Shown here: positions 1-35,527 of the stretch, piece by piece | Position numbering within the stretch: the first letter of the stretch is position 1 | Layout of the letters: each line of letters opens with the position of its first letter | Source of the DNA: a virus | Virus record (IMG/VR): IMGVR_UViG_3300017963_002993 | Coordinates: 1 to 35,527 of that record | Strand: one strand, 5' to 3' | DNA: 35,527 bases | Program-made: the position numbers and the translations under genes | Notes under the pieces: generated by a model | What the model was told of the DNA's origin: nothing | What the model saw: only the letters and a program-made list of their open reading frames with translations | Database searches by the model: none

Positions 1-40
1 CTTCTGGCACAACCAACTTTGGCACTTCGAGCTTTCCCAT
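1..40 (-). CDS. 5' end of an unidentified gene, cut by the window edge
   Basis: An ATG at 40-38 (minus strand) is preceded by a strong Shine-Dalgarno, AAAGGAG, about ten bases upstream, and 13 codons (MGKLEVPKLVVPE) remain open to the edge. It follows the nuclease gene at 60-995 by 19 bases in the same direction, so it is probably the next gene of that operon. Too little is visible to assign a function. Confidence 0.6.
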   Translation of the reverse strand, partial: MGKLEVPKLVVPE

Positions 41-59
41 TTCTATAGTCTCCTTTCGC

Positions 60-995
60 TTATGCTACCCGGCTCAACTCCGGGTGCAATTTGTCTGATT
101 TGAAAAACCCCTCTGGAATGCCTTGCGTCTCAATGTCGTAACCTTCTGAGCATAGGTTTAGGTATTCACATGTCCCGAACCTGCAACAAGCATCGGTGTT
201 CCTGGGCCAACGGTTGAAGCGTTCGCAGTCCCGAATCTTTTTGGCCGTCATCCAAATATCGGCGGCGGCTTCGTCAAGATCAGATTGCAACCGCGCAACC
301 TCACGCCGGGAAAAGTAGCGCTCGTCGCGATCAATGAGATCTTGAGCGAAGCGTTTCCCGTACTCCTGAATCGTCTCGCCCTTTCGTGGTTTGATGTCAG
401 GCTTTCGCGCTACGTCATAGATGACCGCCATGATGTCCTTGTCCATCTGCTTGCAAGCCAACCAATAAGTGGAAATTTGCCCGTCCATCCGCAACCGCTT
501 CCAGTAGTTTGAGTCTGGCTCAAGTGACTCGCTGGCGGTTTTGTGTTCCATCAAATACAACCGCCCCTCGCTCTCAACGAAGCAATCCATTTTACCGGCG
601 AGCCGAAATGTCCGGCTATGGCGTCCGGTGTCCGGGTTGACCAACGGCACGTTGAACTCGATCTCGCTGGCAACGACACGGTAAGACGAGTCTTGGTAGC
701 GATTCGCCCACACCTCGACCATCTGGCACGCAATCTCCATTTCGACCAAGCGAGAGTTGCGGGCCTCATCATTCAGGCCCAACGGGATCAAACCGCCGGC
801 ATACGTGACGAGGCTTTCTTGCGCGTCCTCGATAGTCTGGCCTTGTTTGATGCAGTCGAGCCCATAATGATAAATCGAACCGAAGCGCAGTGCCGGGGAT
901 TCGATGACGGGCCGAATCATGGCAACGTGTTTCCACCAATAGTATTTGTCGCACTTGCGCAAATCGCGCATTTGGGAAAAGGTTAGAAGTTTCAT
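60..995 (-). CDS. RecB/Cas4-like PD-(D/E)XK nuclease with probable Fe-S cluster (311 aa)
   Basis: The protein looks like a single-domain exonuclease of the RecB/Cas4 branch of PD-(D/E)XK nucleases (PDDEXK_1 type). Visible motifs, numbered from the chosen start, are: a GxxxH element near H43; Asp137 in GKMD; E150-H-K152 in LMEHKT; and the Q173-xxx-Y177 helix motif typical of RecB nucleases. Cys15 together with C270/C271, C276 and C282 fits the one-plus-three cysteine pattern that holds a 4Fe-4S cluster in Cas4 and AddB. The longer reading frame opens at 1031, but the start at 995 is preferred because it forms an ATGA overlap with the upstream gene and has AGGGAAAG ahead of it. In phages such proteins usually process DNA ends in recombination or replication; a CRISPR-adaptation role is not shown here, since no cas1 or cas2 is present. 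Motif assignment is firm, precise role inferred. Confidence 0.85.
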   Translation of the reverse strand: MKLLTFSQMRDLRKCDKYYWWKHVAMIRPVIESPALRFGSIYHYGLDCIKQGQTIEDAQESLVTYAGGLIPLGLNDEARNSRLVEMEIACQMVEVWANRYQDSSYRVVASEIEFNVPLVNPDTGRHSRTFRLAGKMDCFVESEGRLYLMEHKTASESLEPDSNYWKRLRMDGQISTYWLACKQMDKDIMAVIYDVARKPDIKPRKGETIQEYGKRFAQDLIDRDERYFSRREVARLQSDLDEAAADIWMTAKKIRDCERFNRWPRNTDACCRFGTCEYLNLCSEGYDIETQGIPEGFFKSDKLHPELSRVA

Positions 996-1204
996 CGCGT
1001 CTTTCCCTGCCTTTCCGCCAACTGCCGCCATTCGCGGATTTCGTGTGCGTATTTCTCGGTTGCGTCGGCAAAGCGCGCGAGATTGTTGTTGATGTCAAAT
1101 AATGTGCCCCCAATGCGCGACACCTGATCAGCTAGCACAACGATTGCGCGGGCTTGCGAGTCTTCGATCGATTCCAAGAGATGATAAATGTCCGATGCTC
1201 CCAT
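992..1204 (-). CDS. Small helical protein of unknown function (70 aa)
   Basis: The start ATG at 1204 has AAGGAGA about ten bases upstream. The stop overlaps the start of the RecB/Cas4-like nuclease gene by the ATGA arrangement, so translation is probably coupled. The sequence is charged and appears wholly helical with heptad-like spacing of hydrophobic residues (LLESIEDSQARAIVVLADQV), suggesting a small coiled coil. No family is recognised. Its tight coupling suggests it acts with the nuclease, which is inference only. Confidence 0.7.
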   Translation of the reverse strand: MGASDIYHLLESIEDSQARAIVVLADQVSRIGGTLFDINNNLARFADATEKYAHEIREWRQLAERQGKTR

Positions 1205-1228
1205 GGTTAGGCTATCTCCTTAGATGGT

Positions 1229-1285
1229 GGCGGGGCGGCCTGTATCCTCGTCGGTTGGCGGCTTTGTGACCGCCCCGCCTTTTTT
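1229..1285 (+). terminator. Inverted repeat followed by T6, terminator-like on the plus strand
   Basis: GGCGGGGCGG at 1229-1238 pairs perfectly with CCGCCCCGCC at 1270-1279, followed by TTTTTT. This has the form of a rho-independent terminator for rightward transcription, though the 31-base loop is long and no rightward gene precedes it. On the minus strand it would instead be a hairpin in the leader of the 992-1204 gene. The rest of 1205-1356 holds no supported gene. Confidence 0.45.
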
Positions 1286-1356
1286 GCTCTTGCTGGCCAC
1301 ATCTCCGTAGTTAGTTTGTGCTACTGCCCGCCAATGGTCGGGCTATGAGCAACGGA

Positions 1357-1584
1357 CTATTGCCCGATTGCTTCCAACCAACGTTTCGCGATGCGCTCGT
1401 AGGCGTCGGCCTCGATTCCCCAGGCGTCCATCAGGTTTGTAATCATGGTCTCGAGTTGCGCTTCGGCGGATCCGTCAATGAATTCTAACAACTGGACAAT
1501 GCGGCGCTCTTCCCGTTCCTGTTCGGCGCGGGCCACTGAGCCTTCGCGGAATCTGTCCATCGTCGTTTGGGTTGTGCGATCCAT
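1357..1584 (-). CDS. Small charged helical protein of unknown function (75 aa)
   Basis: The ATG at 1584 overlaps the stop of the upstream gene as TGATG and has GGAAGAAAG upstream. The frame is open further upstream to 1617, but the coupled start is preferred. The sequence is rich in Arg and Glu in the first half (AEQEREERR) and ends with an amphipathic segment containing Trp (DAWGIEADAYERIAKRWLEAIG). No family is recognised. It probably forms a two-gene unit with 1584-1898. Confidence 0.65.
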   Translation of the reverse strand: MDRTTQTTMDRFREGSVARAEQEREERRIVQLLEFIDGSAEAQLETMITNLMDAWGIEADAYERIAKRWLEAIGQ

Positions 1585-1898
1585 CAGAAACTTTCTTCCG
1601 GGTCGGGATGATACCATCGCGCCGGCGACGCAAGATCCTCATTGGGTTCCGATTCTCCACCCTGACGCCGACTTTGTAGATCGTAGCAAATCTCATCAAG
1701 CCGCGCGATAAGCCGATTCATCTGATCCGTAAGGCTACTGTTGTCTTCTTGCTTTTTCTGCCGTGGTGCATACCCCAGATCGAGCGCCCTGAGGCACTCG
1801 CCACGCGTGATACTATTGTTATCGCCACACCACTCATCCAGATACAGGATTTCCGCGTGACATAGTTTGCAATAGGATTTGTTTCTTTCGCCCGTCAT
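1584..1898 (-). CDS. Small protein with possible zinc-binding cysteines (104 aa)
   Basis: The start at 1898 is chosen because it has GGAAAGG upstream, whereas the longer frame beginning at 1955 has no ribosome site. Near the N-terminus lie Cys10-x-x-Cys13, then Cys24 and Cys35, with a histidine directly after Cys13; this could bind one zinc ion, but the spacing does not match a family I can name. The middle (SSLTDQMNRLIARLDEICYDL) is probably a short coiled coil and the C-terminus is acidic and Pro-rich. The stop overlaps the start of the next gene. Confidence 0.65.
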   Translation of the reverse strand: MTGERNKSYCKLCHAEILYLDEWCGDNNSITRGECLRALDLGYAPRQKKQEDNSSLTDQMNRLIARLDEICYDLQSRRQGGESEPNEDLASPARWYHPDPEESF

Positions 1899-1953
1899 TG
1901 CTACCCTTTCCTTTCGCTCCCCGCGCGACAGATGATAAGCTAGCAGCCGCGAC

Positions 1954-1983
1954 ATATTAAACCATCATTTGCTGTTTGGGCAA
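1954..1983 (-). promoter_or_regulatory. Weak sigma70-like promoter candidate
   Basis: On the minus strand TTGCCC (1983-1978), an 18-base spacer and TAATAT (1959-1954) resemble -35 and -10 elements, each matching four of six consensus bases. It lies between the terminator at 1998-2034 and the gene starting at 1898, where a new transcript would have to begin. Confidence 0.3.
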
Positions 1984-1997
1984 CTTGCCTACCTCCG

Positions 1998-2034
1998 AAA
2001 AATCCGGGGCCGGGTCGTTACTCCGACCCCGGAG
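1998..2034 (-). terminator. Rho-independent terminator
   Basis: On the minus strand TCCGGGG with an adjoining TCG pairs with CGA and CCCCGGA (region 2003-2032) with a small internal bulge, immediately followed by TTTTT. It sits four bases after the stop of the gene at 2038-2244 and ends the leftward unit that begins at 2805. Confidence 0.75.
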
Positions 2035-2037
2035 TAG

Positions 2038-2244
2038 TCAGGAGGGAGGACATGATGGGTGCTCGGGCAGGGCCTCGTTGGCAGATTGGCCCGCTCGCTC
2101 ATCGCGTTGGACCGGATAGGAGGATTTAAGCCCCGCCCGAACTCCCGCGCCGCACAGCCGCGACAAGCACTCCCGCGCATCCGCCCATGCTCGCACCCGC
2201 GCGACTGTACGGCTCACTTGGTTTGCTGGATGGTCAACTAACAT
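2038..2244 (-). CDS. Small protein of unknown function (68 aa)
   Basis: The start at 2244 has TTAGGAG with good spacing and overlaps the stop of the 21-codon gene as TAATG. An alternative in-frame start at 2295 also has a GAGG site, giving 85 aa, so the start is not certain. The sequence is basic with two cysteines in CLSRLCG and no recognisable domain. It is the last gene before the terminator at 1998-2034. Confidence 0.5.
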   Translation of the reverse strand: MLVDHPANQVSRTVARVRAWADARECLSRLCGAGVRAGLKSSYPVQRDERAGQSANEALPEHPSCPPS

Positions 2245-2309
2245 TATGACACTCCTAACTTGCGCAATGCGTGTTGTAGCAATCGACGCCACCATCGACT
2301 TTTCCTCAT
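2244..2309 (-). CDS. 21-residue cationic Trp-rich miniprotein
   Basis: A very short frame begins at an ATG that overlaps the upstream stop as ATGA and ends with a TAA that overlaps the downstream start as TAATG. A strong GGAGG lies six bases before the ATG. The peptide begins MRKSRWWRRLLQH and ends ALRKLGVS: seven Arg/Lys, two adjacent Trp and regularly spaced Leu, no acidic residue, giving a strongly cationic amphipathic helix. Such composition is typical of membrane-active peptides. It could instead be only a coupling leader for the next gene. The translation signals are seen; the function is inference. Confidence 0.5.
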   Translation of the reverse strand: MRKSRWWRRLLQHALRKLGVS

Positions 2310-2512
2310 TGGTCTCCTCCGTGCGGCGCTGGCACGTAGACGGCATCTGGCCGCGTGTCGGGATAGGTCAGCTCGTCCAACGGAAAGGCCCACAAGAACA
2401 ATGCAATGAGCAACGCGAGCAACAGAGTCGTCATGATAACGCCTTGCTGCATTTTGATTGCCGCGATGTCGCGACGCAAAACGGCGAGGTCGGAATCGTT
2501 GTTCGTGCTCAT
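2306..2512 (-). CDS. Small single-pass membrane protein (68 aa)
   Basis: GGAGG lies about nine bases before the ATG at 2512, and the start overlaps the upstream stop as ATGA. Residues 1-23 are polar and helical, residues about 25-44 (GVIMTTLLLALLIALFLWAF) form one clear transmembrane helix, and the tail is short and Pro-rich. A competing frame (2244-2519) on the same strand is rejected because it lacks these features. No family is recognised; small membrane proteins of this kind in phages include holins, superinfection-exclusion proteins and moron products. Confidence 0.7.
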   Translation of the reverse strand: MSTNNDSDLAVLRRDIAAIKMQQGVIMTTLLLALLIALFLWAFPLDELTYPDTRPDAVYVPAPHGGDQ

Positions 2513-2805
2513 TGGCCATTGCCTCCGGGTAGTTGCGAGTCGAGGAAGCCCAGGTAGTCGTTGACTACGCGTCGCGCGCGAGCGACCAACCGCAACGGCA
2601 TCGCTTGAGGTGTCGCCCAGCCCGCCAGGCCGAGGGACCGCCCCTCCAATAACCCATTGGTTGCCATTGCGCTTTCGTGGTTGGCCAGAGTTTCAGCGTT
2701 GAGCCCCATCGCGGCTTCCAATCCCTCCAGAGCCTGACAGAGGTGGAGCCGCTCGCGTCGGAGTTGCTCGGTTTTGGTCGGTTGCGTTTCCATGGCCACG
2801 ACCAT
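2509..2805 (-). CDS. Small helical protein of unknown function (98 aa)
   Basis: This is the first gene of the leftward unit that ends at 1998. Two starts are possible, at 2805 (weak GAGAAA upstream) and 2793 (no clear site); the longer is given. The N-terminal half is charged and helical (EQLRRERLHLCQALEGLEAAM), the C-terminal half ends with a short hydrophobic stretch. No family is recognised. The A-rich DNA at 2806-2900 upstream has no convincing leftward promoter. Confidence 0.6.
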   Translation of the reverse strand: MVVAMETQPTKTEQLRRERLHLCQALEGLEAAMGLNAETLANHESAMATNGLLEGRSLGLAGWATPQAMPLRLVARARRVVNDYLGFLDSQLPGGNGQ

Positions 2806-2901
2806 AGCCGATTTTTCTCAATTTACAATGCGGTTTTTTCGATCTTTTTTTCACGGATTTTTGCAGAGCGTTGATTTTGTTGGAGATAGCCCCTAAAATA
2901 A

Positions 2902-2914
2902 ATTGTCGGACAAT
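2902..2914. promoter_or_regulatory. Palindromic operator candidate in the divergent region
   Basis: ATTGTC-G-GACAAT is a perfect inverted repeat with a one-base centre. It ends 12 bases before the -35 box of the rightward promoter, and partial copies of the half-site follow (TGTCGG at 2914-2919 and GACAATT near 2972). The position between diverging units suits a repressor or activator site. The ribbon-helix-helix protein at 6180-6347 is one candidate binder. Confidence 0.4.
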
Positions 2915-2926
2915 GTCGGATTTCGC

Positions 2927-2954
2927 TTGACAAATCGCCGATTCGTGCTATACT
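2927..2954 (+). promoter_or_regulatory. Strong sigma70-type promoter for the rightward unit
   Basis: TTGACA at 2927-2932, a 16-base spacer, and TATACT at 2949-2954 match consensus in six of six and five of six bases counted by key positions (TATAxT with one change). Transcription would start near 2961, some 23 bases before the first ATG at 2984. It is the only strong promoter seen for the small genes up to 7249. Confidence 0.8.
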
Positions 2955-2983
2955 CCACGCAGACAATTGAGAAAGGGGACGAA

Positions 2984-3451
2984 ATGAAAAACATCGAGGC
3001 CATGACCATCCACGAACTGACCGACGCGGCTCGCGATTATGACCAGACCCAAAACGAAGGGCATGAGGGATACAACCCGTATCGCGACGAGTTGGCCAAG
3101 CGCGCGGCGGCCCACGCGGCCGCCACGCCGGAAACGCTAGAGGAGCAACGCGATCGCTTGGACGACCGCAAATATCGCATCGAGCGCGGGGCCTTCGCGG
3201 GCCGGCTCGATGCCGCGGAACAGGCGGAGATTGCGGAGATCGAGGCCCAGATCTCCGAGTTGGACGCCAAAATCCAGGCGGAGTTCGAGGCGGCTTGGCC
3301 GCGCGACCTGACCGCCGCCCGGCTGGCGGAATGGAACCGGGACGCCCAGGCCGGCAAAATCACACACGCCAACAAGGCCGAGCGCGAGCGCCAACAAGGC
3401 TGGACGATGGACGACCTCAAGAAGGCCATCAAACACCACAAAATCCAATAA
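2984..3451 (+). CDS. Coiled-coil protein, paralogue 1 (155 aa)
   Basis: The ATG at 2984 has GAAAGGGGA upstream and lies just behind the strong promoter, so the longer frame (from 2903) is not used. The protein is almost entirely charged helix: an EEQRDRLDDRKYRIERGAF segment followed by a regular heptad region (AEIAEIEAQISELDAKIQ), then a conserved end, WTMDDLKKAIKHHKIQ. The central and C-terminal parts are nearly repeated in the gene at 4771-5112, which lacks about 40 residues at the N-terminus and a stretch near the end. No family is recognised. A role as an oligomeric early protein is only a guess. Confidence 0.75.
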   Translation: MKNIEAMTIHELTDAARDYDQTQNEGHEGYNPYRDELAKRAAAHAAATPETLEEQRDRLDDRKYRIERGAFAGRLDAAEQAEIAEIEAQISELDAKIQAEFEAAWPRDLTAARLAEWNRDAQAGKITHANKAERERQQGWTMDDLKKAIKHHKIQ

Positions 3452-3459
3452 GGCATTCC

Positions 3460-3475
3460 GGGCGCGTTAGCGCTC
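3460..3475 (+). repeat. GGGCGCGTTA hairpin, copy 1 (short form)
   Basis: GGGCGC-GTTA-GCGCTC forms a six-pair hairpin (one G-T pair) nine bases after the stop of the paralogue 1 gene and before the ribosome site of the next gene. Four other copies occur at 3805, 4091, 5121 and 5658. Confidence 0.7.
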
Positions 3476-3496
3476 AAAACCAGAAAGGAGCGGATC

Positions 3497-3766
3497 ATGA
3501 ACTGGACAATCGAACACAATGGGTTCCACGGACGGACGCGGTTGGTCTTCCGCGTCCCTACGGGCACGGAGCCAGGGAGTGTCGTTGAGGTGTCCCCGGA
3601 CGTTGCGGAGCGCCTCAATCACGCAGTTTGTCCTTGCGCAGACTGCATGTGTGGGGAGCGGATCTCTGAGAACACCTATTTTTGCCGCGACGGAAGCCAA
3701 CGTTGGACTGTCGGCCCACTCCCGTTAAACGGCGGTGAGGTGCTGGGCCACTACCCACAAGCCTGA
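3497..3766 (+). CDS. Small cysteine-rich protein (89 aa)
   Basis: AAAGGAG precedes the ATG at 3497 by about nine bases. The middle contains a tight cysteine cluster, C-P-C-A-D-C-M-C-G-E, followed by another Cys twelve or so residues later (YFCRDG), which could bind zinc or another metal. The first half is beta-rich (TRLVFRVPTGTEPGSVVEVS). No family is recognised. It is followed directly by the long form of the repeated intergenic hairpin module. Confidence 0.7.
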   Translation: MNWTIEHNGFHGRTRLVFRVPTGTEPGSVVEVSPDVAERLNHAVCPCADCMCGERISENTYFCRDGSQRWTVGPLPLNGGEVLGHYPQA

Positions 3767-3821
3767 CGCCCCCAGGCTAGCCCCGTCTCTGGCGGGGCCT
3801 TTCTGGGCGCGTTAAGCGTCC
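3767..3821 (+). repeat. Two-hairpin intergenic module, copy A
   Basis: Starts right after a TGA stop. The first hairpin has an outer arm CCCAG/CTGGG and an inner arm GCCCCG (3780-3785)/CGGGGC (3793-3798) around TCTCTGG, followed by a pyrimidine stretch; it may act as a weak terminator. The second is GGGCGC-GTTAA-GCGTCC (3805-3821). Fifty-one bases from the stop codon onward (3764-3814) are identical to copy B. Confidence 0.8.
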
Positions 3822-3854
3822 GCAGAACCTGGCAATAACGAAAGGATCTGAACT

Positions 3855-4052
3855 ATGATCGCGCAACATAGAGCAAGGGCGGGAGAAATCTTGCCGATCA
3901 AAAACCGTACCCCGAGCGGGGAACCTAAGATCGAAGGACGGGCAAGGCTCCTTCGTTTGATCGCACGGGGCGAAGGGCCGGACCCGGATCTTTGGGAAGT
4001 CGAATTTCTTGACGAACCAGGTCGAACGTTTGAGCGTTACATTTACGTTTGA
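3855..4052 (+). CDS. Small basic protein of unknown function (65 aa)
   Basis: GAAAGGA precedes the ATG at 3855. The product is basic in its first half and predicted beta-rich in its second (LWEVEFLDEPGRTFERYIYV), which could be a small barrel. No cysteine, signal or membrane segment is present and no family is recognised. It lies between two near-identical intergenic modules (copies A and B), so it looks like a self-contained cassette in the rightward unit. Confidence 0.7.
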   Translation: MIAQHRARAGEILPIKNRTPSGEPKIEGRARLLRLIARGEGPDPDLWEVEFLDEPGRTFERYIYV

Positions 4053-4106
4053 CGCCCCCAGGCTAGCCCCGTCTCTGGCGGGGCCTTTCTGGGCGCGTTA
4101 CGCGCC
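4053..4106 (+). repeat. Two-hairpin intergenic module, copy B
   Basis: Begins directly after the TGA at 4050-4052. The first hairpin is identical to copy A (GCCCCG 4066-4071, CGGGGC 4079-4084). The second is GGCGCG-TTA-CGCGCC (4092-4106), whose right arm differs from copy A yet pairs fully with the constant left arm. Confidence 0.8.
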
Positions 4107-4128
4107 AAATCGCGAAAGGAGAGGAACC

Positions 4129-4353
4129 ATGAAAATGAGAGACGCACTACAGACCGCCCGCAAAATCGCGAGCAGCCGGGTAACCATTACACCACACTAC
4201 GGAGACCCGGCAAACAAACGGATTGACCGGGCCGTCCGGATTTCCGGTTGCTTCCAGCGCGACGCTAGGCCAATTGCGGCGGAAATCGCCCGCGCCCTCA
4301 ACCGCGACGGCAATCAGCGCATCAGCGCTGGCTTTGTTTGCGTGTGGCTTTAG
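4129..4353 (+). CDS. Small basic protein of unknown function (74 aa)
   Basis: The start at 4129 has AAAGGAGAGG immediately upstream and lies after module copy B; the frame open from 4009 overlaps the previous gene and is not used. The product begins MKMRDALQTARKIASSRVTI and contains DRAVRISGCFQRDARPIAAEIARALNR-like alternating strand and helix segments. It is basic, with no recognised domain. It has no intergenic module behind it; the next gene follows after 34 bases. Confidence 0.65.
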   Translation: MKMRDALQTARKIASSRVTITPHYGDPANKRIDRAVRISGCFQRDARPIAAEIARALNRDGNQRISAGFVCVWL

Positions 4354-4387
4354 ACCCGGCCCCTTACTTGAAAGGAGGAACATAGTA

Positions 4388-4717
4388 ATGGCGAATCCTG
4401 AACATGTAGAGGTTGTGAAGAATGGCGTGGAAGCCATTGCTGAATGGATAGAGAGGATGATGAGCATGGAAATCGAAAATGACCCAAGGCGCAAAGGGCA
4501 ACTGGCTGCACGAAAGCAGCTTTTTGGCCCACACCATCGTTATGCAGTTGCCCCTGTCCACACAAGATTCGATACCCTTGTATGGATGGTTTGGGACGCG
4601 GAAGAAATCGACCGTGAGACTGGCTTAATTGCGATTATTCGGCAAGAGCCAACCCGAGAAGCAGCTGTCGCCGGGCTAACCGTTGATGGCGATTTTTCGT
4701 CTGCCGCACAGGCCTAA
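4388..4717 (+). CDS. Protein of unknown function (109 aa)
   Basis: AAAGGAGG stands about eleven bases before the ATG at 4388. The N-terminal half is helical (ANPEHVEVVKNGVEAIAEWI) and the second half alternates short strands and loops, including RFDTLVWMVWDAEEIDRETG. No membrane segment, signal or known motif is visible. It is followed by a short spacer without the repeated module and then by the second coiled-coil paralogue. Confidence 0.65.
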   Translation: MANPEHVEVVKNGVEAIAEWIERMMSMEIENDPRRKGQLAARKQLFGPHHRYAVAPVHTRFDTLVWMVWDAEEIDRETGLIAIIRQEPTREAAVAGLTVDGDFSSAAQA

Positions 4718-4770
4718 CCCCTGGGAGTCCCGTTGTTTCTATGTCACAAATTAAGACGGAGAACAACACT

Positions 4771-5112
4771 ATGAACAATGCAGAAGGTTACTATCGGATG
4801 GAAACCATGAAAACCATCGAGACCATGACCACCCACGAACTGGAGGAGCAACGCGATCGCTTGGACAACCGCAAATATCGCATCGAGCGCGGGGCCTTCG
4901 CGGGCCGGCTCGATGCCACGGAACATGCGGAGATCGCGGAGATCGAGGCCAAGATCGCCGAGTTGGACGCCAAAATCCAGGCGGAATTCGAAGTGGTTTG
5001 GCCGCGCGACTTGCATGGGCGTCTCGGTTCCATCAGAGCCGAGCGCGAGCGCGAGCGAGGCTGGACGATGGACGACCTCAAGAAGACCGCCAAACATCAC
5101 AAAATCCAATAA
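4771..5112 (+). CDS. Coiled-coil protein, paralogue 2 (113 aa)
   Basis: A shortened copy of the 2984-3451 gene. Residues from HELEEQRDRLDNRKYRIERG to the heptad block (AEIAEIEAKIAELDAKIQ) and the end (WTMDDLKKTAKHHKIQ) match with few changes, and the DNA matches closely too, including the first bases after the stop (AAGGCATTCCGGGCGCGTTA). The N-terminal region between MTTHE and LEEQ and a segment before the end have been lost. Several starts are possible (4741, 4771, 4807); 4771 has GGAG at eleven bases. The function is unknown. Confidence 0.7.
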   Translation: MNNAEGYYRMETMKTIETMTTHELEEQRDRLDNRKYRIERGAFAGRLDATEHAEIAEIEAKIAELDAKIQAEFEVVWPRDLHGRLGSIRAERERERGWTMDDLKKTAKHHKIQ

Positions 5113-5120
5113 GGCATTCC

Positions 5121-5137
5121 GGGCGCGTTATGCGCTT
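5121..5137 (+). repeat. GGGCGCGTTA hairpin, short form after paralogue 2
   Basis: GGGCGC-GTTAT-GCGCTT pairs over six positions with two G-T pairs. It occupies the same place after the coiled-coil gene as the copy at 3460, so it was probably duplicated with that gene, but the right arm has since changed. Confidence 0.65.
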
Positions 5138-5187
5138 AGACAAATTAGCCCGACAACAACCGGGCAGCCTAGAAAGGATCACAAACC

Positions 5188-5619
5188 ATGACTAATCAAT
5201 CAGCAGGTCTCCCATCCGCCCCAGAGCCGCATTGCTCGCCTGTGGACGATGCGGTTGACCCGGCGGTTCTAGCAGCGGCCCTTGCCGCGTCACCAATCGC
5301 CCCCGTTAATAAGGAGCACGAGGAGCACACTGGACCCGATGTATGGGTGCAGTTTGTCGGCATGGACATCGCAGCCCTTGCCGACGAGAATGTTTGCTTT
5401 GACGAACGCTATGCCTCTTGGCATGGCACTTGGCGACGCGAATATGGACACGTTGTGCAGTCCCTGCACAGCCTCAACTGTTGCGTCTTTTGGGGCCGAG
5501 AAACCGGGTATTATGAGATACTCGATGCACGGTTGTCCGACGAGGGCGCGAGCCTCCTACTAGAGTTTTGGCATGACGATGAGGGTCCGCGACCAGTCCC
5601 CCCAGCCCCACTTACCTGA
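5188..5619 (+). CDS. Protein of unknown function (143 aa)
   Basis: GAAAGGA lies upstream of the ATG at 5188. Residues 1-45 are low-complexity, Pro/Ala-rich and probably disordered; from about residue 50 a compact domain with many aromatic residues follows (DVWVQFVGMDIAALADENVC, WHGTWRREYGHVVQ, CCVFWGRETGYYEILDARL). It ends in a Pro-rich tail. No family is recognised. Module copy C directly follows the stop. Confidence 0.65.
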   Translation: MTNQSAGLPSAPEPHCSPVDDAVDPAVLAAALAASPIAPVNKEHEEHTGPDVWVQFVGMDIAALADENVCFDERYASWHGTWRREYGHVVQSLHSLNCCVFWGRETGYYEILDARLSDEGASLLLEFWHDDEGPRPVPPAPLT

Positions 5620-5673
5620 CACCTCCAGGTTAGCCCCGTCTCTGGCGGGGCCTCCCTGGGCGCGTTAGCGCTC
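5620..5673 (+). repeat. Two-hairpin intergenic module, copy C
   Basis: Begins right after the TGA at 5617-5619. The inner arm GCCCCG (5633-5638)/CGGGGC (5646-5651) and loop are unchanged, while the outer arm has become CCAGG/CCTGG, keeping its pairing. The second hairpin is GGGCGC-GTTA-GCGCTC (5658-5673). Confidence 0.8.
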
Positions 5674-5701
5674 AAACCAAATCGTGATAAGGAGAAAAAT
5701 C

Positions 5702-6184
5702 ATGTTTGTGAATTTATCAAACCATCCCAGTTCGGGATGGACAAATGCACAAGTAGTTGCAGCCCACCGATTAGGTGGGCAAATTGTTGATGTCCCGTTT
5801 CCCGCAGTTGATCCAGCGGGGAACGGGTCCGTAGAGCTCGCCGCCACGAAAGTGGCGATTAAGGTAGCCGCCGCAAAGGCGGCGAAGTATAACCCCCACC
5901 GGTTCCAAGATCCGAACCGGTCTGAAGCGATCATCGTTGCGATTGCTGGCGAGCAGTGGCTCGTTGCAGCAATCGCACGGCAATTCGATTCATCATGGGT
6001 TGGCGATCGCCCATGGTGTTTGGTATTCGGAACCTCGGAGCGTCTATCGGAGACGCTCCCCGACGGGAAGAAGCAAGTGCAGTTCGAGTTTTGCCAATTC
6101 CGCCCCCTTGTTTGGCAAGGCCTGAACCCTGCCAAGGGAGGTTGGTATCTGGGAAGCGCCTCTGGAAAGGAGGAAACCCATTAA
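5702..6184 (+). CDS. NLSNHPS-type protein, possibly CARF/ring-nuclease-like (160 aa)
   Basis: AAGGAG precedes the ATG at 5702. The protein opens with a beta strand and NLSNHPS, then an amphipathic helix (NAQVVAAHRLGG) and IVDVPFPAVDP. Near the C-terminus comes VAIAGEQWLVAAIARQ, a strand CLVFGTSER, and LPDGKKQVQFEFCQFRPL. From memory this order matches a family of small Rossmann-like proteins (NLSNHPS..., ...GEMTF..., ...STTER..., ...DGKK...FRF...FR) that often occur near CRISPR loci and have been discussed with CARF or ring-nuclease proteins. I could not check this. If right, a phage copy could degrade cyclic oligoadenylate signals. The sequence order is seen; the function is inference. Its stop overlaps the AUU start of the next gene. 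Confidence 0.7.
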   Translation: MFVNLSNHPSSGWTNAQVVAAHRLGGQIVDVPFPAVDPAGNGSVELAATKVAIKVAAAKAAKYNPHRFQDPNRSEAIIVAIAGEQWLVAAIARQFDSSWVGDRPWCLVFGTSERLSETLPDGKKQVQFEFCQFRPLVWQGLNPAKGGWYLGSASGKEETH

Positions 6185-6347
6185 AAAATCATCGGACAAA
6201 TACGAAATCTCCGTCGCCGTGCGCATCCGCCGCGCAATGACCGACCACATTGATGCGCTCGCGGAAGGCGAGGGACGCAACCGCTCCAACATGATTCGCC
6301 GTCTGCTCGCCGAGGCGATCAAGGAGCGAGTGAGGAGGCGATTATGA
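6180..6347 (+). CDS. Ribbon-helix-helix (CopG/Arc-like) DNA-binding protein with AUU start (55 aa)
   Basis: The frame runs KYEISVAVRIRR, then MTDHIDALAEGEGRNRSN and MIRRLLAEAIKERVRRRL: one short strand followed by two helices joined by a GRNRS turn, the pattern of ribbon-helix-helix repressors. No ATG, GTG or TTG lies in frame upstream of the strand. An ATT at 6180 stands six bases after a perfect AAAGGAGG and overlaps the upstream stop as ATTAA, so AUU is the likely start codon; the first internal ATG (6237) would delete the DNA-binding strand. The stop overlaps the next ATG as ATGA. It probably binds as a dimer to a palindromic operator, perhaps the one at 2902-2914. Confidence 0.75.
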   Translation: MKKSSDKYEISVAVRIRRAMTDHIDALAEGEGRNRSNMIRRLLAEAIKERVRRRL

Positions 6348-7249
6348 GATACACGACGTTACTGTGCATTGCGATCATTGCATTGCCCACAAGCGCTGAA
6401 TGGCAACGGGTCACGGAGCATGCCCCATGGTCGCCTCGGTCGGGCGTTGTGGCGGTCACGTATAATGGGCGACTCTGGCTGATCGGCGGCGGACCGGTCC
6501 TCGGTGGCGAGATCTGGTCAACAACTGATGGCCTGACCTGGATACGCCACGGCGACAACAAGCATATCGGGCATGAGTCAATCGTCTACCGTGAGCGTAT
6601 CATCACGTTTTCGGGCGATCCGTACGCCACGACCGATGGAGTCACGTTCGAGCGACTTGCAAACGATGTGGGCACATGGTCATGGTCGGGCTATGTCTGC
6701 CACGCCCGGCGGCTCTGGTGTCTCGGCGGTGGCAATGCGCATATTATGTCCAGCCCAGACGGCGCTACATGGACCACACATACGCGAGACGCCCCCTGGG
6801 GATGGCGCGCCGATCCGGCATTGGCGGTGTTTAAGGGTCATGTATGGATGGTGGGCGGGGCTGGTGTGAGCTCGCCGACCAACGATCTATGGGCTTCCCC
6901 CGACGGCCTCAACTGGTCACGCATTTTCGAGCATGCCGCCTGGGCTCCACGCACAGAGCAGGCCTTATTGGTTGCCGACAACCAGCTGTGGATGTTCGGC
7001 GGGCGGCAATATATCAGCCGGACTGACGTGATCGAATACAACGACGTTTGGTCCTCGCCCGACGGCGGGCTGTGGATCGAGGAAACTCCCTCCGCGCCGT
7101 GGGAGCCCCGCCACGATTTTGTCGCCACCGTGTACGACGGCAAGATCTGGCTCATGGGCGGCATGGCCTATCAGGTCGGCGAGTACAACGACATTTGGGT
7201 TTATCCGCTGGAGTCCGCCGCTGGCCGGTCCTGGTGTGCTTACCGCTGA
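6344..7249 (+). CDS. Secreted kelch-like beta-propeller protein (301 aa)
   Basis: Residues 1-18 form a Sec signal peptide with a probable cleavage after TSA. The rest is made of about six repeats of the form APWxxR...G.LW..GG...DIW.S.DG..W, as in kelch/galactose-oxidase-type propellers; examples are RLWLIGGG, HVWMVGGAG, QLWMFGGRQ and KIWLMGGM. No catalytic residues can be assigned. The start overlaps the regulator stop as ATGA, and the gene ends exactly where the convergent endolysin gene ends (7249/7250). Such a protein may bind glycans or alter the host surface; a virion role is less likely since it is transcribed away from the late genes. Confidence 0.85.
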   Translation: MRYTTLLCIAIIALPTSAEWQRVTEHAPWSPRSGVVAVTYNGRLWLIGGGPVLGGEIWSTTDGLTWIRHGDNKHIGHESIVYRERIITFSGDPYATTDGVTFERLANDVGTWSWSGYVCHARRLWCLGGGNAHIMSSPDGATWTTHTRDAPWGWRADPALAVFKGHVWMVGGAGVSSPTNDLWASPDGLNWSRIFEHAAWAPRTEQALLVADNQLWMFGGRQYISRTDVIEYNDVWSSPDGGLWIEETPSAPWEPRHDFVATVYDGKIWLMGGMAYQVGEYNDIWVYPLESAAGRSWCAYR

Positions 7250-8020
7250 TTATTTGATGATTTCTTCCGGCGTCCCGGTGATCCAGGCCCCCAGAAGCGC
7301 GTGGATTGCCGTCGCGGTCAACCTGCCAGCCACGCCGTCAATGCCGTCGCGTTGCGGTCCGAAAGCCCCCAAGTTGTGCCCCTGATCCGCGAGGAGTCGT
7401 TGTAGGCCGGCCACGCGGTCGCTGCGTTCCCGGTAGTGGATTGGTCGATTTGCCGGTATTTTGGGCAAGGGCCCGGCGTCCCACAAGCTGCGCTCGATCA
7501 TCATGCGCAGTGAGCACATGGCGCCGACCTGTTGGCTAACGGCGTTGGGATCGTATCGTCCGTCCGCCACGTATTTTCCCACGCCAATGCCGTGATTGGA
7601 GCCTGACCACAGATACGGCGATTCCGCGTCGCGCTTGGCGTATCCCATGCCGTTGTAGCGCTCAAGTCGCCAACCAATCTCGCCAATCGTCCAGCTTGGC
7701 AGATTTGCCAGACCCCACAGCGCATCGATCCCCGAGGCGGCCAATGAATCAAACGGCCCCTTGCCAGCGGGGACGAGGGTTGTCACGCGATCCCAGCGTT
7801 CCCCGTTATGGTAGCCGCCTACCGGATCGCACGAACATTCGAGGTCGTGGATTACCCCGGCCACCGCCCACGGAATACCGATTGCTCGCTCTATTTTCAC
7901 ATACTCATGTTTCATGCGGGCTATTCTGTGGGCGGCTATGTTCACTCGAGCCCGCCAATCGGGCAAAATGCGCAGCGAGTCCCACAGTGCTTCATAGTGC
8001 AGTTTGCTGGTGTCTCGCAT
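7250..8020 (-). CDS. Endolysin: lysozyme-family peptidoglycan hydrolase with C-terminal binding domain (256 aa)
   Basis: The N-terminal 200 residues resemble the phage/ZliS-type lysozyme family: VAGVIHDLECSCD with the probable catalytic Glu61, a GPF element, WTIGEIGWRLERYNGMGY, SPYLWSGSNHGIGVGKYV and a DPNA motif. Residues about 203-250 (RVAGLQRLLADQGHNLGAFG, then DGIDGVAGRLTATAIHALLG) form a PG_binding_1-type domain. There is no signal peptide, so it needs a holin. AGAGG lies ahead of the ATG. It is the last gene of the late operon and stops back-to-back with the kelch gene. Confidence 0.85.
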   Translation of the reverse strand: MRDTSKLHYEALWDSLRILPDWRARVNIAAHRIARMKHEYVKIERAIGIPWAVAGVIHDLECSCDPVGGYHNGERWDRVTTLVPAGKGPFDSLAASGIDALWGLANLPSWTIGEIGWRLERYNGMGYAKRDAESPYLWSGSNHGIGVGKYVADGRYDPNAVSQQVGAMCSLRMMIERSLWDAGPLPKIPANRPIHYRERSDRVAGLQRLLADQGHNLGAFGPQRDGIDGVAGRLTATAIHALLGAWITGTPEEIIK

Positions 8021-8050
8021 AGGGTTTACCTCTAAGCAATGCTTGACGGT

Positions 8051-8299
8051 TCATTTTGGAATTCTGGCGACGATCTCCTCGGCCTGCGCCCGGATCGAGT
8101 CGATTTTTTCCTCGGCCTTGGCGTTCGAGTCACGGATGAATATCATGCCCAGGCCCCCAACAATTGCCACAAGGGCCTCGCCGGGGTCAATAGTGCCAGT
8201 CGCCCAGCCACCAGCGCCAGCGACAATAGCTGACACGCCGCCCCAGAACGTTTTCGTCCTCAGCAGTCCAAGCAACCGCTTGCTTGTAGATTGATTCAT
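8051..8299 (-). CDS. Holin-like small membrane protein (82 aa)
   Basis: Two hydrophobic segments (about residues 19-34 and 41-57, the latter ALVAIVGGLGMIFIRDS) lie between a basic N-terminus and a charged helical tail (NAKAEEKIDSIRAQAEEIVA). This size and layout, next to an endolysin gene, fit a class II-like holin that lets the hydrolase reach the cell wall. The start overlaps the upstream stop as ATGA, so it is coupled with the 8296-8592 gene. Confidence 0.7.
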   Translation of the reverse strand: MNQSTSKRLLGLLRTKTFWGGVSAIVAGAGGWATGTIDPGEALVAIVGGLGMIFIRDSNAKAEEKIDSIRAQAEEIVARIPK

Positions 8300-8592
8300 G
8301 GCTTGTTACCTCCGTTTCGTTCGAGTCGTTGCACAATAGCCACAACCTCGGTGAGTTTGTCTCGGTCTTCCGGCTTGAATTGATGTTCGCCCATTCGGAT
8401 CACAATCTCCTGAGTTTTTGCCATGCGCTCATAAATGGTTGCAAATTCCCTGTCACACTCGGCCAAGCGCTTCCGCTCTGGATGCGTGCCATTGCTGCTT
8501 TTGTGCCACCGGCGAATCGTTTCCGCCGCTGCCGCCGTAACGGCAACACCCGCGCCGATACCTGCGCCAATGCTTACTGGATCAACTGCCAT
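8296..8592 (-). CDS. Membrane-anchored coiled-coil protein of the lysis cassette (98 aa)
   Basis: The start at 8592 is preferred because AAGGGGGG lies just upstream; the longer frame runs into the fibre gene. Residues about 6-23 (VSIGAGIGAGVAVTAAAAET) form a Gly/Ala-rich membrane segment, followed by a charged helix ending in LTEVVAIVQRLERN. The layout suits an XhlA-like holin partner or an inner-membrane spanin, but no family match is certain. It is coupled to the holin-like gene. Confidence 0.65.
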   Translation of the reverse strand: MAVDPVSIGAGIGAGVAVTAAAAETIRRWHKSSNGTHPERKRLAECDREFATIYERMAKTQEIVIRMGEHQFKPEDRDKLTEVVAIVQRLERNGGNKP

Positions 8593-8602
8593 GTCGCCCC
8601 CC

Positions 8603-11203
8603 TTATACCCCGATTTTAATGGTGTTGTCATCAGTGTCATGATACAGCTCATTCGCCGCCGCGCCCGCCGCAGCTTGGTTCGCCCCGCTTTTGAGATTAT
8701 ACATAAAAATTCCGCCGTCTTGGTCAATGTACATCTGCAAGGTCAGCGTATTCGTGCCGTCCGGCGTCGTGCTGAAACCCAGATCGGATGGATGGTCATC
8801 AGTCCCCCATGCGCCCGCCGCGTAGGAATCGATCATAGCGCCCGACGATTCGTCTTCATCTGTGCCCCGAAAGTATATGGCGCCCAACAATTCCGCGTCC
8901 GTTATTGTCGCGTCCTCGCGCATAAGCGACATATCGGCCCCGGCGCTATCGGCAATCTCCAGTTGCATCGCGGGGGTTGTGTGATTTATGCCAACGTCCT
9001 TCGCCACGTAGATGTCGCCGTGGTCAAAGATGCGCATCCGCTCTTGTTCGGTTCCCGAACCAACATTGCACGTGTAGAATATTAGCTCTCCCGATGTGTT
9101 ATCCGGCGCGCCCCAAATGGCATTGCTTTCCCCGACAATCTTCGCGCCCACGCCCTCGTCGTCATCCGTCCCCGCAAAGTAGATTGTACCTAAGGTTTCT
9201 CCATTCCCAATAAACGCATCGATGCGTGACAGCCCCAGCTCGCCGCCACTAGAAACCCCGATGTCCAAATCATATTGCGGCGTATTGTCCTGGATGCCCA
9301 TATTGCCAGCGAAATATGCGCCGCCATTGCTGTTGATCGTCGCCACGTATGCGGGCGTCGAATTCATAACAACAAAAGACCGCGCGCCTGCGGCATCTGA
9401 TAACTTTACCGCTGGATCGCCGCCCTTCGATTCGATCAACAAGCCGTTTGTATCGTCGTAGATATACGCCCCCGTCGCGCCGCCGATCTCGATTCCCTTC
9501 GCCTGTGTCACCGCCGCCGTCAAATCAACGCCGTTGTCAATATCCACGTTGCCATCGAATTGCGCGTTGCCATCGCTGTCTGTACTTGCAACGGTCGCGT
9601 CGGCGCTATCCAATACGCGGATTTCATTGGTTCCGTCAGCGTTGTTGAGCTTGAGATTAATCCACGAGCCGTAGAGCGTGGGCGTCGAGGAAGAATCATC
9701 CACCATAAGCCCCGTGCTCGACTCGTACAGGTCCGCGCCGCCGCCGATTTGGAGACTGCTCGCCTTCGCCGTTGCATTCGGAGTCTGAATCTGGTCTCCA
9801 CTGAAGGTGAACATCGCGTTTGCTGCCGCATTTTCGATGTTATCATCGCCGCCACCCACGCCCAAACGAATAGAACCCAACACATCCAGCTCTTGCCCCG
9901 GAGACGCGATACCAATCCCCACGTCGCCCCGGAAATATGCGTTGCCGTCGCTGTCAATGGTCGCTTCTGTTTGCGGCGTGCCCGCATTATCCGTGATGCG
10001 AAATTCTTTCGCGCCCGACGCATCGCCAAGCTGCACAATGACTTCGCCGTCGGAATCGACCGTGAGCGTATCGTCTTGAAATGCCAACGGAACATAGCTG
10101 CTTGTCCCGGTATCATACACATACACACGCCAATCGCCTTCGGCGTCCTGGCGAATGCGGAAGTGCTCATCGCCATCGCCCGCGATGTCCAACAAATCGG
10201 AGCCTGCGGAACCCGAGATGCCTAGCGCGGTAATGTCAAGTCCGCCATCGGAATCAATGGCCGCGACTTTGTTATCGCCGCCGTCTAGCACCTGCATTTC
10301 GTTCGATCCTGCTTGATCGCCAAGCTTGATTTGCACATCCAGGCCAGTGATGTTCGGCGTGCCGAGTGAATTATCCACTAATAGCCCCGTGCCCGATTCA
10401 TGCAGAGACGCCCCTCCACCAATTTCCAACGCAGTAGCCGCGCCGGTAGCATTCGGGAGTTGCAACAATCCGCCATTGAACGTTATCATAGCGGTGCCCG
10501 CACTGTTTTCAATGCTATTGTTCGAGCTGCCGTCGCCCAACCGCACGCTGCCATTTACATCCAACGCGGCGCCAGGCGTGCCTTCTTTGACTCCAACGTT
10601 GGAAGCAAAATACGCTTGGCCGTCGGAGTCTATGTCAACGACAGTGGAACCGCCCGAGTCTTTGAGTATCCATTTATAGGTTCCTCCTTGGTCCCCAAGC
10701 TTTACAACAACATCGTCGCCCCAAATTTCTGGCGTTGCCCCGCTATCATTCCAGACAATTCCCGTGCTTGGATTGTATAGTTCTCCCGTGCCAACCCCAA
10801 ACGTCAACCCTTGGTTGCTCGCCGTCGCATTCGGCAAATTGACTTGCGCTCCAGGGATGTAGATCAACGCGGTTCCAGCCGCATTCTTGATGTTCGCGTC
10901 GGTCAACCCATCTCCTATAACCACGCTTCCAAAGACATCCAGTGTGTCTGTTGGCGATGCTAGTTTGATTCCGACGCGGGAATTGGCTTCATCCACATAT
11001 AACGTGTCCCCCGCATTCAACGTGCCGGTGAAATCGAACTTTATCCCGTTCGAGGAATAAAAAACAAGTCCATCCGTCACATGTGTATCCATGTAATGCG
11101 TGAGGTCATCGACATTCACGCGCGGCGCTATGGTTTGTAGCGTCGCCCCATGCGCCATGGGCGCAATAGCCAGTATGATCAGCGCTACAAGTAACCGTCT
11201 CAT
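8603..11203 (-). CDS. Repeat-rich tail fibre/adhesin with an N-terminal signal peptide (866 aa)
   Basis: The first 19 residues (MRRLLVALIILAIAPMAHG) look like a Sec signal peptide, which is unusual for a phage fibre. Beyond it are at least three long repeats of about 150 residues, each with IDSDGxAYF, VGI...P...LDVxGS(V/I)RLG, IENAA, LPNAT, a GGGA(D/S)L segment and STGLxVDDS...LGD..G; further copies decay toward the C-terminus, which keeps VGINHTTPAMQLEI and ends NELYHDTDDNTIKIGV. Such Gly/Asp-rich repeats form trimeric beta fibres in many phage receptor-binding proteins. Its place after the hub proteins and before lysis genes suits a tail fibre. The start overlaps the upstream stop as ATGA. 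Confidence 0.8.
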   Translation of the reverse strand: MRRLLVALIILAIAPMAHGATLQTIAPRVNVDDLTHYMDTHVTDGLVFYSSNGIKFDFTGTLNAGDTLYVDEANSRVGIKLASPTDTLDVFGSVVIGDGLTDANIKNAAGTALIYIPGAQVNLPNATASNQGLTFGVGTGELYNPSTGIVWNDSGATPEIWGDDVVVKLGDQGGTYKWILKDSGGSTVVDIDSDGQAYFASNVGVKEGTPGAALDVNGSVRLGDGSSNNSIENSAGTAMITFNGGLLQLPNATGAATALEIGGGASLHESGTGLLVDNSLGTPNITGLDVQIKLGDQAGSNEMQVLDGGDNKVAAIDSDGGLDITALGISGSAGSDLLDIAGDGDEHFRIRQDAEGDWRVYVYDTGTSSYVPLAFQDDTLTVDSDGEVIVQLGDASGAKEFRITDNAGTPQTEATIDSDGNAYFRGDVGIGIASPGQELDVLGSIRLGVGGGDDNIENAAANAMFTFSGDQIQTPNATAKASSLQIGGGADLYESSTGLMVDDSSSTPTLYGSWINLKLNNADGTNEIRVLDSADATVASTDSDGNAQFDGNVDIDNGVDLTAAVTQAKGIEIGGATGAYIYDDTNGLLIESKGGDPAVKLSDAAGARSFVVMNSTPAYVATINSNGGAYFAGNMGIQDNTPQYDLDIGVSSGGELGLSRIDAFIGNGETLGTIYFAGTDDDEGVGAKIVGESNAIWGAPDNTSGELIFYTCNVGSGTEQERMRIFDHGDIYVAKDVGINHTTPAMQLEIADSAGADMSLMREDATITDAELLGAIYFRGTDEDESSGAMIDSYAAGAWGTDDHPSDLGFSTTPDGTNTLTLQMYIDQDGGIFMYNLKSGANQAAAGAAANELYHDTDDNTIKIGV

Positions 11204-11526
11204 TTTAGCTGCCTTTCCTCTTCAGGCCGGAGCCCAAAAAAACTGGATTCTTGCGCATATATGCGCAACCAGAAAAGAAACGATGGCGCATCAAGACCAG
11301 ACATCGCTTGCGCCTCATCCAGACGATCCAACACATCATGAAAGCGCCGCTTTTCACTCTCTTTGATTGCGCTGTCAATGTCACGCGATACGCGAACAAA
11401 AGCACCCAGCAGACGCCCACGCACCTTCGGCCCTTTTGCGCGCTGTTCGAATGTAGCATAGTCGAAAGCTTCTTTCCCTTTAAAGATGCTTATTTGTGCG
11501 GTCTGTGCTTTTCTCGCGTGCATCAT
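11200..11526 (-). CDS. Small protein between tail genes, function unknown (108 aa)
   Basis: Two adjacent ATGs (11526 and 11523) follow GAGG. The product is basic and mostly helical (DIDSAIKESEKRRFHDVLDR, FLFWLRIYAQESSFFGL). No signal or membrane segment is visible. It sits between the giant tail protein and the fibre, seven bases behind the former and overlapping the latter as ATGA, so it may be a fibre-assembly chaperone or connector. That role is suggested only by position. Confidence 0.7.
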   Translation of the reverse strand: MMHARKAQTAQISIFKGKEAFDYATFEQRAKGPKVRGRLLGAFVRVSRDIDSAIKESEKRRFHDVLDRLDEAQAMSGLDAPSFLFWLRIYAQESSFFGLRPEEERQLK

Positions 11527-11532
11527 GTAACC

Positions 11533-14500
11533 TCACTTGAAATGTGGCAAGTTGCCAAGTGGCCCCGCCCCCGCCATCGGCGTGGCGCTTGTGGCCGTAA
11601 ATTGCACGGTCATCGGGTCATAGACAGTCACGTCTGGATTTGTCAAGTAAAAATGCGGAATCTTGCAAAGCAACGGAAATACTTTTTGGTTGTCCTGCCA
11701 CGGATACGAATTGCATGGCGTCGTTGAAATTGGCTCAATGACCTGATTGAGCCCTGCGTTTGATGTTGCCAGCGGGCTAATTACCACAAGCGCGAAATGC
11801 AGGTAGCCACGTTTGCGATATGTCATGTAGGCATTGGCAATGTTTGTCACATCGCAGCTTTGGCGCGTTGCCGCAGGGTCTCCCGTGTAGTATGCGCGCA
11901 CAGTTAAGGACACCCCGAGCCAATCAAAATCGCCATTAGGCTTCACTCCAACTAATGCCAACTTGACGCTTGGAATCGCCGGATTGCTTACGAGGTCATA
12001 GGTCCCCGCCGCGCCGTACACGTCGCCAATGGTATCGCCGCTTTCAAGCACGAAGTTTTCCGCGTCCGGGCATGCGCCGACGGCGGGCGTGTAAAACCCG
12101 TCGTATTGCGTGTTGTACTTCCAACGGAACTTGTGGTCCCATGGCTCGGGGTCAGTAGTATGAAACTCATTCCAATGCTTGATCTCTCCCATTGGGAATT
12201 CCGCGTAATATTCCCACGCGACGTAGCGCTCCCATGTGCCGATTGTAACCAATACATCCATGTAGGCCGCTGCAATGGTAACGCCATCCGGCAATCTATC
12301 CAGCAGCGGAAACCGTATTGCCGAGGCGCTCGCCTTGTAAGACACATCATATGTCGCGCCATAAATGATTACCGCCGTATTGTCGAGGTCTACAGTCACC
12401 GGCGTAGCCACGTCCACATTGAGCTCTAGCGCGAAGCCGTTCGCAGCTGCTAGCGCGAAATTTGCATACCATGAATAGATTTCCCCGTTGCCAACAAACC
12501 AATCATCATTGGCATCATACCACGGATCTATGACATAACCCTCGCCCAAAAAATACCAGTAGTACGGAAACCATGTGCCCCATTTCGCATAGCCAAACGT
12601 TGCGCCCAATGGGCCAAACTCGATTCCGCCGTAGAATGGAAACGTGGGACATTCACCGCCAGGGCCAGGCGGTAGTCGTTGATCATCTGGATCGTTCCAG
12701 ACCCATGGCTTGCCAAGTGGGTCCGTTGACAATCCGGCGGCGGCCCACGTGTACAAATTGCCGCTGTACAAAGCCGCAATGCTGGTTGTCCGGCCTTTTG
12801 CTGCGATAGCGTCCGCCACGAGTTGCTGAGGCGGATCGGGCAGAGAGTCGGTCCAATCCATCCGCGTGCTGGGCGCGCTGAAATATGATAGCATTTGATA
12901 ACGAATGGCCTGCACGGTAACAATATCGCCCGATGTGTACACCTCCGATGTCGTGGTGTCAATTGCCGTCATGGCTCGCAATGTGTCGTTGATGTCTCGC
13001 GCGGAAACAAAGGCCGCTTGCGATAGCCGCCCTTGGGGAGCATCGACGCGAAAACAAATCTCGTCTTCTGCGAACAACGCTTGCGCTGTCGCCAACTTTA
13101 CCGCATACAATCCCAGCGTGAAATCAATCTCATCAATGTCGGCGGAACTTATCGCTTGCCAGTTGTCTACATATTTCCGCGTCCAGAAAAAATTTGGGTC
13201 GCCTTGCTCGGGGCCGAATGTTTGCGTACCGTTGGCAACGGCAAAACGCGAGCCTGCCACAACCGTTCCCGCCGCGATCAAAGCGGCAAGCGTGCCGCTG
13301 GGGTCAGCGACTTCCAGCACGTCGGCTTTGCTGCCCCAATTCTTTTCGTTGTAGGGTCGCGAACCACACGGCGCAATGTGATCGTCATAGAACGTGTCAT
13401 CGGCAGCGCCTTTGTGCGGCCCGTTGTCCTGCCAGGATAGTTGCGCCCCCGCGCATCCGTTGGCCTTGGTAATAATCCAAGCCGGAACCTCTTGGCCTGG
13501 GTCGCCGCCGATGGGCCACGTCGTAAGCCAGACGGGGTTTGTTGGATGCAGGAATGCCATAACATAGCCTTCCCGCGCCCCCTTGGCCGGTCCTTGCGCA
13601 TTAACAAGCGTGGCGTTTTCGTAGCCAAGGGGGTTCCGATTCCGCGCCCACTCGGGCGCGCCAACAACGTTATATCCGCCGTACCAATTGCTTACAACAA
13701 TCGTTGGCCCATAGGCCGGGTCCACCCAGAAGTATTGTCCCCAATGAACGCCTAGATAACACTCGATTCGATACCCGCCCGTGATTGGCGTGAAGCTGCG
13801 AACATACCCGGTAGACCAGGCGACGAGGTTGTCCGTCCGATGCGGATGAGGCAAGATGCGGACCATTGCGCCATAGTAGGCTAACGGGTCCGCCGGTGTT
13901 GTACGTGTAAGATCTTGCCGCCATGTATTGTATTCGACCGCCCCGTGCGTTCGCACTTGCAACTCGCCGTCCGACGCGGCAATCGCGGGAATCAAAATCT
14001 GTTCACTTGTGTCGTTGCCTTGGTTCAGTCGGCAATATCGCGCAAGGGCAAGGTCGCCAGTAATAGGTTGACTGCCATCGCGCGAAGCGCCCCAACAATT
14101 AATGAATGGCCAACTTCGCCACTCACCATATGGGTCGCTATCATTATCAAGCACTGCGTTATCGCGTTGATTTTTTCTGCCTGCACACCATCCTTCCCAC
14201 GCCAGCTTCGCTGGCAATGTCCCATAGGACGGCGTGCCTGTGTTCGGCGTTGTCCATGTCGGCGTTTCTGTTAGGTCATGCGCAACGCCCTGATGGAATT
14301 CCTCCTCGACAACATCCCAAAAGCCGAAGTTGCCGCAGCCTTGCGGCTGGAATTGCGGCGTGTATTGTGGCGTATAGGCAAGCTCAAGCGCGGGCGTCAG
14401 GAAACCCGTGATGCTGGGATGCCCCACGCGTTGCCATTTCCAGTTACGTATGGAGTTATCGCCCGCGAAGATTTGCGCGAATGCGCCAGGAATTCCTATC

Positions 14501-17280
14501 CACATTTGTTGCAGGATATACCAGGCATATGCAGGGTAGAGATAATCGGTCAATGGCACGGGCTCAAAATACTGGCAACCATTCACCAAGTAACATTGAG
14601 CGCCAAAGTTGCTTAACCCTTGTGGCGTGCTTGACTCGTTGCGCTTGGCACAATACCACCTGTAACCCCGACCATCGGGACCCGTATAGCCGTAGACCCC
14701 GCCATAGTCGGGGCGACAATAGACGCATCGCCGTGATTCGAGCCGACATGCTCGGGGGTTGTAGGCCCCGAAGGCAACTTCGTAAAAGTAGTTGATCTCG
14801 AAAGCGGACACGTTGACTCTAAGGTCTTCATATCCCGCGACGCCATTAACTGTCGAGCCCAAGTAGACTGTTGATTCACACGACTCATGGTCTTGATCTC
14901 CTAAATCATGGGTCACAAATAAGCGTCGATTCGTTACAAGCCCCGCGCCCGGAGCGCCAGGGTCCGTGACAGTCAAACTTAGCGTGTTAGAGTCCTGACA
15001 GAGATTCCCCGCGCGGTCAACCATGCCGCCCGCCGGGATCTGTATTGTATAAGCTCCCGTTGCAAGACAAGGCACATCGAACTCAAAAACAACGTCCGTG
15101 CCTATGATGTTCACCGGGTCCACCGCGCCGCCGTTGATGCTGATGGCCGAAGCAATCACACCTGCGACGGGCCTGTCAAACGTCGCCACAACGTGCGCGA
15201 GCGATCCGGTCCAAATTGTAGGGGCGTCCGTCGTCAATGTCGCCGTGGGACCGTCGCCCAAATACTCGACACTCAGCGTATTGCTTGCCGTGTTGAGGAG
15301 CACACCCGGCCACGTTCCATCAATGCCGACATCCCAGCCCACGGGCGCGCCCGGCCCAGGTCCCAGATATGCGTGATAGCACAGGTCCGCCGGCAACTGG
15401 CATGTAATCATTCCCGAGGTTGCGCCCCCGATCAGGCTTGGCGTGAGGTCGAACGTGTAATGATCGGACGCCACTTGCACCCAGTTGCTCAGGGTAGCGT
15501 TTACAATGTAGAGTTCCGAGGATAACAACCCGCCCACGCCGCCATTGTGAAACTTTAGCACGCACGGAATCGGCCCGCTGTTCACTGTGCTCGCCCCGGT
15601 CGTATATAAGACCGGGTCCGGTTGGTACCAACGATTCAAACCATTGTCAAGGTATGACGCGCCCGTGGTCCAATTGTGAGCAAGCGTGTTCGATACCGCG
15701 TTGTCATTGCCAGCTTCGTCCTTGCAGACAGTCGCCGCGACTTGCACGGACGGACTAGCGCCTTTGACCACGAGCACAAACGTATATTTTGATCCGTCGC
15801 CCCCGAAAGCCTCAATCTCAGCATCCGCATTCGGCGTGATGTCTGCCTCGCTGAAACCATATACCGGCTTCGGCGTAGTCCCGTCCGCTTCGAAAAACTC
15901 CACCATAACATCAATGGCTTTGTTGGTCGTATTCGTCGCTTCACTTGAGGTCAGATCGCAATCCGGAGCGTCGGTGTTGTACTCCAATTTAATCCGCGTT
16001 GCATGCGTCGGCTGCCCGCCCGTCTCATTCGCCGCCCCATAGGGCAATTCAATCGTGACATCTTGCGGGCTTGTGCTAGGATTGTTGACCGTGAAGTGGA
16101 GCCGGTAGTGGTCATCCGCTCCACCAACGCGCGTGAGTGATGTTTTGGTGATATTGGTCACACTGAAATCCGACATCCCCAGGCCGGTCACATCCTCCTT
16201 GAATTGTATGTCGATTGTGTTAGGCGTTGTGTTGAACGTGATCCGCTGCGCGCCTGCCGATGAAAATACCATGCAACAACGCCGCGGCTCAGCGGTCTCA
16301 CTGGAACAGTCCACATCCACCCAATTACCATTGATCAGAGCCCGTACCCAGAAAGACTTTTGGCCGGCGTCATTGACGAAATAGTGAGAGACGGCGCAAT
16401 CGTCGCCGTTGTCATCCTTGAGGCGGAACGCGCCGCTAGACCATTGCGCCGACCGCGAGTCATACACAACTGACTTGCGGACGCCATAGAAAAATGATGG
16501 ATACTCAATAGGATACCAGTCTTGCGGGAAGTTGTATTCCCGGCCAATCCAAATTTGCCGTGTTACTGGGTTCGAATCGCGCGACGTATTGAAGGCGTCT
16601 CCGACATCCTTATCAAGGGTTAGGGTTAGAGTAGATGGGCGAGCAGGAGAAAGCCCCTCTTGGATACCAGAGATCGCCACAATGTGACTGTGCATACCCA
16701 ACGCACAGTTATTACCCAAAAGTGCCACGTAATCCTGAACCTGTATCGGCGTTGCACCGTGGATATAGCCGCGCGGGTCATGGCCTTGGCCAACTGCCGT
16801 ATTGATTACAATTTGGTTTCCGGTTGCGGAGATGACGGTATAGTAAGTGCCATCCTGGAAGTTCGGCTTTTTTGTTCCGTCCCATCCCATGCCACCGTAG
16901 AGCGTGGATTGAAACGCCCCGTTGAAAATGACTGACCACCATCCGTTGGTCCACTTTTCCAATGACCACAAGAATAGCTGCATCATCAGTAATTGATGGT
17001 CGAGATCTTTCGCGCTCTGCGATGCGGTGAACGGATTCGCGCCGACATACTTCCCGCCCTTTGTGTTCGCTAGCGCCCATCCCTTTTTCGATTCGTGATT
17101 GGTGGTTTGCGCCAAGTGACAGTCCTGGCAGTTGGTTATAGGACACCAAACAATCGAGCCGCCCGACATGCTCGGGGCGCAATACGGGAACCCCGAGATA
17201 TATGGGGCAGCTGCCCAGTATCCACCAGGGGCGTCCGAATGCACAAAATGATCAAGCTCGTGTCCCATGTTAGCAGGCAT
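11533..17280 (-). CDS. Giant tail/host-recognition protein (1915 aa)
   Basis: The largest gene in the window, lying where lambda-like phages encode the central tip or fibre protein. The N-terminal 350 residues are rich in Trp, Gly and Cys; the region about 360-560 and again about 640-780 shows immunoglobulin-like beta-sandwich sequence (ATVCKDEAGNDNAVSNTLAH; IPAGGMVDRAGNLCQDSNTL), as in bacterial Big/CBM-like adhesion domains. A cysteine-rich patch follows (CRLESRRCVYCRPDYGG), and the C-terminal thousand residues are aromatic-rich without a domain I recognise. There is no lambda gpJ-like hub sequence. Starts at 17280 and 17268 are both possible and neither has a good ribosome site; translation may be coupled, since the gene overlaps the previous stop. 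Confidence 0.75.
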   Translation of the reverse strand: MPANMGHELDHFVHSDAPGGYWAAAPYISGFPYCAPSMSGGSIVWCPITNCQDCHLAQTTNHESKKGWALANTKGGKYVGANPFTASQSAKDLDHQLLMMQLFLWSLEKWTNGWWSVIFNGAFQSTLYGGMGWDGTKKPNFQDGTYYTVISATGNQIVINTAVGQGHDPRGYIHGATPIQVQDYVALLGNNCALGMHSHIVAISGIQEGLSPARPSTLTLTLDKDVGDAFNTSRDSNPVTRQIWIGREYNFPQDWYPIEYPSFFYGVRKSVVYDSRSAQWSSGAFRLKDDNGDDCAVSHYFVNDAGQKSFWVRALINGNWVDVDCSSETAEPRRCCMVFSSAGAQRITFNTTPNTIDIQFKEDVTGLGMSDFSVTNITKTSLTRVGGADDHYRLHFTVNNPSTSPQDVTIELPYGAANETGGQPTHATRIKLEYNTDAPDCDLTSSEATNTTNKAIDVMVEFFEADGTTPKPVYGFSEADITPNADAEIEAFGGDGSKYTFVLVVKGASPSVQVAATVCKDEAGNDNAVSNTLAHNWTTGASYLDNGLNRWYQPDPVLYTTGASTVNSGPIPCVLKFHNGGVGGLLSSELYIVNATLSNWVQVASDHYTFDLTPSLIGGATSGMITCQLPADLCYHAYLGPGPGAPVGWDVGIDGTWPGVLLNTASNTLSVEYLGDGPTATLTTDAPTIWTGSLAHVVATFDRPVAGVIASAISINGGAVDPVNIIGTDVVFEFDVPCLATGAYTIQIPAGGMVDRAGNLCQDSNTLSLTVTDPGAPGAGLVTNRRLFVTHDLGDQDHESCESTVYLGSTVNGVAGYEDLRVNVSAFEINYFYEVAFGAYNPRACRLESRRCVYCRPDYGGVYGYTGPDGRGYRWYCAKRNESSTPQGLSNFGAQCYLVNGCQYFEPVPLTDYLYPAYAWYILQQMWIGIPGAFAQIFAGDNSIRNWKWQRVGHPSITGFLTPALELAYTPQYTPQFQPQGCGNFGFWDVVEEEFHQGVAHDLTETPTWTTPNTGTPSYGTLPAKLAWEGWCAGRKNQRDNAVLDNDSDPYGEWRSWPFINCWGASRDGSQPITGDLALARYCRLNQGNDTSEQILIPAIAASDGELQVRTHGAVEYNTWRQDLTRTTPADPLAYYGAMVRILPHPHRTDNLVAWSTGYVRSFTPITGGYRIECYLGVHWGQYFWVDPAYGPTIVVSNWYGGYNVVGAPEWARNRNPLGYENATLVNAQGPAKGAREGYVMAFLHPTNPVWLTTWPIGGDPGQEVPAWIITKANGCAGAQLSWQDNGPHKGAADDTFYDDHIAPCGSRPYNEKNWGSKADVLEVADPSGTLAALIAAGTVVAGSRFAVANGTQTFGPEQGDPNFFWTRKYVDNWQAISSADIDEIDFTLGLYAVKLATAQALFAEDEICFRVDAPQGRLSQAAFVSARDINDTLRAMTAIDTTTSEVYTSGDIVTVQAIRYQMLSYFSAPSTRMDWTDSLPDPPQQLVADAIAAKGRTTSIAALYSGNLYTWAAAGLSTDPLGKPWVWNDPDDQRLPPGPGGECPTFPFYGGIEFGPLGATFGYAKWGTWFPYYWYFLGEGYVIDPWYDANDDWFVGNGEIYSWYANFALAAANGFALELNVDVATPVTVDLDNTAVIIYGATYDVSYKASASAIRFPLLDRLPDGVTIAAAYMDVLVTIGTWERYVAWEYYAEFPMGEIKHWNEFHTTDPEPWDHKFRWKYNTQYDGFYTPAVGACPDAENFVLESGDTIGDVYGAAGTYDLVSNPAIPSVKLALVGVKPNGDFDWLGVSLTVRAYYTGDPAATRQSCDVTNIANAYMTYRKRGYLHFALVVISPLATSNAGLNQVIEPISTTPCNSYPWQDNQKVFPLLCKIPHFYLTNPDVTVYDPMTVQFTATSATPMAGAGPLGNLPHFK

Positions 17281-17677
17281 TCATCCAGGCGTAGATATAC
17301 AGCGGGCAGCAATCCCACTTGTCAGTTGCAAGGGCCGCGCCTCCGCAAATGATCGCCGGGCCAGAATCATCGGGAACGAAGACAAGCACTTTGTCGCCCA
17401 CCGAAAAGCCTGGCAAGCTGTCATCCTCCATCAACGCGTTGACAACGTCAAGGCCGGTATCCGCCTTGTTCCAGCCTGCGCTCAGCTGGACGGTAAAGCG
17501 CTTGATCCCGTTTGGGTCCGGGGTTTGCACGGTGGAGACTTCGCCGAAATACATTCCGCCCGCGCCCGGTCCTGGCGACGGGGCAGGACGGCGACCGATG
17601 CGCACGGAGGTGAGGTCGCGCCCGTCCGCGCTTGCCCGCGTCAATGATCTTGCATTCGCAAGTGTATCGTGTGGCAT
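17270..17677 (-). CDS. OB-fold-like baseplate protein (135 aa)
   Basis: Residues about 40-115 show the strand pattern of a small OB/beta-barrel domain: MYFGEVSTVQTPDPNG, RFTVQLSAGW, then FSVGDKVLVFVPDDSGPAII. Barrels like this occur in tail spike and hub proteins (gpV/gp5 type). The N-terminus is basic and Pro-rich and the C-terminus holds three cysteines (WDCCPLYIYAWMNAC). The start overlaps the upstream hub gene as TGATG and the stop lies inside the start region of the giant tail gene. Structural role inferred from context. Confidence 0.6.
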   Translation of the reverse strand: MPHDTLANARSLTRASADGRDLTSVRIGRRPAPSPGPGAGGMYFGEVSTVQTPDPNGIKRFTVQLSAGWNKADTGLDVVNALMEDDSLPGFSVGDKVLVFVPDDSGPAIICGGAALATDKWDCCPLYIYAWMNAC

Positions 17678-19320
17678 CAGTTGGACCCCACATAGTACGT
17701 GGATTGATAACGAACGAAATCATAGTCGATTTGCAAAACAGCCACATCGTCGAGAGTATAGCCGTTGATGTTGATGCTATCGCCAAGCCGAATCGCGGTG
17801 ACAACGGTCGGAAGGGTAATCACCCAAGACGCATCCTCGCCTTGCAACTCTTTCAATCGCGCCTCGCCCCAGTCCTCGAGCTCCGCATCGTCCTTGCGGT
17901 TGTCCGTGTCGCCGCTGATTAGAGACAGGGAACCGTCCGCTTGCACGGAATAGGCCCCGTCGGCGTACATGTCCCAAGCAAAGCCGTCGTCCGTGAGGCG
18001 TTGCCGGCGGTACTTGTAATACGATCCGGTTGTCACGTCGCTTGTTTCTAGCCTCGCCTCATCGAGATAGACGCAGACCAACTTCACCCAGTCCGGCGTT
18101 ATCATCGCCGCCGCCGCGCCATCGGCAAAATCCGGCTTGGCCTGGGGCTCGCTGAACCATACCCAACGGTTGTCCTTGATCGTGAACCCACTCATAACCG
18201 TGCGCGGCGTTCCTTCATCGGCATATTTCACGAGACAGAAAGGCATGGCCTTTCGACTCGAATGATTCGGGTCATCGTCCAACAACTCGCCGAGCACATG
18301 CGGTTGGCGATCCTCGGCAAGGCCCGTGAGTGGATTGGTTACCGATACTGTGGGGATCTCATAACGTCGGCCAACTTCCGCCGCGTATGGCGTATAGTCG
18401 GAATTTGCGGAGCCGTCCTGTGCTTGCTTGACAGTGTATTTCGGCGGGCACAACAACACCGCGCTTTCGATGGTGGCATCCCACGCCTCGGTGAGAGTCA
18501 ATGTCGATTGCACGCGCTTACGTCGCCCTTGCATGGCCAGGCGGTTAACAAGACCGAAATCATCAACGCGATATTGAATGCGTTCGGCAGTCGGGTATCC
18601 GTAGGGTTGATCGCGGGCGGCCAAGTCATTGCGCACGCTATAATTGATTCGCCGCACTGGCCCGGCCCCAATGCGAAATGACGAAAGCAAATCGTTCGTG
18701 TTCGCCGCGTATCGCAAATACGTTCGTCGCCGATTGTCCGAAGCCGCCAAACGTTGCACTTGTTCCAGCGCCACGCCATGCGGCATGCCGAAAACAATTT
18801 GCGGGCCAACCGTTGTCGTCGGGAATGCTCCCGTGTCAAAATGCAAATAGTCGCTGTTGCTGTTCACGGAATATTGAAAGTCCGTGTAGCCATCATGAAT
18901 ATCCGAGCAGATTCGCCGTGAGTTCAGCGCCTCTTTGGGCAAGCCGGTTTCCTCGTCGATTTCGTTATAGTTATAAGAGCACGTGTCATCATTGAGATGG
19001 CCGCGTTCGTCCAGCGCAAGGATTTCCACGCGGTCGCCCATCTCATAGGTCTGGCCCGCCGCCTCAATGTACCCCCGGAACGTTGGCCTTGCACAAATAT
19101 GCGGATTGACGTACACCAACACCGCCGTTCCTTGCGCGAGTAACCGAGTCGGGAACCGCCGTGCTGGAAAGTCTATGCGCGCCTCGGATGGCGCAAACCC
19201 GGAGCGCAACGTCAAACGCCGGAGCACGCCGTCTAGGCGCAGCTTGCCACCGATATAGACCCATACAATGGGTTTGTGAAATCCCGTGGGGCCTGTTCTC
19301 GTTGCGCCGATCCATCCCAT
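17677..19320 (-). CDS. Tail hub-like protein (547 aa)
   Basis: Residues about 15-110 contain IVWVYIGGKLRLDGVLRRLT, RIDFPARRF, VLVYVNPH and FRGYIEAAGQTYEMGDRVEI, a pattern like the first domains of late-control-D/gp44-type hub proteins, where ring-forming barrels close the tail tube. The later part ends with a strand-rich segment (IRLGDSININGYTLDDVAVL). It is preceded by a fibronectin-containing tail protein and followed by a probable OB-fold partner. The start overlaps the upstream stop as TAATG. Family assignment is by pattern only. Confidence 0.6.
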   Translation of the reverse strand: MGWIGATRTGPTGFHKPIVWVYIGGKLRLDGVLRRLTLRSGFAPSEARIDFPARRFPTRLLAQGTAVLVYVNPHICARPTFRGYIEAAGQTYEMGDRVEILALDERGHLNDDTCSYNYNEIDEETGLPKEALNSRRICSDIHDGYTDFQYSVNSNSDYLHFDTGAFPTTTVGPQIVFGMPHGVALEQVQRLAASDNRRRTYLRYAANTNDLLSSFRIGAGPVRRINYSVRNDLAARDQPYGYPTAERIQYRVDDFGLVNRLAMQGRRKRVQSTLTLTEAWDATIESAVLLCPPKYTVKQAQDGSANSDYTPYAAEVGRRYEIPTVSVTNPLTGLAEDRQPHVLGELLDDDPNHSSRKAMPFCLVKYADEGTPRTVMSGFTIKDNRWVWFSEPQAKPDFADGAAAAMITPDWVKLVCVYLDEARLETSDVTTGSYYKYRRQRLTDDGFAWDMYADGAYSVQADGSLSLISGDTDNRKDDAELEDWGEARLKELQGEDASWVITLPTVVTAIRLGDSININGYTLDDVAVLQIDYDFVRYQSTYYVGSN

Positions 19321-20639
19321 TATGATGTCACCGCCGCGCTAATTACTTGGTCGCCGCTCGGTGGCGTTCCGTCACTGATTGCAGTCACTTCATGGCTGTA
19401 TTCGCCATACGCCCCCGATTGGCTATAGGGGCGCACTTTGTAGGTGTAGGTTTGACCTTCCGTCAAACTTCCGCCCGGCAACGCGGAGCCGTCGTCATCC
19501 ACGGAATACTCGCCGTCTGCCTGATAGGCCACCGTGTCAAACTCCGTATCATCGCGGTAGAAGGCAACGCCGCCCGTCTCCGGCACGTCCGCCGTGCATG
19601 TGACGCGAATATCGCCAGCGATAATGCTTTCCGCGCGGATGTCGTAGATCGTGTCCGGTGGCGCTCCCGCAATGTAGGTAAGCCCGCCCGCGCCATCGTC
19701 AATGTATTGGAAGTCGAGCGTCGCAATGTTCGCAATTCCACCATAGCCATTTACGGCCATCACGGCAACGCGCCATGTTCCCGCGAAAACTTGCAGGGTC
19801 AATGTCGTGGCGCCTGGGTATCGTCTCCGGCAATAGGCCCAGCGCGTATCAGCAAAAGGCAGCTCATCAAAAAACGGGAATTGATTGACCGCCCATAAAT
19901 AGCCCATTGTGCCAGAGCCGCCCGTCTCCGTAAAACTGAACGTCTGTGCGCGACTTTCTCCGGTTCCGATGTCGTCGAGGCTATGCGTTATCTCGGTAAT
20001 GGTCGCGGGCGCGGCCGTTATGGTTGCCGTTGCCGTCTCTCCGTTATCGCCGCCCACGCCATTCCCTATATTACCGGCAATGTCGCGATACAGGATCTTG
20101 AATTCATACGTGCCTGTCGATAAATCAGAAACAACATATGACCGGAGCTCTTTTTGTTCTATGGTCGCAAGTAGCGTGTCCGCGCCCAAACCGTCGCCCT
20201 CGTCATAGTATATTAGATAGGCGTCGAAATCATCCTCGTCGGGCGAATCCGACCACGACAAAATAACATTGTCGCCCACCGGATAAGCGTAGAAGAAGGC
20301 CGTGCCGTCGAGAATGTCCTGGGCAGGATCGCGCAACGTGCCAAGGATGTTCACCATCTTCAGCCATGTGCCCGCGGGCGTCCAAGGCAAGAGAAACAAG
20401 TCCGCGTCTTGCTGCACGGTCTCACGCACGCCATCAACGAAAACATGCCAGTCGTATTCCTCGTCATCTATGTATGAGGGTATGATTGCCTCGCCGCGCA
20501 ACGTGGGCTGCCCGTCCGCATAAAGCAATAAGTTACTGTCAAGACCAAGGCCCGCAACACGACCGAAGCGCGGAGCGTAAACAAGCCCATCAACCCAGGG
20601 TTCCATGTTTAATATGTCATGCCCAAAGACTGGCATCAT
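19320..20639 (-). CDS. Tail protein with fibronectin III-like domains (439 aa)
   Basis: After an N-terminal unique region (to about residue 110) come two or more Ig/FN3-like beta sandwiches: GDNVILSWSDSPDEDDFDAY with LSTGTYEFKILYRDIAGNIG, and later DIRVTCTADVPETGGVAFYR with TYTYKVRPYSQSGAYGEYS. Such domains are common in siphophage tail tip and fibre proteins and probably aid surface contact. Two adjacent ATGs (20639, 20636) follow a modest AGGG; the previous gene stops one base upstream. Confidence 0.7.
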   Translation of the reverse strand: MMPVFGHDILNMEPWVDGLVYAPRFGRVAGLGLDSNLLLYADGQPTLRGEAIIPSYIDDEEYDWHVFVDGVRETVQQDADLFLLPWTPAGTWLKMVNILGTLRDPAQDILDGTAFFYAYPVGDNVILSWSDSPDEDDFDAYLIYYDEGDGLGADTLLATIEQKELRSYVVSDLSTGTYEFKILYRDIAGNIGNGVGGDNGETATATITAAPATITEITHSLDDIGTGESRAQTFSFTETGGSGTMGYLWAVNQFPFFDELPFADTRWAYCRRRYPGATTLTLQVFAGTWRVAVMAVNGYGGIANIATLDFQYIDDGAGGLTYIAGAPPDTIYDIRAESIIAGDIRVTCTADVPETGGVAFYRDDTEFDTVAYQADGEYSVDDDGSALPGGSLTEGQTYTYKVRPYSQSGAYGEYSHEVTAISDGTPPSGDQVISAAVTS

Positions 20640-21329
20640 TTACCCTGGCAATAGGAATATGGTAGGGTTCGTCGGCAAACCTGGAATGGGGCTTTCTTGC
20701 TGTGCAGTGATGCGGAGATGTTCCCCCGGCTGAAATTTGAGGCGGTTGGGAAAGGCAGTCCAGCCGCTTCCATGTGTTCCATCGCTCACTGTTATGTCTG
20801 CGGATTTGCTACCCACGTCGGCATCGCCCGACGCTTTTTGTATTCGGAAAACAAGATCGGCGCCCGTTGGCCCTTCGTCCATGATAACCTGCCCAGCAGC
20901 GAAACCCGCGCCATACTCGAACTCTATGGTATCATGCAGGTCGAGATTGCCGCCCGAGGAGTCCATGACTCCGTGCTTGTAAATCGTCACGGGGCGATCC
21001 CACCATTTGAAGAGGCGACCATAGCCGACATACGTAAAGTAGAGCGTGACTTGTGAACTTGTCAAAACCCGCCCGGTCGTTTTATCCAACACACATTCAT
21101 TCGTGCTCGGGACGCCCATCTTCAGAACATCATAGCGCGTACCGCCCAAATCTTGCGCCGTTGCCGCGCCATAGGTCGCGTCAGTGTTCCCGATTACCTG
21201 ATCATTTGTTGCCTCTTGTAGCCATCCCGCGTAGTAGGTCACTGCATTTATGGTGACCGCAACGGAGCACGTGACTATTTCGTTTGTTACGTCGTGGCCG
21301 TCCGCGTAAAACTCTGTTTGGACGCTCAT
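20640..21329 (-). CDS. Probable tail-tip protein, unknown family (229 aa)
   Basis: GGAG lies nine bases before the ATG. The sequence is beta-rich throughout (IVTCSVAVTINAVTYYAGWL; VTLYFTYVGYGRLFKWWDRP; LKFQPGEHLRITAQQ) with no signal or membrane segment. It lies between a small post-tape-measure gene and the FN3 protein, where distal-tail or minor tail proteins are encoded. No family is recognised. Confidence 0.6.
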   Translation of the reverse strand: MSVQTEFYADGHDVTNEIVTCSVAVTINAVTYYAGWLQEATNDQVIGNTDATYGAATAQDLGGTRYDVLKMGVPSTNECVLDKTTGRVLTSSQVTLYFTYVGYGRLFKWWDRPVTIYKHGVMDSSGGNLDLHDTIEFEYGAGFAAGQVIMDEGPTGADLVFRIQKASGDADVGSKSADITVSDGTHGSGWTAFPNRLKFQPGEHLRITAQQESPIPGLPTNPTIFLLPG

Positions 21330-21341
21330 AGATAGGCTCCG

Positions 21342-21758
21342 TCAATAATAATGGACCCAACGCCCCCGCCAGACGCATTGCCAACCATAGCCGGACGGGG
21401 CGGCCACGGCGCGCTGTATTGGGCCGCTCTCGAAATCCACAAGGCGCATATTGGTGAACGAGCCGACGGAAAACGTCAGGGTTGCAATCACATACGTGAT
21501 GCGCGCCGTATCAATCGAGGCGATCAGTGTTTTCAGCGTTCCCTCGGAAGACGCACACAGGCGATTTCGGAAGATGCCTTCCTCGGCAAACACGAACTGC
21601 TTGCTATCCTCTTCGGTTTGACGCGTGCCCAAGACCATGTAATCGCGCCCCGAACAATGCGGATATACAATATCCTTCACTTCCCCGTCTTGGGCGTTGC
21701 GCCCGGCGAGATGATGCCATTCGCCAAATGTCACGCCACCCCAGCTGAGCGCGGTCAT
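21342..21758 (-). CDS. Minor tail protein candidate (138 aa)
   Basis: The start overlaps the preceding stop as ATGA. The sequence alternates strands and loops (MTALSWGGVTFGEWHHLAGR, RITYVIATLTFSVGSFTNM) and has a hydrophobic, aromatic C-terminus (GYGWQCVWRGRWVHYY). Position after the tape measure matches lambda gpM/distal tail proteins, which are often about this size, but no clear motif supports it. Confidence 0.55.
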   Translation of the reverse strand: MTALSWGGVTFGEWHHLAGRNAQDGEVKDIVYPHCSGRDYMVLGTRQTEEDSKQFVFAEEGIFRNRLCASSEGTLKTLIASIDTARITYVIATLTFSVGSFTNMRLVDFESGPIQRAVAAPSGYGWQCVWRGRWVHYY

Positions 21759-22195
21759 TTTTCGATTTCCTTTGGCAAGTCCCCATTTAGGATGGCAGCC
21801 TCTTCTTGCAGTTGCGCGAGCATGCTTTGGAGTTGTGTTTGGCCCTGCGCGTTGATCGTCAATGCGGCCCTGAGCAAGTACGGCTTGAGATCCGGCAGCT
21901 CGTCGTAGATCTTCCCGATGGCCCCGGCGCCATAGCCTTCCTGGGAACGCAGCATCACGCGCGAGCGTAGGAGCAAGTGCATTTCCGACGGGGCAATCTT
22001 TTCATTGGTCACCGCGTCGCAGAGCTCCTTGTCAATGTAGCCCTCGAAAAATTGCGGGTTGTCGCTCGCGTATCGCATGAGCACCACCTTCACCGGGTCT
22101 GCTGGCACGGTCTCTCGCGGCGCTTGCGACCTTTGCGCTTGGGCCGCCCACAAACAACCCATGATAACTACGACAATCAGCGTTACTCGTTTCAT
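21755..22195 (-). CDS. Exported or lipid-anchored protein in the tail operon (146 aa)
   Basis: AAAGGGG precedes the ATG. Residues 1-20 form a signal sequence (MKRVTLIVVVIMGCLWAAQA). Two readings are possible: a lipobox ending at Cys14 (IMGC) or signal peptidase I cleavage after AQA. The mature part is helical with many Leu/Arg and ends in a Gln-rich coil (GQTQLQSMLAQLQEEAAI). It is translationally coupled to the next tail gene. An envelope-directed protein here might aid DNA entry or superinfection exclusion; this is inference. Confidence 0.65.
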   Translation of the reverse strand: MKRVTLIVVVIMGCLWAAQAQRSQAPRETVPADPVKVVLMRYASDNPQFFEGYIDKELCDAVTNEKIAPSEMHLLLRSRVMLRSQEGYGAGAIGKIYDELPDLKPYLLRAALTINAQGQTQLQSMLAQLQEEAAILNGDLPKEIEK

Positions 22196-22216
22196 TACTC
22201 TAACCCCTTTCGTAAG

Positions 22217-24130
22217 TTACAATCGCGCGCCCTCTTCGATTGGGCCATTGCGAAAGTGCTCATATTTCAGGCGGCGGGAAATCGCTTCCTCGTGTTGCTC
22301 GCGGAGCTCCTCGTTTTTTTTGGCAAGCTCAGTCACGCGCATTTGTCGCCGCAGAGATTCCTCTTGCGCTTGGAGTTGGTCGGCGCGTTCCATTGCCCCT
22401 TGTCGCGCAATATGCCCCTCTGGGAACTCAGCGGCGTGGCCCTCGAAATACTCAACGCCCATTGATAACCGATTCGCGCGGCGTTGCAACCCCAACATGC
22501 GCTCATCGGCCACGGTCGCCCGATACTCCTCGGCGGTCATGGGTGGACGCTCTTGCGCGGTGGCCGGGAGCGCTGGCATTGCTCGCGGTTGACTGCGCCG
22601 TACGTAGTCCTTCGTTGCCTGCAAATGCTCCGGACTCATCATGGCCCAAGACCAGAGGCCCTCGCGCTCGGCCTTGGGAAATGCTGATCCCCGCAAGCTC
22701 TTGGCCAGTTCCGACCGGCCCAAAAATTTTTGCGCCGCGCCCTCGCCCTCAAAGACGAGCTTCCGCATGTAGCCGATTTCTTGCGGGCTTTTGCCTGCCT
22801 TGCGCATATCGGTTGCCATTCGACGGAAGCCCTTTTTCCATGATGCGCCTTGCGCTCCGGCTTCCAAATCGACGCCCGCGGCTTTCGCCATCGCCTGTAT
22901 GGAATCCGGGATCGCCGCCATTGCGATCTTGTTCATTGCGTCATTTGGGATGATGTTTTCCGATAACGCGAAAATTTCCGCAAGCCACTTTGGCGCTCCC
23001 GCCTCGCGGTATCGACCCACAGCCAACTGATGACGCACGTCTTGTTGGCTTATGCCACGCAATCCCATTTCTTGTTCGATGGGGATGTTCGTTTGCCACT
23101 GCTGAATCGACTTGCGCAACTCGGCGAACCCGTAAGCAGCATCTTTCAACCGTTGGCTGAGCTTTTGGCCTACTGCGTCCTCTGCCGTCTCGCCAATGCG
23201 CCGCACGGCATCCTCAACTTGGTCTACGTTCTGAGTAAGCGATTGTGCAGCCGCAACGGCTTCTGCCCCAAAAATCTCTTGGATTGTCGAGGCGTCTAAA
23301 CTTGAAAGGTCTCGCAACTGATCAAGCAAGCTCCCGCGCGTCGTGTAACCTTCTTCGATGGCTTTGTCCATGCGCAAAATGACGTTGCGCACCCCTGTGA
23401 ATGTCCGCTCACTCCGGCCCCCGCGTTGCGTTGCCACGACCAATGCGCCGCCCAGCTCGTCGAGGGAATGCCCCAACGGTTCGGCAACGGCGGCCACGTC
23501 CGGCAGCAAACGCGCGAGATCTTCGAATGTCAAAAAGCCTAGCTCGGCGGTCCGATTGATTTTGGCCTGCGCTTCCGAAACACTGTCCAACGTCTTCCCA
23601 TAAATCAGATACGTCTTGAGCAGTGCCTTCACGCTCAGCGGCAACTCTGTTCCGGTAAGGCGTGTCAACTCGATTGCGCTCGACAAAACGTCTTTTTGAA
23701 TGGCTTCGCTCAAATGTGACGCACCAGACTGGATGGAGAACAGAGCGTCCGCAATTTCCTTGCGCGTGATTCCAAAGGCATTGGCCAGCTCGAGCACTTC
23801 GTCTTTCTTGCTGGCAATCTTTGATAGGTTGTCGCCCAGCGACAGGAGCCCGGTCATCTCGCTTTCGAATTTGGAAGACTCCTCGCGCAGGCGCTTGTAC
23901 TCCTCGACGGTCGCGCGGACGGCAGCGCTCACTCCAGCCGCGCCAACGAAGCCGCCTGCCAACGTCATGGCTGTGCGCTTCATGCCGCCAAGCGTTCGGT
24001 CGAAACGCCGTGCCTGACGGATCTGACCACGGAATGCCGTCTCGCTTTTTTTCTGCGTGGCAATGAGACGACGGAAACCCTGAACGGCTTTCGCTTCCTC
24101 GGAATCTAAAACGAATGTTACGTTTCCCAT
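22217..24130 (-). CDS. Tail tape measure protein (637 aa)
   Basis: The N-terminus (about residues 10-95) is a charged helix followed by a Gly/Ala hydrophobic segment (TAMTLAGGFVGAAGVSAAVR), then a region typical of PhageMin_Tail-type tape measures (AFGITRKEIADALFSIQSGA; ELGFLTFEDLARLLPDVAAV; GALVVATQRGGRSERTF). The C-terminal third is long coiled helix (MRVTELAKKNEELREQHEEA). It sets tail length in siphoviruses; at roughly 1.5 Angstrom per residue it would give a tail near 95 nm, which is an estimate. It follows the tail tube and two small presumptive assembly genes. Confidence 0.85.
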   Translation of the reverse strand: MGNVTFVLDSEEAKAVQGFRRLIATQKKSETAFRGQIRQARRFDRTLGGMKRTAMTLAGGFVGAAGVSAAVRATVEEYKRLREESSKFESEMTGLLSLGDNLSKIASKKDEVLELANAFGITRKEIADALFSIQSGASHLSEAIQKDVLSSAIELTRLTGTELPLSVKALLKTYLIYGKTLDSVSEAQAKINRTAELGFLTFEDLARLLPDVAAVAEPLGHSLDELGGALVVATQRGGRSERTFTGVRNVILRMDKAIEEGYTTRGSLLDQLRDLSSLDASTIQEIFGAEAVAAAQSLTQNVDQVEDAVRRIGETAEDAVGQKLSQRLKDAAYGFAELRKSIQQWQTNIPIEQEMGLRGISQQDVRHQLAVGRYREAGAPKWLAEIFALSENIIPNDAMNKIAMAAIPDSIQAMAKAAGVDLEAGAQGASWKKGFRRMATDMRKAGKSPQEIGYMRKLVFEGEGAAQKFLGRSELAKSLRGSAFPKAEREGLWSWAMMSPEHLQATKDYVRRSQPRAMPALPATAQERPPMTAEEYRATVADERMLGLQRRANRLSMGVEYFEGHAAEFPEGHIARQGAMERADQLQAQEESLRRQMRVTELAKKNEELREQHEEAISRRLKYEHFRNGPIEEGARL

Positions 24131-24186
24131 CTGTTACTCACAGGCAAAAAAGTATAAGTCCGCAAACGTCGGCGCATACTCAGGCA

Positions 24187-24954
24187 TCAACCCCGCTCGC
24201 CATCGGCGGTATCGTTGCCATCGTCCGTTCGGGCATCGCCGTTTTTTTTTGCGTTCTCCGCAAGCGCCTTTTGTATCGCGATGATCGTTGGCCAATCAAA
24301 CAGCGCCTTTAATATTTCCAGTCGGTTTGTCGTGGACAACAAGCCCAGATAGCCAACTTCCCATTGACTCACACGGTAATTGACCGCTAAGGCTTCCACA
24401 GCAAGCGCAGTCTGCTCTTCTTCAGGCATGAGCTCCGACGGCGTCTCCCCTTCCGCCAGTTCAATTAAGCCCACGTCGCGCTGGAACAATTCCCAGGCTC
24501 TCTCTGCTCGCTCACACAAGCCAGCAAAGCGCGTCTCTATTTGCTGTTGCCAGTTGCCCGAAGCGTCAATGGACAAGCGCCGAGGGACGGGAGCGGGCTG
24601 CACGGGGCTTGTGGCCATGGGCACAACCCACTCCCCGCCATCGCTCAAGGCAACCTTATGGCCGGGGATAGAGTCCTCGCGCGCCAGATCATCAGGCGTC
24701 GGTGGCGTGTCGCGGAACCAGCCCAGGAAATATGCACCATCATTGCATGCCCTCCATTCTTGGGCTTCCGGGTCGAAGCGCACATCGGAAGGCTTGCCGA
24801 GTGAAACGATAATCCCGCCATGCCCCCCGGGCCCGGATGCGGTTTCTCGCGTCGCGAGGCCGCGCATATCCAATACGGAGGCTAAGCCTACCTCCGCAAG
24901 ATCCGAGGCGGTCGCCCCGGCCCTGTTCGGCAGAAAATAAAGGAAAGCCGCCAT
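24187..24954 (-). CDS. Protein between tail tube and tape measure (255 aa)
   Basis: The start at 24954 lies one base after the stop of the preceding gene (TGATATG); the longer frame overlaps that gene and is not used. The N-terminal 110 residues (FLYFLPNRAGATASDLAEVG; SVLDMRGLATRETASGPGGH) look like a compact domain; the remainder is helical and acidic. In lambda this slot holds the G/GT assembly chaperones; no slippery frameshift site is evident here, so this pair would be separate proteins. No family is recognised. Confidence 0.65.
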   Translation of the reverse strand: MAAFLYFLPNRAGATASDLAEVGLASVLDMRGLATRETASGPGGHGGIIVSLGKPSDVRFDPEAQEWRACNDGAYFLGWFRDTPPTPDDLAREDSIPGHKVALSDGGEWVVPMATSPVQPAPVPRRLSIDASGNWQQQIETRFAGLCERAERAWELFQRDVGLIELAEGETPSELMPEEEQTALAVEALAVNYRVSQWEVGYLGLLSTTNRLEILKALFDWPTIIAIQKALAENAKKNGDARTDDGNDTADGERG

Positions 24955-24955
24955 A

Positions 24956-25255
24956 TCACGCGTCCGCCCCTTCCTCATCATCGGCTCGCGTGGCGTCCGG
25001 GTGTTCCGCCAAATAGGCGTTGAACACCTGGTCCAACGCGCCAACCTGGAGCGGAGGGACGCCCTCATCGCCCTTGATAATACGGGCCATGCTCAATATG
25101 GGCACGGTGTCCTCGGGCTCGATTGTCCCGCGTGTCACCAACTCACATTGTTTGCGATACATTTCCCGCACGCAGTCAACCGCAAGTTGGCGCATAGCCT
25201 TTTCGACTTCCCGCGCTCGTGCATGCAATTGTGTTCCCGTTGAAAACTGACCCAT
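24956..25255 (-). CDS. Candidate tail assembly chaperone (99 aa)
   Basis: AAAGGGCGAG lies ahead of the ATG at 25255. The product is helical (ARAREVEKAMRQLAVDCVRE) with an acidic tail (RADDEEGADA). Placement between tail tube and tape measure, size and helical character fit a gpG-like assembly chaperone, but no diagnostic motif is seen. Confidence 0.6.
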   Translation of the reverse strand: MGQFSTGTQLHARAREVEKAMRQLAVDCVREMYRKQCELVTRGTIEPEDTVPILSMARIIKGDEGVPPLQVGALDQVFNAYLAEHPDATRADDEEGADA

Positions 25256-25269
25256 GGTCTCGCCCTTTC

Positions 25270-26223
25270 TTATGCGATAGCGGTAGCCGCTGACACAACC
25301 ATAATCGCGTTTGTTCCATCGTACGTCGGAGTTATGATGACTTCCGCCATAAGCGGTTCGCCTTGGGAGCCACCTACTGTCTGGCAGGAAATCCGTCCAT
25401 CATCTATTGTGAATGAGATGTGCTCCGATGTTGCGTCGGCAACGCGTGTTCCACCCTCGTCAACTTTGCGGAGATACACCACGCTGTCCGACGCGCCTTG
25501 CTCCGCGCCTGCCGCCGTCAGCGTGCTGAGAATGCCTACGTTGCTGGACCGCACACGAATTGACGGATTGCGATTCATGATTCCCACAAACGTGGGATAC
25601 GCCTCGCCGTCACCTTGACGGACAATTTCCTCGATGCCAAAATCAACTGTGATATCCTCAATACCCGTGATCGCCGAGCCGTTGATTTTCACGGGACCGC
25701 AAACAAACGCCTCTGTCACATCGGGCGATCCCGTCAATTGCTGGCTGCCGGTAATCGTCAACGGCGACGTGCTGCCGTCGCTGGAGATGGCCGAAATTTC
25801 GAGGTCATACGTTGCAAATGCGTTCAGCGGCGCATTGATTGTACGCGGAATGATAAGCCCATTTCCGATGCTGAGCTTCGTATGCTCGGCGGTTGTCGGC
25901 GGTGTGCGTGTGCCGCCGCTGAGCATCTTTTGCAACCATGCCTCAACGGCGTTGAGACCGCTTGACCCGCTCGCTTCAATCAACAGGCCCGAAATGCCTA
26001 CCTTGCCAAGCACTGTTGCAAGCGCCGTTGTGCTTACACGCAGTCGCGGCTCTTGGCTCATGACAGCAACATATTTCGGGTCAACGCAACCATCCGCCGC
26101 CGCCAGCTCCTCACTCAGGTTTGTGTCAAGTGCCCAGTCCACAAGTTGGGAAATGAGGTAATCCTCCCCGGAGTTGGGGTCGGCGTTTAGCGCATATAGG
26201 GTGTGAAGTGTTGATACTGCCAT
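25270..26223 (-). CDS. Major tail tube protein (317 aa)
   Basis: The sequence is beta-rich and soluble with many Thr/Ser/Gly, e.g. LVDWALDTNLSEELAAADG, SIGNGLIIPRTINAPLNAF and GIEDITVDFGIEEIVRQGDG. It lies just upstream of the tail assembly genes and the tape measure, where the tube subunit is encoded, and is the right size for a tube protein with an added domain. The start overlaps the upstream stop as TAATG. Confidence 0.7.
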   Translation of the reverse strand: MAVSTLHTLYALNADPNSGEDYLISQLVDWALDTNLSEELAAADGCVDPKYVAVMSQEPRLRVSTTALATVLGKVGISGLLIEASGSSGLNAVEAWLQKMLSGGTRTPPTTAEHTKLSIGNGLIIPRTINAPLNAFATYDLEISAISSDGSTSPLTITGSQQLTGSPDVTEAFVCGPVKINGSAITGIEDITVDFGIEEIVRQGDGEAYPTFVGIMNRNPSIRVRSSNVGILSTLTAAGAEQGASDSVVYLRKVDEGGTRVADATSEHISFTIDDGRISCQTVGGSQGEPLMAEVIITPTYDGTNAIMVVSAATAIA

Positions 26224-26696
26224 TAGACCGTTGTCCTTTCCGCATTGCGCAAATTCATGATGCGGACTTGCATCAAGTCTTCGTAGAAGTCCTGCATTTC
26301 TTTTTGCTCCGCTTGCGTCGTGCGCGTAAGCTCGGCGGCCTTATCCGCTTGCCCGGTCGCCTTGCGATAAGCATATAGATGTTTTGGCCCAGTCAATATT
26401 CCTCGCGCGCGCTTTGATGTGCCGCTCAATCGCACCCCGCTTGTTACCATGCGCTTCATCTCGCCCGACCAGACAAGCGGCAACTGGTGGCCCATTACAC
26501 GTTGCTTGCGCCGGAGATAAGCATCCGTCCGTTTCTGATACCGATATTTCCATGCCGCAATTGGCTTAAAATGCTGTGGTAAAAACATCTGCCACCAAAA
26601 CCGCACGGTGTCTCTTAGTGAGTTGCGATTCAGCGGCGCAAACCGCCGAGCAACTTGTCGCGGACTTCCTCTTTCTATGATCTGTCCTCGTATCAT
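26223..26696 (-). CDS. Basic tail-completion protein candidate (157 aa)
   Basis: The start at 26696 overlaps the upstream stop as ATGA and has GGAG at a good distance. The sequence is very basic with repeated aromatic residues (FWWQMFLPQHFKPIAAWKYR; TDAYLRRKQRVMGHQLPLVW). In lambda-like and HK97-like phages a protein of this kind (gpZ/gp10 type) joins head and tail. Assignment rests on position and charge. Confidence 0.55.
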   Translation of the reverse strand: MIRGQIIERGSPRQVARRFAPLNRNSLRDTVRFWWQMFLPQHFKPIAAWKYRYQKRTDAYLRRKQRVMGHQLPLVWSGEMKRMVTSGVRLSGTSKRARGILTGPKHLYAYRKATGQADKAAELTRTTQAEQKEMQDFYEDLMQVRIMNLRNAERTTV

Positions 26697-27193
26697 GGCC
26701 CCCACTCCACGTTGAACGACATCCAGTGAAAATGGTCGCCTTCGCCGGACCGGTTCGGGAAGTTGCGCTCGGGCGGGTCGCGTTGCATAATCCGCTGAAT
26801 GGAGAGGTAGCCGCCAGATCCGGCCAACTCGCTCATGTCGTCAATCACGCCGCCGACGTTGTTCAGGAATTCCAAGGCGGCATCGTCAACCGCGGCTTCC
26901 GCCTGATACGCCACTGAGACGCCGGCCTCGAACATCAGGACTAGGGAGCCACCTTCTTGAAAGTGATTGCGCGCCCCGCCCGCAATCATGTTGTATGACC
27001 AACTGTCGCCTTGCGTGATTACCGCGAAGGGCCGGGTCAAACTACTGGCGGAAACATAGGCCATATAGGTGCGCGCCCGCGCCGCCGCGACCGTGCTCAC
27101 GCCAAGCCACATTTGCCACGCGCTACAATTCGCGAGAAGCGTTTGCAGATTGTAGATCGGCAAACTTAACGGCCCTGTCGGCGTCACTGCCAT
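26693..27193 (-). CDS. Tail terminator-like protein (166 aa)
   Basis: The gene starts three bases after the preceding stop. The N-terminus is helical (LPIYNLQTLLANCSAWQMWL), the middle strand-rich (RPFAVITQGDSWSYNMIAGG; GSLVLMFEAGVSVAYQAEAA) and the end is FHWMSFNVEWGP; this helix-then-sheet order with a final strand resembles gpU-type terminators that cap the tail tube. No diagnostic motif is present. Confidence 0.55.
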   Translation of the reverse strand: MAVTPTGPLSLPIYNLQTLLANCSAWQMWLGVSTVAAARARTYMAYVSASSLTRPFAVITQGDSWSYNMIAGGARNHFQEGGSLVLMFEAGVSVAYQAEAAVDDAALEFLNNVGGVIDDMSELAGSGGYLSIQRIMQRDPPERNFPNRSGEGDHFHWMSFNVEWGP

Positions 27194-27196
27194 TGA

Positions 27197-27574
27197 TCAA
27201 CCTCGATGGTTCACAAACATGTCTTGGCGGCCTTTGAACTCGGCGTCGAACTTCTGCACTTGTAAAAGCGCCAAGCCTTCGTTGTCGTCGGCCTCGACTT
27301 CCACGACTGACCAGTCCGCCGCGTCGAATGTTACAACGTCCTTGCGTGCCGGGGTGGCGATGCCTTCCGTGGCATCCGTTGAAACCATTACATCAGCCTG
27401 AGTAAGTTCGCCGACGCCTTCCGCGCAGACGTTTTCGCGCTGGGGTTGGCGATCAACAATCGCGGTGATGGATTTCAACGCGCCGCCATCGGGCGTATAA
27501 CTCACCGTCTCGCCAAGCCCATCCAGCAACATGGCGCGCCCCGATTCCTCAAAAGCGTCGGCAAACCAACTCAT
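27197..27574 (-). CDS. Head-tail connector candidate, gpFII-like (125 aa)
   Basis: The protein starts MSWFADAFEESGRAMLLDGL, a short helix as in lambda FII-type attachment proteins, and then alternates strands (VSYTPDGG, ITAIVDRQP, KDVVTFDAADWSVVEVEADD, ALLQVQKFDAEF). Size and place after the capsid genes fit the protein that joins the finished head to the tail. The previous gene stops directly at its start. Confidence 0.65.
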   Translation of the reverse strand: MSWFADAFEESGRAMLLDGLGETVSYTPDGGALKSITAIVDRQPQRENVCAEGVGELTQADVMVSTDATEGIATPARKDVVTFDAADWSVVEVEADDNEGLALLQVQKFDAEFKGRQDMFVNHRG

Positions 27575-28345
27575 TTAGTCCTGCCAGACTTGCACGCGCA
27601 GCGTGGTTGTCATAGTTGTGGGCCCGTCTAGGTAGACAGTCACGGCATCGGTGCTGGGCACAATGCTTGTTATGCTCCGGCCTTGCCCCGATGTAACAAT
27701 CGAAGCGAACGGGTAATCGTCGGAATCCGTGCCGCTCACGGTAATTGCCACGCTCGATGTATTGGTTGTCACGTCATCCGTGGCGAACACGAGCGTTTTT
27801 CCCGAGGCGATAAGCGTGGTCGCGGTGCAGGTCGTGAACGTGCCGGCCGCTGGCGTTGTGTCGCCAATTGTGGCCCCGTCAATGTTCCCTCCATCAATAT
27901 CAGCAAGCACAGCGCCCAAAGACGTAAAATCGCCAGCGGCGGGCGTTGTGCCCCCGATGGTAACACTATCCGCTGTGCCACCGTTGATATCCGCTGTGGT
28001 TGCGGTGAGGGAGCTAAACGTGCCAGCAGCAGCGGACGAACCACCAATGGTTGTTCCGTCAATGGCCCCGCCATCCAGATTTACCGTTGTTCCCGTTAGC
28101 GTGGTAAACGTGCCGGCCGCTGGGGTCGTTCCACCAATCACGGTTCCGTCAATCGTGCCGCCGTCAATGTCCACGGTTGCAAGCGTCGAGCCCGATGGCA
28201 ACGTCGCGCTATCGTTTACCGTAAGACTGGAAACGCGCAAATTCACGAACGACCCGTTCTGGGTTTCGTAGTACGCGCCCAAACAGATCGCGACACCAAG
28301 AGCCAACCACGCAAGCGGCAACAGGTTTCGGCCTTTGTATTTCAT
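27575..28345 (-). CDS. Membrane-anchored protein of GTTPAAGTFT repeats (256 aa)
   Basis: The start at 28345 has AAAGGAC nine bases upstream. Residues about 8-25 (LLPLAWLALGVAICLGAYYE) form a transmembrane or uncleaved signal segment. Residues 50-190 hold four to five tandem repeats of about 30 residues of the form IDGTTIGGTTPAAGTFTTLT, a beta-solenoid-like repeat seen in many phage proteins, and the C-terminus is a small strand-rich domain. It lies between the major capsid and connector genes where lambda has FI. A membrane segment is odd for a head protein, so it may be a surface fibre. Confidence 0.75.
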   Translation of the reverse strand: MKYKGRNLLPLAWLALGVAICLGAYYETQNGSFVNLRVSSLTVNDSATLPSGSTLATVDIDGGTIDGTVIGGTTPAAGTFTTLTGTTVNLDGGAIDGTTIGGSSAAAGTFSSLTATTADINGGTADSVTIGGTTPAAGDFTSLGAVLADIDGGNIDGATIGDTTPAAGTFTTCTATTLIASGKTLVFATDDVTTNTSSVAITVSGTDSDDYPFASIVTSGQGRSITSIVPSTDAVTVYLDGPTTMTTTLRVQVWQD

Positions 28346-28381
28346 CGTTTCAAAGTCCTTTCCGGGGCATTGCCCCATGGC

Positions 28382-29341
28382 TTACGTGGTGATGTTGTCA
28401 AGCAACTGCAAGCACTCGGTGAACAGGATTTTTTCGTCCGTGTCCATGCGCGCGCGGATGATGTCCGACCGAACCGTTTCGTCGCGGTAGCTTTCCATCG
28501 TTGCGCCGATAGACGAACCATCTTGTCCCCAATGGAACATGCGCCCGAGTCCCGGCTCTCGAATGTCATTTGACGTGCAGATCCGGGCAACCGCCGCGTA
28601 TTCATCCGACCAAATCGGGGAAATGCTCACGCTCTGCTCGCTGTTTGCCGTGTTCTTCGCGCTTCCCGCAACGATGATGTATGGTAGGTCGAAAGCATCC
28701 TGGAGCTCCGCAATCCCGATTTCCGCAGGCAGCACTGACTTTACAGCTTTCACTTTGTCAATGATTTCCGAGCACCGTCGCACGTTGAGAAACACTCGGC
28801 GGTTGACGATGAGCGCATTGGCCCAAAGACCGGTTGCGTCCCATAGCGCCTTGACCCTGGCGGCAACGTCCGTAATCGGCGTTGCGGCGGTCACGTCATC
28901 CCATTCATTCGTAACACTGGTCGGCGTCCATGTTGACGCGTTGAACACCATGTCCGCCACGCGCTTTTCCATATTGCGCAACACAACATCGCGGGCACGT
29001 TGCGCGGAGACCAGCTCTGCGTCGAAGAAGTCTACGTAGAGGTCGGCTTCCCGATCATCCACGGGCTCCTCGGCGCCATGCTCCTCGGTCGCGTAGCTGT
29101 CGGTTGTGAAGTCCCAGTGCGACCGAGCGTAACCCGTGCCGGGCGCACGTCGCGTTTCGCGGTTCTCCAGCAATTGTTCGATGGGGATTTTCCCAAAGAT
29201 TCCGCTCGACTTGGCAACCTCGATGACCGGCAACACCTGGGGTGCAATAAAGCCCGCGCGGTCGGCGGCCAAATCGAACTCTTCCAAACTCCCGGCCAAC
29301 TCGGGCCGCAGAGTCGAGAGGCTTGATGTTGGGTGAGGCAT
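28382..29341 (-). CDS. Major capsid protein (319 aa)
   Basis: The ATG at 29341 follows AAAGGAG by eight bases; the GTG at 29350 is too close to that site. The sequence fits the lambda gpE-like HK97-fold capsid group: an N-arm, then a strand-helix region with RRAPGTGYARSHWDFTTDSY, a long spine-like helix region (FDAELVSAQRARDVVLRNME) and a P-domain with LWANALIVNRRVFLNVRRC. It lies directly after a decoration protein and protease-scaffold gene, the usual lambda order. No cleaved delta domain is apparent at its N-terminus. Confidence 0.8.
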   Translation of the reverse strand: MPHPTSSLSTLRPELAGSLEEFDLAADRAGFIAPQVLPVIEVAKSSGIFGKIPIEQLLENRETRRAPGTGYARSHWDFTTDSYATEEHGAEEPVDDREADLYVDFFDAELVSAQRARDVVLRNMEKRVADMVFNASTWTPTSVTNEWDDVTAATPITDVAARVKALWDATGLWANALIVNRRVFLNVRRCSEIIDKVKAVKSVLPAEIGIAELQDAFDLPYIIVAGSAKNTANSEQSVSISPIWSDEYAAVARICTSNDIREPGLGRMFHWGQDGSSIGATMESYRDETVRSDIIRARMDTDEKILFTECLQLLDNITT

Positions 29342-29427
29342 CGGTTTCACTCCTTTAGTGAGTTTCGCCGATCCTCGCTTTCGCCTTTGTTACCTCCGTG
29401 AAGTTTGATCCGCTTTCCGCTATCCGC

Positions 29428-29781
29428 TTACGCAGGCAATACTTCAATTGCATCATTGTTCGCTGTGGCGGCTTCCAGCGCTTCGCCAACGGCAACCGTC
29501 CCGCTGTCGGAAATCTTGCCACTTGCCGCTGCATACACCGCCGCGCCCTTGGCAATCGCTTTCGACGCGATCATGATCTGCGTGCCTTGCGCCGTTGTGA
29601 GGCGCACGGCGACTTCTTCGTCGGCGGCCAACGCGTCAGTCTCTAGCGTGCCGACACAATCCGTATGCGCGGCGCTGCAATATTCGAGCTGTCCACTTCC
29701 ATCCAAATGGACACGCCGATATTGGCTCAATGCGCCGCTTGCTGTGAATGTGCGGGTTGGAGTTGCTACAAAATTCGCCAT
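29428..29781 (-). CDS. Head decoration-like protein, DUF2190-type (117 aa)
   Basis: AAAGGGG lies upstream of the ATG. The small beta protein runs RTFTASGALSQYRRVHLDGS, CVGTLETDALAADEEVAVRL and AIAKGAAVYAAASGKISDSG, a pattern of DUF2190/decoration proteins that sit on capsid surfaces. It is placed between protease and capsid genes, where lambda encodes gpD. The 77 bases between its stop and the capsid start contain a ribosome site for the capsid gene and no other gene. Confidence 0.75.
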   Translation of the reverse strand: MANFVATPTRTFTASGALSQYRRVHLDGSGQLEYCSAAHTDCVGTLETDALAADEEVAVRLTTAQGTQIMIASKAIAKGAAVYAAASGKISDSGTVAVGEALEAATANNDAIEVLPA

Positions 29782-29841
29782 TTTTCTTACCCCTTTCTTT
29801 GTCGTTGTCGGTTCGGGCTTTGCTTGGCCTTGTTCGTTTTG

Positions 29842-30303
29842 TTAGATCTCGCGTTCCGCGAATGCCAGCGCTCCTTTCCGGTTTCCTTGGCGCTCATTAT
29901 AAGCGACCACGTACGCCTTGTGAAGTTCCGGGTCCGCTTTTCGCGCGGCCTTGATGGCATCGGCGTGTCTCTTGCCCTTGGCCAAGTGCGCCCCAATAGC
30001 CGATTCCCAACGATCAATCGCATCGGCGTTGGTCGCCTCTTCCTCATCGCCACCTTCAGACCCCAGCGCGTCAACCCCCGGCTTGGAGGCCTTCGCCTTG
30101 AGCTCCTCGATCTCCTTGGCCTGATGCGCCATCCATGCCCCCTTGGCTTCGTCCGCCGTAGCCTTGCGTTCGAGCTGATCACACAAGAAGTCGGCGGTCG
30201 CCTGTGGGACGGCGGCCTTCAGTTCTTGGTAGGTCGCCGCCACGGGCTCTTGTGACGGTGTTTCCGCAACAATAGCGGTGTCCGCCGTTGTTTCTGTCGC
30301 CAT
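29842..30303 (-). CDS. Nested in-frame scaffold protein candidate (153 aa)
   Basis: Within the protease frame an ATG at 30303 is preceded by a perfect AAAGGAG and ten bases of spacing, giving a product that begins MATETTADTAIVAETPSQEP and is helical and acidic in its first half. Lambda makes its scaffold Nu3 from an internal start in gene C in the same way. The internal ribosome site is seen; its use is inferred by analogy. Confidence 0.6.
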   Translation of the reverse strand: MATETTADTAIVAETPSQEPVAATYQELKAAVPQATADFLCDQLERKATADEAKGAWMAHQAKEIEELKAKASKPGVDALGSEGGDEEEATNADAIDRWESAIGAHLAKGKRHADAIKAARKADPELHKAYVVAYNERQGNRKGALAFAEREI

Positions 30304-31179
30304 TTTTGTCTTGCTCCTTTCTCTGTTTGTTTCCTCTCGCAAATCTTCGAGGACCAATTCAAACGGCTTTATGCCGTCGATCAACCCTACTTTGATTGCG
30401 TCCGCGCCCACGTAAACCCGACCATCCGCCAAGGCTTGCACGACCTGAATGCCCATGCGTCGGCCCCGCGCGACGGCCTCATTGAACTGATTGCCCAACT
30501 TGTCCACCGTCGCCTGAAATTCCGTCAAATGCTCCTCGGTGACTTCCGTCCCCGGCGTGCCCGCTCCCTTGAATTCGCCGGTCCGCAAAACGTGGACCTT
30601 GATTCCCTCGCTCTCGGCAAACGCGGAAGAATCCTCCACAACCAGAAAAACACCGATGCTGCCGATCAATGCGTTTGCGTTTGCGAAAACCTTGTTGGCC
30701 TGCGATGCGACATAGTAGGCCGCGCTTGCGCCCCGGTCCTCAATGTAGGCGTAGACTGGCTTTTCTTTGGACGCTCGCGCCACGTCGTCGGCGAGATCGG
30801 GAATGCCCGATACCGTCCCGCCAGGCGAATCAATTACAAGCGCAATACCAGCGATGGAATCATCAACAAGCGCATTGCGCACTTGCCGCCGGGCCCGGAC
30901 GGTTGAGGCAGCCTCCATCAAGCTAGAGCCATATTTCATGAGCGTACCGCTCAGTTGAATCATGGCGATTCCGCCAGTAAGCACGGGGTAGCTTATGTCA
31001 GTCGCCACTTGGGGCTCGGCAAGTTGCTTGGCGATATGGTCGCCTAAATCGCGCGCTCGAACCGTTGTTGCAAGGGCCTGGAACGTCGCGGACTCCATCG
31101 CCCACGGACCGAAATACTGATCAAGGTGCGAAACGCGCTCGGTGGCCCACCCCGGCGGCTGGATGTCAAACTCAAGCAT
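29842..31179 (-). CDS. S49 (SppA-like) capsid maturation protease (445 aa)
   Basis: Motifs of the SppA/S49 family are present: DSPGGTVSG (about 117-125), the nucleophile Ser152 in RGASAAYYVAS, GSIGV (173-177) and the general-base Lys204 in EFKGAGTPG. As in lambda gpC the protease domain is followed by a helical acidic C-terminal part (from about residue 290) that can act as scaffold. The start at 31179 overlaps the portal stop by eight bases and has GGGAG ahead; the earlier ATG at 31197 has a site too close to it. It would cut scaffold and itself during prohead maturation. Confidence 0.85.
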   Translation of the reverse strand: MLEFDIQPPGWATERVSHLDQYFGPWAMESATFQALATTVRARDLGDHIAKQLAEPQVATDISYPVLTGGIAMIQLSGTLMKYGSSLMEAASTVRARRQVRNALVDDSIAGIALVIDSPGGTVSGIPDLADDVARASKEKPVYAYIEDRGASAAYYVASQANKVFANANALIGSIGVFLVVEDSSAFAESEGIKVHVLRTGEFKGAGTPGTEVTEEHLTEFQATVDKLGNQFNEAVARGRRMGIQVVQALADGRVYVGADAIKVGLIDGIKPFELVLEDLREETNRERSKTKMATETTADTAIVAETPSQEPVAATYQELKAAVPQATADFLCDQLERKATADEAKGAWMAHQAKEIEELKAKASKPGVDALGSEGGDEEEATNADAIDRWESAIGAHLAKGKRHADAIKAARKADPELHKAYVVAYNERQGNRKGALAFAEREI

Positions 31180-32734
31180 CGTCGCTCCCATCGTCATCCT
31201 CTTTCATGGGTTTTGCAGGTTGTGCCTTTTGCTGAGGCAGAGCCGCCAGATCGCGCCATGTTACCCCGGCGTTCACGCTCTGCCCGTTGATTTCATCGGC
31301 CTTGGCAATTGCCAAGGAAATTATGATTGCGCGGTCCTCGACGATCTCGGCAGCAACATCGTCCCAGTCCTGGCCTCGTTCCGCATGTAAGCGGCGAGGC
31401 GAGATAAGACCGTTCTCCAACCGATGACTATCGGCCTGGGCGTCCTTCAATGGCTCGATATATGGCCACGTCGGCGGGTTCCAGTTGTGGGCAAAAACAT
31501 CAATGCCGGACCGCATGGCAGCCCGCCGAATTGCGGAATCATCCGCATGCCATTGGCGCAGCTTCCAGACATACGTCGGGCGATATAGGCGCTCAATCAA
31601 CCGCTGCTGCATCTCGCGAAAGCCTATGCGGGCTTGATCTACGGCGCCACGCCAGCCAGAGAAATTCGTCTCGCTTGCGTCCAATGTTACCAGCACCAAT
31701 GGAAGCCCGAGGTTGTTTCCGATAGTTGTCAAGATTTGCTTGATATGTGGGAAATATTCGGGATTGGGAACGCTCGGAGAAAAGCCCTGGAGTTTTTCTC
31801 CCGGCGCTCCGGTGACTTCCATTCCTGGCGCCACGCCCTCGACTGTGCGAGTCGTCGAATCGCTCAAGGTCTCAGTGGCGGTGTCGCCCATGGTAGGGGG
31901 CGTGCCTCCCGAGAAATCAATCTCCCGCTCACGGAAAAACGCGAAGCAGCTCACAACTTGCTGTTGCACAAGCTTCGCAAATTCAATGTCCTCCAACATA
32001 CCCATCTTATCAAACACCGGGGCAAACGCCGTCACGCCGCGGGTTTGCGAAATCCGCCTCGGATTGTAAACGTGAAAGACCTGGCGATAGCCCTTGTTGT
32101 CGCGGACCGGGTAGGGGCGCATGTCACTGACAAGCCGCACGGTTTTACTCGGCGCAACGTCCTCTTTGGTGAACCAATACTCAAGGCGCCTACGGTATTT
32201 GTTCAGCAACACCCCATGCACAACCGGCCTGCTCGTGTTTGTTGGCGTCCGCAAGCGGTGGGCCTCGACAGCTTCCAAGGCCCCCTCCTCGCGATCAGGC
32301 AGAAAACACACGTCGCCATCCACAAACATCTGGCGCAACGCAAGCCGGACTTGAGAATTGAAATTGTGCTCTCCTGCGCGGTCGCATTGTTCCGGGTCTA
32401 TCGCCCATGCCTTCCAGTGAGCCAGCAAATCCGCATCCAAGCCAGGATCGCCAGTCGCCGGATCTAGCTTGATTCCACCTTGCAAAATGTTCGTCACGGC
32501 TCGGTTGACAATGTAGCCTACATTGGCGTCGTTGCGGTCGAAGTCGCGCGCATATTCCATCATGCGCAGATAGTCCGAATCGTTGCGATAGTGATAGTCG
32601 GCATGCGCCCCCGATGACGGAATGCCTGAGCGTATACGACGAAAGCGATTGGACCGCGCCGCAGCATAATCCGCCCGCATACCCTCATAGGCGTCGAAAA
32701 CGGAGGTAGGCTCTTGGCGTCGTCTGCGTCTCAT
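31172..32734 (-). CDS. Portal protein, lambda gpB family (520 aa)
   Basis: The sequence follows the lambda-type portal pattern: a basic N-terminus, DSDYLRMMEYARDFDRNDAN, ALRQMFVDGDVCFLPDREEG, the crown/stem portion with YRQVFHVYNPRRISQTRGVT and an internal helix FAKLVQQQVVSCFAFF, then NNLGLPLVLVTLDASETNFS and GWRGAVDQARIGFREMQQRL. Length matches the family (about 530 aa). It forms the twelve-fold ring through which DNA enters. The start overlaps the gpW-like stop as ATGA. Confidence 0.9.
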   Translation of the reverse strand: MRRRRRQEPTSVFDAYEGMRADYAAARSNRFRRIRSGIPSSGAHADYHYRNDSDYLRMMEYARDFDRNDANVGYIVNRAVTNILQGGIKLDPATGDPGLDADLLAHWKAWAIDPEQCDRAGEHNFNSQVRLALRQMFVDGDVCFLPDREEGALEAVEAHRLRTPTNTSRPVVHGVLLNKYRRRLEYWFTKEDVAPSKTVRLVSDMRPYPVRDNKGYRQVFHVYNPRRISQTRGVTAFAPVFDKMGMLEDIEFAKLVQQQVVSCFAFFREREIDFSGGTPPTMGDTATETLSDSTTRTVEGVAPGMEVTGAPGEKLQGFSPSVPNPEYFPHIKQILTTIGNNLGLPLVLVTLDASETNFSGWRGAVDQARIGFREMQQRLIERLYRPTYVWKLRQWHADDSAIRRAAMRSGIDVFAHNWNPPTWPYIEPLKDAQADSHRLENGLISPRRLHAERGQDWDDVAAEIVEDRAIIISLAIAKADEINGQSVNAGVTWRDLAALPQQKAQPAKPMKEDDDGSDDA

Positions 32735-33018
32735 CGGTAATACTCAAAGCTAGCGACTCGCACTTCGCCGCTCTCGGTCGTCGTGTCGTTTTCTTGCCAC
32801 CACTCAATCGCCATATCCAATTGGTTTTCGATTTTCTGGTAAGCGTCGCGCACGGAAGAACCGCCTTTGCGAACCTCTTCCATCATGCGGCGCAACAACA
32901 TGCGGCAAGCCTCGATGAACAACTTCGCCTTTGCCGTGGAACCCTCCACGTCATAATCAGCGTTATCATCGTACTGGGCTTGGATTTCTGCCAGTGTGCT
33001 AGAAGAACTTAGTGCCAT
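32731..33018 (-). CDS. gpW-like head-tail joining protein candidate (95 aa)
   Basis: The ATG at 33018 is chosen; a TTG at 33096 would extend the frame through the promoter and leader hairpins. No Shine-Dalgarno is visible and a strong hairpin lies 21 bases upstream. The product is a helical protein (TLAEIQAQYDDNADYDVEGS; KLFIEACRMLLRRMMEEVRK) whose size and place directly before the portal gene match gpW, which helps close the portal. It is the first gene of the late operon. Confidence 0.65.
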   Translation of the reverse strand: MALSSSSTLAEIQAQYDDNADYDVEGSTAKAKLFIEACRMLLRRMMEEVRKGGSSVRDAYQKIENQLDMAIEWWQENDTTTESGEVRVASFEYYR

Positions 33019-33025
33019 AATCACA

Positions 33026-33085
33026 GAAGGGCGGGAGAGGGGACCGGCGAACCGGTCCCCAAGGCGGAAGCGCGGATCGCCCTTC
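33026..33085 (-). promoter_or_regulatory. Structured leader before the late operon
   Basis: GGGGACCGG (33039-33047) and CCGGTCCCC (33052-33060) form a perfect nine-pair hairpin with a four-base loop (TTCG on the minus strand). It is nested inside an outer arm GAAGGGCG (33026-33033)/CGCCCTTC (33078-33085). The structure begins about where transcription from the 33094-33121 promoter would start and ends seven bases before the start codon. It lacks a T tract and so is not a simple terminator. Confidence 0.6.
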
Positions 33086-33093
33086 GCTTTACG

Positions 33094-33121
33094 CAACTAA
33101 CACAAATTAGGGATTTGTCAA
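33094..33121 (-). promoter_or_regulatory. Candidate late-operon promoter
   Basis: A perfect TTGACA (33121-33116) is followed after 16 bases by a weak TAGTTG (33099-33094). The stretch CTTGACAAATC...ATT.GTG.TA is shared with the strong rightward promoter at 2927-2954. A poor -10 box suggests dependence on an activator or a modified polymerase. Confidence 0.45.
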
Positions 33122-33131
33122 GGGTTCCGAG

Positions 33132-33172
33132 TTCGGTTTTTCGGATTGTTCGGAATTTCGGTTTTTCGGATT
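33132..33172 (-). repeat. Direct repeats upstream of the late promoter
   Basis: TTCGGTTTTTCGGATT occurs exactly at 33132-33147 and 33157-33172 (period 25), with additional TTCGGA and TTCCGA boxes between and beside them. They sit 11-51 bases upstream of the -35 element, where an activator or UP-like element would bind. The rest of 33019-33200 holds no gene. Confidence 0.65.
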
Positions 33173-33200
33173 TTTACCCACACACTTCCTGAGTCACTGC

Positions 33201-33635
33201 CTACTCCGGCGGAGCTGGGATCTTGGTCCAATAAGCCACGGGCGGCGTAGACAACATGCACAATCGCGCACTGTTCAGATACCAATCCTCCCCCGCGAAA
33301 TAGGCCATCATCGGACCACCGTCTATGGATTGGCCACGCAACCAGACGAGATAATATCCCTTCTTCTCAGGAAGCTCCGTGTTACAATCCATCCATTCAA
33401 TGAATTTGTGTACAGGAGCTGACACACGCACTTCCTCATAGCGGCCGATATAGCATGCTCGCCCACGGCAATCTGGGCGAAGCACAATAAGGCCTCCACT
33501 ACGAAATCGGATTGCAACATGGCTTTCCATGTCGATCCTCTGAAGACGTTCGCCCTGTTCGTTCTCGAATTGGCCTAAGACAGCGCCCTCGAATTCGTGC
33601 AAATTCTGGTTGCCGCACAACTGCCAAGTTCTCAT
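33201..33635 (-). CDS. DUF551-containing small protein (144 aa)
   Basis: The start overlaps the preceding stop as ATGA. The C-terminal half (from about residue 80) has the order IEWMDCNTELPEKKGYYLVW, AYFAGEDWYL and VAYWTKIPAPPE, as in the DUF551 family, whose members end in a WMPLPxPP-like motif and are frequent in phages with no known function. The first half (RLQRIDMESHVAIRFRSGGL) is a separate beta-rich segment. It is probably transcribed with the Cas12f-like gene. Confidence 0.7.
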   Translation of the reverse strand: MRTWQLCGNQNLHEFEGAVLGQFENEQGERLQRIDMESHVAIRFRSGGLIVLRPDCRGRACYIGRYEEVRVSAPVHKFIEWMDCNTELPEKKGYYLVWLRGQSIDGGPMMAYFAGEDWYLNSARLCMLSTPPVAYWTKIPAPPE

Positions 33636-33940
33636 GATCTCTCTCCTGTCGGTATTTGTTCACACAACCAACGAATTACGTCAGGTGGCGTGTTGACGAA
33701 TCGCTTATTGTTGAGTCGCGCCCCTTGCCGCTGAAGCCCCATCCACAAACGTTTAAACGCCTTTGCTTGATTCATGCTCAACATCACCTCCACGTGACGC
33801 TGTGCATACTGACCCTCAACCAAGTCTTCCAGAGGCAATTCCAGCCGAGTCATGTTTTGGCGTGTCGCCCCGGTTTCCGGCGCAACGGTCAACATCCCGT
33901 TGCTTTGCTGTTGTTGCTGTCTCGAACGGTGTTTACTCAT
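33632..33940 (-). CDS. Small basic protein downstream of the nuclease (102 aa)
   Basis: AAAGGAC is placed about seven bases before the ATG at 33940, 27 bases after the nuclease stop. The N-terminus is Gln-rich (RQQQQQSNG) and basic; the rest is helical (HVEVMLSMNQAKAFKRLWMG; PPDVIRWLCEQIP). No family is recognised. It is coupled to the DUF551 gene by ATGA, so the three genes appear to form one unit. Confidence 0.65.
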   Translation of the reverse strand: MSKHRSRQQQQQSNGMLTVAPETGATRQNMTRLELPLEDLVEGQYAQRHVEVMLSMNQAKAFKRLWMGLQRQGARLNNKRFVNTPPDVIRWLCEQIPTGERS

Positions 33941-33967
33941 GCGTCAGTCCTTTCTGGCAATATACGT

Positions 33968-35332
33968 TTACGCCATTGCCTTATTTGCTCTTTCCGCTAT
34001 CTGTTTGTCAATGCCGAGCATTGACAAGTTACGCGCCGCGTTTTTGTCCGCATGGTCTTTGTGCTCGCAAACAACACACTTGAACGCAGCTGATCCGGCT
34101 TTGCCTTTTGGACGATTTCGCCGATCTATGCAACCACATTTTGCGCATCTCTGCGATGTATAACGCGGATCTACATAGACAATTTGCGCGCCTATTTGTT
34201 TCGCTTGCCATTCAATCGCGGTCTTCAATGTATATGGCGCCCAATGCCGCGCCAACCATTTATCATTTTTGATATTCGCGGAAAGGTCTTCCATTTGCCA
34301 AATACCCGCGCCTTCGCGTTTCGCAATGTCCGCGATTGTTCCAGCAATCCCGCGTGACGCATTGTTGATTAACCGTCGCTCTTTGCTCCGTAACTTTCTC
34401 AAACGCGCTTGCACATTGTCGCGCATTGGACCCATGAGTCCGCTATGCTTGCTTTTCAATGCGCGGACTATGCGCCGGATTTCGTTCTTTATCAGGCCTC
34501 TGGAATTCAAAATCTCGCGCCCCCGGCCTATCAACATTGCCCATGCGCGAGGCTTGCCCTTTTCCCGGATATGTATTGCGGCTGGCACCATAACGCCAAA
34601 ATCTATACCCAGAACCACGTCCTCGGATAACGCGCAATCGCGTTGAGGATATGCAATCACAACACCAGCCTTCCATTTTGCTTCATGCGCTCGCCGACTC
34701 GTATTTCGATATACTTTACAGTCGCGAAGTTCCCAGTCCTTTTTTTCGGGGTCCTGAGAAATCACGTTTTCGATTTGTTGTAGTTGTGTTTTGTCTCGGC
34801 GTTTCACGCGCAACCCATAGGCAACCCACGTTGACAGTCCGTTTTCCTTTGCCCACTTTTGCGCAAACATTTGGACGCACAACCAATATTGATTTGCATC
34901 CTTGACTACCCGCGTACAAGTCGCGCGAATAGGCAACGGCAACGTTCCATCCGTGCGAAATGTAGCTAGGCTTCTTGTGCCCTTCAGTAATAACGCTTTC
35001 CCGGGCTCGCCAGTAAACTGCGTTTCCGCGTTCCGACATATGCCGTTCGCCATTTGTGCGCACATTGGGCCATTCGCAATATCCAACTCCTCGAATATGT
35101 CCTTGTAACCATTTAGGCGCAGGCGCTTACGCTCGTTTGGTGGCAATTTTTTTTTCTTGCACAAATAGGTATTGAAGGAATGTTGATTCGCTATATCACC
35201 AGCGGTTCTCGCCATTTGTCGCATTGTGTCATATATGAGCTTTCTTTGTTCTTCCGTGATGTCTTCCACGGTATCCGTGCGGGGATAGTACTCCTTGATT
35301 TGGCCTACTCCAAATGTTAGTGTTTTGATCAT
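33968..35332 (-). CDS. Cas12f-like / TnpB-superfamily RNA-guided nuclease (454 aa)
   Basis: The ATG at 35332 follows AGGAGAAAG; the frame is open further, into the tandem repeat, and that extension is rejected. The C-terminal half carries the complete RuvC and zinc set: Asp244 in LGIDFGV, Glu348 in WQMEDLS, Cys396/Cys399 and Cys419/Cys422 in a four-cysteine ribbon, and Asp429 in HADKNAARNL. The stretches VDPRYTSQRCAKCG and IDRRNRP and the end GIDKQIAERANK closely follow AsCas12f1 as I remember it, and the LPLPIR element before the RuvC half also has a Cas12f counterpart. AsCas12f1 is 422 aa, so the length fits. It should cleave DNA guided by RNA; no tnpA lies beside it. Family membership is firm; whether it is Cas12f or a TnpB relative is not settled. 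Confidence 0.9.
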   Translation of the reverse strand: MIKTLTFGVGQIKEYYPRTDTVEDITEEQRKLIYDTMRQMARTAGDIANQHSFNTYLCKKKKLPPNERKRLRLNGYKDIFEELDIANGPMCAQMANGICRNAETQFTGEPGKALLLKGTRSLATFRTDGTLPLPIRATCTRVVKDANQYWLCVQMFAQKWAKENGLSTWVAYGLRVKRRDKTQLQQIENVISQDPEKKDWELRDCKVYRNTSRRAHEAKWKAGVVIAYPQRDCALSEDVVLGIDFGVMVPAAIHIREKGKPRAWAMLIGRGREILNSRGLIKNEIRRIVRALKSKHSGLMGPMRDNVQARLRKLRSKERRLINNASRGIAGTIADIAKREGAGIWQMEDLSANIKNDKWLARHWAPYTLKTAIEWQAKQIGAQIVYVDPRYTSQRCAKCGCIDRRNRPKGKAGSAAFKCVVCEHKDHADKNAARNLSMLGIDKQIAERANKAMA

Positions 35333-35405
35333 AATTCTTCTTTCTCCTGCTTCTTGCGCGTGGGTTGCGACCGCCGGATGGCGCGGCAAGGACGGTTGAA
35401 TCCCT

Positions 35406-35527
35406 CCTCCACCTCGCGCGTGGCCCGGACCTTGCGCGAGTGGCCGGACCCGGTCCTCCACCTCGCGCGTGGCCCGGACCTTGCGCGAGTGGCCGGACCC
35501 GGTCCTCCACCTCGCGCGTGGCCCGGA
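35406..35527. repeat. 49-bp perfect tandem repeats with internal hairpin, running off the window
   Basis: Two full copies (35406-35454, 35455-35503) and the first 24 bases of a third are identical. Each unit holds CTCGCGC and GCGCGAG as a seven-pair inverted repeat with a 14-base loop, and GGACC-C-GGTCC spans each unit junction. The two halves of the unit resemble each other, suggesting growth from a unit of about 24 bp. No variable spacers are visible. It lies 73 bases before the Cas12f-like start. The copy number cannot be known, as the array reaches the edge. Confidence 0.85.

What the first reader, a model, noticed from the sequence alone, without database searches (positions are those of the whole stretch)
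33968..35332. Phage-encoded miniature Cas12f-like nuclease with an intact active site
A 454-aa protein in a phage structural gene region carries all three RuvC acids (D244, E348, D429) and the four-cysteine ribbon, and its C-terminal half follows AsCas12f1-like sequence closely from memory, including the terminal IDKxIAE motif. It is not the nuclease-dead type used as a transcription regulator. No tnpA, cas1 or cas2 is nearby. It could target competing phages or plasmids, act in homing, or guard the virus's own locus.
Basis: partly seen in the sequence, partly recalled or inferred. Interest (0 to 1): 0.85.

Follow-up and report, generated by a model that had tools for sequence, protein, structure and literature searches.

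The report
Phage-carried miniature CRISPR nuclease (Cas12f)
This phage fragment carries an intact gene for a small RNA-guided DNA-cutting enzyme of the Cas12f family; its closest relatives, one of them on another phage, sit beside real CRISPR arrays, so it is probably one half of a phage-borne CRISPR system whose guide half lies just past the end of the sequenced fragment.

Summary
An intact 454-aa gene lies at 33968-35332 on the MINUS strand. RuvC residues D244/E348/D429 align with AsCas12f1 D225/E324/D401, and all four zinc cysteines are present. Profile scores alone do not separate Cas12f from TnpB (a true TnpB control scored similarly), but the tree, structure and relatives do. The window protein forms a 100/100-supported clade with three proteins at 41-44% identity, on the Cas12f1 side of the tree and outside the TnpBs. 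Two of the three have CRISPR arrays next to the gene: a Kiritimatiellae MAG (5 repeats) and a 60-kb phage with terminase, portal and capsid genes (9 repeats, no cas1). All three share a folded tracrRNA-like element downstream of the gene. The AlphaFold model matches Cas12f1 structures best. By synteny with related phages, the gene sits between the expected terminase position (off the contig) and the portal block. The window's own guide locus is not seen: the contig ends 195 nt upstream, inside a 49-nt tandem repeat. A degenerate V-F-like repeat at 35371-35340 is only suggestive. Best reading: a divergent phage-encoded type V-F effector that cuts DNA of rival elements. Phage V-F systems are already known, so this is a new member.

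The parts
33968..35332 (-). cas12f-like gene, 454 aa, ATG start at 35332, stop at 33968
   Evidence: homology; N-terminal alignment with L015/L016
34601..34603 (-). codon of RuvC-I Asp244 (= AsCas12f1 D225)
   Evidence: codon GAT read
34289..34291 (-). codon of RuvC-II Glu348 (= AsCas12f1 E324)
   Evidence: codon GAA read
34046..34048 (-). codon of RuvC-III Asp429 (= AsCas12f1 D401)
   Evidence: codon GAC read
34025..34234 (-). Cas12f1-like TNB (target-nucleic-acid-binding zinc ribbon) domain, PF07282
   Evidence: 65.8 bits
35340..35371 (-). candidate degenerate or terminal CRISPR direct repeat GTCGCAACCCACGCGCAAGAAGCAGGAGAAAG abutting the gene start (suggestive only)
   Evidence: rank 3 (32 nt) and 5 (18 nt) of the 71 kb of both strands, 0 of 400 shuffles; L023 has a truncated last repeat in the same place
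35405..35527 (.). 49-nt perfect tandem repeat, 2.5 copies, 77% GC; the contig ends inside it; nature unresolved
33632..33940 (-). 102-aa phage ORF, homologue of the ORF that directly follows terminase large subunit in related phages (L005 5340-5666); marks the insertion point
32731..33096 (-). 121-aa phage ORF, homologue of the ORF preceding portal in L003, L004 and L005
31172..32734 (-). phage portal protein
   Evidence: phrog_21, 6e-64

Best explanation
The gene encodes the effector of a phage-borne, adaptation-less type V-F (Cas12f1-lineage) CRISPR system. In the most likely mechanism the protein pairs, probably as a dimer as in solved Cas12f1 structures, with a crRNA/tracrRNA guide made from a small array and folded RNA that lie upstream of the gene, off the contig. 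It then recognises a PAM and cuts double-stranded DNA of competing phages or plasmids (or host DNA) with its single RuvC site. SHOWN here: intact gene, intact active site, Cas12f-type fold, Cas12f-side phylogeny, CRISPR arrays and a conserved guide-like RNA next to the closest relatives (one of them a phage), and location inside a phage packaging/structural block. INFERRED: that this phage has its own guide locus, that the complex cuts, and what it targets.
For: Window plus L015, L016 and L039 form a 100/100 clade, separated from nine TnpBs at 96/93 and grouped with AsCas12f1 and the other CRISPR-linked proteins. L016 has a 5-repeat array and phage L039 a 9-repeat array with variable 33-36 nt spacers; most more distant full-length relatives also have arrays. 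A conserved RNA 3' of the gene in L015/L016/L039 has 26 predicted pairs, 8 of them with compensatory change; a model built from it also finds a site in L034 (E 3e-4). L039 is a real phage contig: terminase, portal, major head protein, endolysin. Predicted structure (pLDDT 84): best PDB matches are all Cas12f1, Foldseek E 1e-26 against 7e-12 for the best TnpB; VIA-align Z 25.6 against 16.4. Catalytic residues and zinc ligands conserved. No Cas1 in the window or four other viral contigs, as usual for phage CRISPR systems (PMC7162821).
Against: No CRISPR array, spacer or tracrRNA is demonstrated in the window; the clade's RNA model finds nothing convincing there (best E 0.014, partial, inside an ORF). 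Only 28 nt separate the gene from the next ORF downstream, where L039 and L016 have their array, so the guide locus would have to be upstream. L015, in the same clade, has the RNA element but no array in the piece held. pTM is 0.61, and whole-chain superpositions have large rmsd (domain orientation).
Confidence: 0.82

Rival explanations
1. A TnpB-type nuclease (IS200/605 or IS607 cargo, or a domesticated stand-alone TnpB) guided by an omega-RNA from its own 3' end, working in homing or in keeping the gene in the phage.
For: TnpB and Cas12f share fold and motifs; PADLOC Cas12f/Cas12u3 profiles score a true IS605 TnpB (B. subtilis plasmid, next to tnpA) at 1.8e-47, close to the window protein at 7e-57. 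TnpBs on phages exist in the same search.
Against: Falls with Cas12f, not with nine sampled TnpBs; closest relatives have CRISPR arrays; no TnpA or resolvase; the next phage ORF starts 28 nt after the stop, leaving no room for a 3' omega-RNA and transposon end.
Confidence: 0.08
2. A Cas12f effector used without its own array, loading guides made by a host CRISPR locus or by the host's tracrRNA.
For: Array and tracrRNA not seen in the window; L015 has the RNA element but no array in the piece held; L011-L013 show a relative next to an array of a quite different repeat type.
Against: Most relatives, including the phage ones L007, L010, L014 and L039, carry their own array next to the gene; five relatives have it on the 5' side, exactly where this contig is cut off.
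Confidence: 0.08
3. A guide-directed repressor or anti-host regulator rather than a cutting enzyme (binding without cleavage).
For: One huge-phage Cas14 with a lost catalytic residue was proposed as such (PMC7162821).
Against: All three catalytic acids and the four cysteines are intact.
Confidence: 0.02

Closest known systems
AsCas12f1 (type V-F1; Sulfoacidibacillus thermotolerans Y002, formerly Acidibacillus sulfuroxidans; locus L026)
   Same: Overall fold, RuvC triad, TNB zinc ribbon, C-terminal IDKxIAE, size (422 against 454 aa), CRISPR association of the group
   Different: Only about 25% identity; the window protein lies on a long separate branch (stem about 1.8 changes/column); the clade's tracrRNA-like element is its own type (model R1 does not find AsCas12f1's)
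Phage-encoded type V-F / V-U CRISPR systems of huge phages (Al-Shayeb et al. 2020, PMC7162821) and landfill viruses (PMC12607003)
   Same: Phage-borne small type V effector, no spacer acquisition genes, intact catalytic residues
   Different: This is a 35.5-kb phage fragment, not a demonstrated huge phage, and its array is not seen; I could not place it in those papers' trees because their sequences were not at hand
L039 (IMG/VR 3300022181_000098): phage Cas12f with 9-repeat array
   Same: Same clade, 41% identity over the full length; on a phage; no Cas1
   Different: Gene, RNA and array lie next to the lysis genes with the array 3' of the gene; in the window the gene lies next to the portal block with no room 3'
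TnpB (IS200/IS605)
   Same: Shared RuvC/TNB core and fold
   Different: Not in the TnpB part of the tree; no TnpA, no transposon end; relatives use CRISPR arrays

Membership tests
Type V-F (Cas12f) CRISPR effector | RuvC triad D/E/D plus CxxC...CxxC TNB ribbon | tested here: met
   aligned with AsCas12f1 D225/E324/D401
Type V-F (Cas12f) CRISPR effector | Phylogenetic placement with Cas12f and outside TnpB | tested here: met
   (clade 100/100 with CRISPR-linked relatives; split from nine TnpBs 96/93; TnpB sampling limited)
Type V-F (Cas12f) CRISPR effector | Cas12f1-like fold including the N-terminal half | tested here: met
   top matches all Cas12f1, model residues 1-449 aligned
Type V-F (Cas12f) CRISPR effector | Adjacent CRISPR array with variable spacers | tested here: inconclusive
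   none in the window; contig ends 195 nt 5' of the gene in a 49-nt tandem; present in L016 and L039 of the same clade
Type V-F (Cas12f) CRISPR effector | tracrRNA encoded in the locus | tested here: inconclusive
   clade model R1 finds no convincing site in the window; upstream flank not sequenced
Type V-F (Cas12f) CRISPR effector | Guide-dependent dsDNA cleavage as a homodimer | not testable with these tools
   needs biochemistry
TnpB of IS200/IS605 or IS607 | TnpA (Y1 or serine recombinase) in the element | tested here: not met
   none in the record; stand-alone TnpBs exist, so weak on its own
TnpB of IS200/IS605 or IS607 | Placement among TnpBs | tested here: not met
TnpB of IS200/IS605 or IS607 | omega-RNA overlapping the 3' end and running past it to the transposon right end | tested here: inconclusive
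   only 28 nt to the next phage ORF, no Rfam match; no dedicated omega-RNA model was run
Nuclease-dead TnpB-like regulators (TldR type) | Loss of RuvC catalytic residues | tested here: not met
   all three present

The most novel reading that the evidence does not exclude
The window phage and its relatives represent a separate, previously uncharacterised subfamily of V-F systems that moves between phages and PVC/Sumerlaeota bacteria, with its own tracrRNA architecture. In this phage the effector is inserted between terminase and portal with an unusual short-period (49-nt) repeat locus in place of an ordinary repeat-spacer array, which could be a new way of encoding guides.
Probability: 0.07. 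Interest if true: 0.75.

Novelty: new member of a known kind. Interest (0 to 1): 0.45.

Why it matters
It adds a divergent, catalytically intact, very small RNA-guided nuclease carried by phages of uncultured bacteria, and a testable relative (phage L039) whose effector, tracrRNA-like RNA and nine-repeat array are all present on one contig. Compact effectors of this kind are sought as genome-editing tools, and phage-borne systems without spacer acquisition pose the open question of where their spacers come from and which rivals they attack.

Tried and rejected
(1) Profile scores as proof of Cas12f membership: rejected, because a true IS605 TnpB scores nearly as well against the same PADLOC models. 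(2) The 49-nt tandem as a CRISPR array: not accepted; units are identical with no variable spacers, only 2.5 copies, 77% GC; its similarity to the candidate repeat is weak (66 of 1000 shuffles reach it), and no viral contig holds the unit. (3) tracrRNA in the window by covariance model: best hit E 0.014 at 17140-17206, partial and inside the 1915-aa ORF, rejected. (4) Rfam: no match. (5) Spacer targets: L039, L016 and L014 arrays and the 34-nt stretch between tandem and candidate repeat gave no convincing protospacer in 50,697 phage records. (6) Near-identical copies of the gene in viral contigs: none found; L006 is a near-identical phage contig but stops inside portal. (7) V-F-like repeat pattern in viral contigs: besides L039 only four single chance-like hits, three in what looks like terminase-coding DNA and one integrase-like, a warning that the 35371-35340 site could also be chance. 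(9) Candidate relatives in 40 and 388 genomes of the phyla of L015 and L016: only the known loci plus TnpB-like proteins.

Full report
OBSERVATION. The 454-aa ORF is real, intact, and on the minus strand at 33968-35332; the finding's coordinates are right but the strand was not stated. The record is a linear IMG/VR virus fragment of 35,527 bases. Downstream on the same strand lie phage genes: portal (31172-32734), head maturation protease (29842-31197), major head protein (28382-29350), tape measure (22217-24130) and tail proteins. The three RuvC acids D244, E348 and D429 and cysteines C396, C399, C419 and C422 are invariant across 27 homologues and match AsCas12f1 D225, E324, D401, C372, C375, C391 and C394. 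The AsCas12f1 sequence came from locus L026, Sulfoacidibacillus thermotolerans Y002; that this is the AsCas12f1 source strain is from my own knowledge.

WHAT FAMILY. Pfam gives Cas12f1-like TNB at 62.1 bits. NCBIfam guided_TnpB scores 95.1, just under its cutoff of 100, and CRISPR_Cas12f2 is far under its cutoff. PADLOC's best is Cas12u3 at 7e-57 over residues 20-445. As a control I scanned a bona fide IS605 TnpB that sits next to tnpA on a B. subtilis plasmid: it scores 1.8e-47 to the same Cas12u3 profile. Such scores therefore cannot decide membership. Three other lines can. First, a maximum-likelihood tree puts the window protein in a 100/100 clade with L015 (Sumerlaeota MAG), L016 (Kiritimatiellae MAG) and L039 (IMG/VR phage contig), at 41-44% identity over full length. 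This clade falls on the side of AsCas12f1 and the other CRISPR-linked proteins, split from nine TnpBs at 96/93 (a first tree with six TnpB-like proteins agreed). Second, the AlphaFold2 model (pLDDT 84, pTM 0.61) matches AsCas12f, SpCas12f1, OsCas12f and CnCas12f1 best, with TnpB clearly behind (Foldseek E 1e-26 against 7e-12; Z 25.6 against 16.4). Third, the genomic company of the relatives.

CRISPR COMPANY OF THE RELATIVES. Of the full-length relatives fetched, most carry a repeat-spacer array near the gene. In the window's own clade, L016 has five copies of CTTCCAATTTGCGCGTGGGCGTGAGTTGGGGG with 33-35 nt spacers, and L039 nine copies of GTTGCAATCCGCGCGCATGTGCAGGTTGGAGG with 33-36 nt spacers. 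L039's 60-kb contig is a phage: terminase large subunit, portal, major head protein, endolysin, without Cas1. Between gene and array, L039, L016 and (without a visible array) L015 share an RNA element of three stems with 26 predicted pairs, 8 supported by compensatory changes, though from only three sequences. I read it as a tracrRNA; that is inference from position, structure and the known V-F architecture. Other phage-borne relatives with arrays are L007 (Alicyclobacillus phage MMB025, where the gene is annotated 'transposase' and the array is annotated CRISPR), L010, L011-L013 and L014.

THE WINDOW'S OWN GUIDE LOCUS. It is not seen. Downstream, the next phage ORF starts 28 nt after the stop, so an array there as in L039 and L016 is excluded. 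Upstream, only 195 nt exist before the contig ends, inside a perfect 49-nt tandem repeat of 2.5 copies. Five relatives (L007, L010, L014, L023, L030) have their array on the 5' side. At 35371-35340, sense strand, lies GTCGCAACCCACGCGCAAGAAGCAGGAGAAAG. Against a profile of nine V-F repeats it ranks 3rd (32 nt) or 5th (18 nt) of all 71 kb on both strands, and no shuffle of the upstream region of 400 reaches it. At other lengths it ranks 7th (20 nt) and 36th (24 nt), and its 5' half but not its 3' half scores like true repeats left out of the profile. L023 shows just such a truncated last repeat running into its gene start. I noticed the site before testing it, and exact V-F-like 19-mers also turn up by chance in coding DNA, so this stays suggestive. 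The clade's RNA model finds nothing convincing in the window.

WHERE IT SITS. Related phages (L002-L005, portal 52-54% identical) have, in L005, the order terminase small subunit, terminase large subunit, 108-aa ORF, 112-aa ORF, portal. The window's 102-aa and 121-aa ORFs are homologues of these two ORFs. Cas12f therefore sits exactly where the terminase large subunit ends in the relatives, as an insertion, and terminase is expected beyond the contig end. The stretch between the two small ORFs is also variable: a 144-aa ORF in the window, an unrelated long gene in L003. This is the usual picture of accessory genes slipped into a phage operon.

HOW IT LIKELY WORKS. By family knowledge, Cas12f binds a crRNA/tracrRNA pair as a dimer, recognises a PAM and cuts dsDNA with one RuvC site. 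With every catalytic and zinc residue kept, and closest kin that carry arrays, the simplest account is a phage-borne V-F system attacking other mobile elements in the same host. Searches for protospacers gave nothing convincing, so the targets are unknown. No transposase or resolvase that would suggest homing or an IS element is present.

NOVELTY. Phage-encoded type V-F and V-U effectors without acquisition genes and with conserved catalytic residues were reported in 2020 (PMC7162821), and more V-F-near viral effectors in 2025 (PMC12607003). The present gene is a new member of that kind. What is less ordinary is the long-branched clade shared by phages and PVC/Sumerlaeota bacteria, with its own RNA element, and a phage (L039) that holds a complete set ready for testing.

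Noticed in passing
window 35405-35527: Perfect 49-nt tandem repeat (2.5 copies, 77% GC) made of two similar half-units, ending at the contig end just 5' of the cas12f gene; not an ordinary CRISPR array.
   Followed up: partly
L011 5094-5304 (also L012, L013): Large viral contigs (up to 154 kb) carry a distant Cas12f relative next to an array whose repeat (GTCTCCCCCGCGTGTGCGGGGATGGACC) looks like a type I-E repeat rather than a V-F repeat, as if a phage array mimicked a host type I system.
   Followed up: no
L007 3740-4402: Alicyclobacillus phage MMB025: gene annotated 'transposase' is a Cas12f relative with an array just 5' of it; the upstream non-coding region holds what looks like two tracrRNA-like copies (GCCGAGAAGTG motif as recalled from AsCas12f1 tracrRNA).
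   Followed up: partly
L040 5908-6688 and 8072-8324: Viral contig with a TnpB/Cas12-like C-terminal fragment protein (248 aa); a 37-nt repeat family forms a short array 1.4 kb downstream, and an inverted copy sits at the 3' end of that gene.
   Followed up: no
L015 3798-3914 and 6295-6390: Sumerlaeota contig with 24-nt tandem repeats on both sides of its cas12f gene, the contig ending in one of them, next to what reads by eye as a REP-type transposase remnant; it has the tracrRNA-like element but no visible array.
   Followed up: partly
L003 4174-5583: Related phage has a long gene that looks like a ParB-like/DNA methyltransferase fusion in the same variable gap between the 102-aa and 121-aa ORF homologues.
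   Followed up: no
L070 1575-2759: Komagataeibacter phage phiKX1 carries a TnpB-like gene ('transposase') close to its terminase small subunit, another TnpB/Cas12 relative lodged by the packaging genes.
   Followed up: no
window 33131-33174: Short degenerate tandem TTCGGATT-type repeats in the gap between the 144-aa and 121-aa ORFs near portal.
   Followed up: no

What the first reader, a model, noticed from the sequence alone, without database searches (positions are those of the whole stretch)
35406..35527. Structured 49-bp tandem array next to the Cas12f-like gene
The repeats are perfect, each has an internal CTCGCGC/GCGCGAG stem, and a diverged copy (GCGCGTGG-containing, 35352-35372) lies nearer the gene, as seen for end repeats of CRISPR arrays. 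But there are no spacers between units. It may be a proto-array, a repeated guide-RNA scaffold, a protein-binding or origin-like array, or an assembly artefact at a contig end.
Basis: partly seen in the sequence, partly recalled or inferred. Interest (0 to 1): 0.75.

Follow-up and report, generated by a model that had tools for sequence, protein, structure and literature searches.

The report
Collapsed phage CRISPR array beside Cas12f
The repeats are real and appear to be the end of a phage-borne CRISPR guide array next to its small DNA-cutting enzyme Cas12f, but these repeat units have almost no room for guides; this is a new variant of a known kind of system.

Summary
Confirmed: the last 123 bases (35405-35527) are a perfect 49-bp tandem repeat. 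The contig probably ends there because 123 is a top k-mer used in JGI MEGAHIT assemblies; a control contig named k87 ends in a periodic tail of exactly 87. Copy number is unknown, probably at least 3.5.

The gene (33968-35332, minus) is not a stray TnpB. It falls in a fully supported Cas12f (type V-F) clade; 4 of its 5 closest relatives carry CRISPR arrays and all 5 a tracrRNA-like element. The 49-bp unit ends, in gene sense, like a V-F repeat. The gap between them is 34 nt, the spacer length of these systems. The joint signal was matched by 0 of 5000 shuffles. Truncated terminal repeats before cas12f also occur in related loci.

So this is the gene-proximal end of a phage V-F array: one normal spacer, then repeat units whose 'spacer' shrank to about 10-17 nt and which multiplied in tandem. 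No target and no tracrRNA were found.

The parts
35405..35527 (-). Perfect 49-bp tandem array (2.5 units, cut by the contig end). In gene sense each unit ends in GCGCGAGGTGGAGG, like the 3' end of clade V-F repeats; the repeat-like stretch of the unit nearest the gene is about 35406-35444, leaving about 10 nt (17 if the repeat is taken as 32 nt) as residual spacer
   Evidence: period; 3' half score; alignment to the L096 repeat with an internal gap, 0 of 2000 shuffles as good
35372..35405 (-). 34-nt spacer-length gap, the only normal-length spacer visible; no target found
   Evidence: spacing; arrays of relatives with period 65-68, repeat 32; target searches
35356..35371 (-).
   Evidence: best of 71,024 sites for V-F repeat 5'-half matrices; same arrangement in L009, L031, L115, L131
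35344..35348 (-). AGGAG, probable ribosome-binding site, 11 nt before the start codon
   Evidence: read from sequence
33968..35332 (-). cas12f (454 aa), RuvC residues D244, E348, D429 and four zinc-ribbon cysteines in conserved columns; probably nuclease-competent
33941..33967 (-). 27-nt gap after cas12f: no room for the tracrRNA and array that follow the gene in close relatives
   Evidence: R1 model not found
33632..33940 (-). Small phage gene (102 aa) that directly follows terL in related phages, so the CRISPR locus is cargo inserted between terL and this gene

Best explanation
The feature is the gene-proximal end of a type V-F CRISPR locus carried as cargo by a tailed phage between its large terminase gene and a small conserved gene. 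In gene sense the order is: tandem 49-bp units, a 34-nt spacer, a repeat truncated to its 5' half, ribosome-binding site, cas12f. Shown by comparison: the gene belongs to the Cas12f family, and the truncated terminal repeat and the repeat-like 3' end of the unit lie exactly one V-F spacer apart. Inferred: the 49-bp units are CRISPR repeats whose spacer shrank to about 10-17 nt and then amplified in tandem by slippage or recombination, in a phage with no Cas1 in the held sequence to renew the array. Inferred: the transcript runs toward cas12f, and only the last unit plus the 34-nt spacer could give a normal guide RNA; the other units would give guide-poor hairpins. A tracrRNA is expected upstream, beyond the contig end.
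For: Protein: PADLOC Cas12u3 7e-57 and Cas12f 2e-52; PDB Cas12f1 entries; SH-aLRT 100 clade of 6 with L015 and L095-L098, separated from the TnpB rows. Of the 5 closest relatives, 4 have CRISPR arrays and 5 have the tracrRNA-like element (R1, 93-116 bits; these are the sequences the model was built from). Repeat 5'-half matrix: top of 71,024 sites is 35356-35371 with both a 17-repeat and a 4-repeat matrix. Joint 5'-half plus 3'-half at 33-35 nt: 0 of 5000 shuffles with either matrix, and best site of the window, 23.9 against 13.3 for the next site away from this locus (17-repeat matrix). Control: over 2.0 Mb counting both strands in 164 loci, non-recurring hits at or above the window's score number 6, all gene-sense and downstream of cas12f hits; the best non-recurring antisense hit scores 18.4. 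Unit against the L096 repeat: 0 of 2000 shuffles. Arrays upstream of cas12f occur in 7 of 51 array-bearing loci left after removing duplicates; of those 7, printed (L009, L024, L031, L115, L131) end in a truncated repeat before the gene.
Against: The units themselves have no spacer of normal length, so a defining CRISPR feature is not met by the array proper. No tracrRNA was found in held sequence. The spacer matched nothing convincing. The 32-nt full-repeat matrix ranks the site 1st with the 4-repeat set but only 4th with the 17-repeat set. The matrices were built after I had noticed the site, and the half-repeat split was my choice. The unit is palindromic, so the antisense reading also scores above chance (p(max) 0.0125). 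The 5' border of the repeat inside the unit is not fixed. No sigma-70 promoter match was found.
Confidence: 0.78

Rival explanations
1. A plain minisatellite: 49-bp slippage repeats of no function that happen to lie upstream of a transposon-derived TnpB gene; resemblance to CRISPR repeats is accidental.
For: Perfect identity of units and lack of spacers fit slippage; one unit alone folds no better than shuffles; early gap-penalised alignments of the unit to clade repeats gave only p 0.014-0.028.
Against: Joint signal with the truncated repeat at exact spacer distance, 0 of 5000; unit against L096, 0 of 2000; protein nests among CRISPR-bearing Cas12f.
Confidence: 0.12
2. The units are a working device: repeated guide-free crRNA-like hairpins that bind Cas12f (own or the host's) as decoys or regulators, comparable to phage RNA anti-CRISPRs.
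For: Units keep a long repeat-like stem and the V-F 3' end while the guide is lost and copies stayed identical; Racrs are known phage repeat mimics (PMC10651486, passages seen, including three V-A Racrs).
Against: No expression or binding data; the published SRUs are described as solitary and often not associated with cas genes; recent slippage also explains identical copies; seen in only one contig.
Confidence: 0.1
3. IS200/IS605-type TnpB element whose left end carries the repeats, with an omega-RNA at its 3' end.
For: Pfam, PHROGs and NCBIfam annotate the protein in TnpB/OrfB or transposase terms.
Against: NCBIfam guided_TnpB scores 95.1, under its cut-off of 100; the tree puts it with Cas12f and away from the TnpB rows; only 27 nt separate its stop from the next phage gene.
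Confidence: 0.05
4. Assembly artefact: the tandem repeat does not exist.
For: It lies at a contig end.
Against: The tail length equals the top k of a JGI MEGAHIT recipe (123), as expected when a real tandem array longer than k closes a loop in the graph; contig k87_5115811 (L095) shows the same with exactly 87; the array connects coherently to spacer, truncated repeat and gene. The assembler of this contig is not stated to me, so this is inference.
Confidence: 0.03

Closest known systems
Type V-F CRISPR-Cas12f loci of L015 (virus contig), L096, L097, L098
   Same: Effector 41-44% identical over nearly full length; repeat family; spacer length 33-36
   Different: Their array and tracrRNA-like element lie downstream of the gene and have ordinary spacers; the window has 27 nt downstream and a spacer-poor array upstream
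Alicyclobacillus phage MMB025 Cas12f locus (PV686781.1, L009) and virus contigs L017, L024, L026, L031
   Same: Virus-borne Cas12f with the array directly upstream; in L009 and L031 the last repeat is cut short before the gene
   Different: Distant proteins (about 26-31% identity over part of the length); normal spacers
Racr / solitary repeat units (PMC10651486)
   Same: Phage-encoded CRISPR-repeat-like units without guides
   Different: [quoted passage not shown] here tandem and beside the phage's own cas12f
Viral type V effectors with CRISPR arrays in landfill viromes (PMC12607003)
   Same: Cas12f/V-U/TnpB-like genes near arrays on viral contigs
   Different: No spacer-collapsed array in the passages I saw

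Membership tests
Type V-F CRISPR-Cas (Cas12f) | Cas12f effector with RuvC triad and zinc ribbon | tested here: met
Type V-F CRISPR-Cas (Cas12f) | Effector nests among CRISPR-associated Cas12f rather than TnpB | tested here: met
   SH-aLRT 100 for the clade of 6; quick tree, TnpB rows are few and long-branched
Type V-F CRISPR-Cas (Cas12f) | Direct repeats of the V-F family next to the effector | tested here: met
   only half-repeats match well without gaps
Type V-F CRISPR-Cas (Cas12f) | Repeats separated by unique spacers of normal length | tested here: inconclusive
   One 34-nt spacer (35372-35405); the 49-bp units have about 10-17 nt, identical; the array is cut by the contig end
Type V-F CRISPR-Cas (Cas12f) | tracrRNA | tested here: inconclusive
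   Absent from the held sequence (best 5.9 bits against 93-116 in relatives); upstream DNA is not held
Type V-F CRISPR-Cas (Cas12f) | Processed crRNAs that guide cleavage | not testable with these tools
   needs RNA and biochemistry
IS200/IS605 TnpB element | TnpB-type guided nuclease by curated cut-off | tested here: not met
   NF040570 95.1 bits, cut-off 100
IS200/IS605 TnpB element | Adjacent TnpA and transposon ends | not tested
   no family search for TnpA was run; upstream DNA not held
Racr / solitary repeat unit | Single repeat not associated with cas genes | tested here: not met
   tandem array directly upstream of cas12f; definition
Racr / solitary repeat unit | RNA that sequesters Cas proteins | not testable with these tools
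   needs RNA pull-down

The most novel reading that the evidence does not exclude
A phage has turned a V-F CRISPR array into a tandem bank of guide-free repeat RNAs that load onto Cas12f, its own or the host's, as a decoy or switch: a multi-copy RNA anti-CRISPR or self-regulator built into a cas12f locus, with one remaining normal guide.
Probability: 0.1. Interest if true: 0.85.

Novelty: new variant of a known kind. Interest (0 to 1): 0.56.

Why it matters
It places an anonymous phage repeat inside a rare Cas12f clade (1 of 392, 1 of 387 and 1 of 40 genomes in three phyla sampled, each being the seed genome itself). It shows that phage V-F arrays can sit in front of the gene and suggests that they can lose their spacers while repeat copies multiply. 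If the guide-free units are expressed, they offer a direct test of whether CRISPR-derived repeats can work without guides. A practical point: a contig tail whose perfect period length equals the assembler's k marks an unresolved real array, not an error.

Tried and rejected
Exact 19-mer of the unit in IMG/VR: 2 contigs (L002, L003), a single copy each in near-identical DNA with no tandem array there; taken as chance. Blast of the array against phages: only weak partial matches. Rfam: nothing but a weak mir-750 match below its cut-off. Single-protein scans for the nuclease in viral and genome contigs found nothing; the family alignment was needed. A tracrRNA model was not found in the window. 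Spacer target: exact 18-mer in IMG/VR 0 hits; phages best E 0.4; plasmids best E 0.9; best ungapped match of the first 20 nt in the window and 7 held loci, 6 mismatches. L095's 24-bp tandem repeats near its cas12f were considered as a parallel and set aside: by eye they lie among REP-like palindromes and a RAYT-like gene (names recalled). The first test of similarity of the unit to clade repeats was only suggestive. Cas1 is not in the window. No structure prediction was run.

Choices that affect counts: the 17-repeat matrix uses 17 of the consensus repeats listed (a 32-nt class picked by hand; repeats of the GTTTAAT, GTTTCTG and other types were left out). One search left out 15 duplicate or overlapping loci and scanned 164; that is not a complete removal of duplicates (L022, for example, stayed). 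One search left out 14 loci by name and any reversed hits and examined 159 including the window. The tree used 76 of 139 other candidate proteins; its array labels were partly assigned by hand. Not in print: full-text searches showed no spacer-collapsed V-F array in their listings; subscription papers are mostly not held.

Full report
OBSERVATION. The last 123 bases of the window (35405-35527) repeat perfectly with period 49. They are 77% GC against 56% for the contig, and no 13-mer of them recurs at window 1-35300. The window is a whole IMG/VR virus record.

WHY THE CONTIG ENDS THERE. A de Bruijn assembler cannot leave a tandem array once the periodic stretch is k long (established knowledge, recalled). 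MEGAHIT with k-list 23,43,63,83,103,123 is reported in JGI-related papers (passages seen: PMC6243002, PMC6646334). The window's tail is exactly 123. As a control, L095 lies on a contig whose title names k87, and its perfect periodic tail is exactly 87. So the array is probably real, at least about k+49 = 172 nt long, with unknown copy number. The assembler of this very contig was not shown to me, so this step is inference.

THE GENE. The 454-aa protein at 33968-35332 (minus) matches Cas12f1-like Pfam, Cas12u3 and Cas12f of PADLOC over almost its full length, and Cas12f1 structures. RuvC residues and zinc-ribbon cysteines are in conserved columns (their roles are recalled). NCBIfam's TnpB model scores just under its cut-off. 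An alignment search found five relatives at 41-44% identity: L015 on a virus contig, and L095-L098 in Sumerlaeota, an unplaced bacterium, Kiritimatiellae and Sedimentisphaerales. In a quick maximum-likelihood tree of 77 rows the window and these five form a clade with SH-aLRT 100, with the CRISPR-bearing Cas12f rows and apart from the TnpB rows. Four of the five have CRISPR arrays about 350 nt downstream, and all five have a conserved structured element between gene and array position, taken as tracrRNA.

PHAGE CONTEXT. Portal-related phages L004-L007 have terL followed within 3-26 nt by the homologue of the window's 102-aa gene. In the window cas12f and the array sit directly upstream of that gene, so they are read as inserted cargo; terL itself lies beyond the contig edge. 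The array and the nuclease were found in 0 of 5 related phage records; one of these, the near-identical phage L008, stops at window 31275 in the held stretch.

THE ARRAY IS V-F CRISPR. Matrices made from V-F repeats were scanned over both strands of the window. For the 5' 16 nt, the best of 71,024 sites with both the 17-repeat and the 4-repeat matrix is 35356-35371, minus strand, GTCGCAACCCACGCGC, 23 nt before the cas12f start. For the 3' 12 nt, the unit's gene-sense GCGAGGTGGAGG scores among the best (8th and 3rd place) and p is 0.001 against unit shuffles. The distance between the two is 34 nt, and clade spacers are 33-36. The joint score is reached by 0 of 5000 shuffles with either matrix, and the next site in the window outside this locus scores 13.3 (17-repeat matrix) or 15.4 (4-repeat matrix) against 23.9 or 25.4. 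In 164 other loci the 6 non-recurring hits at or above that score are all gene-sense and downstream of cas12f hits; I take them as array members, since three (L103, L114, L118) lie in or beside arrays seen and three (L106, L112, L150) lie about 270-330 nt after the matched stretch. The best non-recurring antisense hit scores 18.4. With a long internal gap allowed, the unit aligns in gene sense to the L096 repeat better than all of 2000 shuffles. Against this: ungapped whole-repeat scores are weaker, the earlier alignment test gave only p 0.01-0.03, the antisense reading of the palindromic unit is also above chance, and I had noticed the site before building the matrices.

SAME ARCHITECTURE ELSEWHERE. 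In L009 (Alicyclobacillus phage MMB025), L031, L115 and L131 the array lies directly upstream of cas12f and its last repeat keeps only its 5' part before the start codon; L024 loses less, and L017 and L026 keep a full last repeat. Among 51 array-bearing loci left after removing duplicates, 7 have the array upstream: 5 of 12 viral and 2 of 39 genomic or plasmid (Fisher p 0.005, kin not corrected for). Of 159 loci examined, only the window and L095 have short-period repeats near the gene.

HOW IT PROBABLY WORKS. Inference throughout: transcription from beyond the contig edge would run through the array toward cas12f. The last unit and the 34-nt spacer could yield one standard guide. The units further away carry about 10-17 nt between repeat-like parts and cannot carry a normal guide. 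The simplest history is spacer loss and tandem amplification in an array that this phage cannot renew itself (no Cas1 in the window). Whether the guide-poor units do anything is open. No target for the 34-nt spacer was found, and the tracrRNA, absent here, should lie upstream, as tracr-like stretches seem to do in L009 (read by eye).

NOVELTY. Phage-borne V-F-like effectors with arrays are known (PMC12607003, passages and section 11). Guide-free repeat RNAs of phages are known as Racrs (PMC10651486, passages). A V-F array collapsed to 49-bp near-spacerless units in front of its own cas12f did not appear in my searches. I file it as a new variant of a known kind.

Noticed in passing
L095 2798-2890, 4397-4513, 5295-5391: Sumerlaeota relative keeps the tracrRNA-like element but shows no CRISPR array; 24-bp tandem repeats lie just upstream of cas12f and at the contig end next to a RAYT-like gene.
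   Followed up: partly
L017 and L102: Nearly identical Cas12f proteins (branch lengths 0.014 and 0.017), yet the array is upstream in the virus contig and downstream in Aneurinibacillus.
   Followed up: no
L009 1427-1539 and 1731-1917: MMB025 phage carries two different small repeat arrays upstream of its Cas12f-like gene, each apparently preceded by a tracr-like stretch; only one is annotated as CRISPR.
   Followed up: partly
window 25175-31275 / L008: The same phage, 100% identical over 6101 bases, was assembled as IMGVR_UViG_3300028840_002428, but that contig stops before the array.
   Followed up: partly
window 33131-33174: Short tandem repeat (TTCGGATT) between two small genes near the portal gene.
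   Followed up: no
window 27831-28175: Internal direct repeats within the 267-aa ORF 27575-28378 next to the major head protein gene.
   Followed up: no
L005 3219-5582: Related phage has a DNA methylase-like gene inserted in the same terL-portal interval and coding 21-bp repeats in its enlarged copy of the 102-aa gene: this interval seems to be a cargo site.
   Followed up: no
window 11533-17280: 1915-aa ORF with a bacterial Ig-like domain match.
   Followed up: no
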